From Entoloma clypeatum (Eukaryota > Basidiomycota > Agaricomycetes > Agaricales > Entolomataceae), in assembly GCA_963565915.1 (NCBI GenBank), contig OY751496.1, forward strand, positions 1,054,001 to 1,118,000: DNA of 64,000 bases, read 5' to 3'. The position numbers were made by a program, and so were the translations under genes. Shown piece after piece: positions 1 to 64,000 of the stretch. Within the stretch, counting starts at the first letter, position 1. Each line of letters opens with the position of its first letter. Below the pieces are notes generated by a model. That model searched no databases, was not told the origin of the DNA, and saw nothing but the letters and a program-made list of their open reading frames with translations.

Positions 1-259
1 CACATGAATCGTGGGGCTGGGGAGTGGGACAGACACAGGGTTTTTTTTTTTTCCATAGACTGACTTCTATGTCAATAGCTCAGATGACCTCTTGCTTTGT
101 CTCAAGGTTACTGGTTTAGACCGGTTTAAACCAGTTAAACCTGGTTAATTTTTTTTTCCAAAAGTGATTAACTCAAACCAGTTGGTTAACCAAACCACTG
201 GTTTGGTTTGGTCTGGTTAGTGGTTAATTTTGTTTTTTAAACTGGACTTTCAAACACTA
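1..259. repeat. right end of a hAT-like MITE
   Basis: The stretch is full of CCGGTTTAAACC/GGTTAACC-like words and ends with ACTGGACTTTCAAACACTA at 241-259. This matches the terminal repeat of the elements at 1017-3685 and 63600-63902. The left end lies outside the window, so the 8-bp duplication cannot be tested; the candidate right copy is TACTCGTC (260-267). Confidence 0.5.
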
Positions 260-743
260 TACTCGTCCTGTTCATCCGATGTCATGAATCGGACATCAAA
301 TCGGAGTGGACACTAACAACTGAAATGACCAGTTTTACCACATCTGAAGCATACATTGGCATTTTTACCCCTGACGTGAGAGGCATCAATGTCCATCACA
401 TTGGGGTCGCAGACACTCGGAGTCAGAGCAATGACTGTCAGAGGTGCAGAAGAAGAAGAAGTAGAAGTTGTTATTTTACTAGTTCTTGTTTAAATAGTAT
501 TTTGTCTAGTACTTATTTGTAGTGGTTGTCATATTTATTTTTTCTACGTTTTATGAAGTAGAATTAGTTTTTCAAGTAAGATGAAATACTATTTTTTATT
601 TGATAGTAGTATGTAGAACTTAAATTTAAGTAGTACTTCGTCTAGATAGAAATAAATCATAAGTAGTAAGTAAAATATCTTAGTTGGCAATTACTACGTA
701 CAAATACATATATGTCTACTAAATTTATAAAATACGCGGAATA
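260..743. other. no gene seen; AT-rich repeat-like DNA
   Basis: Short open frames only, none with a recognisable domain. The sequence from about 450 to 730 is AT-rich with many GTAGTA/TAGTAC-like words. I see no RNA gene or structured repeat. Confidence 0.5.
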
Positions 744-1016
744 TAGGGGATGAAAGGTCGGGGAAAGACAGATCCTGCCGCTGCCTTCGGTGCGGTCAGA
801 GCAGTGCGGAAAGGGTTTGGATGTGTCGGAACTGTGGACTTGAAAGCTTTATTGGTGATTCAATTATCATTGTTGACTCGTGTGGCTGCATACCAGGCAT
901 CGGGGTTGTCATCCGCAGGTCGTCCAAAAGTTAGTGTAGCAATTTCGGATTGGATGTCGGATTGGAGGCTGTGTCGGAACTTGAGTACTATGTTTGTTCC
1001 TTCAGTGTACCCAGCC
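744..1016 (-). pseudogene. Ty3 gag relic, downstream half
   Basis: Read on the minus strand, this gives the middle of a Ty3-type gag: a stretch reading FRHSLQSDIQSEIATLTFGR, then a DNPDAWYAA-like segment and an ITNKAF-like segment. An in-frame TGA interrupts it near 840. It continues the gag relic at 3686-4313. The two halves are separated by the 1017-3685 element, and the 8-bp duplication ACCCAGCC lies at both junctions, so they were one reading frame before the insertion. The copy is non-functional. Confidence 0.75.
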
Positions 1017-1249
1017 TAGTGTTTCAAGGTTCAGTCCAATAGGACTGCAACCAGACTAGACTGAACTGAAAATGAACCAAAATAAAGCAAGACCATGGTC
1101 TCAGTCTATGCTAAAATGGGAAGGGCCCAGTCTTCAGTCTCAACCAAAAAAAAATTTTGTTGAAGACTGGTAAAAGACCGGTTGAAACCGGTCTAAACTG
1201 GTCTTTTTCGGTACTAGTACAGGGTGTCTATGTGTATTTATGTGGCTGT

Positions 1250-1764
1250 TGGCCGTTGGGCGATAAAGGGGGCACACATCGTGGCAGTTGGGCACGGGAC
1301 GCCATTGGGCGCGAAGGGAGGCTGTTGGGTGTGAGTCGACAAGGCCATTGAGAGGGGGCCATTGGGCATGAGTGGATGCCATTGGGCAGAGGAGGGGCTG
1401 TTAGGTGTGAGTCAACGCGTGTGGAGCGGCATTGGGGGTGAGTCAAGGCCATGGGGCGCGATAGGGGGCCATTGGGCACAGGAGGGGCCATTGGACGCGA
1501 GTGGAGGCCGTTGGGCATGAATGGAGGCTGTTGGAAGCGAAGGAACGCCATTGGGCGTGAAAGGACACTGTTGGGCCCTAGAGGGGGCCGTTGGGCGTGG
1601 GTGGAGGCCGTTGGGGGTGAAGGGACGCCGTTGGGCATGAAAGGATGCCATTGGGTGCTAGAGGGGGTTGTTGGGCATGAAAGGATGCCATTTGGCGCTT
1701 GAGGGGGCCGTTGGGCACGAGTTGAGGCCGTTGGGTGCCAGAAAGGGCGTTGGGCAAGAGTGGG
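1250..1764 (+). repeat. 20-bp minisatellite array (copy 1)
   Basis: About 25 degenerate copies of a 20-bp unit, roughly GCCRTTGGGCRYGARWGGAD. The register is clear at 1627 and 1647, where GCC(G/A)TTGGG recurs exactly 20 bp apart. Because 20 is not a multiple of three, the long proline/asparagine-rich frames across it (for example minus 1902-1228) are by-products, not genes. The same unit occurs at 14518-14835 and, reverse-complemented, at 61000-61375. Confidence 0.85.
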
Positions 1765-2827
1765 CATGAAAGTCAGATGGCAAACTGGGCAAAGGGTTTG
1801 TTTGGTCCAGAAAGCAGCCAAAGCAAATAAGGGCAAATAGCCTGCCCCCATTTGGATGTGCATCAGGCACACATCAAATGTGTCAACTAAATATAAACAC
1901 ACTTAAAAAAACATTGCACATCTGCCTACATGTCTTACACAGAAGCAGCAAAAGCTTATGCACTATATCAATTAAGTATTAGAGCATTATGTGTCACTTA
2001 CTATGTATCTATTTTGTGAAATTTCGCCACAGATCTTATGATATAGCGATGCAGAGCTCTGCACCAAATAATAGTAAACAATGTGCAGAATACATCGTGC
2101 GGGTGCGCGTGGCACATTTCTCATGGTCTAATAAGGGTTTGAAGTCATAGAACTCTTAAATACATATGTATTGACCTTCTGAAACACCTTGAATAATTTT
2201 AAAATGTCTAGAGAAGATAGAAATAATCAAATGTGCAGATTTCAGTAAAAGTGTTATATCTCCATGATTAATCCACCAAATTTGAAAAACAAATGTGCTG
2301 TGAGATCCCCTGAATGGGGAGAATCCAAAGCTGAAGTAAAATTTTCTGGTCAAATTTTCGACCTATTTTGCCTATATTCACCTTATTAAGTCCTTGAATT
2401 TTATTTGCATGGTCTGAATAGGTTTACATACAATGTTGCAATAGTATATATTTACTACATATAGTTTAAAGGGGTTGTGAAAAGGAGAAAGTGAGGAAAT
2501 GATGTTTTTTGTGTTTGAGGTAACTCATGATGCACTGTTTATCATGATTTACAGTGTGATTTGATACATCAATTTGCTGCCCAGACTCTCTACCATGCAT
2601 GGCTCATGTATCTAACTGTATATATACTTTTTATAGGTTTATAAACATCCCTAAATCAGTTAATAAGTATATTTGAGGCCTGTGATGCCACAGTTTGGGC
2701 ATTGAGGGCATGAGTTTCAATGACACACTCACTCGGCATTGACTGCCGAGCATCTCAGCAATTGCTGAAAGTCAAACCATAAGTCGACAGCCAGCGAAAC
2801 ATTCCCACAGTTCTTTTTATCCCTCAC
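1765..2827. other. interior of the hAT-like element; no gene
   Basis: AT-rich sequence without a convincing open frame. The stretch 1880-1990 resembles 3390-3500 (a CATCAAATGTGTCAA-type word followed by a TACACAGAAG-type word), so it is a diverged copy of a family that also occurs inverted at 4935-5115. Confidence 0.5.
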
Positions 2828-3020
2828 TAGTGTTCGAAGGTTCAGTCTACATAGACCTGAACCAGACTGAACTGAACTGAAAAATAGACCATGTTGGACT
2901 GAACCGCGGTCTAAGGTCTATATATTTTAGAAAATTTAGACTACAGTTCAGTCTAGATTTTTTTTTTGACTTAGACCGCAAAAAGACCAGTCTTTTTGCC
3001 CTTTGGTATACACCTCCAAC
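2828..3020. repeat. internal hAT-like MITE left end
   Basis: It starts TAGTGTTCGAAGGTTCAG, the family terminal repeat, followed by runs of GAACTGAACTGAAC and GGTCTA words. I could not find a matching right end with the same target duplication, so it may be a truncated MITE nested in the 1017-3685 element. A C-run lies near 3020. Confidence 0.45.
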
Positions 3021-3319
3021 CCCCCCCCCCCTAATATTCTACAATTTTTGGAGATTTTTCAGTAATCTGCATAATATTCTAGATATTTATAGTCCAATTT
3101 CATTGGTCCAAGGCTTGTTTTGAAGCTACAACTGTGTGGAATACATTTCTACCTTGTATATAAACTCTTGCTCAGAGTCACAAAGGTTAAGAATTGAGTG
3201 AAACATGGTGAAAACATAGCTAAAACATATGATTACAGTGTTATTTTTTTGTATCTGTGTTTACAGTGCTATTTTTGTTGTATCTGTACTATTATTACTT
3301 TGTTATTTTTTGTTATATC

Positions 3320-3505
3320 TGTGTGCCTCTCATTGCGGAGCGAGCAATGGGTGGATGCGTCAATTCGACGTTGGATGATGTGCAACACGCACGCATCCAA
3401 TGTGTCAAATATATGTAAACAAACTCAAAAAATATCGCATTTCTCCTTAATATGGCTACACAGGAGGAAGTAAGCTTACAGACTACATCAATTATGTATT
3501 TAGCC
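3320..3505 (+). repeat. long inverted repeat, left arm
   Basis: This stretch recurs in reverse complement at 4935-5115 with scattered mismatches. Shared landmarks are CATCCACCCATTGCT, GGAGAAATGCGAT, CCTCCTGTGTAGCCATA and AGTCTGTAAGCT. A third, diverged direct copy lies near 1880-1990. It may be the subterminal repeat of a DNA transposon, but no target duplication was identified. Confidence 0.6.
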
Positions 3506-3685
3506 ACCATGTATAATTAATCACCCACCAAACCAGTTCGGTCCACTGTCCATGGGTCCAATGGTCTGGTCCTGCGTGGTCCGGTCCGGTTTTTTGCCCT
3601 TTTGTCATATATGAAGACCGGTCTCGGTCTCGGTCTATGCCCCTTGGAGGCAAAAAACCGAACTGAACCAAACCCTCAAACACTA

Positions 3686-4313
3686 ACCCAGCCTTTTCAA
3701 CATAATCTTTGAAGTCGTCAATGTAAGCCTCCACTACCTTGGTAATAGGCTTCTTCCTCAAGAATGAGCCATGCATCATGTTCTTTGTTTTTCGGAGTGA
3801 ACTCTGCGATGAAAGCAGTTCAGAACTGTACCCAGGTCTGATGGCACGGAGCTCTGGTCTGATGCTCTTGTCAGATGATGTGGTTGGTGAAGCGCGCAGC
3901 ACGTCCACTCTTCATGAAGGAAAGCGCCCAACAGATCCTAGCATGATTGTCTGCAAACTGCTCCGGCACCAGTCCCATATACAGTTCGCAAGAATTAAGG
4001 AAAGTCCAACCTGTGGAACGTGCTCCGTCAAAGTCCAACGGAGTTGCGGGTTTGGCCCGACACACACCTGGATTAGCAGGCGCGATCAGAGCAGGCGGAA
4101 AGGCCGGAACTGGGGCCTCTGCTGGAAGGGCAATCGGGTCGGGGTTGGAAATGGGAGCGGGGAATAGCAGCACGGATAAGTTGTTCGAGTTGAGTGGTAA
4201 TGTTGGTGAGGGTCTGGTGGTGAGTCACCAGTTACAAAGTGGTAGGTGGAACGGTGGGAAGAGGGATCAGAAGGGGCGTCGGATGTACCGGAATCAGAGG
4301 AGGCTGGACTCAA
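3686..4313 (-). pseudogene. Ty3 gag relic, upstream half
   Basis: The minus strand encodes a Ty3-type gag N-terminal part: a proline-rich leader, then LDFDGARSTGWTFLNSCELY, CWALSFMKSGRAARF and YIDDFKDYVEKAG, spread over shifted frames (4313-4086, 4173-3871, then to about 3690). This is the typical order of fungal Ty3 gag. It is broken by the hAT-like insertion at 3686 and resumes at 1016. Frameshifts and stops make it non-functional. Confidence 0.75.
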
Positions 4314-4393
4314 GCCCGTGTCATCAAGTCTGAAGCATGGAATGGCCTCAATGGTACAATTTGTACCCCATCTGTTTAGAGAGAACTTTCTAC

Positions 4394-4900
4394 TGTAAGA
4401 GCGACCTTATGATCCAACAACTCTGAAGTGCTCCGAAGCAACTCCAACGTCAGACGACTTGCAAGGGAAATCCAAAGTTAAATAGACTCTACAAAGTACA
4501 ATATGAGGCATACCTTGCAAGGGAAATCCAAAGAGAAAGTTCTGAGGATTCCCGTGCAAGCTAGGCAGCTATATAGACGACGAGAATTGGAAATGGGGAG
4601 AGGAATGTTGAAATATGACAAAGATCAGGAGTAGGGATGGGAATGGAATATGTAAATCGGAATAGTGCATATGGTGATATAAATCGTCGCTCCGACATGC
4701 CCTCCGATGCGGAGTACAGTCGGAGGTCGTCGGAGGTTGGAGGTGATGAAAGAGAGATGGAAAAGAAAGGAAACATAAAGTATAGTAATTGACGTACCAC
4801 AATGGTCGGAGGGTGGGTCAGAGGTGTCGGACTAATTGGAGGATGGGTCGGAGGTGTCAGACTAAGGAAATCAGATGGAAATCAGATGGTTGCCCTTACA
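4394..4900. repeat. TIR element ending TGTAAG..CTTACA
   Basis: The left end reads TGTAAGAGCGACCTTATGAT (4394) and the right end reads GGTTGCCCTTACA (to 4900), an imperfect inverted pair. Inside are two direct copies of CTTGCAAGGGAAATCCAAAG near 4459 and 4514 and CGGAGGT-rich DNA. No clean target duplication was found. A 61-bp relative lies at 5508-5568. Confidence 0.45.
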
Positions 4901-4934
4901 AAAATCAACACATATTTATTGACATATGATACTC

Positions 4935-5115
4935 TGCTACATAATTGATATAGTCTGTAAGCTGACTTCCTCCTGTGTAGCCATATTAAGGAGAAATGCG
5001 ATGTTTTTTTGAGTTTGTTTACATATATTTGACAGATTTGATGCACATGTGATGCGTGTCATCCAACGTTGAAACGACGCATCCACCCATTGCTGACTCT
5101 GCAATGAGGGGCACA
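4935..5115 (-). repeat. long inverted repeat, right arm
   Basis: Reverse complement of 3320-3505 with scattered mismatches and small gaps. The intervening 1.4 kb contains the Ty3 gag relic and the right end of the hAT-like element, so the present arrangement may result from several insertions rather than from one element. Confidence 0.55.
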
Positions 5116-5284
5116 GATGCTGAAAAGGCCAGAATATATTTATAGATTTTATTTATAATCTGTCTACTTGTGATCGAGGCAGGAGGGAGCACACACACAC
5201 ATCTTTTGTGCTTTTTTTTAGGTGTGCCTATTTGGGAAGTGGGAAAGTTGTGATGTAGAATGAGTGTGATGCACCAGATGTAAT

Positions 5285-5365
5285 GGACTTGTGGCTCAGT
5301 TGGTTAGATAGATGACTGAACTAATGTTCTGTACTATAGAGGTTATGAGTTCAATTCTTGCAAAA
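5285..5365 (+). repeat. tRNA-like SINE head or tRNA pseudogene
   Basis: Two RNA polymerase III promoter boxes with tRNA spacing are visible. The A-box is TGGCTCAGTTGG at 5292-5303 and the B-box is GAGTTCAATTC at 5347-5357. The flanks do not form a paired acceptor stem, so a functional tRNA is unlikely. A tRNA-derived SINE head is the simplest reading. Confidence 0.5.
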
Positions 5366-5507
5366 TGGCACAAATTTTGCACTTTGCTGTTTCGTGATCC
5401 TGATTTCCGTTCCTCAGATTGTTCCATGGAAAAGACCGGTTTAAACCCGTTTGAACTGGTCTTTGGCCGGTCTTTCAAATTCCAAAGGTTGGAGTGAACT
5501 GAGGACC

Positions 5508-5568
5508 TGTAAGGGCAACCACTTCAAGTATCTGAGTTTGAGTCTTGGATCATAAGGTCGCCCTTACA
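5508..5568. repeat. 61-bp miniature TIR element with GGACC duplication
   Basis: Ends TGTAAGGGCAACC and GGTCGCCCTTACA form an inverted repeat. GGACC lies directly on both sides (5503-5507 and 5569-5573), compatible with a 5-bp target duplication. The ends match those of the 4394-4900 element, so this is probably an internally deleted relative. Confidence 0.5.
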
Positions 5569-5569
5569 G

Positions 5570-5685
5570 GACCGGCAAGATCCAAAACCTTAAAAACCAA
5601 GACTGGCAGGTGGGTCTTTCACCAGTTTGGTTCGATCTAGTCTCAGTCTAATTCACAAAAAAGTAAACTGGACCTTCAAACATTA
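5570..5685. repeat. right end of a hAT-like MITE
   Basis: Ends with AACTGGACCTTCAAACATTA (5666-5685), a one-base variant of the family terminus, after GACTGG/GGTCTTT words. It abuts the old Copia protease relic that begins at 5686. No partner left end with the predicted duplication AATTCGAC was found in the window. Confidence 0.45.
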
Positions 5686-6305
5686 AATTCGACCAAACAA
5701 ACCAAACATTTGGGTTCCTTGTTTTAAAATCTCACCTACAGACAAAAGCTGTGTGCTTAGGTCTGGGATGTAATAAACAGGATAAAGATGAGTTATCTTT
5801 TTTGTTTTAATCCTGTTGTCACTTATAGTATGATTTACCATAACGGTATCTTTGCCAAGGATCAAGATTTTATGTCCCTTTCCTGCAGTTTGTACTAGTT
5901 TTGGAGTATCAAATGACTCATAATTTATGTGGTCATCAATAGAAAAAGTGAAATGCAATGAAGCACCACTGTCCAAAATCCAGTTTGTCTTAGTAGTTTC
6001 CTTACACTGAACACAAGTCACAAAATCGTGTATATAATGTGTATTATATGATGCGAGACTGCTATCTATTGCGTTCAAAAAAGATAACCGCGATAATGCA
6101 TCAGCTTGTGTGGCAAGTCAAAAAGGAAATACTGACTTCGGATCAGCACTGGTTGCAATATTCTCCATTTGAGCTCCGAGGAGCTTGTCCTCCAAATCTT
6201 TAATCATGGGCATCTGGGTATGCCTCTTCCTCTTCCAAACCAAGAGAGACATTGTCATCATCTTGTTCAAGGGTTGGAGACTTGTGCTTCATAGAGGGGC
6301 ACTTC
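5686..6305 (-). pseudogene. old Copia element, protease region relic
   Basis: The minus strand encodes a Ty1/Copia protease region. WILDSGASLHFT carries the catalytic Asp-Ser-Gly, preceded by a CVQC-type segment and followed by YYIPDLSTQLLSVGEIL. It closely parallels the protease of the intact Copia element (LDSGASLHFT, YIPDMDTRLLSLG). Upstream, near 6230-6300, an acidic segment continues the same protein but contains a TAA. It is the continuation of the gag relic at 12056-13315; the young Copia element sits exactly between them. Confidence 0.8.
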
Positions 6306-6609
6306 TGTTGAAACTTTTCCCATCACGTAGATTAGATTAGATTACATCACGTGACCTTTACATATCTTCGTTACATACTTGTTTGGTTGGTACAAACAGT
6401 AGTACGGTATATAAGACCAGGAAACTGTCAATATCAACAAGTTGTCTCTTGACTCTTAACCAGCTCCATCGCTCTCACCAGCCTCAACCGCTCTCACCAG
6501 CCTTACCCCTCCAAACCATGTAAGTGACCATAGCGGTATCGTAGAGTACTTCCACTGTAGCTATGTTGCTCAGTACGCCTGTGGCTAGCGCCCAGGTGGA
6601 ACTTCAACA
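6306..6609 (+). repeat. 5' LTR of the young Copia element
   Basis: 304 bp, TGTTG...CAACA, identical to 11752-12055. It carries a TATA box (TATATAAG, 6408-6415) that would start the genomic transcript about 25-30 bp downstream. Confidence 0.95.
6408..6415 (+). promoter_or_regulatory. TATA box in the Copia LTR
   Basis: TATATAAG inside the LTR, about 200 bp before the LTR end. The position fits a U3 promoter. Confidence 0.6.
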
Positions 6610-6621
6610 GGTTATGGGCCC
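6610..6621 (+). promoter_or_regulatory. primer binding site, initiator-tRNA anticodon type
   Basis: GGTTATGGGCCC starts directly after the LTR. It is complementary to the anticodon arm of eukaryotic initiator tRNA-Met, including the CAU anticodon (TTATGGGCCC pairs with GGGCCCATAA). This is the arrangement known for Drosophila copia, which is primed by an internally cleaved initiator tRNA half rather than by the tRNA 3' end. Confidence 0.75.
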
Positions 6622-6970
6622 CGGATAGCAGAGGGACTTGGGAAACGCTGGCAACAGCGAGTACCTGCCCACTCTACCCTGGTTGGCAAAGAACCGATCG
6701 AAAGATCTAGGTTCTGAGTCATACTTCTTCACATATGAACCTGGGAACGTCATTACGACAAGTACCTGTCATGAGACGTCCCTAAGGGGATTGACCTAGT
6801 ACACTCCATGTGGAAACGTTGATCGCACCTTATACGTTTCTGACATATAAAGGGTTTTCCCATGACCGCTATTCCTGAAGGGAATATGTCATAAGGAATC
6901 ATTCAATTGTTTTCTCAAATCATATTCATAACACATCACTGATTGAGAACCCTTTTCAGATTCATTCACA

Positions 6971-9715
6971 ATGTCTACCTCTCGCTCCGCCATGGACACC
7001 ATCACCACCTTTGACGGCATCGACTACCAAAGCTGGGCCGAAAGGATGAAGTCCTACCTCCTCCATCAAGGAGTCTGGCGCATTGTTTCTGGCGACATCG
7101 TTCGCCCTGTCATCGCCGATTTCACCACCACAGTCTCCACCCCTGGAGCCACTGCTGCTGCTCCCCCTGTGCTGGTTGCCACGGTCGACCAGCCCGGCTT
7201 CCGCAAAGAAGAGAAAGCCTGGATCAGGGACGACGACGTGGCCCTCGGGGCGATACGCCTGAAGGTCTCCGAGCCGATCAGGCGCCACATCAAGGACAGC
7301 ACCTCGGCCCTTGAAGCATGGGCAGCGTTAAAAGATGCCTATTCCAAGATATCCCCGGCCATCATCTTCGGCGACTTCAAGGCCGCCGCCACATACAAAC
7401 TGTCTGGACGCGACCCCGTGCCCGAAATCGAGCGCCTGGGATCCCTTTTCGCCCGGCTCGCCGATTCGAACTTTGTCGTTCCCGAGCTGATGCAGGCAAT
7501 GATCCTGGCCAACGCGATTCCTGACGCCTGGTCGTCACTCTCTACTGCTCTCTTCCAGGTCTACGACGCCGATGATTTCACCTACAAAGCCGTCGCCGAA
7601 AGCATCATCTCTGAATACCGGCGCAAGTACTCAATCGGGTCTACTCGTGCGTCCAATGAGCAGGCCAAGAAAATTTCCGGGACAAAGCGCAAGGGACAGG
7701 ACCCTAAATGGGAAAAGCAGCAAAAGCCGAGTACCTCGCAGAATGACGCTGACGAGCAGCCTAACTCGACCGACCATAGTACCGCTTCTGAAAAGAAGAA
7801 GGGAAAAGGACGCTGGCGCAATCAGAAGAAAAGCGCCAACACTGCGGACAATGCGTCCGAACATGTGGAGGAAACGGTTGAGTTTGTTGCTCCCGCTATC
7901 CACTTCCCTCCTCTTCCGCCACCATCCTTCGCCACCGTCACTGGCCGTGGGAAAACGTTAAGTACCACCCAACCTGATTCCGCAAGAATGCAGTCGCTCC
8001 TGCAGCGAATGAACCCGCCACCATCCCAGTACACCGGGCTTCCTTCGGGCAAGCCGTCTGCGTGGAAAAAGAATGATCACATCAGGAAACTCACGCGGAA
8101 GATTGGTGTTCGTCCCTCAGGGTCAAATCTTCGGATTCTGGATACGATTATCCCAGAAGAAGACGAAAGACCGTCCAAGCAGCGTCGAGTTACTCCGCCG
8201 CTGGACCAAACCCTTAGGATGATGGACATAGACCATCAAAGCGAGCGGATGGGGCCGGACCAATTCGAAGATGGGCTCATTGAACTTGACAGTTCGTCAT
8301 CTTCCTCTCCTGAATCTGACCAATTAAGGAAAGCTAATAACACCTCCTTACAGACGTGTAAAATATTAGCTAGTACTAGTGCAGAATGTATGGATCATAT
8401 TGACAACGATCTATATAAAAAATATACAAAGCACTTTGCGTCATGCACACACTGTAAGGAGAAAGAACGTGCACAATGGATCTTAGACTCCGGTGCCTCG
8501 TTACACTTTACCCATGAGTTCAAGGACTTCGCGTACTACAGGCCTCTTAAGGCTAAGCGATTTGTCCAAACAGCTGAAAAGGGAAAGAAACTAGAAATTC
8601 TCGGAGTTGGGGCCGTTCCAGTACGGCATACCCTAAATGGGGAAGTAAAAACCCACCTTCTCCGACCTGTATTCTACATTCCAGACATGGACACACGCCT
8701 ATTGTCCCTAGGCGTCTTCCTTAATCACGGTTACAAAGTAGACGGAATACGTGGAGAAATCAACATCTCCAAAGGACAGAACAAAATACAGTTCTCGCCT
8801 CACATTCTCGGACAAATCATTTATTGGTTAGACACTGAAATACGCTATGACCAAATCCACGCGATCTCTAGCGAAATCACTGTCGAAACCTGGCATAAAC
8901 ACCTTGGCCACCCAAATGACCAAGCGCTCAATAAGATGCCCACCAGTACCAAAGGAGTACCCAAAACGTTAGTACGTGAGAAATCACAGGAAAGCTGCAC
9001 GGGGTGTCTAAAAGGGAAAATGCCGAATCAATCTTATCCTAACTCGATGACAAGGGCTGTCAAACCTTTTGATTTGATCCATTCGGATTTGAAGCAGATA
9101 TCCACGGCATCGTACCATAAGTACAAATATTTCCTTACCTTTTTGGACGATTTTTCATCCCATGTCTGGGTCGTCTTGCTTAGGAAGAAGTCAGGCGCCA
9201 TCACGGCGCTGAAACAATTCCTTGCGATGATCCAGAATCAATTTGCCGCTACCCCTAAAAAGTGGCGGGTTGATGGAGGTGGAGAATTTGACGAATACAA
9301 GGATGTACTTGCCGATCATGGAATTCTGATCGATGTCACGCTCCCATATCAGCACCAGCAGAATGGTAGAGCAGAAAGGATCAATCGAACACTATGGGAA
9401 AAATCTCAGGCATTGCGCTTCGATGCATGCTTACCGCCCATGTGGTGGGAATTCTGTTTGGAACACGCAGCATTTCTCTACAACAGAACCCCCATGCAGC
9501 GTCTTGAATGGAAAACCCCTTACTTCAGGGTGACCAATGAGATCCCCGACATGTCTAGTGTCAGAGTATTCGGATGTCAGGCATATGTATATATCCCAAA
9601 GGAGAAACGTAGGAACTCCCTGGAATCAAGATCCCGATTGATGATTTATCTCGGATCGAAACCAGGGGTCAAAGGATACCGCTTCATGGATCCTGAGACC
9701 AAAAGCTATCTTTGA
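6971..9715 (+). CDS. Copia gag-protease-integrase polyprotein
   Basis: 914 codons from the ATG at 6971. Order: gag of the Copia type (FDGIDYQSWAERMKSYL, residues about 15-200); a basic, Ser/Lys-rich linker; aspartic protease WILDSGASLHFT (W503, catalytic D506); GAG-pre-integrase zinc region with HKHLGHP near 642 and CTGCLKGKM; integrase with DLIHSD (D706), FLDDFS, VDGGGEF (second Asp) and QQNGRAERINRT (catalytic Glu). No CCHC knuckle is visible in gag. The frame closes at a TGA at 9713-9715, a few codons after the RT frame has taken over. In most Copia elements one frame runs through, so this is probably a one-base insertion in the AAAA run at 9700-9703. Confidence 0.9.
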   Translation: MSTSRSAMDTITTFDGIDYQSWAERMKSYLLHQGVWRIVSGDIVRPVIADFTTTVSTPGATAAAPPVLVATVDQPGFRKEEKAWIRDDDVALGAIRLKVSEPIRRHIKDSTSALEAWAALKDAYSKISPAIIFGDFKAAATYKLSGRDPVPEIERLGSLFARLADSNFVVPELMQAMILANAIPDAWSSLSTALFQVYDADDFTYKAVAESIISEYRRKYSIGSTRASNEQAKKISGTKRKGQDPKWEKQQKPSTSQNDADEQPNSTDHSTASEKKKGKGRWRNQKKSANTADNASEHVEETVEFVAPAIHFPPLPPPSFATVTGRGKTLSTTQPDSARMQSLLQRMNPPPSQYTGLPSGKPSAWKKNDHIRKLTRKIGVRPSGSNLRILDTIIPEEDERPSKQRRVTPPLDQTLRMMDIDHQSERMGPDQFEDGLIELDSSSSSSPESDQLRKANNTSLQTCKILASTSAECMDHIDNDLYKKYTKHFASCTHCKEKERAQWILDSGASLHFTHEFKDFAYYRPLKAKRFVQTAEKGKKLEILGVGAVPVRHTLNGEVKTHLLRPVFYIPDMDTRLLSLGVFLNHGYKVDGIRGEINISKGQNKIQFSPHILGQIIYWLDTEIRYDQIHAISSEITVETWHKHLGHPNDQALNKMPTSTKGVPKTLVREKSQESCTGCLKGKMPNQSYPNSMTRAVKPFDLIHSDLKQISTASYHKYKYFLTFLDDFSSHVWVVLLRKKSGAITALKQFLAMIQNQFAATPKKWRVDGGGEFDEYKDVLADHGILIDVTLPYQHQQNGRAERINRTLWEKSQALRFDACLPPMWWEFCLEHAAFLYNRTPMQRLEWKTPYFRVTNEIPDMSSVRVFGCQAYVYIPKEKRRNSLESRSRLMIYLGSKPGVKGYRFMDPETKSYL

Positions 9716-11678
9716 TGAAAGCAAGTACCCTAGATGCCACATTGACCCGTTGCCAGAAAACCACCCAGAAATGGAAAACCCAGAGCCGGCTGATGAGTTT
9801 GAGGATCTCATTCCCGGCAGCAACAATGACGATAGTCACAACAAAACACCTCATATCCCAGTTCCCATTGAACAGGATCAACCTGAATCAGACAACGAAC
9901 TGCCTGCCAGTGAGCCTGATGACAAACCGCGAGTACCCACTCCAGAACCCGAGCAAGTACCAGATCGACCAATCAGGGAACGACGAGTTCGGAAGATGCC
10001 AGGAAGCATCTATGGGGAAGACACTCCAGCGTCTGATCTTGAAAAATTAGATCGGAGACGGAGGTTGGGCGGTCAAACGGCATGGATGAATGACCTCCTG
10101 ATGGAGGCAATATCAGTCCAAGTTGGCATCGTTGAAATGTCCCATAAAGACATACACCCTCTTCCAAATAAAGAAGACTGGTATGCGGCTGAACGTAAAG
10201 AGCTAGACATGCTCAAACGCCGCGGGGTGATCACGGAGCTAGTACCCCTGCCTGCAGGAAGGAAAGCTCTAAGGAACAAATGGGTTTACAACGAAAGGTC
10301 CGATGGGCGCCTGAAAGCACGCCTCGTCCCAAAAGGATTTTCACAAGTAGAAGGGATCAACTTTGATCAGATCTTCTCACCAGTCGTAAGATATGAAACC
10401 GTCCGACTAATACTGGCATTGACAGCCCTTGAAGGGTGGTTCATGACTCTTTTGGACGTCTCATCAGCCTTCCTCTATGGAACGCTCCGTGAAGTCATTT
10501 ACATGCGACAGCCTGAGGGCTACATAGTAAAAGGGAAAGAACACCTCGTGTACCAACTATTCAAAGCTCTATATGGACTTAAGCAGGCCGCATTAGCCTG
10601 GTGGAGGGAACTTGATTCCTCCATGAAAAAGCTCGGCTTTGTCCGGCTTCACTCCGATGCGGGAGTGTTCATTCACAAAAGTACCAGTGGGGAAATTGTA
10701 ATCGCCGTCATCTATGTCGACGACTCTGCTTTTCTCGGCACAAACCGGGAATATACGCTAGAGAAAAAGAAGGCCTTCATGACCACATGGGAATGTAGGG
10801 ACCTGGGGCACCTTGTGCCTGATGGGGAACCGAAAGAATTTCTCTCTATCCAAATAAGGCAACGCGGGAAACGTATCTTCATCGATCAAGTACCTTACCT
10901 TGAGAAAATTCTGGCACGCATGGGGATGAGCGAATCTAATGCCACCCATACCCCACTCCCTACGGGCTACAAACCCATGGCGTCCGAAGATGAACCCAAT
11001 GCGGAACTCCGATCTAAGTACCAATCCGTCATCGGATCACTCCTATATCTGATGATTGGAACGAGGCCTGACATCTGCTTTGCTGTAATCAAAATGTCCC
11101 AATTTTCCGCAAATCCCACCAAACACCATTTAGAGGTGGCTAGGGATATTTGCAGATATTTAAAGGCAACAAAAAATTACGCGATCATGTACGATGGGGA
11201 CTCAGGGAAAGGGATCTATGCATTCACAGACTCCGACTGGGCGTCAGATGAAAACACGAGGAGGTCTACCACCGGCTTCTTCATATCACTGGCGTCTGGA
11301 GCGATAACATGGGTATCATCGGCGCAAAAAACCATCGCCCTCTCTTCTACAGAAGCAGAGTATATGGCACTATCAGATTGCAGTCGCGCAGCAACATGGC
11401 TGAGAAGCATGCTTGCCGAACTTGGAATGCAGATCGGATCAGTACCGATCTATGGAGATAACAACGGCTCCGTCTTTATCGCATCCAACCCTGTAACTGA
11501 GAAGCGATCCAAGCACATTGACGTGCGATTCCACTTCGTCAGAGAAAAAGTCTCCAAAGGAATTATTACGGTCGAATTCATTGAAGGAGTGAATAACCCT
11601 GCAGACCTTTTAACTAAGAATCTGGGGAAAATCCTCTTTTCCAAGTTTATCCTGTACTTCGGATTGATAAAGAACTAG
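9702..11678 (+). CDS. Copia reverse transcriptase-RNase H, frame-shifted from gag-IN
   Basis: The frame is open from about 9702, where it reads AIFDESKYP, the usual Copia linker after integrase; the first ATG is at 9750. RT motifs: KWVYNERSDGRLKARLVPKG, QIFSPVV, LDVSSAFLYG, LYGLKQA and the catalytic IYVDD. RNase H follows with YAFTDSDWASD, TIALSSTEAEYMAL and YGDNNGS, ending ADLLTKNLGK. All catalytic residues are present. It lies +1 relative to the upstream frame, so the polyprotein needs either repair of a one-base indel or frameshifting. The LTR identity favours a very recent mutation or an assembly error. Confidence 0.9.
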   Translation, partial: KAIFDESKYPRCHIDPLPENHPEMENPEPADEFEDLIPGSNNDDSHNKTPHIPVPIEQDQPESDNELPASEPDDKPRVPTPEPEQVPDRPIRERRVRKMPGSIYGEDTPASDLEKLDRRRRLGGQTAWMNDLLMEAISVQVGIVEMSHKDIHPLPNKEDWYAAERKELDMLKRRGVITELVPLPAGRKALRNKWVYNERSDGRLKARLVPKGFSQVEGINFDQIFSPVVRYETVRLILALTALEGWFMTLLDVSSAFLYGTLREVIYMRQPEGYIVKGKEHLVYQLFKALYGLKQAALAWWRELDSSMKKLGFVRLHSDAGVFIHKSTSGEIVIAVIYVDDSAFLGTNREYTLEKKKAFMTTWECRDLGHLVPDGEPKEFLSIQIRQRGKRIFIDQVPYLEKILARMGMSESNATHTPLPTGYKPMASEDEPNAELRSKYQSVIGSLLYLMIGTRPDICFAVIKMSQFSANPTKHHLEVARDICRYLKATKNYAIMYDGDSGKGIYAFTDSDWASDENTRRSTTGFFISLASGAITWVSSAQKTIALSSTEAEYMALSDCSRAATWLRSMLAELGMQIGSVPIYGDNNGSVFIASNPVTEKRSKHIDVRFHFVREKVSKGIITVEFIEGVNNPADLLTKNLGKILFSKFILYFGLIKN

Positions 11679-11742
11679 GCGAAACAGAGTACCTATATAT
11701 ATGTGGGAAAAAGTAAGATGTATTTAGAAGTATGTACTAAAT

Positions 11743-11751
11743 ATGGGGGGG
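11743..11751 (+). promoter_or_regulatory. polypurine tract of the Copia element
   Basis: The run ATGGGGGGG directly precedes the 3' LTR and would prime plus-strand DNA synthesis. Confidence 0.7.
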
Positions 11752-12055
11752 TGTTGAAACTTTTCCCATCACGTAGATTAGATTAGATTACATCACGTGA
11801 CCTTTACATATCTTCGTTACATACTTGTTTGGTTGGTACAAACAGTAGTACGGTATATAAGACCAGGAAACTGTCAATATCAACAAGTTGTCTCTTGACT
11901 CTTAACCAGCTCCATCGCTCTCACCAGCCTCAACCGCTCTCACCAGCCTTACCCCTCCAAACCATGTAAGTGACCATAGCGGTATCGTAGAGTACTTCCA
12001 CTGTAGCTATGTTGCTCAGTACGCCTGTGGCTAGCGCCCAGGTGGAACTTCAACA
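11752..12055 (+). repeat. 3' LTR of the young Copia element
   Basis: 304 bp, identical to 6306-6609, followed directly by the target duplication ACTTC. Confidence 0.95.
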
Positions 12056-13315
12056 ACTTCTGGGGATCAACGGTCTTCATTTGTTGCTCAAGCTGATAAG
12101 CCGAGTGGCATGTCAACACCTCAGGTCGCCTTAGTGTGGGATCTGCCAACTGCTCGCAGAATCAAAGGTTGCCTATAGTAGGCATTACATCCATGTGGGC
12201 GGCAAGGGAGCATCCAGCCATGACTGACAGCCAGATGCTGGGGTTCCCCGACAATTCACCCATGTCTGATTGGTCATTTGCCCTGATGCATTGGATCAGG
12301 GTTTTTGCCTTTTTAGAAGGTAGAATGTAGGTTGATTTGTGGAAGATGGTTCTGCTGCCATTGATGACTGTAATGGCTGGTGCAGGTATTAGAAGGGGAG
12401 GGGAATCCTCAACCTCTTTGATGCATGCAGAGCTCACAACATGTGTGTGCTCCCTAGCCTTTCCTTTGCCCTTGCTGCAGATTCGTTCACCACATTTCTT
12501 CCTGGGGTTTTCCTCTGACTGTCTCAACACTGGTTTTTGGGACTGCTGCTGCTGCTGCCCTGGCCTTTGCCACTTTGGGTTTTGGCCAGGTGTCCATTTA
12601 ACAGCAGAGATCTTCTGTGCGGAGGGCAGCACATTTTTGCTGGATAGGTTACGTCCCTTCCAGTGCTCATTAATTATCGAGCTAGTGACGTTTTTCCAAG
12701 TAAGATTAGTCCCATCATAAACGATGAGGATCGTGGTGATGAGGTGGTCCCATTTTGATGGGGCCGCATTGAGGAGGATCATAGCCTGAAGGCTTTCTGA
12801 AATGTTGACATTGTAGGATGTGAGGAGAGAAAAGAGTGATGCAAGGCACTTGATCTTGATGGTGGGGTCACCGCTGGAGAGCTTAAAGGCCAATGCCTGC
12901 CTGAAGATGCTGAAAGTATTGGCAGGTGACGTGCCGCCTACTTTGTCTCTAGTGCGCCCCAAGCTTCTTTGGGCGTTGTGGAGCTTTTGGTGAGATTCTT
13001 GATGGATTCATCACATCGGGTCTTTATAATCTCTAAAGCAGCAAGCTGCTTCTCATGCCATTCCTCAATCTGGTGAGTGTTGGTTTGGACATTACCAGAA
13101 GCGGTCTTTCCGGTGCTGTCTAACCAAGACTTTGATTCCCAGAGCTCTGCAGGCTGCTTGGAATTGCCAGTGATGTGACACCAGAGGAAAGTCGACTGAA
13201 GGTAGTCCTTCATTTGTTGAGACCAGAGGAGATAATTGGTGCCAGTGAATTTCAAAATGAAGGTGTTAACAGAGTTGACATATTTGGAGATCTGAAAAGA
13301 AAATATAGTCAGCAT
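12056..13315 (-). pseudogene. old Copia element, gag relic
   Basis: On the minus strand from 13315: YVNSVNTFILKFTGTNYLLW, WSQQMKDYLQ and SSTTPKEAWGALE, a Copia gag (UBN2-like) start. A frameshift near 12945 leads into a second frame (12962-12162) with LSSGDPTIKIKCLASLFSLL, LQAMILLNAAPSKWDHL and a Gln/Lys-rich tail. A stop lies at 12162, and a short in-phase remainder runs to 12056, where the young Copia is inserted. The gene continues at 6305-5686. It is a close relative of the intact element's gag but in the opposite orientation. Confidence 0.8.
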
Positions 13316-13386
13316 ATGTTTAAATTAAAAACTGAGACACAGAGAAATGAAATTCAATCATATGTGCTGCATGGTGCCACATTTTA

Positions 13387-14085
13387 TCATCTGCGTGGGC
13401 TTTCAGAATGCCTGTAAGGCAGAGGAGGATCCTTGTGCTCTGGGCACATGAAGCCTGGTACTAATAGATGACAGCACCGACAATATTTATGCGGATTTCC
13501 TGGAACAGTCTGTCTCCATGCCAAATGTCTGTAAGGCAGAGCAGAGTCTAGCCCAGAGCGAGTGGTATGTACACTTTCAACTACCGCCAGACAAAGATGT
13601 CCATCTTGATCCACAAAGAAAGATCAGCAGCGCTGACAATTTGCTGTAATCATTCCTTCAGGATGCTGCACCCAGAAGTTGAAACAAGTGTTGCACACTC
13701 TGTAATGCCTGCCAGTAGTGGTAGATGGCCAGTTGTGGACAACTTGTCCTGGTATAGGAGCATTTCTGCATCCTTGTGCCAGAGGCTCAGCTCTACATCT
13801 GCCAAAAGGCTGACATTGCCCAGAAGGTGGAGGTACAGGTACTGGTGATGGTGACCTAGTGCGCTGGCATGATGCTGAGCGACTGCAACGTCCACAAGCA
13901 AGCTTGGCAGATTCATCATCCTCAGGGGCGGCAATGCCAGCAGCCCTGGAAGTCCATCTGTTCACTATGCAACAGCATGTAACTACAGTATAAACAACAA
14001 CAAAGGTGGCATAACCACCAGCTATAAGGGCCAGCGGGGCCCATAACCTATTGAAGGAGTCGAGGTGTGACATGTGGGACGACAT
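13387..14085 (-). pseudogene. cysteine-rich membrane-anchored ORF with in-frame TGA
   Basis: Not recognised. From the ATG at 14085 the minus strand reads 153 codons: one hydrophobic segment at residues about 15-40 (APLALIAGGYATFVVVYTVV), then a Pro/Ser/Cys-rich part and CNTCFNFWVQHPEGMITANC. After a TGA at 13624-13626 the same frame stays open to 13387 with KYCRCCHLLVPGFMC. The continued cysteine pairs suggest one protein broken by a nonsense change, or a missed intron. No homology is claimed. Confidence 0.35.
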
Positions 14086-14354
14086 ATAGAGCAGTTAGTA
14101 TAAGATGGATAGGAATCAGGTGAATAGCTTGTTAGGCTTGAGAAGTGTTGTAGAGGCAACTGACATGGGAGAAACTGAATAGAGTTTTTATTCCTATAAC
14201 TATGTTACAGGTCTACTATTTATACTATAATATGTGCATGGACAAATTGTGGTCTGTTTATATGTTTCTATAATAAACTCACATATATAGTAACTCATGG
14301 AATGTTCCAGAGTATGACATCATAGATGATGTCAGAGATATGTCATAATGACGC
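14086..14354. other. no gene seen; AT-rich spacer
   Basis: AT-rich, with ACATATATAGTAACTCATGG-type sequence and no supported frame, RNA gene or repeat. Confidence 0.5.
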
Positions 14355-15026
14355 AAACTGGCCACGGTCAGGTTCAGTTCGGGTTTGGTTCAGGTTCGAA
14401 AAATGTTTGGGCCTCAGAACTGAGCAAAGAGTCCTTGCATGGACACAACGAGCACAAGTGTGTTGCCAGATCACATGCAATGAGCCCTTGCTAGCTCTGG
14501 ACCGAAACCACACCAATATGCCCATTGGGCACAAGTGGGGCATGAAGGAATGGAGGCTGTCTGGCAGAAGTGGCTGTTGGGCACAAAGGGGGACCAGACA
14601 TGGCCATTGGGCGTGAAGGTACAACCATTGGGCATGAGGGATTGGGCATGAAGGGAGGCCATTGGGCGTGAGTCGAGGCCATTGGGCACAAGTGGGGGCC
14701 GTTGGGCGCGAGAAAGGGCTGTTGAGGACATGAGAGAGGGCCGTTGGGCTGGAGTGGGAGGCGTTGAGCATGAGTGGGGGCTGTTGGGCACGACGGGAGG
14801 GCTTGGGGCCTGAGGCCTGAGGGACGGCTATTGGGCACAAAGATGGTTGGTGGTGGTGATCAATAAGAGAGGAAAAAAATCAACACTCAACAAAGACATG
14901 TGACTTTTAGGTTCGGCCCCATGTTCGGAAATGTTCAGTTGGGCTTCGGCCCGAACCTGTACCCTGAGTAAATGTTCGTGTGCGAACCTTGTTCGAAAGG
15001 TTCGCGAACCGGACCATAGCCAGTTT
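14355..15026. mobile_element. TIR element carrying a minisatellite
   Basis: Left end AAACTGGCCACGGTCAGGTTC (14355) pairs with right end GAACCGGACCATAGCCAGTTT (to 15026) as an imperfect inverted repeat. GTTCGG/CCGAAC words fill the subterminal regions. The flanks read ATAATGAC and ATAATGAT, suggestive of but not an exact duplication. The interior is the 20-bp minisatellite, so this is a second, unrelated TIR family with the same internal repeat as 1017-3685. Confidence 0.5.
14518..14835 (+). repeat. 20-bp minisatellite array (copy 2)
   Basis: Degenerate units such as GCCATTGGGCGTGAGTCGAG follow one another with about 20-bp periodicity. It matches the arrays at 1250-1764 and 61000-61375. The open frames across it are by-products. 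Confidence 0.8.
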
Positions 15027-15089
15027 ATAATGATGTAGTGATCACGTGCTGATGACATAATGATCACGTGCTGGATCCAGCACTTTGAA

Positions 15090-15677
15090 AAGGCAAGCAG
15101 TATTCTTGCCGAGGATGAATGATGGGACCTTTGCCTCCTTCTCAAGAACGAGCTACTGCGATCACGAGTCTCCCGCATTACAGCTAAATGCGAAATGATA
15201 GGCGGTTGGGAAAAAAACAGGACATAGGGCGGGATTGGTTTTGGGACTCCGAAGGGTTACTTCCTTACGTTGCCGGCTCACCATTGCTGACAGCGCAATC
15301 CATCATTACCAATTTGGGCCATCGGGGACTTGAATTCTAGCCCCGCCCTAGATATTGTTTTGTTTTCAACCGCCTATAATTTCGCATTTAGCTGTAAGAA
15401 GCAACACCCGCGGCCAGATCGTTCAACTGTCAAAAAACTATTGAACAAGTTTGCCTCCGTGCATCAGGCAACAATCGTTCGCTTCCTTGCATCTAACCCA
15501 CAGCGGTTACCTCGAGCAGCCTTGGACACTGACCTGTGGCTTTTTGTCGAAGACGGGGACTACACTAGACCAGCACAGGAGGGGGCAAGGATACAGCAAC
15601 TGAAGGAGCAACTGAAGCAAATCGAGGAGGTAGAAGCTCTTGGGGTTTCTGCCGGGAAGCGCAAGCGGACGAAGTGA
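15090..15677 (+). pseudogene. small basic-tailed gene fragment interrupted by a MITE
   Basis: Not recognised. The downstream part reads KKQHPRPDRSTVKKLLNKFA and ends with an acidic/helical tail and KRKRTK before the TGA at 15675-15677. If the MITE at 15181-15394 and one TA are removed, the frame continues upstream as NELLRSRVSRI directly into KKQH, so the MITE probably landed inside an exon. Upstream of that only repeat DNA is present, so the 5' part seems lost or displaced. The stop lies 18 bp from the stop of the convergent gene at 15696. Confidence 0.45.
15181..15394. mobile_element. Tc1/mariner-like MITE with long TIRs
   Basis: 214 bp. Arms of about 57 bp start CAGCTAAATGCGAAAT and end with its complement ATTTCGCATTTA..GCTG. 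TA is present on both sides (15179-15180 and 15395-15396), the usual Tc1/mariner target duplication. Outer arm parts match closely (GATAGGCGG against CCGCCTATAA). No coding capacity. Confidence 0.75.
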
Positions 15678-15695
15678 TTCTATTGTCTGTATAGT

Positions 15696-17791
15696 TTAAT
15701 TCAAGGTGCTACGTCGAATCACAATTGCCCGCATATCTCGCAACAGAACTTCGATGTCGGTGATGAGTGAAGTTCCCTTGATAGCTTTATCCATTTTTCT
15801 ATTCAGGAGCTTGGTGGTTTGCTCCTCCGCTGCTGCAGTCTCCCCTTCGTAAGTATCTGATAGGAAGTCGTGTCAATCACCCACCGCTCAAGACAGAAAG
15901 TGAAGCTTACGAAGAAGCGCATCAGAGTCTGGAAGTGAAAGGTGAAGACGGTTGACCAATGTTTCCATTACTCGCTGTCGAGCTGGGAATTTCCTATCAG
16001 CGGAGCCGTTCGTGATATCAAAAATGCACAAACCCCTGTCCAGAAGGTCCCTCGTAAATTTCATGACTACCTCGCTGTTCTGTACGTACATGCAAGTTTC
16101 TTAACAAAACTTCCAAGGACAGAAAGCGGAACGTACATGAGCGGCCGTCAGACCACACGTTCTTCGAACTTCATCGAGGAGATTGGGTCCTTCTGGAATT
16201 CCAGGTGGACGCGACGCAACAAGGAGCCTCAGCGTGTCAATGTATCCTTTGGCCAAAGGCACCTCTTCTTCGAGCGAGGATCGTAAGATATGTGATGTCT
16301 CCTGTAGGAAAACGCCTATCTTGTCACGTACTGTCAATCAAAAGCCCATGTTATTTGTCTTGTGTTCGTACTCACCGATGTCATGAGATGTTCGCATAGA
16401 AAGCCGAGCGCGATTGAACGATCTGAGAGAGTTTGAAGTTCCCGTTGCCTATCACTCTACGTTGGTAATCGAATCAGTAGTCTGCGGACACTTTGGCACA
16501 TCTAGGCGTGCATACAATCATGTTGAACTTGTTTTCGAGTTCTTCTTTCGTTCCCAACCGCGTTACATCCAGCTGACGACTTCGGTATCTGATTCTTCTT
16601 TCCGATCGTGCGCGTGCGACCTTGACGCATCGATTCCTTGTTTACAGAAAGTAAAAGGTGGATTGTGAAGCCAATAACAAGAAAGGTTGATGCACGACAT
16701 ACAAAAGGTCCTCGGTACCCTGATCAGGTTCTAATGTACTGATATGTTGAGCGATGCGCCCTCGAAGGCGTGACACAAGCGAGGAAGTCGATTCAGGTTC
16801 GGATTTGACTATACCAACTAGTCGGGAATGATATGCATGAAGACTCTAAAAGAATAAAACCTCCGAGCTGACGCCCAATAAGGATATTAAACGGGTCATA
16901 TGCAACTTGCCGTCAGATTATCTTGTGTTCGTGAATTGTGCGGGAGCAATTGCAGCTTCTGAGACGAGAGGGATGGTTTTTCAGCGTCGTTGTCGTGAGG
17001 CTGCGAGAGCCAAGTCACGGACGGTCATCATATATGTTGAGCTGGTGGGCTAGCACCTGTAACTTCGGCTCGGCCGCAGACTTTCTGTCAGCAAGGCAAA
17101 GTCAACATTAGGGAACATCGATCTGGACGTAAAACATGCCTTAAATCGCCAATACTCGTCATCATTGCCTGGAACCTCTCTATGCGTAGCCTTTCCTTCT
17201 TCTCTATGACATCCAACAGCATTACGATAAGAAGTTTGTCTTGCAAAGCCTTCTTGAGATGTCGGATTTGGCATTCTACGCAAGACATTAGGCGTGAACG
17301 CAATCTATCTCTAGGAGTAAGAGCTGGAAGCTTACGGGACTCTTCGAGCGCAGTCTGATACTCGTTAAGCTGCTCCGTGTAAACTTTGACGTTCTTCCTC
17401 GAGGACGCTAGCAGCGAAACCGATTTCTCGGTGGCGGGACACAAGGGATCAGGTTTCCGGAGATTTGTTTGAGAGAGCCTCTCTCTCTGCCTGGGCAAGA
17501 TAAGAATGAGTTTCTAGGTATAAGCTTGATATGGAGACATTAGACTCACTCGTGGATACGCCGTCGATTGGAAGCTGCTCCTCTCCTTCCCTTCAGATGT
17601 TCAGAAACAAACCAGAGCACATCGGCAAATGGTCCTTTATATAGGGAATCAAAGTCTTCTGCTTGAATAGAAGGTGCTCCAAGGGCGTCGAATGCAGCAT
17701 GCACAATTCGTGGATCCTCTCTCGTGTCCTGCTCAGCTCGTCTCTGACTCGATGTTGGCTTTGATTGAGGGATTCGTGACTTTGTCGTCAT
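15696..17791 (-). CDS. spliced coiled-coil protein, function unknown
   Basis: ATG at 17791, TAA at 15698-15696. Well-supported exons with GT/AG borders: 17791-17550, 17490-17336, 17275-about 17140, then after an uncertain stretch about 16600-16516, 16456-16376, 16301-16137, 16079-15911 and 15856-15696; the last five keep one frame. The protein starts MTTKSRIPQSK, has a compact N-terminal segment (FDALGAPSIQAEDF, DVLWFVSEHLKGR) and is then mostly charged helix (EQLNEYQTALEES, ENKFNMISDRQRELQTL). The layout recalls microtubule-associated coiled-coil subunits such as augmin, but this is only a suggestion. It converges tail to tail with the gene ending at 15677. Confidence 0.7.
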
Positions 17792-19278
17792 GTTGCACCA
17801 GGCGGCCCAACACCGAGAGATAGTGACGTACAGCAGGCCCCAAGCAGATAAAGCGACCCTTGCCGTCCGATGCAGTCAGTGGTCAAGCATGACTTTTTAG
17901 AATTGTAATACCAAGTATACATAATCAAACTGTAATACTATCCACCGCCACGTAAGTGTTCTCAAATGGTACAGCGAAAATTAACACTGCCAACATGGGC
18001 CGTCAACAGGCGATGATAATCCGACATTTTTACAGTACGGGGAGAATCGAAGTTGTCTTTATTTACCCGTTGGTATGTATACACAAATTCAGAAGGACGT
18101 GGTCGGAAACACCATCTTGGTGGCGATTCTTCCTTTTTGCAACCTTGGAAATCTTCTTGGAAGCTGCAAGTTCCCGCATCGAGATGGGTGAAAAATTACC
18201 AGGATCCTTATCATTCAGATATTCATACCTTGCAAGTTGATAATCTGCCGACGCTTTCTTAAGCGATTATTTCGGCCCTCCGGGTGCAAAAGTCATGGGC
18301 TGAGAGATGAACCTGAATAAAGGATGGAACATCGTGTAAGACCTCGAACAAATACTCTCCAGCGGCATTAAGCTGATCACAGCGTCATGGTCCTTTAGAT
18401 ACATTGCGAGATGATTCAAAAGAGTCCGAGTTAGAACCCCGGAGATCGTTCGATAAGCTGCTCGTCAAAATCAGAAAAGTAAGCTGACATTTTGGGTGGG
18501 CCCAACCAAAAGCCTCCAAAACATGATGCGGGAGACATGACGATTGACTTTCCAATATCGGCAATTTTGTGGAGGTTCCCCTATCCCGTCCGGTCCTCCG
18601 CTGCCGTGGTCTTCGCCTCGGAGCCTAGGTATAAGTCATTCACGACATTGGCAGAGATAGGAAAGTATCGTACTGAAGCTTACGCAGAAGGTTGCCAGAA
18701 ACGGGATGGGAATTGAGGACGCCGAACTTCTACTACATCAGACTATGAGAAGATCATTTAGTTTGCTTTGGGGAGACTCGCTCGATGCTCCTTAAAAATG
18801 GATGCCCCGGGATGCACAAACTGCGAGTACATGTTAGCGCAGCTCTGAAGACAGAAGAATGTAGCGCACCCGGATCATCGTCACACCACCATATCTTCCG
18901 CGCTCCTCTGACCTTCCACTATTTGTCTTGCAGAGCCCCCCTTATTAAGACGTCGAATGGACAACACTAGCAGAATTTCATGGACACCTCGCATCTCTAT
19001 TAGAGATGCCTGGACACTTCACTGCCTTCGAAGAGACCAATGAAATAGACGTGAGAGATCAGTTGGCCTAGATGACGGTTCTGAGCTGACGAGATGAGGG
19101 GTTTCAAGAGCGGAAAGTGGAGTTGCCAAATATGTCCAGCATGGGCAGGGTGCCACTTGACGACGTGGAAGCCGATGACCGTCACACACGTGGGCAACGT
19201 GTGGAGCACAAGCCGCAACGAAGCGTGTCCAGAAAAACTCCCTGTCACCTTGACCCTGACTGGACTTCCTCTCCAGCA
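17792..19278. other. spacer with possible short unplaced exons
   Basis: No gene could be assembled. On the minus strand an ATG at about 18488 opens MSAYFSDFDEQLIERSPG, and 18260-18062 contains a 65-codon open stretch (RYEYLNDKDPGNFSP, KISKVAKRKNRHQDG), which look coding. No consistent splice frame joins them. Other frames here are short and unsupported. Confidence 0.35.
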
Positions 19279-20101
19279 ATGGACCCGTCATCCTCTCATG
19301 CACACACTCTCGCTCATCACGCCCCTATATCCAAAGGCCCGCATAGGACACCCGGAGCCTATCCCGAAGACACGCACGCCCGGCCTCCGCCGGCACCTCC
19401 ATCCCGTCGCAGCCAAATGACGACCAAGTACGTCAACATGCTGCTGGCACTAGACAAGATCCCAGGGTTCCACAACATGCTCGCGTCTTTCTTCGTTTGG
19501 ATCCTCCTCGCGGGGTTCGTGCTATTCCCGGGGACGTTCACAAGCTTGCAGAACCAGAAGGCGGTCACTGGGAACGCGGTTGGGAGGGAGGTGTTGGACA
19601 CTGTGGGACATGTACCTCTGTGAGGAATCGCGATGTTTCGCGTACTTGTGATTGGAGTCGTTGACTGGATGTATGTATGTAGGTTCGTCATCGCGTTCCT
19701 CTGCTGTGGGATTGGCGCGGCGGGGATGTGTTATCTGTGGTGGAGGTGGATGTACAACTATGTCTGGCTGGTAAACAAGATCTTCCTGTGAGTTTACGTT
19801 TCTGCGACTTCGAATTTGAAAAGAGAGAGGGCTCACGGGAATTAGGCCGGGGCTGATGAACTCGCTAGCTGGATTGATAACCACGATCGCGAATGTGTAT
19901 GGGGTGCAGCATGGAGAGTTCTCCGCGTCGAGTAAGACGACGATGATAGTGACAGGGGCGTCGACGGTGGTGTGCAGCTTTGGTGTGCTATACTACACGT
20001 TCTGGAAGTTGAGGAGAGTGAAGAATAAACATGACCAGGAGGTCGGGGAAGAAAAGACGGGGAGGCATGGGGAGGGCGTTGTAGAAGAAGTACAGAATTG
20101 A
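19279..20101 (+). CDS. four-helix fungal membrane protein, function unknown
   Basis: Three exons: 19279-19619, 19683-19787, 19846-20101 (donors GTGAGG and GTGAGT; acceptors TAG). The start is either the ATG at 19279 (MDPSSSH) or the one at 19417 (MTTKYVNMLL). Hydrophobic segments: MLASFFVWILLAGFVLFPG; FVIAFLCCGIGAAGMCYLWW, formed exactly across the first splice; a weaker one, LAGLITTIANVYG; and MIVTGASTVVCSFGVLYYTFW. A charged, Glu/Lys-rich tail follows. I recognise the pattern as a membrane protein widespread in mushroom-forming fungi but know no function. It lies only 78 bp upstream of NAM9 on the same strand. Confidence 0.8.
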
Positions 20102-20179
20102 AAGAGGGAAATGTTTTCCACGGTGTCGAAATTTCAAAGTTGCACTGCTGCCAGCTTAGTTGAACAGTGCAAGTTGACT

Positions 20180-21418
20180 ATGCGTGATGCTAGCGTTCTC
20201 AGCATAAAGAGGGCCCTCCCTCGAATGGTGCGTAACTCCTTATCGTCGCCCCGCCACACCACGCTCACCTACCCCAGAGTTGGGCCCCCAAAAACCTATT
20301 CAACCTGTACCAACGCACAGTAGGCTCCAAGAAGAAAGACATCACATTCAGCTATACACGGTCCACGCTCTTTCAACAACGCTGGAAGTCCAAAGCTGTC
20401 GTGCGCGCGTACCATGGCGACTACATCAACGAAAAGATATTCAAGCGTTGGTACCTCCCCGAGACTCTCCCAGACGTCCGGCCGCGGCGGCAGATCCTCG
20501 GCGACGACAAGGGCTCCCTAGAGGAGTTTGCACTGCGGAGGAAGAAGGAGAAAGATGAAGAAGAGGTGGTAGCGGAGAAGGGGCTCGCGCCTGTTGGAAG
20601 CTTGATGTTCTCCGAGGTGGAGCGCAGGATAGACGTGTTCATATTCAGGTGCTGCTTTGCGCACAGCATCTACGAGGCGCGCCGTTTGGTCATACACGGA
20701 GATGTGCTGTTGAACGGGAAGAAGGCATGTGCCATATACACCCTACATTCTTTCTGTTGGTCTGACTCTTTTTTTGCTCTCACAGCATCAGGATGCGAAC
20801 ACGCGGCTAGCTCCGGGAGACATGGTATCCGTGAACCCAGACGCAATCCGCTTCTTCAAGCGTCCCAATGGCGCGTACGACGATGTCAACGGCTACGAAA
20901 GATTGCTCGCAAGACATAAAGAGCGATTGGAGAACGAAGCCCAGCAAGAAAACTTTTCTTGGGACTCCGAAGCATCCGCAACCCCGGCCGAAATGGAATT
21001 GGTCACCAAAATGACGGAACAGAGGGCGACCGAAGAGCCAGATGCCTCAGAGTCTTTTTCGGAAGAGCAGAACGATGACTTCGACCTCACGCCATTCTAC
21101 CTCCCGCTTTATGCATCGCCTTGGCTGTTTATCCCGGCATACATCGAGGTCTCGTTCGCGACATGCTCCGCCATCTACGTGCGCCATCCTACCGCGCGCC
21201 CTGGTTATTCAGAGATCCCCACGCCGTACCCTGCGGATGGCGAGATTGTGCGTTTCGCGTGGGAGTGGTATGTGAAGAGGAGGCCGCGCGTGCGATCGAA
21301 GAGCCAGCTGGCCCGGATGCCGGAGGACCGGGCATTGTCGCTCATGGAGGATATTAACCTGAGCCGCAGGAACCTCAAGCGGGACGTTGAAAAGATGAAG
21401 GCGGCGCGTGTGATGTGA
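20180..21418 (+). CDS. NAM9: mitochondrial small-subunit ribosomal protein uS4m
   Basis: Exons 20180-20227, 20278-20724, 20786-21418 give a protein of about 375 aa. It begins [16 protein letters not shown] and continues [13 protein letters not shown], the usual start of fungal mitochondrial S4. The S4 RNA-binding domain is [32 protein letters not shown] followed by [13 protein letters not shown]. The C-terminal part has [20 protein letters not shown] and a basic end, as in NAM9. It binds 16S-like rRNA in the mitochondrial ribosome. The second intron has a GC donor (AAG/GCATGT) and is the only way to keep the conserved frame across the S4 domain. An alternative ATG lies at 20111. Confidence 0.9.
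20725..20785 (+). other. GC-AG intron in NAM9
   Basis: The donor GCATGT follows AAG and the acceptor is CTCACAG. Splicing joins NGKK to [12 protein letters not shown] without a gap. The nearest GT (20729) would shift the frame, so the GC donor is needed. Confidence 0.75.
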
Positions 21419-21528
21419 AGCAGATTTATACGTAGATACGTGCAAGTAATATAATTTTTGACGAAAAAGGAAGGTGGCCTTTTCCAAAAAAGGGGCACAC
21501 GCTTAAGTTCTTGCCGCCACTCTCCCGC

Positions 21529-21942
21529 ATGGCCACCACGTCGCTCGCTCACCTCCCGCCCCAACGGCCCGACCACTCCTGGACACGCCCACCCAAGTCC
21601 AGCGTCGTCAAGTTCTTCTGGCGTCGGAAGATGTGGTTCGACTCCACCTTCGTCTTCACCCTGCTCGAGCCTTGGGAATACTTCCTTCTCCGTACGTCCT
21701 CCCGCTGACAACTCACCCCCACTGACCACCGCCCCCGTTTCTGAACAGTGTCCATATTCATCATCACTGCGCTCTTGCTCGTCGTGGGCATCATCAAGTA
21801 CCTCCCCTCCCACGTCGCCATCATGCAGGCCCGTGCGGCGTACTACCTCTGGGGCCAAGAGGGCGAAGAGCGTCTGTTGTGGCACTGGTTTACCAACGCC
21901 TCCGCCGCAGGGGCCGGTCCTGGGTTGCTCAAGGAGTTGTGA
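21529..21942 (+). CDS. small subunit of serine palmitoyltransferase-like protein
   Basis: Two exons, 21529-21691 and 21749-21942 (donor GTACGT, acceptor ACAG), encoding 118 aa. The core reads FDSTFVFTLLEPWEYFLL then LSIFIITALLLVVGIIKYLP, SHVAIMQARAAYYL. This matches the ssSPT/Tsc3 family: the invariant LEPWE before the membrane segment, then a short Pro-His-containing stretch and an aromatic helix. In that family the protein binds the LCB1/LCB2 dimer in the ER and raises activity for the first step of sphingolipid synthesis. The fungal copy is longer at both ends. The tail ends LLKEL. Confidence 0.75.
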
Positions 21943-22798
21943 ACCCCCGAATTGCCCACCCTCTACATCAAACCCCATGGTGAAACGGAACCCCTGATGT
22001 GAGTAATTCTGCCAATGACTACTTATCATACTGCGCCCGTGCTGACGCATTGGTATTTAGAGACTCCTCACGACGACTCAGTATTGTATACATATCCTTA
22101 CTCATCATGGCATGGAACATTCTCCAGCTTCTTAATATCCACGATGTCTGCTGCGACTGAACATGAAAAAAAAAGACGTAAACGTCCAGAAACCGAGCGC
22201 TTTGCGGATGTTGTACGACCTTCAATCCCACGAAAAATTTCATGTCGACATGTGTGCATAACCCGTCGTCTGATCTCATTCATAAGTAATAGTTCTTTGG
22301 TTCTCTTGCCAACAGAACCGGAAGATTCTGCGTTCCTGTGGACCTGGGGTCACTTTTTCTCCACCTTTTCTCCATAGGCCCATCATGCCTTCGGTCCGGT
22401 TTCTGGCCCCATATCATTACAGCACTGAGTATAGCTGCGCAGGGCATACTTACCCATACCTGCTTGCGTATCAATCAAAAATGTGCACGACCAAATTCCA
22501 ATTTCCCAAACTTTCATGACGAGAAATTTGACATCCCCGAAAGCTTGTGCTACGTCATTGTAATACACAAGATGATACATTTGCTAAATGTACATAAAGG
22601 AGCGGATGCTGCAGTTGGAGGTTATACTTAAGTATAGTACACACTGTACATGACAAGAATTCCCCAAGCAAGCCCAAGACGATAAATTAAAAATACATAT
22701 CCACCAAAAGATCACATTCTACGGTGTCTTGCTCACCAACCGAAAACCCTGCAAGAACGTAATAAGTACTCAGGAGGCAAAGAAGTTGGAAAACACGC
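21943..22798. other. intergenic spacer; no gene seen
   Basis: 3' flanks of two convergent genes. No open frame with a recognisable motif, no RNA gene and no clear repeat. Confidence 0.5.
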
Positions 22799-24912
22799 TT
22801 ACTCCTCATGCATCTCAATCCCTCCAACCTGGTCCCTCCTCGCCGGATCGACCATCCCAACAGCCTTGCTCACATCGTCCCCAAGCGCCGCCGGCCCACA
22901 CACACCCACCAACAGCCCATTGATCCGCTGCGAGTCCTTCGCCCCAGCCCCCAAGCTCACCGCCCGGCTGATCGCCGCATCAAGCACCTTCTGCACGCGC
23001 GGGCGCCCCGCCGTCAGCGTGAGCGCCGGATGCGGCAACAGCGACAGCGCACGCTTCCCACTCAGAGCCGCACGCGTGTAGTGCACCGATATGTGCACGG
23101 GCGTGTACACACTCTGCTCAATCATCGACACGAACAGCGGGAGGAACGGCTGCACCGACGCGGGGTCCTGCACGATCCAGATGAGCTCGATGATCTTGAC
23201 GCGGCTCCGGCCTTTGAGGTCTTGCTGGATAAGGTCCTGTACGGCCGAGAGCGCAAACGTGATGCCGCTCCCTCCGACGACGAAGACGGCCCCTGAGAAG
23301 CTCGTGAACATGGTGTGTCCCGGACCCCCTGTTTTTTTTTTTTCTTTCCATTAGAACACGACACAGTCAGAAAGGGTGGGGTGGAGCCGAGACTCACCAT
23401 ATGGGCCCTCAATCATGACTTTGACGTTGCGTCCGATCCCAGCCTCGGTTAACCCGCCCTCCTTTGCCATAGTATACAACCTATTCGTCCACGTTCCGCT
23501 CTTCTTCGCGATAAGCACAAGACCCTCTTGACTCTTGCTCACACTCGCGATTGTGAACGGGTGCATCTCCGTCCAGCCCCACCACCCCAGGCCAAACGTC
23601 AACACACGAAGACGGACATGCTGCCCTGCGCGCCACCCGGCGTTGAGGTAGGGCACTTCGATTCGCGTGCTGTCCAGCTCGGCGAGTGGGCGGATGACAG
23701 CGGTGCATACCCGTGTCTTGATGAAGCGCAAGAGACAATCGAATCCGTAGATGCCATAAGAAACGAGGACGTAGGGAGTGATTGCCGGCTTGTGCAACAT
23801 CAACTGCTTGAAATGAATGTTACAAAGGGGGATCTTGAAAAGCGACGAGACAAGCTACGCACTGCAGGTAAAATGATCGAGAACCCGATGATATGGGATG
23901 CGATAAAGACGTTGTAGGCTCTGCGGCGCCAGTATGAGGTCGAAAAGAAGGCCACCACGTCGAATGCCAAGAGCCCGACCAGACCCCATGCAGTGAAGGG
24001 TTGCTTCAGGTTTTGTGTGAACGTGCCTGCCAGACACCATTGATAGACTATGTAGACATTTCCAGTCAGTGAAATCTCGCCTAAATAACAAAAGATACCC
24101 ACAATAACCAATACAGTGAATATTAATAGCGAGGACGACCAGTCGTCCGAGAAATCGGTGGAGAAAGTTCAGCTAACCAAATGTGATCACAGAGTCATCA
24201 GTAGCCCGACTGGCAAACACAGAAAAGGGCTCACCTTCTCGTAAGTAAACCCCAACAACATACCCAGTACGTTGTTCTTCGTAGCAAAAGCAATAACGAA
24301 CGGCACCTGCGATACCGCCACCCAACCCGTGCGCACCGGATCCGTGAACGGGCTCGACTTGTACAGGCCCGCATACACCAATACACAGAAATACAGCACC
24401 AGCACCGACAACTGGGCGAGCGAAAGCCCTGTGTCGACCCTTGTCCTAAACGGCGCCGCCACCGTCTGCAGGAACTTTGGAATCGCTGCAACATGCGGCG
24501 GGTACGACACACTCGCCGCATCGTCATATGAGCGAGCGAAGGCCTGCTGATGTGACGAATAGAGCGTGTGTGAGTCGTCGGTCGCGTTGGCCTTCTCGTC
24601 CACCGCGAACTCACGCTTGGCCCGCGTTTTCGAGGAGGACGCTTTCGACGAGTAGGTGTTGTCCCGCTGCAGGCGCTTCGTGGCGATCGGCGGACGATCG
24701 GTGGTGTGCCAGAGGAAGTGCCCGGACGTCCATTCTGCGGCACGCCAGAAGCGCGCAAAGGCGCGGGGGAGGCGGATGAAAGCCAAGAGAGCGATGATAC
24801 CTAGAAGGAAAAGAGAGACGTGGAAGACGAGGAGCTCTGCACCATGAGGGGATATCGTGGCCTTGGTGATGATGGCGTCGAGGGGGAGGGTGTTGAGGGA
24901 GCCCTCCGACAT
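22799..24912 (-). CDS. ferric reductase (FRE family) transmembrane protein
   Basis: Five exons on the minus strand: 24912-24235, 24172-24115, 24047-23863, 23803-23398, 23328-22799; the sum is exactly 619 codons. Order: N-terminal membrane helix (ELLVFHVSLFLLGIIALLAF), cytosolic loop, then the ferric reductase domain with heme ligands in LNFLHRFLGRLVVLAINIH and NVFIASHIIGF. FAD-binding HPFTIAS and the NAD-binding VVGGSGITFA complete it. It moves electrons from NADPH through FAD and two hemes to extracellular ferric chelates, as known for the family. No secretion signal is obvious. The second intron (24114-24048) is the least certain. No iron-permease or multicopper-oxidase neighbour is in the window. 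Confidence 0.9.
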
Positions 24913-25919
24913 GGTACGAGGAAGAATGGAAAAGGGGAATTCAGAAAAGCGCAGAATCCAGATGGAATATATAACGGGCTCCGGTGCGGAAGAAGATGGG
25001 AAGTACAATAGGGCGGAAGCAAAGCGCCCGAGGCAACGCCCTGGTTATATGAAAAATTTGGCTGTTATCTTCAAGCTGCGTGTGTAAACAGTCCAGGGCA
25101 CTGAGGGCAGGGTCACGGTCATATTGACTCGTCCTAATGATTAAAAACCGCAAAAGAGAACACGAGGATAACGTGCGGCAGGGCGAACGATCAAGATCTC
25201 TCCGATCCGTCTGTAAATTTCGCTACTCCGGACAGTTTTTGTCTCCTGCCTGTCAAATAAGATCCATTTAGAAAATCAAGCATTCGCCACCCACCCCAGA
25301 AATGAACAAGCTCTTCCAAGGGAGGTCGCCATGGTCTCTTGCGCCGTCTTGGGTTGAACACGTGCATCTGGGGTGCATTGTGATGAGGGCTACCCTGTAC
25401 CTATCATCGACGAATGTTTCTCACAGGGCCCTTCCCCGTGGGCCGTGGTATGTATACAACAGAGCACGACAGACAACCGTGAAGCGGTTGTACGACATGA
25501 CTGGGTGGCAACGGTATGTCCGAGGCAAGTCCGAAGTATCTCCCAACGGTCGGATGAGAAGCAAGAGGCATTTCGTCAATCTTGTTGACCTTTGATATAA
25601 ATTTCGCTGACCCGCGTAAAGCTTGCAACATACGTAGCGGGGAACAAATGAATTTTCGTTGACCATGCTGCAGCTCCCCGTGGCACTGGCACACATGAAT
25701 AGCATGTGCGAAAAGGGGTCCGGCACTCCGGGTGCATTCGTTCCGGTGCATCTCGTGTTGCGAGATACCTTCAATGAGCCCTCTTATTACCAGATGATGA
25801 ATGTCGCCTCCCTCCGAGATCCTGGTGCACCACAGAAAAGTAGACGCTTTGGGCCAAGGGGGGAGGACCAGAATTTTAAACATGGGGTCGTCATTTGTCT
25901 TAAAAATGGCTGGGACTCG
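24913..25919. other. intergenic spacer; no gene seen
   Basis: Contains the ferric reductase promoter region (just right of 24912). The open frames at 25302-25976 and on the minus strand show no domain or plausible splice structure. Confidence 0.5.
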
Positions 25920-26607
25920 CACAAGACAAAATACAGGCTTTGGCCTCTGCAAATGATAATGAGAAAGGGTTTGTAAAGTAAAATTTTGTGAACAAGACTT
26001 TGGCTGCACAGAAAGAAAACCTTTCTTTGCACCGAAAAATAATGCAATACTTTGAATTTGGCTATAATATTCTGAAAGAATTTGGCATCTAAGTAATAAG
26101 ATATTTTGCTGAGGGGAAAAAACATATTTCTCTGGACAAAAGTTGAAAGAGAAAGTAATGGGAAATTTGTATTCCTCACATTTCATTTAGGCATTAAGAA
26201 TGTTTTGGTTTTGCATTTGCCATGTGTTCTGCCAAACATTTGATTTGGCACATGCAAAATATGTTTTGAAAACAATTGACAAAATAATCATTTGGCAGAA
26301 CACATGGCAAATGCAAAACCAAAACATTCTTAATGCCTAAATGAAATGTGAGGAATACAAATTTCCCATTACTTTCTCTTTCAACTTTTGTCCAGAGAAA
26401 TATGTTTTTTCCCCTCAGCAAAATATCTTATTACTTAGATGCCAAATTCTTTCAGAATATTATAGCCAAATTCAAAGTATTGCATTATTTTTCAGTGCAA
26501 AGAAAGGTTTTCTTTCTGTGCAGCCAAAGTCTTGTTCACAAAATTTTACTTTACAAACCCTTTCTCATTATCATTTGCAGAGGCCAAAGTTTGCATTTTG
26601 TCTTGTG
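25920..26607. mobile_element. 688-bp foldback element (near-perfect palindrome)
   Basis: Two arms of about 317 bp (25920-26236 and 26291-26607) are inverted copies with only a handful of mismatches, around a 54-bp spacer. The ends are CACAAGACAAAAT and ATTTTGTCTTGTG. The two 'proteins' read from the arms (minus 26186 leftward and plus 26341 rightward) are the same sequence and are by-products of the palindrome. No target duplication is clear. It could be a foldback transposon; if transcribed it would form a very long hairpin RNA. Confidence 0.8.
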
Positions 26608-27630
26608 TTGGAGATTGAAAAATGAATTTTTTCCCGGCACTGCTTAACCTACTTCCTAAAAAGGAAAGGAGGGGTCTTGCAAAGTTGTGGTCCATGCAAT
26701 CCAGAAGAAAAAAATAAAATAAAACTTTATTCAAATATTTTCATCAAAATGGCAATAACTTGGGAACTGCCACTCCGACTTTAGATTTGGATTTCCCAGC
26801 CATTTCACATCAATCCGGTCCATTGAAGCAAGGGCCAAAGCAAGGGGGGTAGCTTTTTCCCTCCAGGTTTTTGACGCAAGAATATTAATGGGGTTGTACT
26901 AAGCCTTGACCCAGATGATATTGAACTTGAAGCACTACTGGGACCACCTCTGTATGAAAGTTCGTTATATTGTCAATGAGTGGTTCCCGTTGCAGTAGCA
27001 AAACTCTGGTACAGTACTGTATGTACCACCTTGCTCCATTCAAGCATAAATTCCTCCAAAAATCTGATCAACAAATGTCGCAGATGGGGCTCAGAATCGA
27101 TGTGGTCAGAGAAGTATTTTACAAGATGTTTGATAACAGTTTACATGATTTTCTCGGAGTAGATGGGTGGTGTGTCGACCAAGTGTTGACTGCCTGTTCA
27201 TCAGCAAATCAGGGAAGTTCTGATTTAGCAATATGACATTCATGAGCATGTTACAATAATATAACACCTCGGCAACAGCTCATAACAGCTTATCTGTGGT
27301 CAGTAGTATTACAATAATATTGTGCATTAGATGCAGTATTATACTCATACTGTGAGGCAAGGATAATGTGAGAACAAGGTTGTATTTACATTGTGAACTG
27401 ACCACCAGGTCAGCAGCTAGATTGCAAAATTCAGGTCAGATGTTAGATATTTCACCCCCGATTATGATGAGTTGGTACTCGTAAGTGTGGCCAAATAAAC
27501 TAACTTATTCTTAGGACTCGCAACTTCGGGCGACTTTTCAAATAGTTGTAATCGGAGATTAAATAAATTTAATAAAGCCCCAGACCGTTTGAGTTTGAAT
27601 CCCCCATTTCCTGCATTATGACCCCCACTG
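26608..27630. other. no gene seen; repeat-like spacer
   Basis: Mixed sequence with TTACAATAATAT repeats around 27250-27320. No supported gene. Confidence 0.45.
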
Positions 27631-27756
27631 ATCAGCAAACCCTGGGTGGGTCTATGGATGCTATGGAGCGCTCCATAGCAAAGGTCCCCTGTTTTATAGC
27701 ACCCATAGTAACCCATAGCAACCTGTAGTGGCTGGTAGCACCCAGGGTTTGCTGAT
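27631..27756. repeat. 126-bp MITE with 18-bp perfect TIRs
   Basis: ATCAGCAAACCCTGGGTG (27631-27648) and its exact complement (27739-27756) flank an interior with ATAGCACCCATAGTAACC and a CTATGGAGCGCTCCATAG palindrome. No definite target duplication was identified. Confidence 0.65.
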
Positions 27757-28968
27757 GCATCTCTTTGTGTTTACAGGATTCCTTCCCCCCTCCTTTGCCG
27801 TCACTCATGCTAGAAGTGACCCTCAACAACCTGTGAAGCTTTGAAGGTCAGCCCTTCGGACTCTGTGGAGAAGAAGGGTCGCGAACTTGAACGGCAAGTG
27901 TGTTGCCCCGATTTTTTGTTTGTTTGTTTGTTTGTTTGGCTAACACCTGACAGGTGGCTGTGACAGCTCTGCTGCTTAAGCTTGTCACCAAAGGTCTATG
28001 TACTTACCAGAGGTCTCCGCATTTGTTTCAACACAAGTTTATTTACTGATTAATTACTCACTCAGCTCGATGTCAACGGTGCCCATAGCAACAGCTTGAA
28101 ATGCTTCGTGAGTGTGTCGCTGAGTGGTTGCTCAGCAACTGAACATGATCTTACAGGGTGCCTTCATTGCCAGTTGTTAAGTAGGTGAAACGTCGGAGCT
28201 TCGTCGGAGTCTGTTGGAGGTCGGACGTAGGACTGAGACCAGAGCGGAACTCCAGAAATACGGAGGAATGACGAAGGGGAGGGACGTGGCTTCAGTGTAT
28301 GTGTTGCGCCGCCGTTTGTTGGATAAGGTGTCCCAATTTCAGGAGGTCAGAGGAGAGGTCGGAGGTGCAGAGGTCCTCGGAGAGATCTCGGTGAGAGACA
28401 TGTTGATGTGGAAGTGAGAGACACATTGATGTGGAAGTGGTCGGACGACGTCGGAGTTGTGACTCGGACACAGTACTGAGCTCGTCGAAGGGTAACGATG
28501 GAGGAAGAGCAGTAGATGAGGATGTCGTCGGCGTATTGTACCACGGCGAGGATCTCTGGCATGAACAGGGAGTAGGAGTGAACTTTGTTGATATTCGAAC
28601 TGAGGAACTACAGGTATGGTACGAGCTTAAATACCTAAATGTGATTACTTTACGGAGATGGTCGGAGTAGGTCCGGAGTTGTGGCGTAAGTTGCCAGCGA
28701 CTGTAACAAACATCGGAGATGTCGGTCAACGGACCATGCAAAAAAGGTGATGCATAAGTAAACGGGAATATGAATATGAAATGCATAAAGGCATGGAGTT
28801 ATGAATATGAAATGCACAATGGCAACGTGCAGAGATGAGGAGGTAACGGATGTCCGGAATGTTGGAGGACGATCAGAGTGGATCAGAGATTCAGAGACGG
28901 ATATAACACCAGTTACCCAGCTCTGCTTCCTGCAAATCATTCATGAGTGTGCGGTGTTGAGGGAGCGG
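27757..28968. other. no gene seen; microsatellite and CGGAGG-rich DNA
   Basis: A (TTTG)n microsatellite lies near 27915-27938. The stretch 28190-28720 is rich in GTCGGAG/GTCGGACG words resembling 4680-4860, probably remnants of one repeat family. No supported frame. Confidence 0.5.
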
Positions 28969-30249
28969 TGAAACGAAGGAAGTGAGTCTGGGGATGAGCG
29001 CGAGCGATATCTCTATCACACACACAAACACCAAACACAACAATGAAGACTGAACAAGTCTCGCGATGTGTACTTCTCAATCGATATAGTTCGGGGTGAT
29101 GAGTGGGATCACTCAGGATGCGACTCTTCCAAACAACAATTGAATAACTCGTTTAGCGATGGCTCGATAGGTCTCGAACAAGACTTAGAGATAGTTCTCA
29201 ATAGATAATGAACCGAGGTTTGTGATTTCCGGACCAACAAGACTTCGCGAACACGATCTCAACTGAATACGAACACGACAATGACCAATACGACCGATAG
29301 ATAACACAATTTGATGATTGACAAGTTCTCGAACACACAAAACACAATTGCGACTGACTTCCGATGCAAACCAAACGATCTCGAGGCTTCAATGATACTC
29401 GCGAACGACGACAGATGCACAAGACAAATGCTATCAATTCTGGGGCACAATCTAACCTAACCTATCTACCATGAAACTACGAGATTTTATACATGAGCAG
29501 CAATAAATATAGAAAAAGGTTGCATGTGGTATCGATAAATGGTATCCAGTCAAGTGACCTTTGCTAGAGTCGTTTCGATGCACCCATGTGGTAGACAACG
29601 CCACAGGTACGCCCCTTTTTCATATCCAAACCTCTGCCACACTGGAGAGGCCACTATTTCAATATCTTGGTTTTGCGATGTACCCGGGACGATGCCGATT
29701 AGTTACCATGAGGTATCAGCTGCATCAATTAAGGGTCGCCTTGATAAGCCACCCATCAGATTCGGTCCCTATCAAAGTTCACCATAAGGTCACATTGATC
29801 GCGACGTATCAAACCCGATCTCGGTCTGTATCATCCGATGTCATTTCGATATTCCTGATATGGACGATTTGGACGTGGAGCACGGCGCACGTTGACCAAA
29901 CCTCTCGCGAGAATGTCTCCAGTCAAGCCCTGATGTATGGTAGACAGTGCTAGTGTCATCGATAACTCCAATATAACCCATCTCCTTGTTTCACGCTTCG
30001 TCGCGAGAGGCACTTGATAGTCTTTTCTATCTCGCGAGATGATCCCATAGCTCTCGAGTATCATAGCTAAGCCCATAGTGGTGACCAGCGCTATGTCCTA
30101 CATTGCCAGGGTCGCTGGTCTCTCTCTCTAACGTCGCCACTAAGTCCTCAGAATTGGAGCTCATCTAGGACTCTCTATATCCCTTAGAGATAGTGTGAAA
30201 GGGTGCAAAACGCGCAGATTTTAGGCCTAGACACATCGCGGCCTTATCA
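28969..30249 (-). repeat. 3' LTR of the outer Ty3 element
   Basis: 1281 bp. It differs from 48718-49998 at about seven positions, nearly all C/T or G/A within CpG. It contains six TCGCGA palindromes. Short open frames inside both LTRs (for example 29561-29953) are identical by descent, not genes. Confidence 0.93.
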
Positions 30250-30262
30250 TCTCCCCCACACT
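30250..30262 (-). promoter_or_regulatory. polypurine tract of the outer Ty3 element
   Basis: On the minus strand GTGTGGGGGAGA directly precedes the left LTR (TGATAAGG...). It fixes the orientation and the LTR start. Confidence 0.7.
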
Positions 30263-30608
30263 AAATCCTGACTGTCCCAGTCAATTCTATCTAACGACAG
30301 CGATATGACCAGTCCACTCTAGCACCGCTTTCCATATATTCGAGTTCCACCCCAAAACATGTTCTCGCAAGACGGCCCCACTTGACACGCCGCACTGTGG
30401 ACACACAAAGTCCGCACTCGGCCCCCACTGGCCTCATGTTTGCCTATACCAAGTAACATCAAAGGTTTGCCGTTCTCGCGACCTAACTCCACGCTGATGG
30501 ATTTTGACAGATAACTTCCTCCGCAGTAGCCTCGCGAGACTTCCAATTCCCATAAAGGCTGGGGCAGTCTGCCTCATTCCCCAGTTCTCACTTTTCCTCT
30601 CGTTCAAC

Positions 30609-32230
30609 ATGACCACGTCTCCGAACGAGCTCTACACTCGCCTTTCTAAATTCGAGGTCGAACTCAATATCCTCACCGATCTCAACCGACTCCACAAGTC
30701 CGGAGAAGCACGGATTCGGGAAATCTTATCAGAACTTCACAATACACTGGTAAGTGATGCTCGCGAGACCCCGTTTCCTACTCAAACATTTCTTCTTTCA
30801 GGTCGCGGCTGCAGGTTGTGTGGATGACTACGCCGAGTGGCTCTTAAACACCATCGCGTACAACTTATACCGCTCCGGCTACACGATGGACCGCCGCTGG
30901 TGGAAATGGTGGCCCGACCTTCATGGGCAAACCCTCCAAGACCTCCCCGAGGTGAGTCGTTTGCTTATTTGTTTTGCTAATTTCCACATTACATTTATGC
31001 AGGATCGCCTACTGGAAGAGGACGAGGCCGTCCCCGTTCCCGAACCGTCCATCTCTAGCAGGAAACGACCCGCAAAGCTCATCGCGAAAGGCGTGGAGCA
31101 CATGACGGCCAGTCCAACTTCACCCAACATCGAGGACAAGAACAAGTCGACCTCTCGCGCTGCACGATCTAAGCCTGTGACCCATGCTAGCGGTAAGCTT
31201 GCGGCTCCCCATTCGCCTCCCAGTCAGGGAGCTCTCAAGGTGAACTTCCTGATCATTTCTTTTACTTCTTACTAAATTTCCTTCCAGAAACGTCGCTCCG
31301 ATATCGGTTGTCAAGCTTCGCAAGCAGACAGCGAGGACGACGACATCGAGGTGGTCGATGCGCACACCCCCGCCAGACCTCAACCCGTCGCTAAAAAGCC
31401 CCGTGTCGTAACAGCGCCCGCGAGGCCCCCTCCTCAACCCGAACTGAAACCCGCCACGGTCGCGAAAGAACCGCAGGTCGACGTGAAAGAAGGTACTGCC
31501 CTCAAGGCAGATGAGTTGCGACAACTCCGTGTTGCGTTGCCCATTGTGGTACGTTTTCTTTCTTCCTGACTCATTCTATAGTTAACTATGTCTTTTCTTA
31601 GCCCAGACTTCCCTGCCTCGTTTGTGCTGGTGGACCAAGTGCGGCTCGCTGCCGTTTCCAAGGTTGGGGCAAGAAGTGCTCCAACTGCCAGAGCGGTAGC
31701 CGGGTAGGGTGCTCTTTTGAGGTGAGTGGTGAACGTGCGGAACTCCTCGCGACCATGGCCCACGCCTTCGGTCAATCGAGCATGGCTGGTGCGTTCTACC
31801 ATCTGCCCTCTTTCTAGCCGCTGACAATTTATTTCCAGCCATCCGCGAGACTCTTGTCGACATCCAGGCCTCGACTGCTCTCCACTTCCACCTCTCGGAA
31901 GCCTTGTCGGCCATCGCCGCTCGTCGCGAGCAGTCCATTACCCACTTCCTTCACCAGCTGGCTCAGCTGTATCATCGCGAGGGCGACTTTCCTCAGGGCC
32001 TGGTAGCTGATGAGGGGGCTCGCCAGGAGCTCTTCGAAGTCTTTGGCCTCGCTCGATTCGACCCTCCCGCTGGTCAACAGTCCTCCCGCGAGAATCCCAT
32101 CTTTGTCAAGAAGGTTTCGCCTGTCCATGAATCAGACTCGGCTTCTGACGAGGACTCCCCTGTGGAGGAAGAGGCTGATGAAGTCGCGAAGGATCTGTTC
32201 ATTCAGGGGTTGTCTCGCGATGTCGCCTAG
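30609..32230 (+). CDS. accessory gene A: spliced six-cysteine (Zn2Cys6-like) protein
   Basis: Six exons with clean GT/AG introns of 48-53 bp: 30609-30749, 30802-30951, 31003-31239, 31288-31548, 31602-31788, 31839-32230; 456 codons without a stop. N-terminal helix-rich part (LSKFEVELNILTDLNRLHKS), a Trp-rich stretch (DRRWWKWWPDLHG), a Pro/Lys-rich basic linker, then six cysteines C268, C271, C280, C289, C292, C300, i.e. C-x2-C-x8-C-x8-C-x2-C-x7-C with GWGKKCSNCQSGS. The spacing is close to fungal Zn2Cys6 DNA-binding domains except x8 instead of x6. A helical part and an acidic tail (SDSASDEDSPVEEEADE) follow. It sits antisense to pol inside the LTR element and is intact while pol is broken. 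DNA binding is inferred. Confidence 0.75.
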
Positions 32231-32927
32231 GTACTGCGGGCCTTCTTTTTTTATTATTTATATTTGCACATGTCGCGGGCTATACGCCCTTATATTTTCT
32301 CTGTATACACTCGCTGCGGGCTTACGCGCAAATATATTGCTTTTCTTCGTTCTTTGATTAAGTCCATTAAGGGCCTCCTGTTCAGAACTACAGTATTTCT
32401 AAGTCTATCGCGAAGACGTTGGACGAAGTCTTGTTTTACTTTGATCGTTATGCTGTTTGGTACTCAGGGGTTCGGTATATCTATTTGACGGTGATTATGT
32501 CTTTCTGATATCTCCTTCCGAGATTCCGCTCTTTCATGTTCTGTTTAATTTATGGCAATTTGAGGTTCGCAATTGTACTGGAACAGGCTCACGACCCCCC
32601 ACTCCCCCACACTAAAGAATACAACTCTCCGAGTTGGACATCGCTCTATTCCGTGAAGGCAAGACTAGCATCGCGAAGGTACCCCTGTCGACTATCACAA
32701 GGACTGACTATCCCCTCGTAGAGGGAACCGCCGTGCCTAACCACGCAATCCCGGGCGCCACTACCATCCGGTATAGCACGGCCTCAAAAAAAAACTTTTG
32801 TTACTAAGTCGCCAGGGAAGCTATAAAAGCCCGCGACCACTCGAAGAGTCAACTCTACCCTCACCCTAGCACAAATCAACACCGCTAGACAAACTTGCCC
32901 TCGGGTCACACGCCGCCTCTAAAAGAG
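32231..32927 (+). promoter_or_regulatory. spacer between accessory genes A and B, with TATA box
   Basis: Holds the end of gene A's transcript and gene B's promoter. A TATA box (GCTATAAAAGCC, about 32819-32830) lies roughly 100 bp before gene B's ATG. Two TCGCGA palindromes are present (near 32409 and 32671). No extra gene seen. Confidence 0.5.
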
Positions 32928-34289
32928 ATGTCTAACGAAGACGAAACCCAGGCCGTGAAAAAGGTCTTAGCCTCGCTCATCGGTTCATTCCCGGACGATC
33001 CTCAGGCACCCCCCAAGAAACTGCCAACCTGCTCCGAAGCATACCTCATCTGTCGGTACGCGTATGACGACCTCAAAGTACGTCGCGACAGCGCACCGAA
33101 CCTTGTTTGACCATTCCAACTATTCCGTCAGCCTCTAAATCTCCGTCATGCACATATTTCCAATGAGTACCTCAAGGACGCACAACTCGCGGACCATGTT
33201 TTCGTAGCTAGGAACGGCCTACAGGCGTTCCATGACAAGAACAAGTCTTGGAGACTCCCGCCCATGTTCTTTACCCTCAAGGACATGGTCGCGTACATAT
33301 GATACCTGCGTCAAGGACCTACAGCCACTGAGGAGACCGTGCCTCCACCTGCAAGTGATCCTCCAGCCAACAGCGAGAAACCCAAAGTGAGTCGACGCGA
33401 GAGCTGGAGTCCGTCCCCCGCACTAATTGAATGGCTCGACCAGGTCAAGGTAACTGATCCTGACGCCGATCTCAATCTCGACGTCTCTAATATCCCAGAC
33501 GCAAACAGCCCGTCCGCCGCCGCGGAACCCGAACTAACCCAGTCGGGGACAGCGACGACAGCGACGGAAACGCCGAGTGCCCCGCCGAACCTCGTAAGCG
33601 ATCACGAGATGATGAATCTGATCATGAGGTCTGTCATTATTTGTATACTACCTTCCAACTTCCAATGGTATTGAAGCCGCTTCTCGCTACTGTGCAAGAA
33701 GATGGACGTCTACCCCGAGACCCTCCATCCCATTACTGCGGACGATGGGTCTGCCAAGAAGCCCATTACAGCTCCCTCGACGGAGAAATCATCGTCCGGC
33801 ACGGTACATCGACATACTGCCCCCGACAATCTCCGCTAATTTTCCCCATATCACAGAAAGGGTCTGGGTCGAAGGGCAAATCGGCCCCGGGTCCCAAATC
33901 CAACAAGAAACCGCGGCTGGAGACCAAAGAAGCCCCGTTCAAGGACACAGCGCCGGTGGGACCAGCACAAGTGGAGCAGCGAGGCAATTTCCACAAAGAA
34001 GGTACCGTACTAAACATATCCGCCTTCTTTATCCAAGCTAATATGTCACCCCGCAGCCGCTCGCTTCGCGATGGACAATCCTCTTGCAAACAAGATCCTC
34101 TCGGAGACTGGGTCGATCCTGGAGACGCCCTTGACACACACCGAGAAGTCCCTTTGTGACACCGAGGCCCTCGTCCGATCCCAATTTCTCACTACAATTT
34201 CTTCTCTTGATTACAACTTAAAGTATGCACAATACCTTAAGCAGCGACACAACCTTCTCCTCTCCGAATTGAAGGAGCAGTATGAGTAG
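32928..34289 (+). pseudogene. accessory gene B: spliced coiled-coil protein with premature TGA
   Basis: The ATG at 32928 opens MSNEDETQAVKKVLASLIGS. Exon 1 is 32928-33077 (donor GTACGT) and exon 2 starts at 33132 with PLNLRHAHISNEYLKD. An in-frame TGA at 33300-33302 (codon 107) interrupts LKDMVAYI, and the frame continues with YLRQGPTATEE and a Ser/Pro-rich part. After uncertain splicing near 33600-33700 come KGSGSKGKSAPG..KKPRLE and a last exon (about 34056-34289) with LDYNLKYAQYLKQRHNLLL and SELKEQYE, a likely coiled coil. CGA to TGA would explain the stop. The gene is convergent with pol (pol ends at 34488). Function unknown; its pairing with gene A suggests a shared role. Confidence 0.6.
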
Positions 34290-34487
34290 ACTGCCCTTCA
34301 CCTTTCCTGCCACAGCAAAAGCCACATGTCCCCTTGTAGAGGTTTTTACTGTATAGTCCGTAATACAGGTCTTCCTCTGCTGGCACATAGGCGTTCGATA
34401 TGATCGCTAAGTCATTCCAACATGGCCCTAGGCCTCGCGAGATCATACCAGTGGTGATTTTCTTCAAAGTAAGTCCCGCGAGCCCGG
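34290..34487. other. spacer between gene B and pol 3' ends
   Basis: About 200 bp between convergent reading frames, with one CTCGCGAG palindrome. Nothing else seen. Confidence 0.5.
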
Positions 34488-35249
34488 TCATTCATCATCC
34501 GAGCTGGAATCCTCGTCCGAGACTGCCCCCGCGTCATCCACGGTAGCCTCACGAGGCATATCCTCAAACCTGTCATTCTTATCTAAGTCCAGCCCCGTTC
34601 CGTCAAACCACAGGTCCTCACCGCTGTCCTTGGCAGCCCTGGTCGAATTTTTCAATCCTTCCAATGTCACTTTTGTAATATCGATCAAGTCTAACACCGC
34701 TTTAGGGACTGCAATGGCACGTCTCGCATGGTAGGGAACGAGCCTAAATGCTGCAACCTTCTCATGCCATACCGACCCATCCAGTTCCGCGATGATGTGT
34801 GCTCCACCTTTATTCCTCGCGACGACCACCATAGGACCGAAGTACCTGGGCTTCATTTTCTTGTCGAGACTATTTTCAACCGCTGTATTGCGGACTAACA
34901 CTAGATCTCTCTCTCTAAAGTCATAATCTCTGATTTTATGCCGGTGCTCTTGCTCATAACGAAGTACCGCCGTCATTTTGGCACGCGTAACCCGCTTACG
35001 CATCTCATCGACGTGCACTTTGTGCTTCGCGAGCGCACGAGCCCTAAATCCGATCAGGTCCGCCGTTGACAGCGGCCCATCTGGAAGTTTCACTAGCCAC
35101 GTCGCCTCAACAATATCTAGGGGAAGGATGGGATGCGCCCCTGTACACACAAAATATGGCGAGCATCCCAAACCCTTCCGAATTGTGATCCTATCTGCCC
35201 ACATCATATGGTGGAAGAACCAGAACCACTTGCTTATATCACCGCCTGT
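34488..35249 (-). pseudogene. outer Ty3 integrase, C-terminal part
   Basis: The minus strand from the CCTGT junction continues the integrase frame of 42237-43096: KWFWFFHHMMWADRITIRKG, GCSPYFVCTGAHPILPLDI, then a basic region, FRERDLVLVRNTA and RYFGPMVVVARNKGGAHII, an SH3-like C-terminal domain, and an acidic end SDEDSSSDDE. The stop is at 34488. No chromodomain is visible. It is separated from the rest by the inner element but is itself open. Confidence 0.85.
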
Positions 35250-35806
35250 TGTTACACTTTTTCACCCTTTTCCTACGCACCCTCACACGACCCTTCAACC
35301 CTTGATTCCCCATCACACCCCGTTTCACTTAACTCCGACGACCCTGGGACATGTGTCCCCTCTATCAGCGCTATGACTCATACTGACTCGGACTATTCCC
35401 CTTTTAGATACATTTTCACTCGTTATCTCTGACTCACGGCCTCGCGGCCTTATCTCTGACTCTTATGCCACAACCCCTGGAAACATCTATCTAACCAATG
35501 GCTTATTTAGCTCCTGCGCAGCACCTACTTATTTATAGCTATAGGATAACATATATAAGACCTGTAACCTTAGAGTAGAGGTCTTCAGCTTGACCTAGGC
35601 AAACAATGCTTACTTGTCTACTACTTCGAACGCTCTCAAACTAAGTGCCTTGCGAGGACTTAGCTCTGCTTGACCCGAACCGAGTCGTCCTTCTGAGGAA
35701 CTCGCTGATTGACCAAGTCGACCTATTGAGGGACTTGTTGTGGAACCAGTTCGAACCCACGTGATCCGATCTGTTGAACTTGTTGTTGTAGGCTATCGCC
35801 GTAACA
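35250..35806 (+). repeat. 5' LTR of the inner Ty3 element
   Basis: 557 bp. It differs from the 3' LTR at three sites (C/T, T/C and G/A, each in a CpG). TATATAAG at 35552-35559 predicts a transcript start near 35580-35586. Confidence 0.95.
35552..35559 (+). promoter_or_regulatory. TATA box of the inner Ty3 LTR
   Basis: TATATAAG, about 27-33 bp before TCAGCTTGACCT (35585-35596), the segment complementary to the primer site. Confidence 0.65.
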
Positions 35807-35808
35807 AA

Positions 35809-35820
35809 AGGTCAAGCTGA
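35809..35820 (+). promoter_or_regulatory. self-complementary primer site (Tf1-like)
   Basis: AGGTCAAGCTGA begins two bases after the LTR and is the exact 12-nt complement of TCAGCTTGACCT at 35585-35596, where the transcript should start. Tf1/sushi-type elements are known to prime with the folded-back 5' end of their own RNA. Confidence 0.65.
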
Positions 35821-36100
35821 TCAACGTCGTCAACCCACCGCGGTTTTAGACGCAAAGATTCTTCCCTGACGATCCACCTTTGGAGTCCCGTCCAACTCAG
35901 AAGACGAACAGGAGTTCGTTGACGCACCTATCACACCACGACCACCGCCGACACCGTACAGAAGAGTAACCTCCTCTTTCGTACCAGTCAACCCCACATC
36001 ACCCTCTTACCTCTCTCCGAGACGAAACCCACCGCCGCCAGCTGCTGCTGTTGCTGCACCCAGACCAACCCCAGACACCCCAAAGACTCCACTTGTAGAA

Positions 36101-37003
36101 ATGACTTCTCAAGTAAGGACCCCAGAAAAAGAAATCAAGATCAGCCCGCCGGCGATCTTCAATGGAGATAGAAGGAAACTATCTGAATTTTTGTTTGACG
36201 CGAACCTGTATCTGGAGATGAACGATGACATTTACAACTCCGACAAGAAAAAAATCCTGTTCACTGTCTCATACATGAAAGGAGGAACTGCCGGACCCTG
36301 GAAGGAGTCCTGGCACAGAGATATCAGCACCACCGGAGTATCCATGTACCCGAAATACGCGGAGTTCATCGAGAAACTGAGGAAATCGTTTTCCCCAGCC
36401 AACAAAGAAGGAGACGCGTTAACCATGATGAAAACACAAAGAATGGAAGGCATGACTGCCGATGAATATGTTGAAAAGTTCAAGTTATGGGCTGCAGAGA
36501 GTCTGATCAAAGACGATCGATCTCTCAGAGACTACTTCATGGAGGCGTTGCCACACGCGCTCCGAGACAAGATCTTGGGCCTTGATAAGGTCCCAGGAAC
36601 AATGGAAGAGTGGTACACCACAGCGTCCAGACTGGACAACCAGTGGAGAAGGGCCAAGGCAGTGGCTCAAAGGCTCAGACCCGATGGGGGAAAGAAAAAG
36701 TTCAAAGTGAACTATAACCCCGCACCCCGAAATGCGCATTTCGCCCCAGACCCTAATGCCATGGACATTGACCGGCTGACTGCCGAAGAAAGAGATGACC
36801 ACTTCAAGAAAGGGTTATGCTTCGTCTGCCACCAGGCAGGACATCGTGCTGATGCACACAAAGGAGGAAAAACCCCGGTTGCAAACAATACGTTCAAAAA
36901 AGCATCCGATGCATATGCCCATATCCGAGGCATTTTCAAGGACTTACCAAATGAGGAACAAGACGCCTTGATCTCCGAAATGGAGAAACAGGGTTTTCAA
37001 TAA
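36101..37003 (+). CDS. inner Ty3 gag
   Basis: 300 codons. A Ty3 gag: ISPPAIFNGDRRKLSEFLFD, AGPWKESWHRDIS, TADEYVEKFKLWAAE and EEWYTTASRLDNQWR. The zinc knuckle near residue 243 reads CFVCHQAGHRADAH, with His in place of the last Cys. The frame is open upstream to about 35887 with a Pro-rich, ATG-less stretch that may be translated in a longer form. It ends with TAA 15 bp before the pol ATG, in a different frame, so pol needs separate initiation or frameshifting. Confidence 0.88.
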   Translation: MTSQVRTPEKEIKISPPAIFNGDRRKLSEFLFDANLYLEMNDDIYNSDKKKILFTVSYMKGGTAGPWKESWHRDISTTGVSMYPKYAEFIEKLRKSFSPANKEGDALTMMKTQRMEGMTADEYVEKFKLWAAESLIKDDRSLRDYFMEALPHALRDKILGLDKVPGTMEEWYTTASRLDNQWRRAKAVAQRLRPDGGKKKFKVNYNPAPRNAHFAPDPNAMDIDRLTAEERDDHFKKGLCFVCHQAGHRADAHKGGKTPVANNTFKKASDAYAHIRGIFKDLPNEEQDALISEMEKQGFQ

Positions 37004-37017
37004 AGCGGCCTGTACCG

Positions 37018-40000
37018 ATGTCAGCCCCCGCTCAGTTTTCAATCTCCCTATCACCTGTAATTGTAGCCGACATGAATGACAAATCTTTTTCGATCCCCAT
37101 TTCAATGTCAGGAGAAGGAGAAAGCATCGATGAAAGACTAAAGATAAACGCCCTGATAGACTCAGGAGCAGGAGGAACCTTCTTGGATCAGAAGTTCGCC
37201 ACAGCTAACCGAATGGAGCTTATCCCATTACTAAAGCCCATTCGTGTGTTCAATGTGGACGGAACAAAGAACAAAGAAGGAACGATCACCCATTGTACAT
37301 GGAAGAAAATCTGGATCGATGACAAAGAACTCGACGTCAGATTCTTGGTAACTGGACTTGGAAAGGAAACCACCATTTTGGGGTTACCCTGGTTAAAACA
37401 ATACAACCCGAAGATTGATTGGGAAAGAGGAACCTTGGATATTGAAACTATCAGGTTCAAGAAGACTCTGGCAGGGGTCATGAGGAAGAAATTTGATGAG
37501 CTCTTAGCATCAAAAGACAAGAAACCCATTGCAATTGCAGCATGGATGAAAGAAAAACCCAAACAAAGGATCTTCGCAACAGTAGAAGAAATTGATGATG
37601 AAGAGACCCTTAAACCGAAAAAGGAGGCTCTACCGGCAAATGGACCTATCTTGAAAAGGATAGATAAAGAATCAGACGATGACCTGGACCTATTCAGGAC
37701 ATATGTCACAACGGATGAACCCATTGAGGATATTTGGATCCAAGCCAAAACCTCAATCTCCCAGAAACTGACACACAACACGGACACCACGGACAAACCA
37801 AAAAAAGAACTACCAGAACGATACGATCAGTATCAGAAGGTGTTTGAGAAAGCGGCATCTGAGAGGTTACCGGAACACAAAACATGGGACCACGCAATTG
37901 ACTTAAAACCGGACTTCATCCTGAAAGACTGCAAGGTTTATCCTTTGTCACCAGAAGAACAAACTAAATTGGACGAATTCCTTGATGAGAACCTTCGAAA
38001 GGGGTACATCAGACCCTCGAAATCACCAATGGCATCACCCTTTTTCTTCGTGGCTAAAAAGGACTCGGATAAACTCAGACCCTGTCAGGACTATCGGCGA
38101 TTGAACGAGGGAACAGTGAAGAACGCATACCCATTACCCCTGGTCGGAGATTTACTGGACAAACTGAAAGGAGCAAAGGTCTTTACCAAACTGGACATGC
38201 GTTGGGGATACAACAACGTACGGATCAAACCTGGCGATGAATGGAAGGCTGCATTCAAAACCAATCGAGGATTGTACGAACCCTTGGTTGCCTTCTTTGG
38301 GCTGGCAGGCATGCCACCCACATTTCAGGCAATGATGAACGAAATCTTCAAAGAAGAACTCGAAGAGGGATGGTTGCTCATTTATTTGGACGACATCTTC
38401 ATCTTCTCGGTCAATGACAAAATCGACACCGAACGGACGCTCCGCGTACTAAGAAAAATGATAGAGAATGACCTCTATCTCAACCTGGAAAAATGCGAAT
38501 TTGGAGTCAGGCAGTGCGAATACCTCGGACTGATTATCAAAGAAAACGAAATCGCAATGGACCCCGTTAAGTTATCGGGGATAGCAAAATGGCCAGAACC
38601 CATGACTGTCAAGCAAGTCAGATCTTTCCTCGGATTTGGGAACTTTTACCGAAGGTTTATTGGACACTACTCGGACACTGCCAAACCCCTGAATGATCTA
38701 ACAAAGAAGGATCAGGAGTGGGAATGGAGCGAAGACTGCCAGACGGCATTTGACACATTAAAGGACAAATTCGCGGAATCACCGGTATTGTTAATGCCAA
38801 ACACTGACAAACCGTTCATCATAGAATCTGATGCATCAAAATGGGTGACAGGAGCAGTACTGCGCCAACAAGATGTGAATGGAGACTGGCACCCCTGCGG
38901 ATATATATCACACTCGTTCTCTGCGCCAGAACGGAACTATGAGATCTATGATCGGGAACTCTTGGGAATTATCCGATCACTGGAAACCTGGAGGCACTAC
39001 CTCCTTGGGTCACCGTTTCCAACAGTAGTTCTGTCAGATCACAAGAACTTGACGTATTACCGGGAACCCCAGAAATTGAACAGACGACAAGCACGGTGGA
39101 GATTGTATCTCTCCGAGTTTGAACTCAAACTAGTGCATACCCCAGGATCGAAGATGATCCAATCTGACGCCTTGTCAAGGCGACCGGACCATATACCCGA
39201 AGAGGACACTGATAACGAAGACGTTATTGTCTTGCCAAATGACATTTTTGTCAAAACAGTGGACCTTGAGCTACAAGGAGATATTCTAAAAGCAACCGAA
39301 AACGATGAGCTCTTCTCAAAAGCCATCACTGCCCTAAAAGAATCGGGAACGCCACCGATTAAATCCCATTTATCAGAATGGAGAACAGAAGACGGAATAT
39401 TATTCTTCCGTGACAGATGTTACGTACCACCAGATGAAACTCTGCGCCGGGAAATAACGAAACGATACCATGATTCCCTACCAAGCGGACATCCGGGACA
39501 TCTAAAAACCCTGGAACTGGTCAGAAGAAACTATTGGTGGCCAGGAATGTATGTGTTTGTCAAAAATTATGTTGGAGGATGTGCAACCTGCCAACAAATG
39601 AAAGTCAACACACACCCCACAAACCCTGGATTAATGCCGATCAAAGCGCAAAAAGACGCTAGACCATTCTCTCAAACGATGATCGACTTCATTACAGACT
39701 TACCCAAGAGCAACGGGTTTGACAGTATCATGGTCGTAGTAGACCATGGTTCTACGAAGGGGGTAATTTCCATCCCTTGCACGAAAACCACCGACGCGAC
39801 CCTTACTGCCAAGCTTTATTTGGATCACGTATACCGAAGGTTCGGACTCCCAGACTCTATTCTGTCTGACAGAGGGCCACAGTTCGCCTCTCAGGTCTTC
39901 AGAGAACTAGGACGACTCCTAGGGATCAAACTAATGATGAGCACGGCTTATCACCCTCAGACTGATGGAGAAACGGAAAGAGCAAATCAGGAACTTGAGA

Positions 40001-40713
40001 TCTACTTCCGGATGTTCTGTTCGAACAATCCTGAAACATGGCACGATCATAATTCAACAATGGAGTTCTGTCATAATCAAAGAACTCATTCCACGACGAA
40101 ACGATCCCCGTTCTATCTGATGATGGGATACGAACCAAGAGACATACCATTGGCATTTGACAAAACAAATGTGCCAAGCGTAGAAGAACGGCTCAAAGAG
40201 CTGAAACAAGCAAGAGATGAAGCGCTGGCAGCGCACGAACTAGCCCGTCAGATGATGACCAAAAGAACAACACGAGGTTTCACTCCATTTGGAAAAGGAG
40301 AACAGGTATGGCTAGAAGGGAAGAACCTCCGAATCGGATACCCTTCCAGAAAACTGGCACCCAAAAGAGAAGGACCCTTCACCATTTCCGAGGTGCTTGG
40401 GCCCATGACGTACAAACTGAAACTTCCAGAACAATGGAAGATCCACCCCGTTTTCCACGCCTCCTTGTTAACACCTTATCGGGAAAATGACACACACGGA
40501 CCGAACTTCCACAACCCACCTCCTGATCTGATTGAAGGAGAACACGAGTACGAAGTAGAAGCAATCCTCACCCACAAGCGACAGGGCAGAGGGTACAAAT
40601 ATTTGGTCAAGTGGATGGGATACCCATCGAGCGATAACACGTGGGAACCCGAATCCAACTTAAAAAGAGCCCAAGAAACGCTGGGATACTACAAACAGAC
40701 CCACCACCTTTGA
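37018..40713 (+). CDS. inner Ty3 pol with chromodomain
   Basis: 1231 codons, uninterrupted. Protease ALIDSGAGGTF (D48-S49-G50). RT with LRPCQDYRRLNEGT, FTKLDMRWGYNNVRI and YLDDIFIFS (D458, D459). RNase H with FIIESDASKWVTGAVLRQQ and YEIYDRELLGI. Integrase zinc region GHPGHLKTLELVRRNYWWPG..CATCQQMK; catalytic MIDFITD (D890), LSDRGPQF (D951) and TDGETERANQ (E987), with the classical D-35-E spacing. A chromodomain closes the protein at about residues 1178-1227 (YEVEAILTHKRQGRGYKYLV, KWMGYPSSDNTWEPESNL). In chromoviruses this domain directs integration to marked chromatin. All catalytic residues are intact. Confidence 0.95.
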   Translation: MSAPAQFSISLSPVIVADMNDKSFSIPISMSGEGESIDERLKINALIDSGAGGTFLDQKFATANRMELIPLLKPIRVFNVDGTKNKEGTITHCTWKKIWIDDKELDVRFLVTGLGKETTILGLPWLKQYNPKIDWERGTLDIETIRFKKTLAGVMRKKFDELLASKDKKPIAIAAWMKEKPKQRIFATVEEIDDEETLKPKKEALPANGPILKRIDKESDDDLDLFRTYVTTDEPIEDIWIQAKTSISQKLTHNTDTTDKPKKELPERYDQYQKVFEKAASERLPEHKTWDHAIDLKPDFILKDCKVYPLSPEEQTKLDEFLDENLRKGYIRPSKSPMASPFFFVAKKDSDKLRPCQDYRRLNEGTVKNAYPLPLVGDLLDKLKGAKVFTKLDMRWGYNNVRIKPGDEWKAAFKTNRGLYEPLVAFFGLAGMPPTFQAMMNEIFKEELEEGWLLIYLDDIFIFSVNDKIDTERTLRVLRKMIENDLYLNLEKCEFGVRQCEYLGLIIKENEIAMDPVKLSGIAKWPEPMTVKQVRSFLGFGNFYRRFIGHYSDTAKPLNDLTKKDQEWEWSEDCQTAFDTLKDKFAESPVLLMPNTDKPFIIESDASKWVTGAVLRQQDVNGDWHPCGYISHSFSAPERNYEIYDRELLGIIRSLETWRHYLLGSPFPTVVLSDHKNLTYYREPQKLNRRQARWRLYLSEFELKLVHTPGSKMIQSDALSRRPDHIPEEDTDNEDVIVLPNDIFVKTVDLELQGDILKATENDELFSKAITALKESGTPPIKSHLSEWRTEDGILFFRDRCYVPPDETLRREITKRYHDSLPSGHPGHLKTLELVRRNYWWPGMYVFVKNYVGGCATCQQMKVNTHPTNPGLMPIKAQKDARPFSQTMIDFITDLPKSNGFDSIMVVVDHGSTKGVISIPCTKTTDATLTAKLYLDHVYRRFGLPDSILSDRGPQFASQVFRELGRLLGIKLMMSTAYHPQTDGETERANQELEIYFRMFCSNNPETWHDHNSTMEFCHNQRTHSTTKRSPFYLMMGYEPRDIPLAFDKTNVPSVEERLKELKQARDEALAAHELARQMMTKRTTRGFTPFGKGEQVWLEGKNLRIGYPSRKLAPKREGPFTISEVLGPMTYKLKLPEQWKIHPVFHASLLTPYRENDTHGPNFHNPPPDLIEGEHEYEVEAILTHKRQGRGYKYLVKWMGYPSSDNTWEPESNLKRAQETLGYYKQTHHL

Positions 40714-40738
40714 ACCCAACCACCCACATCCTCTCATC

Positions 40739-41638
40739 ATGACCACCGTTTTCGATACCGCCACCAAGGAACTTCACCGACACCGCCTCTTTAGGCTCCT
40801 GACCGAACCAGAACACAATGACAGAGTGCTGCGGCACATTGACGATGAGACTGACCAATTCTTGGTCAACACCTTGTTCGGGCTAATCACCCTCCGCCAG
40901 TTCCACTACGACACCACCGCCAATATTGCCCGACTCATTGAAGGACACATTGACACGCTCTTGGACCGAGGTGTCTACCAACAGTTTGCAAGGCTGTTCC
41001 ATAACCGCACAAACACTCCTGATGTTGCCCTCCTCGACCCACCCATAGAGAACCCTATTTTGACCACTCCCCTCCCTGATCTTGCCACTACCCCTGAACC
41101 GACCCCCATCCCCGACCCAATTCCCCTTGTTGTCAGAAACCCTGACACCCAAATCACTCCGTCCTCTCCCGAATCCATGTCGCCCTTGACCAGCGACCGA
41201 AGCCTTTCCGACGTCAAGACCGACGTCAAGGGAAAGAAGAAATCCTATGGAGTTGTTAAACGCTCCAGAAGAAAAACCACACGCACCATCATGTCTATTC
41301 CATTAGGGCATGGATCATCATCCCAAACTCCCATCGATCTCACCAACGAACCCGATGACCTTGGCTATGAGGTTGACACGCATGGACGAGCCCACTCCCC
41401 AAGCAGACCTTGGCGTCGTCCTGCTGGATGGCCACATATAGACAAAGGGCGCAAATGCGGCCTTTGTGCTAGGGCAGATGGACACATTGAGTGTCAATGC
41501 GGATACTATGTATGTCAGAAGTGTTGGAAGAAGGCACCCGGACACTACGATTACGAGTGCTTGGGCCCGGGTTATGCAGCGCTGGAAGATGACCAGTACG
41601 AGTTTGACGAAGACGCCATACACAACATGGCAACTTGA
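40739..41638 (+). CDS. inner Ty3 ORF3: cysteine-cluster protein
   Basis: 299 codons in the position where some elements carry env. It starts 25 bp after pol's stop and ends 41 bp before the 3' LTR. Not recognised. N-terminal helical part (HRLFRLLTEPEHNDRVLRHI), Pro/Thr-rich middle, basic KKKSYGVVKRSRRKTTR (a possible nuclear signal), then from residue 240 CGLCARADGHIECQCG, YYVCQKCWKKAPGHYDYEC, a RING/zinc-ribbon-like array of about eight Cys/His, and an acidic end. No membrane segment or signal peptide, so it is not an envelope. It is intact, as expected if it helps the element. Confidence 0.8.
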   Translation: MTTVFDTATKELHRHRLFRLLTEPEHNDRVLRHIDDETDQFLVNTLFGLITLRQFHYDTTANIARLIEGHIDTLLDRGVYQQFARLFHNRTNTPDVALLDPPIENPILTTPLPDLATTPEPTPIPDPIPLVVRNPDTQITPSSPESMSPLTSDRSLSDVKTDVKGKKKSYGVVKRSRRKTTRTIMSIPLGHGSSSQTPIDLTNEPDDLGYEVDTHGRAHSPSRPWRRPAGWPHIDKGRKCGLCARADGHIECQCGYYVCQKCWKKAPGHYDYECLGPGYAALEDDQYEFDEDAIHNMAT

Positions 41639-41667
41639 AAACATTGAAGCCGATGACTTCAAGCATA

Positions 41668-41679
41668 GAAGGGGGGTAA
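41668..41679 (+). promoter_or_regulatory. polypurine tract of the inner Ty3 element
   Basis: AGAAGGGGGGTAA precedes the 3' LTR (TGTTACAC). Confidence 0.7.
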
Positions 41680-42236
41680 TGTTACACTTTTTCACCCTTT
41701 TCCTACGCACCCTCACACGACCCTTCAACCCTTGATTCCCCATCACACCCCGTTTCACTTAACTCCGACGACCCTGGGACATGTGTCCCCTCTATCAGCG
41801 CTATGACTCATACTGACTCGGACTATTCCCCTTTTAGATACATTTTCACTCGTTATCTCTGACTCATGGCCTCGCGGCCTTATCTCTGACTCTTATGCCA
41901 CAACCCCTGGAAACATCTATCTAACCAATGGCTTATTTAGCTCCTGCGCAGCACCTACTTATTTATAGCTATAGGATAACATATATAAGACCTGTAACCT
42001 TAGAGTAGAGGTCTTCAGCTTGACCTAGGCAAACAACGCTTACTTGTCTACTACTTCGAACGCTCTCAAACTAAGTGCCTTGCGAGGACTTAGCTCTGCT
42101 TGACCCGAACCGAGTCGTCCTTCTGAGGAACTCGCTGATTGACCAAGTCGACCTATTGAGGGACTTGTTGTGGAACCAGTTCGAACCCACGTGATCCGAT
42201 CTGTTGAACTTGTTGTTGTAGGCTATCACCGTAACA
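41680..42236 (+). repeat. 3' LTR of the inner Ty3 element
   Basis: 557 bp, three differences from the 5' copy, followed by the target duplication CCTGT. Confidence 0.95.
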
Positions 42237-43804
42237 CCTGTGGCCTTAAACAAAGCCTGACGAACATCCCAATGCGGCCTCTTGATCCGTCCATTTGCTC
42301 TAGAATTATAAGCCAATATCATAATCCCCTTAATTCCATACTTCTGTTCTATCCAGGCCAAAGCTTTCTTGAATGGCCCCGCGTTATCGGTCACAATCAT
42401 TACCATACCGCCCCACCTACATAGTATGTCTTCGAAGAGCCAGTGCCCAACAGTCCGACCCGTTTCTTGCCTTAGCGGCCGCCCTTCCATCCATGTCGAT
42501 AGTGCACAGTGGCCGTGAACAATGTATTTACAACCATTCGACGCCGGCGTCATGTGTAGCGTATCGGCATGCAGGACCTGAAACAGACCCGGCGTATGGG
42601 TTACCGTAGGAGGAATGCAAACCAATGTCTTCTGTCTCAGCTGACATATATGACAAGTCTGGACATATAGGCAAACGTCGCGCTCATATTCTGGCCACCA
42701 GAATCTTTGCGCAATAAGCTCCTTTGTTGCATAGAAGCCGTGGTGCGCAAGGCTATCATGGGATGCCCTCATCATGTACATGCAATGCCCCTTCTCGACC
42801 ACTAGTTTGTGCTTTCCCTCGCTACCTCTTCTATAGAGCTGGCCATCATCAGCGACAAAGAATTGTCTCGCCCGCTGCGCGAACTGTTTATACTGTCGGT
42901 CATTCAGGCCGTTTGGTCTCACAAAAGGGTCCTCGAGCCAAATTTTGATGTCAGGAATGCGGTCATCCTGCAACTTCATGGTTATCGTGCGATGATCCTC
43001 ATCATAAGGTTCTCGCATCGATTCATCCCATTTCAAAGAGTCGTCGGGCAACACCGGTTCCCCCATGAATTGCGAGAGCAGTCCAGCCTTACACACTCAC
43101 CCAAGATATAATCGTTCAATATTTGATCTCTCGCGAGCGTCAGCAAGCTCTCCCCGGAAGTCTTCAGCCGACGTAGCCCAAAGATAACCACTGCGTGTGT
43201 CTATCTTTGTTTTAAACTCGTCGAACTCTAACGGGTCATTCTTTTCCGCATTAGGGATACCATTTTCCTTATTGGGATACTCGTACCGTGGCGGTCCATC
43301 TGGTTCATCCACCCAGTCCTCCTCGATATGGTAGGCTTCATCCCCCGGTTGCGCTTCTCGCCTCGATAGACCATCGGGTGCGAAGGTCTTGCCTGGCACA
43401 TGCCTTAGTGTGAAGTGGAACATCAAAATGTAATCAATCCACCGATTTATAGCAGTGTTCGGTCCAAGACCAGGATTATTGAGCATCCCCTTGATATACT
43501 TCGCATCAGTCTCTATAACCAGGTTCCGACAGCCCAAGAGCCAAAACTTCGCCTCCTTCAATGCGCGAAATAAACCATACAATTCTCGCTTTGGTTGCGA
43601 ATATCTCGCCTCACGCTCGTTTAGTGTTATTGATGCGAACTTCGCATATGTCCTCTTCTTAGAATCACCCTCCTCCTCTTGACAGATATAGAATCCAACC
43701 GCCCGCCATGAGGAGTCTACGCAAAGGACCACCGCACCTCCACCATGATAATCTATTGGCTTGATTGTGGAGGATGCCGCTAAAGCATCCTTTATGTCTT
43801 GCAT
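42237..43804 (-). pseudogene. outer Ty3 RNase H and integrase N-terminal part
   Basis: The minus strand frame opens near 43804 with RNase H (VVLCVDSSWRAVGFYICQEE, YSQPKRELYGLFRAL, VIETDAKYIKGML). A TGA at 43097-43099 interrupts it. In the same frame integrase follows: HHGFYATKELIAQRFWWPEY, CHICQLRQ, catalytic LHADTL and VTDNAGPF. Where the third catalytic residue belongs, ANGRIKRPHWDVRQAL has Lys instead of Glu. The frame runs into the inner element at 42236 and resumes at 35249. The stop and the Lys codon are both explained by CpG transitions (CGA to TGA, CGAG to CAAG). Confidence 0.85.
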
Positions 43805-45252
43805 GGCCTTCTCCTGTTCAGATCCCCAGCAAAGAGTTCACGACTTCGCGTCAACTTGACTAGAGGTTCCGCCTTCTTCGCGAAGTCTCTAATAAAGTTT
43901 CGACAAGTGCCAGCCGTTCCAAGGAACGACCGCACATCATGTATATCTTTGCAAGGTCCCCAGCGGCTTATAACTCCGAACCTATCTGTCTCGGGTCTCC
44001 GTCCTTCGTACGTGCAACGATGGCCAACTACCACTATCTCGCTCGCGCATACTAGCGACTTATACCCAGAGAACGTTCCTCCACTATACCGCATTCTCTG
44101 TAACACTCTATTCACATTCTGTACATGTTCCCATACAAATCGCCTAATGCCTGGATTTTCTTCTATAGTTTCGTATCTGCCATCAGGCAACTCGTATCGC
44201 GTAGATGAGCCGCGAACCGCCACATCGTCGATGTAGGGAATAGTAACATCTGGTATTTCGTCCTGCAATATATGTGTAACATCATCGTGAAAGATCGGTA
44301 CCAAATTTGTCCAACCCATTGGTAAAGTGACCAATCTTTGAGCACCGAATGGCATCTGAAATGTAGTCAAGTCGCGAGACTGGACCGCTAACTTGCGCCC
44401 GTCATATCCCACATAGAGATCGAACATTCCACCACAAGCACGTCCCGCGAAATGGTTGGCTAATTCCTCTGTTGCCGGGGGAAGGCCCGAATGTGCTATA
44501 GTGACTTGGTTCAACAGTTCTAGACTGTGTACAATACGGAGACTCTTGCCATCCTTTTTCAATACACAGAACCACCGGGATCTGTATGAGGAATTCGACG
44601 GTTCGTACACGCCCACGGCCATCTTCGTCCTTATTATCTTACACACTTCATCATGTATCCCAGGCGGAATAGGAATATTTCTTAGTACCCACGGAGTGTG
44701 CGGTACCACGGGTATCTGTACCAGAGGAAAGAAATCCTCGCGAAAGCTACCACACTCCGAATCATCCCATGCAAAAGCCTGATTCTGTTCACTCAATAAA
44801 TGATGTATTAGTTTCATTTCTTCTTTCCAGAGAAAATCATGGTCGTGTATACTGTCCATGTGCTCCATCCTTTCCTGGGTGTAGCAACCCTTGGGCGCAA
44901 ACCCCGGTGGTTTTGGGTTCAACTTTGGTAACTCCGCAAGGGGGTCCCCTTTTATCTCGCAAACTATGTGAAATGTCTTGGACAACTCTCCCAATACTGG
45001 TCGCACCTTCTTGTCGACAGGTTTATATTTCTTACCCGCTAGCACTTGTACAATCCCACCATGATATTGGTCTAATATTTCTTGTTCATCATCGCAAAGC
45101 CATTCTGAACGTTCCCTTGATTTTCCGTCCCAATATGCCCCTAAAAGGACCTGTGCATTCTCGTCCGCGACACTATCTCGCGACGCTTCGAGATACAGGT
45201 CTCTAATTTTGTCTCTCGTAAATTTTCCATTTTCCGCAATGCCATAAGCCAT
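43792..45252 (-). CDS. outer Ty3 reverse transcriptase region
   Basis: 486 codons on the minus strand. RT core: GVYEPSNSSYRSRWFCVLKK, SLRIVHSLELLNQVT, GMFDLYVGYDGRKLA, the catalytic VTIPYIDDVAVRGS and, in the connection region, VRSFLGTAGTCRNFIRDFAK. The frame differs from both flanking frames (protease upstream, RNase H downstream), so the polyprotein is split by frameshifts or by small introns I could not place. The N-terminal 150 residues are a less conserved linker. Confidence 0.8.
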   Translation of the reverse strand: MAYGIAENGKFTRDKIRDLYLEASRDSVADENAQVLLGAYWDGKSRERSEWLCDDEQEILDQYHGGIVQVLAGKKYKPVDKKVRPVLGELSKTFHIVCEIKGDPLAELPKLNPKPPGFAPKGCYTQERMEHMDSIHDHDFLWKEEMKLIHHLLSEQNQAFAWDDSECGSFREDFFPLVQIPVVPHTPWVLRNIPIPPGIHDEVCKIIRTKMAVGVYEPSNSSYRSRWFCVLKKDGKSLRIVHSLELLNQVTIAHSGLPPATEELANHFAGRACGGMFDLYVGYDGRKLAVQSRDLTTFQMPFGAQRLVTLPMGWTNLVPIFHDDVTHILQDEIPDVTIPYIDDVAVRGSSTRYELPDGRYETIEENPGIRRFVWEHVQNVNRVLQRMRYSGGTFSGYKSLVCASEIVVVGHRCTYEGRRPETDRFGVISRWGPCKDIHDVRSFLGTAGTCRNFIRDFAKKAEPLVKLTRSRELFAGDLNRRRPCKT

Positions 45253-45293
45253 TATATATGGTCTCTCAATATCGCTAGAATCAATGTTTATAA

Positions 45294-46620
45294 TTATCTC
45301 TCCCTGGTGGCCGACCAGTTCATCGAAGATTGAAAACCCGTACCATCTGCTTCAGTGGTGGGCCGTTTCCTCTTCAATAGATCAGGATCCTTTCCTCGTT
45401 CCGACGTCGCGATCGTGATCTTCTGACTAGTATTCAGACACTTGATGGTCAGGAGTTGTCCTCCATCTCTATCATTTTGATAATTACTACAAGTTACCGC
45501 GTCGAAAGGTCGCCCCAAAAGCACTCTATAGGCTGGCTCATTTATAATATGGACCTGCAGATAGACTACAATGTGATCAAAACGGAACAGCACATTTCGC
45601 GATAGTCCCAGCGACTTTTCGATTTGCTTATTGGCACTTTGCATATGGATGCATATATCTGGATCCCACGAAAGCCTCATCGCAATGGCTGCAGCCTTCG
45701 ACATTGAGACGATCTGGGAGCCTCCATCAAGAATACACTGTTCTTCCATCATTCCATTCACCATGGCACTTACTGTCCGAAGACTCTGCGATTCCTGTGC
45801 GACATATACTGGTTTAGGTGCTGTCCCAGGCGGCAAACTCTCGAGATACTGTAAGACGGGGTCCGAGACGACCACCGAACCGACAGGTAGGTTGTTTATA
45901 GTCTGTTCCATGATCATGAACGACGCCACTGGCAATTCATCTACTTTAACTATATCTTCTAGTTCGTTTGTTTGGGCAAACTTTTTCCAATATGACAACT
46001 GGCTGTCGTCCATTGAATCTAGCAGGTTCAACGCTCGAACGTTCGCAGGTACTCTCTTCCTAGTCAATAGCTTTCGCAATTCCTCTTGTACTACTTTATC
46101 TGCCCTCAATAAATCACCCAATGCAATTGTGATCGGAGCCTCGAGCACTGCCGAGACCGCGACACCCTTCGATTGTTCTTCGATAGGTGCCTTGCTGCGA
46201 AACACCGGTCCCTTTCGATCAACATCGGGGATGGTCTCGCGGTCGGGTCTTTTATTTTTACCAAGGGGAACAAAAGCGACTTCTGGTACATCACGAAACG
46301 GCAAATCAACTGCTGGTCTAGTGACTTCTTCGCGGGTAAACGCTCAGTCACTATCTTTTTGGGTGACAGACTTTGTCTTGGCTGATGGCTTCGGCGTTAA
46401 CTCAGGTTCTGCCTCATCATCATTGCTATCTACTTCCTCGACTTCTTCAATATCTTTTTCTATTTCATTTTCTGTTTCACTATCTGGGTCTCGGTTTTCA
46501 GTCCGTTTCTCCGGCGATTTGGCACGATTCTTTTCAACCCAAGACCTTGCTGGAATCTGCTTCGCCTTCCTCGAACGTTCTAAAAACCCGATTCCTTCTT
46601 GGCGTTCCCCGATCGGGTGA
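45294..46620 (-). pseudogene. outer Ty3 protease region, with in-frame TGA
   Basis: The minus strand frame begins in an acidic linker (EKDIEEVEEVDSNDDEAEPE, near 46430), meets a TGA near 46344 (KDSD then AFTREEV), and continues to 45294. The aspartic-protease segment reads QCILDGGSQIVSMSKAAAIA followed by YRVLLGRPFDAV. The active-site triad is Asp-Gly-Gly instead of Asp-Ser/Thr-Gly. The fold pattern is otherwise normal. The TGA is explained by CGA to TGA. gag lies upstream in another frame. Confidence 0.75.
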
Positions 46621-46653
46621 CTACGAATTGACTGATGTCCTGCATCGCTTTAG

Positions 46654-48429
46654 TCATCGCGAGGAATGCTTCCTGCATATCAGGCTTTCCCGAAGTACCC
46701 TCAGGTCATTGATGGGTAACTGTTGCTGGACTGGCATCATTCCTGGCATCGCGACTCGATTCTGCAGTGCCACATTCTGGGGAACTGGGTTTGATATTCC
46801 AGACATAAAAGAATTCTGAACTGGGGTATAGTGTACGGGAACCGCCGGAGCAGTACTGTATGGTTGCGTATACATATTGAAATTATTAAATGGCTGCTGA
46901 ACCGGGTTTAACGGTGGGACTGCCGTACCGGCCTGTTGTTGCGCTATGAGATTGTTCAATGCCACGATCTGTTGGTCGCGCTTGGCCATCCCTTCTTGCA
47001 TCAACCGCAGATTCTTGTCTCGCTGATCGCGAGGCTTATTCGTAAACAGAGAGTAGTCTGAATTGTCCTGTATTTGCGCAAGGTTGAGTAGGCCAGGAGC
47101 TTGCTCGTCTTCGAAATATCCTTGATACAATTGCTTATTGGCTGACAATTGCTCTACCCGATCCTTCTGACTAATATTACTAGGCTCGCGAGGAATGTAG
47201 CCTCCGTCTGGCAAACAGATCCCTTGTGGGGTGGCTTTGATTTTTCCTTGCGCTAGATGCATCTGAAGTTCGGTACACTCTCGAAGGAAATGGTGCGGCT
47301 TGTAGCAATAGTGACAACATCCCGGAGGCGCCCCACCACTGGGTGCCGCTCGCGGTTCCTGTTTGTACTGTTGCTGAGGGCCTGCCTGCATCGCTTGAAG
47401 CATTTTCATAATTCCTTGCGTAGATTTTTCGAAGCCTTCAACTCTATCGGTCAACAATGCCTGACTCTGCGCCACAGACTCAAGCATTTGCTCGATCTTT
47501 ACCGCCGATGACGGATTGGACATAGGAATAGCGACATTGGAAGGAGCGGCCCGCGACGTATAATTATTGGAAGCAGTGAAACCATTATGGTGCCTCGCCA
47601 TTTTCTCGACAATTTCTATTACGTCACTCAAGTCTACGAGATTATCCTGATGTCTCACCGCAGGTGCCGCGGCATTATTTGCTGTGGCCGCGGTGTCCAC
47701 CATGGACAATCTCAACTTGACCGCTTCTGCGAAGTCCTCGTTTAAACAACTCAAGAACCTCCCCACGAGCTCACGATTGGAGATACAACCATTCGCACCA
47801 GTCAGTTTCTTAGCTTCGGCTTTGAAACTACGTTTTAGGGACATAATTTCATCCAGATTTCCTAGTCCCAGACGACTGTGCTCCTTGCAGATACTCGATA
47901 ATCTGGCCAAGGTACCGTTGCGTCCGCTCGCTACCACTGGGTAGTTGTTTATTAACTCTTTCTTATACTCCTCCCATGTTCCTGTAGCGTAGGAATCGAG
48001 GGTTGTCCATTCTTCTTCAGAGACACTATCTGCATAGCCTCCGATTAACTTTTTCTTTTCCATGATATCGGTTATACCTGCGTGGTCAAAGCAGATTTCG
48101 ACTTCATCAATAAATCTTAAAAGCTCAGAGGCTTTTTCTTTATCAAATCTCGGCGCTCCTCGTTCACTTCGACGCGGCATTCTCAAACCATTCCTTGGTG
48201 CAGTTGCAGCAACATTCTGTGTATTTGTAGCCATTGTATATGTCAACAATTGACTGTTAAGATTTTGATTTTGAGTTTGTATTGGTTGCACAATGAATAC
48301 TGAATGCTCTCGCGATGCTAGTAGCCTTTCCGATTCAAGGTTTTCTAGTGTTCTCTTTCGAGTATGCTTTATGGGCTCTTCGAGAGGTCCTACTAGTTCT
48401 GCTCCTGCTTTCGATAGACTACGGGTCAC
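46654..48429 (-). CDS. outer Ty3 gag
   Basis: 591 codons on the minus strand. Gag core: LLRFIDEVEICFDHAGITD, KKLIGGYADSVSEEEWTTL, LIAQQQAGTAVPP and similar. A zinc knuckle CHYCYKPHHFLREC sits at residues 372-385 (C-x2-C-x4-H-x4-C). The N-terminus is Lys/Arg/Ser-rich and the C-terminus Gln/Asn/Pro-rich. Several CTCGCGAG palindromes lie in and just upstream of it (48309, 48432, 48518). The frame is open throughout, so gag has escaped the damage seen in pol. Confidence 0.85.
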   Translation of the reverse strand: MTRSLSKAGAELVGPLEEPIKHTRKRTLENLESERLLASREHSVFIVQPIQTQNQNLNSQLLTYTMATNTQNVAATAPRNGLRMPRRSERGAPRFDKEKASELLRFIDEVEICFDHAGITDIMEKKKLIGGYADSVSEEEWTTLDSYATGTWEEYKKELINNYPVVASGRNGTLARLSSICKEHSRLGLGNLDEIMSLKRSFKAEAKKLTGANGCISNRELVGRFLSCLNEDFAEAVKLRLSMVDTAATANNAAAPAVRHQDNLVDLSDVIEIVEKMARHHNGFTASNNYTSRAAPSNVAIPMSNPSSAVKIEQMLESVAQSQALLTDRVEGFEKSTQGIMKMLQAMQAGPQQQYKQEPRAAPSGGAPPGCCHYCYKPHHFLRECTELQMHLAQGKIKATPQGICLPDGGYIPREPSNISQKDRVEQLSANKQLYQGYFEDEQAPGLLNLAQIQDNSDYSLFTNKPRDQRDKNLRLMQEGMAKRDQQIVALNNLIAQQQAGTAVPPLNPVQQPFNNFNMYTQPYSTAPAVPVHYTPVQNSFMSGISNPVPQNVALQNRVAMPGMMPVQQQLPINDLRVLRESLICRKHSSR

Positions 48430-48717
48430 GCGCTCGCGAGCCGTTTCAATAGATTGTGAATTTGTTGCTTTTGAAGATGACGCTTTTAGAGACGTTGTCT
48501 TCGGTTTATGACTACTCGCGAGACCTCTTTTATGAACTGGAGGCTTCCACGAGTTTGCTTTAACGTGTTTGCTGCTAGATGCAACAGTGGGGTTGCTTGT
48601 AGAGGACAGGGTTATCTCTCAAGCGAGAACTATAACTAATTCCTTGAGAGGAACTGTATCGAGCCGATACTGAGTAAATTTGTTATTTTAGAACCACCCC
48701 TCATGGTGGGCTCTAGA
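48430..48717 (-). other. outer Ty3 leader between 5' LTR and gag
   Basis: Minus-strand leader. Directly after the LTR it reads TCTAGAGCCCACCATGAGG, which contains a short hairpin (CCACC..GGTGG). I recognise neither a tRNA 3'-end site nor a self-complementary site, so the primer is unknown. Confidence 0.5.
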
Positions 48718-49998
48718 TGAAACGAAGGAAGTGAGTCTGGGGATGAGCGCGAGCGATATCTCTATCACACACACAAACACCAAACACAACAACGAAAACC
48801 GAACAAGTCTCGCGATGTGTACTTCTCAATCGATATAGTTTGGGGTGATGAGTGGGATCACTCAGGATGCGACTCTTCCAAACAACAATTGAATAACTCG
48901 TTTAGCGATGGCTCGATAGGTCTCGAACAAGACTTAGAGATAGTTCTCAATAGATAATGAACCGAGGTTTGTGATTTCCGGACCAACAAGACTTCGCGAA
49001 CACGATCTCAACTGAATACGAACACGACAATGACCAATACGACCGATAGATAACACAATTTGATGATTGACAAGTTCTCGAACACACAAAACACAATTGC
49101 GACTGACTTCCGATGCAAACCAAACGATCTCGAGGCTTCAATGATACTCGCGAACGACGACAGATGCACAAGACAAATGCTATCAATTCTGGGGCACAAT
49201 CTAACCTAACCTATCTACCATGAAACTACGAGATTTTATACATGAGCAGCAATAAATATAGAAAAAGGTTGCATGTGGTATCGATAAATGGTATCCAGTC
49301 AAGTGACCTTTGCTAGAGTCGTTTCGATGCACCCATGTGGTAGACAACGCCACAGGTACGCCCCTTTTTCATATCCAAACCTCTGCCACACTGGAGAGGC
49401 CACTATTTCAATATCTTGGTTTTGCGATGTACCCGGGACGATGCCGATTAGTTACCATGAGGTATCAGCTGCATCAATTAAGGGTCGCCTTGATAAGCCA
49501 CCCATCAGATTCGGTCCCTATCAAAGTTCACCATAAGGTCACATTGATCGCGACGTATCAAACCCGATCTCGGTCTGTATCATCCGATGTCATTTCGATA
49601 TTCCTGATATGGATGATTTGGACGTGGAGCACGGCGCACGTTGACCAAACCTCTCGCGAGAATGTCTCCAGTCAAGCCCTGATGTATGGTAGACAGTGCT
49701 AGTGTCATCGATAACTCCAATATAACCCATCTCCTTGTTTCACGCTTCGTCGCGAGAGGCACTTGATAGTCTTTTCTATCTCGCGAGATGATCCCATAGC
49801 TCTCGAGTATCATAGCTAAGCCCATAGTGGTGACCAGCGCTATGTCCTACATTGCCAGGGTCGCTGGTCTCTCTCTCTAACGTCGCCACTAAGTCCTCAG
49901 AATCGGAGCTCATCTAGGACTCTCTATATCCCTTAGAGATAGTGTGAAAGGGTGCAAAACGCGCAGATTTTAGGCCTAGACGCATCGCGGCCTTATCA
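48718..49998 (-). repeat. 5' LTR of the outer Ty3 element
   Basis: 1281 bp, about seven differences from 28969-30249. On the minus strand TATAAAAT (49240-49233) is a plausible promoter TATA. Six TCGCGA palindromes. Confidence 0.93.
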
Positions 49999-51954
49999 GC
50001 GGTGGGGTGGGGTGAGGTGGGGCCGTTCTCAGAGCTTGGCTGGGCCTCGTGAGAAAGGGAGGAGTTGACAAGGACTTGGGATGGTGCTGTTCGGCACGAC
50101 CGACCCAGTGGGAGATATTGGTGAGGCGACACTGATAGCTTCGGGTGAATACTGTAGCCTCTGCTCGTTGTATACAATCCATAGTGCTTATTCATTGACA
50201 ATATACGTGATTTCGTTGCTTCTCTCCTGTCATTGTTCAAGAGTCCTCTGGCCAAGTAATGATATAGTCAATTATAAACCTACTTAAGTCAGATATTGTG
50301 CAGACAATCAGGAGAAATATTGCAGCTGCTTGGTCGCCATGAAATGGCATGATATCAATTCATAGTATGTGGCATTATTTTGATAAACTCATGATACCAC
50401 ATCTGAAATACAAATCGGACCTGCTACTGTCTTGTTATAAATAGCATTGTGAGTTGATCTATAATATTATAACAGGTTCGCAAGGCTGACAACCATCTAT
50501 AATGCCTTTCGGGAGCTCATATGGCTAGATAGGAATTTCCATAATTTGCTGATGTTATTGAGGAGAGCAATACCGTCACGTGTACCACACGTTGCTTATA
50601 GAGTGGTATATCTGCAAACCTACATTTTACTCGTGGGAGCTCGTATGAGCATCAACAAGCCAAAATGAGTGCAAATGAGTGCATCCGAGTTGCAATCCGA
50701 CGAGCCCCACGAGATTGGCCACCGACTCCCACGAGTAAAACTGTCAATTATAGAGAACGCAGCTTCCACAACTTCCTTATTGTCAGTTTTGGGTGCTATA
50801 GTGGTCAGGGCTATTGGATAGGCCACAAATACATCCCATTTGATGTACAGAATAAGGGATTACCTTTTGGATGACTCACAAGGGCTAAATTGATGTGCCA
50901 ATCTCGCATGAAGCAAATCTGGTAAACCACTTTCCATTTTTCATTATAAAAGACAACTCATAGAATAAGATTTTAAAAGCTCAAAATTATTCTGTGGTCT
51001 TATACAACACCTTTGCAGAGTTCTGTTCCATTGGCCATTTTGACGAGCTGACGAGGTCACGAGATTTGTGTAGATTTGCTGATGTACTCAAGTTTATCAA
51101 CTACATCATCTTTCCTTCATCTTAAGTGTGCAACAACTCCTGGCCAATGCCCTGAGGTCAGAGCTAGGCAGGAATGAGTCGCACAAACTAGTCAATGTAC
51201 TGAGAACACAGTAACCTAGTGGAAAAACTTTCGCCCCATCATTGCTAAAGGGGAAGCAGAGAAACTATCGACGTGACGAAGTCTTTTTCAACCTATACAT
51301 ACTTCTGAGGGGTCAGTTGTTCGAAATGTCGGTCATGGAGTATACTACCGGAGGACCAGCCTTTGAACGCTGCCATGTTATTTAAGAGTTGTGTGAGGGA
51401 GAGAGAATCTTTGAGTTCACTGGCAGGTGCCCCGCGGTGCCTCCGTCTTGGCTCGTAGGCTAAATATGGTTTATAAGGCGTGCTTAGCATCGAGCAGATA
51501 GAATTCAAAAATGCACAGTAACGAGCAGCCCAGCAAGTATGCAGACAGCTTGCGTCGACAGGTACGGTATTGACTGCAAATTTTCTGCAACTTCATGGCT
51601 GATGTCGAAAGCGTCCCAGGGAACGTCGTCGAAACGAACATTGCGAGCATGAGAGGACACATGGCATTTCGAGGAAGAGCTTGGCCAGAACTTCATGGAG
51701 CAGATCTGATGTTGGAAGTGCCATGAAGAGCTTCGGCTGTACGTGGATGCGAGTCCAAGCGGGGTGAAGGGGGGCTCGGCCTGGGGATCCTGTTGTATAC
51801 ATCTCATAAAGCATAGTAGCCCAGAGAGATCTCCCGACGTTATAGATTATAGGCTATTCAACTGAGGCGCACGAGGAGCACAACCCCATGTCGTTTTCTG
51901 TCACCAAGGAGGTATTCCTTCCGCCTGGCCCTTTTGCTGTTGAAAGTGTTAGTA
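49999..51954. other. no gene seen; repeat-like spacer
   Basis: Right flank of the outer element begins with a G-rich GGTGGGGTGGGGTGAGG stretch. A 116-bp hairpin element lies at 50625-50740. No supported reading frame or RNA gene. Confidence 0.5.
50625..50740. repeat. 116-bp hairpin element
   Basis: TTTTACTCGTGGGAG at 50625-50639 and its exact complement at 50726-50740, with GAGTGCAAATGAGTGCA repeats between. It may be a miniature TIR element; no target duplication established. Confidence 0.45.
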
Positions 51955-52691
51955 TCATGGGGCGTTATCGGGAGAGAGTCCCGGAAGAAGAATAACTCTC
52001 CCAATATTCCGAGCAATCTCCATCTCCTCTGCAAGCAACCTTCTCTCTTCTCCAGTTCGCTCCTCTCCTTTTTTGAAAGTCGTCGCCCGGTCGAAATCTA
52101 TCCATACAGGCCTATCGGCTTCTACCCCTTCACCAATGGCGACCATAGCATTTGGGGCAGTATCATCATGCAACACACCAGCTTCGTGGATCATCTCCAA
52201 AATGTTGAGGGCCTCGTTCCACCGTCCTTCGGTATAAGTGATCGTATTTAGCTCCTGTAGATTAGATATATACTCCAAAAAGTTGGCACAGGGACGCAGT
52301 TTATCCTCCCTAAACATGTCAAGGAAGTGGTTATTGATGGCAGGATCGAGGTTCTCGATCGCGTCGTAATATTCTGGTATGCAGCCCTGACTGCAGAGAC
52401 CATGCGCCTGGAGTCTTCGATAAGCGGTAGTTTCATTAAGGAAAGGTGAATAGTTGTCTTCGAGATCCTCTTCGAAGACGTGATACTTTCGGTATGGAAA
52501 TGAGATACTTGGTGGGAGTATGGGGGTAATGGATTACTTACAACCTTCATCACGTAGTCACTTCCTCGAATGCAAACTCGATAGACGACCGAGACGTCTC
52601 CTTTCTTCAAAATCTCGTGGAAGGTTATTTCGTCAGGGGATATGCCGTCGAATTCGAAGGTGGTTTCAATCATATGTTGATCTTGTTGCAT
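51955..52691 (-). CDS. small protein kinase-like protein
   Basis: Two exons on the minus strand, 52691-52542 and 52485-51955, encoding 226 aa with exact frame. The N-terminal lobe has FHEILKKGDVSVVYRVCIRG and DYVMKV (the VMK lysine). The C-terminal lobe has FLEYISNLQELNTITYTEGR, then the catalytic-loop-like IHEAGVLHDDTAPNAMV and the metal-site-like PVWIDFDRAT. HDD replaces HRD/HGD, while the downstream Asn and DFD are kept. This matches small fungal kinase-like proteins common in mushroom genomes; activity is uncertain. It is shorter than a full kinase domain. Confidence 0.75.
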
Positions 52692-52932
52692 GGATTGTGT
52701 GAGGGCAAGGACAATGACTTGAGGTGAGAGGGATTGGACGAGCGAGAAAACTGAGATTGTGGCGGTTGGTACAAGAGAAGGGATGTTACAATGTTACGTA
52801 GCTGAACAAAAAAGTAAACCACCAAAAGAAGTAGGTATAAACGACAAAAGGGGCAAGAAAGACAATGTGAGCCGCGTCCCAAAACGGTTCGAAGGCGGGA
52901 ACTAACCGTAAATCCACAAATACCGTCCGATC

Positions 52933-53190
52933 CTACGCACGACTTCGAGGCACTTCACGGTCCTACAGTACGGTCTTTTAGTGAAACAGAAATAAGGAGA
53001 AGGAACAACCACCCACCTGAAGCGCATCGAACGGCTTGGCACCCTCATACTGCAGAAACTCCACAGAGATATTCGCAACATCATTTCCCCACATATCCCA
53101 AAGAGCCTATTTATGGTCCCCTGGAACGGTCTCGTTCAGATAAAACCACTTGTTGTCAATCTCCAAAAGATCCGGCTCGACCGACGACAT
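52933..53190 (-). pseudogene. short two-exon gene fragment with in-frame TAG
   Basis: Not recognised. The minus strand reads MSSVEPDLLEIDNKWFYLNE then GDHK, a TAG at 53109-53107, and in the same frame ALWDMWGNDVANISVEFLQY..KPFDALQ. A GTGGGT donor (53016) and TGTAG acceptor join a 10-codon last exon ending at 52933. The sequence looks protein-like and conserved, so it is either a broken gene or an internal exon set with a mis-read splice. The upstream minus frame (53550-53305), rich in Arg/Ala/Ser, may be an N-terminal exon. Confidence 0.35.
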
Positions 53191-53811
53191 GCAAGCTGGA
53201 ACGATGCTGGTAAGTCGGCACCACGAGTGACCATGCCATACAGCCGCCGCCGTTGGTGCTTGCAGTATTTAGACCGCAGAATCTCCCGTCGCGTCGGCGC
53301 CAGGTCAAGTGAATGTCAGTCGAAGTGCAGCCTTGGCAGCTGCCAGAGACGAAGACGCGTGACGGCAAATAGCAGCAGTTGTCGGGGCCGATGTTGTAGC
53401 AGGACGCTTGATTGCCGAGGGAAAATCACGGAGGGTGAAAAGGGAAAAGACTGGAAAGGTTGACCTCTTCCTACCGCAGCGGGATCTCTTCTGAGTCTTC
53501 TTTCTCGCAGTTTGAACAAGGAGTCCATTAGCGCGGACTAATGACAGCACTTCCGAGTCGGGGCGATCCTGGTTCTATTGACGCAAATACCCTGCTCTTG
53601 GACCCTCGCCCGTTCGAGCCCGAGCATGTACCATTGGCTGTGATAAGCATAGCCCAACTTGAACCACGTGCTCATAAATTTTATGACGTTTGGCATGCCT
53701 TTCTCCGAATGATAAGTACTACAGGGTTCGTCCCATTTTCCTCATCACCACATAAAATTTCTTTCTTTTCCCCCCAACGATGCTCAGCCGGAAAGGTCGG
53801 TCGCGTCTATC
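53191..53811. other. possible divergent promoter region; starts unresolved
   Basis: Two start-like frames run apart (minus from 53550 or 53528; plus from 53541), but neither could be joined with confidence to the genes on either side. The NADH dehydrogenase start codon probably lies here behind an unplaced intron. Confidence 0.35.
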
Positions 53812-56418
53812 TTGAACGACTCGCTGACTTACCACCGTCGACTTGTTATTTCCCACTCAGCTCCTCGGCTCTTCACTTCATTGGCCCAGCCCAGATCACC
53901 GTCTTTGATTGGTTCCTCACGGTCCAACCACATTCCACTCGTTACAAGGGTGCTCTCGACCGCGGCACTAACTGCTGAACAGAACCCTGTACGTCTTCCT
54001 TTCTTCACTTTCATCTTGCCTATCAACCCCACCGCCCGCAACAGATACCCTCACCTCGTTCTTCCACATCATCGAAATGGAGAAGCTTCCTCCAAATTTT
54101 GGGCCGAACCACCTTAGCCACAATACTTGTCAGCGGCGGAACCTTCTATTACATCTCTCAACGCGAACGGCATCCGGGTTTTCAACTTCCATTTGACGAT
54201 ACAAAAAAAACAGTCGTGGTTCTGGGAAGCGGCTGGGGTACAACAAGTCTGCTAAAGACGCTAGACACAACGGAGTATAACGTTGTAAGTCTTGTCTTCA
54301 TATCCCTCACGACATGCCCTCATAAATTCCTTCAAAGGTTGTCATCAGTCCCAAAAACTTCTTCCTCTTCACGCCCTTGCTACCCAGTGTCGCCGTAGGC
54401 ACCCTCAGCCCCCGTTCCATTATCCAGCCAACTCGCTACATAACTCGTCACAAGCCACGAGGCATCAAAGTCATTGAAGCGGAGGCACATGAAATTGATG
54501 CGAGTCACCACAATCCATCTTTCCGTCGGACATCCCTTGAACCCCATTTTCCATTTCCAGCCCGCTAACAAGACCGTCACCTTCACGGGTATGTTTTATC
54601 GCTTTCCAACACGTCTACATGTGATACTATTTCCATCTGTTCCGTCTAGACACCTCGCCCGTGAAGGGTACCGTGACCTCGACAAGTATTCCGTATGATT
54701 ATCTGGTGATGGGAGTTGGAGCGGAGGTACAGACTTTCGGAATTCCGGGCGTCCAGGAGCACGCATGTTTCATGAAGGAACTGAACGATGCGGAACGCGT
54801 AAGCCTCTTTTTCATTATCATGATGCAAAACTGAATATTACCTCAGATGCAAAGACATTTCATGGATTGTCAGTTAATCCCACAGAAACCTCAACTTGAA
54901 TTTACCATTTTATTTTGCGACAATAGGTGTGGAATCTGCTGCGTTCCCTGGCCAATCAGAGGAAGAGGCCGAACGGCTACTTCATACAGTATGATGCTGC
55001 CCTCTATTGTGATATCATAATTAACATATCCGTATACAGGTTGTCGTCGGTGGCGGACCCACTGGTATTGAGCTGAGGTCGGTTCACCTTCATTTTGTCC
55101 ACCCCCTTTAACTCAATAGTCTATTTCTTAGTGGGGAGCTTCACGACTTCCTGGAGGTTTGTCGCACGCCCGCATTGACCGCGACAAAGTCACTTACTTA
55201 CGCTCATTCCTAGGATGATCTGAAGTCATGGTACCCGGAGCTTGCGTCGAAAGTTCGCATCACGCTTGTCGAAGCTCTCCCCTCCGTCCTGCCGATGTTC
55301 AGCAAACAATTGATCGAGTATACGGAGTCGACTTTCAAGGAGAGTAAAATCGACATCATGACGAAGACGATGGTCAAAGAGGTGAGCCGCCTCTTCCCAT
55401 ATAATTCCCTTACATTTATGCGTATCGCGGACAGGTTAAAGAGAAGAGCGTTGTTCTCCAGCTGCCAGATAAAACAATCAAGGAGATTCCCTGTGGAACG
55501 GTTGTTTGGGCCGCTGTAAGTCCACCCGTCCAATAACAAGAAACGTTCTATTCAACACATTCTTTCCTTCGCTTAGGGTAACAAATCCCGCAAGATCTCG
55601 CAAGACTTGATGGCGAAACTACCCGGGGCACAAAAGAACAAACGGGGAATTACCGTCGATGGTACGTCCACAATCCGTATCAAAAACTCAGCCTTATCTG
55701 ATCGCACCGAAAACCCAGACTACCTCCGCATGGCCGGCACAGACGGCTCGATCTTCGCCATTGGGGACTGCACCGCCACGTCCTACGCCCCCACGGCACA
55801 AGTCGCCTCCCAGCAAGGGGCCTACATTGCGCGCATGTTGGCGCAGATGGCAAAGAAGGACAACGTGGAATATCAGTTGGTTCAGCTTGAGAAGAGGGCA
55901 GCTACCGTATCTGATGAGGAGGAGAGGAAGACGCTGCAGGCGGAGAGAGATGCGGTCGAGAGGCAGCTGGGGAAGGTGAAGCTGAGGCCGTTCCATTATT
56001 CGCATCAGGGATCGTTGGCGTGCGTTGTCCTTCATGTATACATGTTCCTTGGGTTTTTGTTGACGGGCTTTTGCACATGCAGGTATATCGGGTCTGACAA
56101 GGCTATTGCGGATCTACCGTTTTTGAATGGGAATGTGCGTTTCGCTCACTTCTTGCGGTTTCCATTCGATCCTGATGGAGTTTTTTTTTCTTCTTTTTTT
56201 TTTTGTAAGATTGCAAGTGGAGGCGTGGCGACGTACCTGTTCTGGCGGAGCGCGTATCTCAGCACCCTGTTTTCGCTCCGCAACCGGACATTGGTCGCGA
56301 CTGATTGGCTCAAGGTCAAGCTCTTCGGACGGTATGGGAGTTTTTCAATCTCGCTTGGATGATGCTGATCTTTCTTTGTTTTTGCGTGGTATTCTCTAGT
56401 GATGTGAGCCGAGAGTGA
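53812..56418 (+). CDS. NDE1: alternative (rotenone-insensitive) NADH dehydrogenase
   Basis: Sixteen exons, all in frame: 53812-53988 (5' end open, no ATG assigned), 54045-54284, 54338-54499, 54561-54588, 54650-54798, 54847-54868, 54927-54988, 55040-55077, 55132-55156, 55214-55381, 55435-55515, 55577-55661, 55719-56019, 56083-56134, 56210-56331, 56400-56418; 577 codons. Ser/Arg-rich mitochondrial presequence, then FAD-binding VVVLGSGWGTTSLLK, PYDYLVMGVGAEVQTFGIPG, NADH-binding VVVGGGPTGIELSGELHDFL, WAAGNKSRK and the second FAD motif IFAIGDCTAT. It oxidises NADH at the inner mitochondrial membrane and passes electrons to ubiquinone without pumping. A charged helical insert (EEERKTLQAERDAVERQLGK) precedes the C-terminal membrane-binding end. 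External versus internal facing cannot be told. Confidence 0.92.
54500..54560 (+). other. GC-AG intron in the NADH dehydrogenase gene
   Basis: The donor GCGAGT follows ATTGAT and the acceptor is TTTCCAG. It joins AHEID to PANKTVTFT, the conserved frame. The alternative GT two codons later breaks the frame. Confidence 0.7.
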
Positions 56419-56800
56419 GACTGGGCCTTTGCGAATTACGCTCTGCGTGATTTGGCCATGGTGCCGTCCCTTTTTTCTACCCCCGTCTTTATATTGTAAT
56501 GATAACCTAAACGACATAGATACATAGACTTTAGATTTTCCTTTCCAGCAAGCATAGCGCTGCATTTCAGTCCTTTATTGGTGTAAAATACTACTTACTA
56601 TGGAGGGGGACACACCAAGCAATCGTGGTACCTCGAAATTTTTTATCTGTCTGGTAAAAATGCTCAGTTTGATGAGAGGATCAAATCTACCAGAGCGAAC
56701 AGTTGGTAAGTTTTTGGATTAGGAGGGAGTCGACTGTACATTGAATTCAAATTGACGCGAAGCGCGTCGAGTCACGTGGCACTGCCCGTTTTCTTTGGCA

Positions 56801-59800
56801 ATGGATTCTTACACACCACAGCCGCGAGCCGGAAGTCGCAAGAAACACCTCGGTCTCTCTGCCAAAGAGTTTACCAAGGTAAAACACCAGTATCACCACA
56901 GAGTGTTCCCCCAATACCTATCGCTATCTAGATCACTGGTACAATCGCATCCGTGCGACGGAACAGACTATCTCAGGATGGCATAGACGATGGTCCAGCG
57001 AGCCGGCGACCTTCTCGCGCCCATGATCAAAGAAGTGCGTAAGGCGTGTAGTCGGAACATAACATCCTGACTTCAGGAAACTTCAGTCCAGAATGAACCA
57101 TCTTTCATCGCGGAGACCTCTTTCGTGCGGGCACCGCTCAACTCACGGGTCACCTCGGTTAGTCTTCCACCGAAGGCCAAGGGAAAGGCAAAGCAGGAGA
57201 CACTTGACCGCGTTCCGTTGGACATCCAGGAAGCACTCATTTTGGAGGACCTTTTGTATGTACTCATGGTGTGTTTCATGCGTTCCTTTTTTTCCTATGA
57301 TTCTCATTTTCATTTGGATATCGAGGGCATTGAAGGAAATTTCGTCACATTCCATCCTGACTATACTCCGGAAGATGATGATCCACTGCAAGGCATAAGA
57401 TTCATTGTGACGCCTTCTCTAGGTGTGGCCATCTAGGATCTATACTTCCCAAGTTGCTAATCCGAAGTTTAGATACATCACTCCGAGATCTTGTCGAACG
57501 CATTCTGCCTCTGGGCATGTATTATACCGCCATATCATTCTTCATTGAACTTCGCAGTCACCTTGACTATGGCCTCGTCAACCATGCCCTCTGCGCTGCC
57601 ATCCGCGACATGCTCAAGGTACGCCTATGACTCCACATCACTACGATCTGCTAACGGCTAAAATATGCAGGACTATCAAACTCTGCTTTCCCAATTGGAA
57701 CACGCTTTTAACACCTCACCCCAATTCTCTCTCCAAAAGCTCTGGTTCTATGTCCACCCGACGGTCCATACCCTATCACTAATATACCAACTGATCATCG
57801 AGCTCGGGACGGCAGACGAATCGGGAGACGATCTGTCATGGTCCTCGTCGTCATCCGATGGTGAAGACGAGGCGCGAAAGGAAGCCCTTGGTCTGGGTGG
57901 CGCCAAGTTGAAAGCGGTCCTCTCCGAAATCAACAAGAACGACGTCGGCGGCGCTGGCAGCGAGATTATTGTCAAAGGCGGGGAGGTCCTCACTATAATC
58001 TACGAGCGGATGCAGAGCATGTCTGGAGATCCGACGGCCGGCACGTTGTATAGCACGCTGTTAAGGGCAGCGGGGAGACCGTATGTGGAGATGTTGAAGG
58101 TGTGGGTGACGACCGGGAAGCTGACAGATCCGTATGAGGAGCTCTTGTTGAAGGAGAGCAAGTTCATCGATCGGGGGATTTTGGAGATGGATTATACGGA
58201 TGAATATTGGGAGGGAAGGTATACGGTGCGTCCTTGTTATTGTTTTTCCGCTTTTTCAGTTAGTTGAGGCTGCGAATCCCAGCTCAGAGATGGGTCGACA
58301 CTGTCATCCAAACGGGCGCAAGCGGGGGTTCCTCCACCCAGAACTGTTGGAGGCCGTCTTCCCGGAGGGGCGTGTGTACCTCCGCTCCTGGAAGGATGGA
58401 AACACAAGATCCTTCTTGCGGGCAAATATCTCAATGTCATCAGGGAGTGTGGGATCGAGGTCCGGCCTTCAACTTCAACAAAGTCGGACGGGGAGGATCT
58501 CGTGATGGACGATGAAAAGTGAGACAGGGTCGCCTTTGCAGTATACTTCAGGAAGCTGAAGTGTCTCGCGTCGCAGGTTTTACGCCTTCCTAGAAGACGC
58601 GTATTCCTATGCTAATCGGACACTCCTCCAGCTTCTCCTCAAGGATCAACAGCTGATACCCCGCCTCCGATCTCTCAAACACTTCTTCTTCCTTTCCCAG
58701 TCCTCGTTCCTCACGCATCTCCTTGACCTATCATCATCGGAGTTGCGCAAATCGGCCAAGTCGGTCCCGCTTCCCAGGTTGCAGAATCTGTTGGATCTTG
58801 CGTTGAATACGGACACCTCAGCTGAGGATCTCTTGTTCCGAGAAGACGTCAAGGTCAAAATGTCGGAAACCGGTTTGTATGCGTTTCTTATGAAGGTCGT
58901 GAGCGTCAGGGGGATTGGCGGGGACGAGAAGGATGAAGGGAGCCAAGAGCCTGCGGAACAGAAGAAGGAGAGGGACAAAGATGACAAGAAGCCAATCCTG
59001 GGTGAGCGCCTCTCAACTTGTTTTTCTCTTCTGTTTAAGCAATGAATTGTTCAAAAAGCCATCGACGCCTTGACCCTGGACTATACCGTGAAGTTCCCTC
59101 TCTCCCTCGTCATCTCCCGCAAGACCATTCTGAGGTACCAGCTCATCTTCCGGTTTCTCCTGCACCTCAAGCATGCAGAACAGTCGCTCTCCGCGATGTG
59201 GATCGACCAAAAGACCACTCCGTGGCGCCGGCCGACGCCCCAATACCCGGAATTTAACCAATGGCGACTGAGGATATGTCTCCTCCGCGCGCGCATGCTG
59301 TCGTTCGTGCAGCAGATCTTGGCCTTCGCGACGTTCGAGGTGTTGGAGCCGAACTGGCGCGCGCTAGAGGCGAAGCTGGAAAAGGTGACGACGGTGGACC
59401 AGCTGTTGAAGGATCATGTGGATTTTTTGGATACGTGCTTGAAAGAGTGCATGTTGACGAGCGCCAAGCTAATCCATGTATGCCCTCTTTGAATGGATTG
59501 AATCGTACTGAATGGGGAGTGAACAGGCTTATTCGCGTCTGATCGTGACGTGTTCGACGTTTGCGCTGTATACGAAAATGTTCACTCAATCGGCGAGTAA
59601 TGCTATTGAGACTATGGAGACCCCCGAAGGCGACCAAGGCATGGCGAAGCGGTTGGATACTTTGCACAAATTTGAGACGAATTTCAATCATTGGTAAGCC
59701 CTGCTGTTTAATTAACCAAAGCGTTTCCTGATTTCCTTTCGTTGCCAAATCCAGGTTTCAGGTAAAGAGATGTATCTGCTCGTTAAAGGTGTTTCTATTG

Positions 59801-59912
59801 ACTTGGCTTGTTGCAGATTCACTTGAATTGCGTGCAATACTACGCATCGAGCGAGAACGTGTCACTCTTACCATTGGTAGTTCGTTTGAGTAGTGTCAAG
59901 GCCATATCGTGA
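56801..59912 (+). CDS. SPC97: gamma-tubulin complex component 2
   Basis: GCP2 family. Exons: 56801-56878; a second exon ending 57032 with uncertain start; 57077-57268, 57326-57422, 57473-57618, 57671-58225, 58283-58518, 58577-59001, 59059-59477, 59527-59693, 59755-59761, 59817-59912. Grip1 part: DIQEALILEDLLYVLM-GIEGNF, LPLGMYYTAISFFIELRSH, LDYGLVNHALCAAIRDMLKD, LQKLWFYVHPTVHTL and AAGRPYVEMLKVWV. Grip2 part: ILLAGKYLNVIRECGIEVRP, LDYTVKFPLSLVISRKTILR, MLSFVQQILAFATFEVLEPN and HVDFLDTCLKECML. These match human GCP2 in order. With GCP3 it nucleates microtubules at the spindle pole body. One exon is only 7 nt (G TTT CAG). Confidence 0.93.
59755..59761 (+). other. 7-nt microexon in the GCP2 gene
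   Basis: CCAG/GTTTCAG/GTAAAG. It completes the Trp codon after FNH and adds Phe-Gln (FNHWFQ then IHLNCVQYY), the expected GCP C-terminal motif. Skipping it would shift the frame. Confidence 0.7.
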
Positions 59913-60994
59913 AGTTCGGTTACTTGACTTGTTATTTATGGAGAAGAATATCTCAGCTCCTGACTTCATAAGTTGGCAGGATTGAGGGGCCTTGCTACTG
60001 TCATGACACAAACTCTGAACGGAACCTTCTATCCCAATCAAGTTGAATCAACAGGTTTCCTTTCTTTCAAAAACCAACATGCTGATGGGCGCGCTGTGCA
60101 AGTTGGTCCTTGTTGGTGTTGGAGGGACAGCTGAGACAGTGGGCAGGGGGACAAACAAATGAATAGACAGAGATGTAGTAAAACGACGAGTACAGGACAG
60201 ATGTACAGTACGAGGCATGGGACTGAATGTCCCGATATGGACTACCGAGATAACAAGAGACCATAGGTCCAACACACCCCCATCAGCGAGGATGTGTAGA
60301 GAGGGACAGAGAGGAAAGAAGAAAGAAAAATAATCACCCCCATAAATAGGGATGTCATGAAATACATAAGAAGCCAAAGAATTGATACACACTGCGGGCA
60401 TTGGCTTCTATATTCCATGAGCATATGCAAAATAAATCTCAAACAAATAAGTGTTTTATTTTGCCATTAATCCAGGGCATAAAAGGGAGAACAAATTCAC
60501 TATGTGATCATCATAAGTTTGGTCATGTGTTCTGGGCTCAAATATCTGGTTTGAACATCTTCTGTTCATGGAATGTATGGCGAAACAAACTAAAAATATA
60601 TTCACAACAGGAAGGGAGCACAAATTGTGAAACAAATAGTGAAACTTTTTTCAAAAATGAGTCAGATGTATATTAGAAAAATTCTTCATGATGTATGCCA
60701 CAGTCAAAGAGGAATCATGTTTGAAATGTGCTCCATAGTGTGTTCCTCCATTTGCAAATACAGTGATCATATTTGAAAATAGATCCTTGATATGCCTTGC
60801 TTTATATTCTATGAGGTAATTTTTGATTTGCGTGGTGATCATACTGGCAAAAAAAAACGTGGGTCATATTTTTATTGGCACCCCAGTTTGCTCCTGGAAC
60901 ATATTGTGAAGTAAACGGTGAGTCAGTTTGCAGAGTCACATGACTTTGGATCACCCACCTAATGCAACTGGAGTCCGCCCCTCATGACTCTCGT
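59913..60994. other. no gene seen; AT-rich spacer
   Basis: 3' flank of GCP2, then AT-rich sequence without a supported frame or RNA gene. Confidence 0.5.
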
Positions 60995-60999
60995 GAAGG

Positions 61000-61375
61000 A
61001 CCTCCACTTGCGCCTAACGGCTGCCTCTCGTGCTTAACAGCCTCCACTTGCACCTAACAGCATCCACTCACCCCTCGTCACCAACAGCCTGCCCTCATGC
61101 CCAATGGCCTCCACTCGCGCCTCATGGCTGCCCCTCATCCCCAACAGCCTCCACTCGCACCCAACGGCCGTCTCTCAACACCAATGGCCTCCCCTCATTC
61201 CCAACAGCCTTTAATCGCACCCCATGGCTGGCCCTCGTGCCCCAAGACCTCCACTCATGTTGGATGACCTCCCTTCGCGCCGAACGGCCTCCTTTCATGC
61301 CCAATGGCTCCCCTCAGCCTCCCCTCGTCACCAACGGCCTGCCCTCGTCCCCCACAGCCTCCCTTCATACCCAAC
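61000..61375 (-). repeat. 20-bp minisatellite array (copy 3, inverted)
   Basis: About 19 degenerate units such as CTCCTTTCATGCCCAATGGC, the reverse complement of the 1250-1764 and 14518-14835 unit. It stops about 10 bp before the Ty3 LTR at 61385. Confidence 0.82.
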
Positions 61376-61384
61376 AGCCATGTC

Positions 61385-61742
61385 TGTTATGCTTAACAAA
61401 CCATTCCAAGGTTTGGGCAGAGTATGCAGGAAGTGGAAAGGCGAAGAGCAATGTGATTGCTAAATCTTAGGAATGTAGCTATGGTACATGAGGTTTGTAT
61501 AGTACTGACTATGAGTGGTAGTGAATGAGTCAGTAACTGTGGAAGGCAGTGCACATGAGTAAGGCGACTGCGGACTGAGTAATACTACTGCGGAGCTGAG
61601 TAAGGCTACTGCGGACTGAGTCATACTGGGAATCTAAGGGAACGAAAGTAGCTATTAGACATAGTGTATTTGTAAGAGGGCGCTGAGCCAGGATGATAAG
61701 TAAAAGAGATGACATGGTCTGCATACCATAGAGTCTGTAACA
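61385..61742 (-). repeat. 3' LTR of a decayed Ty3 element
   Basis: On the plus strand it starts TGTTATGC and ends GTAACA, and it is followed by the complement of a purine tract (AAGGGGGGAACA on the minus strand). It contains a short tandem (GACTGCGGACTGAGTA)-type repeat at about 61560-61630. The partner LTR lies beyond the right edge. Confidence 0.7.
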
Positions 61743-61905
61743 TGTTCCCCCCTTCAAGCTCTGTGTCCTCACAGAGTCATTGTCCCCATCCCTCATTGTT
61801 GCCGGGATCGGACCAGTTTGGACTCTCCTTGAGGCTCCAGTCATATATCAGCTCCTCATTGATGGCAACGGCGAGTTTGAGGCCTTTGATTGCCAGCCGA
61901 ATACG

Positions 61906-62148
61906 TCAATTTTCGATGACGAGGGTGCTGGTGTAATTCCCAAGAATCTGTTTCTCCTCAGGGCTGGGGGCGACGGGGAGGTTGGATAGTGAGTGAAGCC
62001 GGATGTGCATCTGGCGATGAAGGAGGTCGGCAAGGGAAGTTTTGAGGGCATGGATTTGGTCTCTCATGGAGAGTGCTTCATTCATAAGGGCAGCAATGGC
62101 GGGGTTGATGTCAGTGGTGGAGGTGGAGGTAGTGGTGGTGTTGGACAT
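61906..62148 (-). CDS. small ORF downstream of Ty3 pol
   Basis: 80 codons on the minus strand: MSNTTTTSTSTTDINPAIAA, then a helical MNEALSMRDQIHALKTSLAD and IRLHSLSNLPVAPSPEEKQ. It lies after pol and before the 3' LTR of the decayed element. Not recognised. Its intactness beside a ruined pol is notable, but it is short. Confidence 0.4.
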   Translation of the reverse strand: MSNTTTTSTSTTDINPAIAALMNEALSMRDQIHALKTSLADLLHRQMHIRLHSLSNLPVAPSPEEKQILGNYTSTLVIEN

Positions 62149-62289
62149 GGCAGCAAGGATGGTTGAAAGATAGAAGAAGAATGGGGAGGCTATATTGGGC
62201 AGGGGAGTAGACTAGAGCTGGGAACTTGGTGTGTGTTTGACTGATGAGGTTGGTACTGTCATGGATTTCGAAAGTTGCCTTTTATTGTG

Positions 62290-63553
62290 GGCATGACGGG
62301 TTCTGTCAATGGAAATCACGGATCAAATCTTGAGCATTCTGAACATTAGCTTGAGGTTCCCATGTGTTCTCTTCTGGGCCATATCCTTCCCATTGGATGA
62401 GGTACTGGATATTTCCATGGAACTTTTGAGAGTCTAGGATTGTAGACACATGGTACTCTTCTCATCCTTCGATGATGATCAGATCAGGGGCTGGTTTCTT
62501 TTTCTGGATGGCATACTTCGGAGTTTCATATGGTGACAACAGGGTCTCGTTGAACACAGGGTGAATCATCTTTCAAGTCTGCGGAAGATCAAGAAGGTAC
62601 ACGCTGGCTCCTTTCTTCTCTAGGACTTTGAATGGTCCATGTCAGAGTGCATCAAGTTTCTTTGAGGGGCAATTGGTCCTGATGTTAGTCCCTTCTAGCC
62701 ACACCTTGTCTCCAATGCGGTAGTCCTGAGATGGACTTCGTCATGTGTCAACTGTCTTCTTCATCTGATCCTGCGCTTGTTTCAGCACTGCATTGGCTTC
62801 TTCTCATGCCTGTTTGAGTTTTTTCAAGAAGTTGTTGGCAGCCGGATTGGTATCTTCTAACACAAGTTCTCCCTTCCAAGGATGTAAACTGTAGTTGAGG
62901 TAAAATGGGGTGTGCTTCGTCGCCTGATGTTCTTTGTCATTGTACTGGAACTCTGCGATTGCAATCCACTCAGCCCAATCATCCTGTAGATGGTTGACAA
63001 AGTTCCGTAAGAATGCCTCCGTTTCCTGATGTGATCGCTCGGCCTGTCCATTGGTCTGTGGGTGGTATGCGGAGGACAGATTCTTCTTGATCCATAGCAT
63101 GCGGCAGAGTATCTCCATGAACTTTGCGGCGAACTGCGGTCCCCTATCACTGATGATCTTCTTGGGGATCCAATGAAGCTTCCATATCTGATCCCAATAG
63201 ATCTTGGCTAATCCTTCAGCCAATAATTCCACGGTTGTCGGAATGAGGTGAAGCATCTTCGAATGTCTATCCGTGATGACCAGAATTGCATTTTTTCCAT
63301 CAGATTCTGGTATCGGTCCCACGACATCGATTCCTATGTCTTTCCATGGGTGACTTGGTGCTGCATGGGGATGTAGCAGAGCATGTCGCTTTTGTCGGTT
63401 GATCTTGGTGTGTTGACAAGTGTCGCAACCTTTCACATATTTTTTCACATCATGCAGGATGGTAGGCCACCAGTAGGTGCGAGTGAGGAGTTCATGTGTT
63501 CGGTACTGTCCTGGATGTCCAGCCACTGGTGCATCGTGTGACTCGAACATCAA
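62290..63553 (-). pseudogene. decayed Ty3 integrase and chromodomain
   Basis: The minus strand frame 63553-62804 encodes integrase: GHPGQYRTHELLTRTYWWPT, CDTCQHTKIN, DIGIDVVGP, IISDRGPQF and HPQTNGQAERSHQE, with all three acidic residues present. Downstream, frames with several TGA stops read KVWLEGTNIRT, HGPFKVLEK and a chromodomain-like YLIQWEGYGPEENTWEP. Expected Arg positions are often TGA (for example before HGPF), consistent with CGA to TGA decay. Confidence 0.8.
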
Positions 63554-64000
63554 TTCTTGTCATAATTGTGGATCTGAAGGGACATAGACTCGTTCTCCTT
63601 AGTGTTTAAAGGTCCGGCTTTTCCGTTTTTGTGAATATCTCAACAACTACTGGATGGAATTTCATTATCCAAGAGATGACCCCCATTTATTTTAGCTGCC
63701 ACTTGCTTTTATGACATGTTGAAATACCTCAACAATGGCTGGGCAGAATCTTTTCATCCAAGAGAAGACCCCCCGGTTTTCTAAGTCCTCCATCTGCCCA
63801 AATATTTCGGTAATTTTAGTGATTTATCTGGATTTCTGAAGCCATTTTTTAAAAAGGATAAACCGCAAAAAACCAAGAACTGGACCAGACTTTTAAACAC
63901 TAGTTCTCCTGCATAGGTGATCCCATTCTCCAGCTGATACCAATGAGGATTCTTTTTTAGGCCCTGCGCTACTTCTGTCTCCATGCGGTTCAAAGCCTTG
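63554..64000 (-). pseudogene. decayed Ty3 pol upstream of integrase, split by a MITE
   Basis: The minus strand from 64000 reads MNRMETEVAQGLKKNPHWYQ and ITYAGE up to the MITE at 63902. After the MITE (63599 leftward) it continues RVYVPSDPQL, a TGA, and the integrase start. This is the linker before the Ty3 integrase. It runs off the window. Confidence 0.7.
63600..63902. mobile_element. hAT-like MITE with perfect 8-bp duplication
   Basis: 303 bp. The left end is TAGTGTTTAAAGGTCCGGC and the right end is GGACCAGACTTTTAAACACTA. GTTCTCCT lies on both sides (63592-63599 and 63903-63910). The interior has two copies of CAACTACTGG/CAACAATGGC-like and CAAGAGATGACCCCC-type words. Ends and duplication length match the 1017-3685 element. 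Confidence 0.85.

Follow-up and report, generated by a model that had tools for sequence, protein, structure and literature searches.

Two antisense intron-bearing genes inside a fungal Ty3 retrotransposon: candidate accessory genes and a dispersed TCGCGA palindrome

The window, a stretch of 64,000 nucleotides from Entoloma clypeatum, holds a Ty3 (gypsy) LTR element in which two intron-bearing genes are oriented against the reading direction of pol. This arrangement raises the question of how introns persist in DNA that is copied through RNA, and whether such genes serve the element or are merely carried by it.

The outer element and its antisense genes

The outer element belongs to family F1 and has two LTRs, a TSD and the order protease, reverse transcriptase (RT), RNase H and integrase, as in Ty3 (gypsy) elements (Table 1). 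It was initially annotated as 21 kb long; the minus-strand Ty3 element is real, while its size resolves into 14.0 kb (14,043 bp after removal of the nested insertion) plus a nested Ty3 of 7.0 kb. The polypurine tract AGTGTGGGGGAGA is also found at the 3' LTR edge of the sister family F2. The outer RT gave no Pfam match at E 1 and is recognised by motif only. Pfam searches likewise returned no match for the gag frame and no chromodomain in the C-terminal part of the outer integrase. The damage to pol was described correctly, with broken reading frames and a lysine replacing the catalytic glutamate of integrase. This glutamate is kept in all 14 other copies covering the site, and its loss is private to this copy among them.

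Table 1. Positions of features in the window, with strand and remarks.
Feature	Position	Strand	Remark
TSD, 3' side	28965..28968	.	CCGC in sense orientation
Outer Ty3 element, family F1	28969..49998	-	LTR pair 99.45% identical across 1281 bp; TG..CA ends
F1 3' LTR	28969..30249	-	1281 bp
Polypurine tract	30250..30262	-	at 3' LTR edge
TATA-like box of gene A	30551..30557	+	CATAAAG; kept in 18/19 other copies covering the site
Gene A	30609..32230	+	exons 30609-30749, 30802-30951, 31003-31239, 31288-31548, 31602-31788, 31839-32230; ATG 30609, stop 32228-32230
Six-cysteine cluster	31614..31712	+	gene A, exon 5
Internal polypurine-tract-like sequence	32596..32613	-	second tract, between genes A and B; identical in 19/19 other copies covering the site
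TATA box of gene B	32822..32828	+	kept in 17/17 other copies covering the site
Gene B	32928..34289	+	exons 32928-33077, 33132-33628, about 33677-33803, 33857-34001, 34057-34289; ATG 32928, stop 34289
Integrase, C-terminal part	34488..35249	-	outer element
Nested Ty3 with chromodomain	35250..42236	+	LTR 557 bp; splits outer integrase
Integrase, N-terminal part	42239..43096	-	H2C2, DD; catalytic E to K in this copy
RNase H	43100..43837	-	
Reverse transcriptase	43795..45351	-	YIDD; frame shifted relative to RNase H in this copy
Protease region	45297..46343	-	weak gag-asp_proteas match below Pfam cut-off
gag	46657..48618	-	stop-to-stop frame
F1 5' LTR	48718..49998	-	1281 bp
TSD, 5' side	49999..50002	.	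CCGC

As initially annotated, two plus-strand, intron-bearing genes lie antisense between integrase and the 3' LTR. Gene A is open over six exons and encodes 455 aa, with five introns of 48-53 nt in phases 0,0,0,0,1. Without splicing, its three frames contain 11, 14 and 16 stops. Intron 2 (51 nt) contains no stop and preserves the frame; its call depends on splice signals rather than on the frame. An automatic joint gene model recovered four of the five introns and left intron 2 as coding. The single-copy automatic model with a branch-point rule was applied to three copies; it yielded no model of gene A, and its gene B models differed. The TATA-like box and the ATG of gene A are located 302 bp and 360 bp inside the LTR edge, respectively, which argues against a transcript start in the 3' LTR.

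For gene B, a five-exon model gives 383 aa in those copies where it is open. In the present copy, positions 33300-33302 form an in-frame stop that breaks the gene; 2 of 17 rows have a stop at this position. The borders of intron 2 are uncertain, and a good acceptor is lacking. The joint model proposed three gene B introns, not all of which were kept in the final model. Introns at relative positions 460-516, 523-581 and 585-634 were dropped, as frame 0 is constrained through them.

The six-cysteine motif of gene A had been likened to a Zn2Cys6 DNA-binding domain. Its spacing, C-x2-C-x8-C-x8-C-x2-C-x7-C, is as claimed, and its order C-x2-C ... C ... C-x2-C ... C is that of fungal Zn2Cys6 domains. 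The domain identity itself is not supported: the Pfam model PF00172 (Zn2Cys6) gave no match to the gene A protein. The Zn2Cys6 pattern is C-x2-C-x6-C-x(5,12)-C-x2-C-x(6,8)-C; the second gap in gene A is 8 instead of 6, whereas the other gaps fit. Of 21 copies, 20 retain every cysteine of the cluster; the remaining one (L024) has a gap at the sixth. Pfam searches assigned no family to gene A at E 1, to exon 5 alone at E 10 or to the gene B protein, and the gene A protein had no PDB match at E 1.

Intron persistence, selection and origin

Twenty further copies were obtained from the same genome, fetched only through gene A matches. At these loci, A is adjoined by an LTR in 18 cases (reversed in L030), with B next to it in 17 and the integrase C-terminus in 16. 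The claim that introns survive copying is borne out by all 105 gene A introns in the 21 copies, 104 of them GT-AG and one GC-AG. The accompanying explanation, that antisense orientation carries introns through reverse transcription, is consistent with established splicing rules, since the genomic RNA has the introns reversed.

Constraint was calculated as dN/dS per exon in the three plus-strand frames, with the gene A exon frames set in advance by the earlier gene model. In 6/6 gene A exons, dN/dS is lower in the predicted frame than in either of the other plus-strand frames, and exon 5 is the most strongly constrained (dN/dS 0.10). Between subfamilies, dN/dS is 0.36 for A and 0.24 for B, compared with 0.24-0.44 for parts of pol; within the close group, gene A reaches 0.62. 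The size of the constraint on gene A is uncertain, as its dN amounts to 0.72 of intron divergence, introns diverge less than synonymous sites (0.087 vs 0.174) and mutation is dominated by CpG. For A and B together, N/S is 1.12 in variants common to several copies versus 1.86 in singletons (p 0.003). Given the frame-specific constraint and the persisting introns, A and B look spliced, translated and selected like pol; they are almost certainly real genes of the element.

No homologues of A and B were found at E 0.001 among 5.8 billion proteins searched. The search scored 8000 candidates in one run and 3494 in another, limited to 0.55-1.75 of the query length; exon-sized fragments are short, which makes this a weak negative. 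In a control search, a piece of F2 RT-RNase H found 1663 relatives among 7419 candidates (best 120 listed), indicating that the pol lineage is common. A scan of IMG/VR with the RT gave no relative. A possible origin of A and B by tandem duplication, prompted by the second polypurine tract, found no sequence support (A_N vs B_N, z -1.4).

The sister family F2 and the TCGCGA palindrome

F2 integrase is about 64% identical to that of F1, and F2 carries two antisense intron-bearing genes, X and Y, in the same slot as A and B. Hand-spliced gene X has intron phases 0,0,0,0,1 as in gene A, with no detectable sequence similarity to it; one acceptor leads to 334 aa and an alternative to a stop after 181 aa. 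The automatic model of X ended after exon 1, and that of Y differed between the two F2 copies, which leaves the 3' end of this gene uncertain. X and Y are paralogues (z 7.9), and a profile comparison among A, B, X and Y gave no match. Most of X is missing in three of eight F2 copies. A diverged X-Y pair is located at C11:4405605-4407564, with no integrase nearby among the matches listed. Of the more distant families, F3 (integrase 35-43%) is represented by a single fetched copy that continues into tandem repeats and a different element, and F4 (28-29%) by two copies 7.9 kb apart with scant room for antisense genes.

The F1 element contains 45 occurrences of TCGCGA versus 4.4 expected, spaced about every 310 bp. 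Coding DNA accounts for 24, compared with 5.1 under synonymous shuffles (z 8.7); 15 other CpG palindromes stay within z 2 in this control. Over 20 loci, the motif occurs 386 times in 153,590 aligned element bases and 11 times in 44,430 other bases. It is near background in the flanks, absent from the nested Ty3, and not enriched in F2, which also lacks the six-cysteine cluster. Site conservation between subfamilies (34/37 vs 282/342 for other two-CpG 6-mers) does not differ significantly (p 0.17). Protection of TCGCGA CpGs from decay was discarded, as their loss of 18.6% differs little from the 22.0% of other CpGs. Close TCGCGA pairs of identical sequence turn up at several places, which suggests that the motif is also present in other repeats; genome-wide, close pairs are not enriched (62 vs 128 for a reversed control). 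F1-type LTRs with close TCGCGA pairs occur at C9:419316-424398 and C2:3275197-3286109, with no A, B or integrase among the matches listed.

Possible roles and related systems

A and B would each use a TATA promoter of their own for antisense transcription, and the host would splice the transcripts. The genomic RNA would run in the opposite direction, leaving their introns to be inherited intact through reverse transcription. Selection like that on pol suggests that their proteins serve the element, and F1 probably carries two antisense spliced accessory genes of its own, putatively acting in trans on element DNA. Basic stretches within acidic, low-complexity middle parts point to possible nuclear entry, and the chances are about even that both proteins are nuclear DNA-acting regulators. 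Through its cysteine cluster, A may contact DNA, perhaps at TCGCGA, and this contact could prevent silencing of element copies or tune their transcription. That A binds TCGCGA for anti-silencing is a tentative and rather unlikely proposal. Quite doubtful is the full scenario of a retrotransposon whose whole length, including coding DNA, was shaped by synonymous choices into a TCGCGA field for its own antisense, intron-bearing DNA-binding factor; copies would be recognised as self and spared CpG-methylation silencing. Such a system would be VANC-like, of independent origin in a fungal retroelement, and in the sister family both the protein and the motif would have been exchanged jointly.

TCGCGA might instead be read by a host factor, as a promoter or chromatin-opening site, or act as an RNA-level signal, while A and B do other work such as nuclear entry, integration targeting or motif-independent counter-silencing. 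This has a realistic chance, somewhat short of even. Identical TCGCGA pairs in apparent other repeats and the motif-free antisense genes of F2 fit such a reading, and CGCG motifs are BANP promoter and chromatin-opening sites in vertebrates, an analogous case. PMC6192621 describes methylation abolishing the promoter activity of the vertebrate element TCTCGCGAGA. The missing genome-wide enrichment of close pairs, the near-background flanks and the motif-free nested Ty3 speak against a host factor, and a host promoter site would be unexpected in coding DNA along the element. Repression of their own element by the A and B proteins, a copy-number control like that by HBZ and APH in HTLV, is unlikely: orientation and element end are as for hbz, and APH proteins of HTLV-3/4 suppress 5' LTR transcription (PMC10186651), but repression of an LTR does not call for a motif along the entire element.

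Capture of A and B as antisense host genes or passengers without a role in the life cycle is improbable. Their host-like introns and TATA promoters would suit it, as would the X-Y pair on C11 and the F2 copies lacking most of X. Against it stand the presence of A and B in both F1 subfamilies under pol-like, frame-specific constraint, the F2 pair in the same slot, and the stronger constraint in shared variants than in singletons. It is very improbable that the region works as RNA, non-coding or dsRNA-forming, and dampens copy number with coding capacity secondary. Antisense transcripts do repress in Ty1. For HIV-1, PMC10186651 describes Ast as promoting silencing by way of PRC2; constraint here, however, tracks the coding frame exon by exon, shifting frame at introns, and is strongest in exon 5.

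If A and B are accessory genes of F1, as favoured here, evolution across 21 copies indicates that protein genes with several introns can be retained by a retroelement when they lie antisense, and the presence of introns does not reliably mark a gene as belonging to the host. F1 would represent a fungal TE family with fast-evolving antisense accessory proteins and a family-specific dispersed DNA motif. Whether retrotransposons make anti-silencing factors, as VANDAL transposons do, becomes testable with one purified protein.

The initial annotation suggested that a retroelement with antisense regulators of its own would be a distinct system. Retand, Grande, Boty and HTLV already offer examples of antisense accessory genes, making F1 a variant. 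Retand TRP28, Grande gene23 and RIRE2 are plant antisense additional ORFs (aORFs) between pol and the 3' LTR (PMC11963269, PMC7264820). A and B share this aORF-3R position antisense to gag-pol, the orientation and a suspected nuclear or DNA-binding protein. As described there, plant aORFs are present in most copies, and Grande has its own promoter, as proposed for A and B. Pol-like conservation is also seen in the F1 copies, all of which were found through A. F1 differs in having two genes, five introns in A and a dispersed motif; Pfam searches gave no TRP28 (PF04195) in A or B, and the word "intron" is absent from the main text of both papers.

Boty of Botrytis cinerea, a fungal Ty3 element, has an extra antisense gene, brtn, in the same slot (Zhao 2011, as cited in PMC7264820 and PMC8365987); brtn is one gene, whereas F1 has two. 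The literature searched, which covered only a minority of subscription papers, showed no fungal LTR element with an antisense gene containing introns. HTLV-1 hbz, like other antisense retroviral genes, is antisense and spliced, and encodes a nuclear regulatory protein, a role that A and B may share. It is a bZIP gene starting in the 3' LTR, with splicing that mainly alters the N-terminus (PMC10186651). In F1, by contrast, the TATA boxes are internal to the element, the coding sequence is split by several introns, and Pfam searches gave no bZIP domain in A or B.

VANDALs are DNA transposons. In the VANDAL/VANC anti-silencing system of Arabidopsis, motif binding and methylation loss are demonstrated (PMC5735166, PMC10398659). 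There, motifs are arrayed in the same orientation, mainly in non-coding tandem repeats, unlike TCGCGA, which is a dispersed palindrome also present in coding DNA. Both systems combine an evolving TE-encoded accessory protein with a short motif that is abundant in a single TE family and scarce outside it, the F1 motif being absent as an enriched feature from F2, yet recurring as close pairs in some other repeats.

Structure of the outer element and its antisense genes

The outer Ty3 element, which represents the family F1, has LTRs with 99.45% identity (about seven differences), starts with TGATAAGG, ends with TTTCA and is flanked on either side by a CCGC duplication. Its length is 14,043 bp when the nested insertion is subtracted, and the pol order is protease, RT, RNase H, integrase. 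A TGG directly 3' of the 5' LTR, the expected place of the tRNA primer-binding site, is absent. The initial annotation described the pol of this copy as damaged, which is confirmed by shifted reading frames and a glutamate-to-lysine change in the integrase. The damage is private to the window copy, the change being found in 0 of 14 other copies covering the position. The nested Ty3 element carries, past pol, a stop-to-stop frame of 324 aa whose weak resemblance to a zinc knuckle falls below the cut-off. Elsewhere in the window, a long inverted repeat aligns with its reverse complement at 95% across 692 columns.

Positions of the features in the window
Feature	Position	Strand	Remark
Outer Ty3 element (F1)	28969-49998	-	window copy
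Outer-element LTRs	28969-30249, 48718-49998	-	1281 bp each
Polypurine tract, 3' LTR edge	30250-30262		
Gene A	30609-32230	+	antisense to pol
Second polypurine tract	32596-32613		between A and B
Gene B	32928-34289	+	antisense to pol
Nested Ty3 element	35250-42236	+	chromodomain, LTR 557 bp, inside outer integrase
Frame past nested pol	40664-41638	+	
Expected primer-binding site	48690-48717		
Long inverted repeat	25920-26607		

Genes A and B are located between the integrase and the 3' LTR. Once spliced at five GT-AG introns of 48-53 nt (phases 0,0,0,0,1), A encodes 455 aa. The A region has at least 47 matches in the 60-Mb genome (40 of 50 candidates scored). Besides the window copy, the analysis covers 20 of these 46 further sites, of which 19 are full-length and one almost so; the remaining 26 are partial. 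The initial annotation gave A six exons with short introns, and each of the 21 copies has all five introns, 104 of the 105 being GT-AG and the last GC-AG. No intron loss from A was found among these copies, as it should be if reverse transcription uses only minus-strand RNA that is unspliced. A is uninterrupted throughout in nine of the 21. The style of genes and introns points to a fungus as host.

LTR sequence adjoins A in 18 of 20 loci, with the LTR reversed in L030, while B lies beside A in 17 and the integrase C-terminus in 16. Among the copies covering them, TATA-like boxes are kept in 18 of 19 for A and 17 of 17 for B. The polypurine tract at the 3' LTR edge, AGTGTGGGGGAGA, has a near-repeat between A and B that is identical in all 19 other copies covering it. 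This invariance suggests that the second tract is functional, perhaps as a central polypurine tract. Two alike F1 copies, L029 and L030, share contig C10, where about 60 kb separates them and their orientations are opposite.

Coding constraint on A and B

Of the A copies, 15 form a close group, to which the window copy belongs, and six form a second one. For spliced A, dN/dS is 0.36 between the groups, 0.62 within the close group and 0.38 within the second. The predicted frame has the lowest dN/dS of the three plus-strand frames in six of six exons, and the constrained frame switches at the predicted intron positions. Exon 5, carrying six cysteines, has a dN/dS of 0.10. Mirror minus-strand frames can reach equally low values, as expected from shared third positions.

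B was scanned in 17 rows including the window, excluding L028, in which B is interrupted, and three loci without B. Coding stretches were found at 1-150, 205-701, 750-876, 930-1074 (other frame) and 1130-1362, with an overall dN/dS between groups of 0.24; constraint was not seen in part 373-459 of exon 2. The frames of exons 2 and 3 were picked with help of the same scan, so that A alone represents a prior prediction. In the resulting five-exon model, B is open in six of 17 rows. The pol parts have dN/dS values of 0.24-0.44.

N/S is 1.12 for variants common to several copies and 1.86 for singletons (p 0.003), as expected if selection works during spread and ends after insertion. One caution is that intron divergence (0.087) is below dS (0.174), with dN at 0.72 of the intron value. 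C-to-T and G-to-A changes dominate (579 of 845 singletons), a pattern resembling CpG-methylation decay that may raise dS artificially in CpG-rich exons. Wrong-frame controls carry the same mutation bias, yet remain separated from the predicted frames. Judged by their sequence evolution, A and B are shown to be antisense, intron-bearing coding genes under selection and carried by the element. In the cell, they would be expressed and spliced, and their proteins would act in trans in the nucleus.

A second gene pair in the sister family

The integrase search revealed at least eight copies of a sister family, F2, at 62-64% identity (136 of 1633 candidates scored) and, among the matches listed, further families at 35-43% and 28-29%. 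In loci L033 and L037, F2 measures 14.1 kb, with LTRs of 1201 bp that are 99.3% identical. Its 4.8-kb stretch from pol to the 3' LTR contains two antisense genes, X and Y. X was spliced by hand since the automatic model ended after exon 1; it encodes 334 aa and has five introns in the same phase pattern as A (0,0,0,0,1). X and Y are paralogous (z 7.9; 0 of 400 shuffles) and their first introns align in position, the 3' end of the Y model being unsure. A and B align neither with X and Y nor with each other, and the six-cysteine cluster is absent from X. The F2 stretches read have a polypurine tract at the LTR edge and no internal second one.

X is frameshifted in L034, a second F2 copy. Matches to both X and Y are present in four of the eight F2 copies. 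The start of X abuts Y directly in three (C1:290866, C5:56009 and C15:3454331), as if by a single deletion common to them, and C6:5156928 has no X or Y matches. X can thus be provided in trans or dispensed with. A diverged pair at C11:4405605-4407564 (X-type matches 38-54%, Y-type 37-47%), with no integrase nearby among the matches listed, could represent a relic, the source genes or a domesticated pair. Since F2 has its own antisense intron-bearing pair, the slot with such genes seems to predate the F1-F2 split. The proteins within it seem either to diverge very fast or to have been replaced.

The TCGCGA motif and comparable known systems

Among the 6-mers of F1, TCGCGA shows the strongest enrichment, about tenfold across the outer element, with 45 sites against 4.4 expected from dinucleotides. 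The nested element has 0 (0.9 expected) and 43 kb of flanks have 9 (6.8 expected). The sites are spread over LTR, introns, intergenic DNA and every coding frame. When protein sequence and codon usage are kept constant, 24 sites stand in coding DNA where 5.1 would be expected (z 8.7), and none of 15 other CpG palindromes goes beyond z 2. This excess is located in A, gag, RT, protease, RNase H and the integrase C-terminus; B has hardly any (1 against 0.65) and the main integrase part has no site. The 20 other loci contain 386 sites per 153,590 aligned element bases and 11 per 44,430 other bases, the second-group copies being poorer (1.0-2.6 per kb). F2 has five sites over 12.9 kb and lacks a comparable word.

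Close TCGCGA pairs number 62 genome-wide among the matches listed, against 128 for the reversed control. Identical pairs recur at several places among these matches; some therefore seem to sit in other repeats. F1-type LTR pairs at C9:419316-424398 and C2:3275197-3286109 enclose close pairs, with no A, B or integrase among the matches listed, and are possibly non-autonomous derivatives.

There is a likeness to VANC, the Arabidopsis VANDAL-encoded anti-silencing protein with its family-specific motif: in F1, a cysteine-cluster protein, A, would be paired with an F1-specific palindrome (PMC5735166, PMC10398659). Neighbouring bases lengthen the dyad, with a preceding C at 22 of the 45 sites and a following G at 19, as a dimer site would show. 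Between groups, 34 of 37 TCGCGA sites are retained, as are 282 of 342 other two-CpG 6-mers (p 0.17), which counts against selection on individual sites. It is at least as likely that a host factor reads TCGCGA; the methyl-sensitive vertebrate promoter element TCTCGCGAGA, as described in PMC6192621, shows no more than that a palindrome of this kind can read methylation. VANC-like binding by A is putative, and VANC motifs are described as tandem and mainly non-coding, unlike those of F1.

Antisense ORFs between pol and the 3' LTR are reported to characterise Retand and to occur in Grande and RIRE2 (PMC11963269, PMC7264820), and one is known from Boty (Zhao 2011, as cited in PMC7264820). HTLV has antisense genes with splicing (PMC10186651). 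Three features did not come up in the literature searched: multi-intron coding, the occurrence of a gene pair in two families that have diverged, and the dispersed motif.
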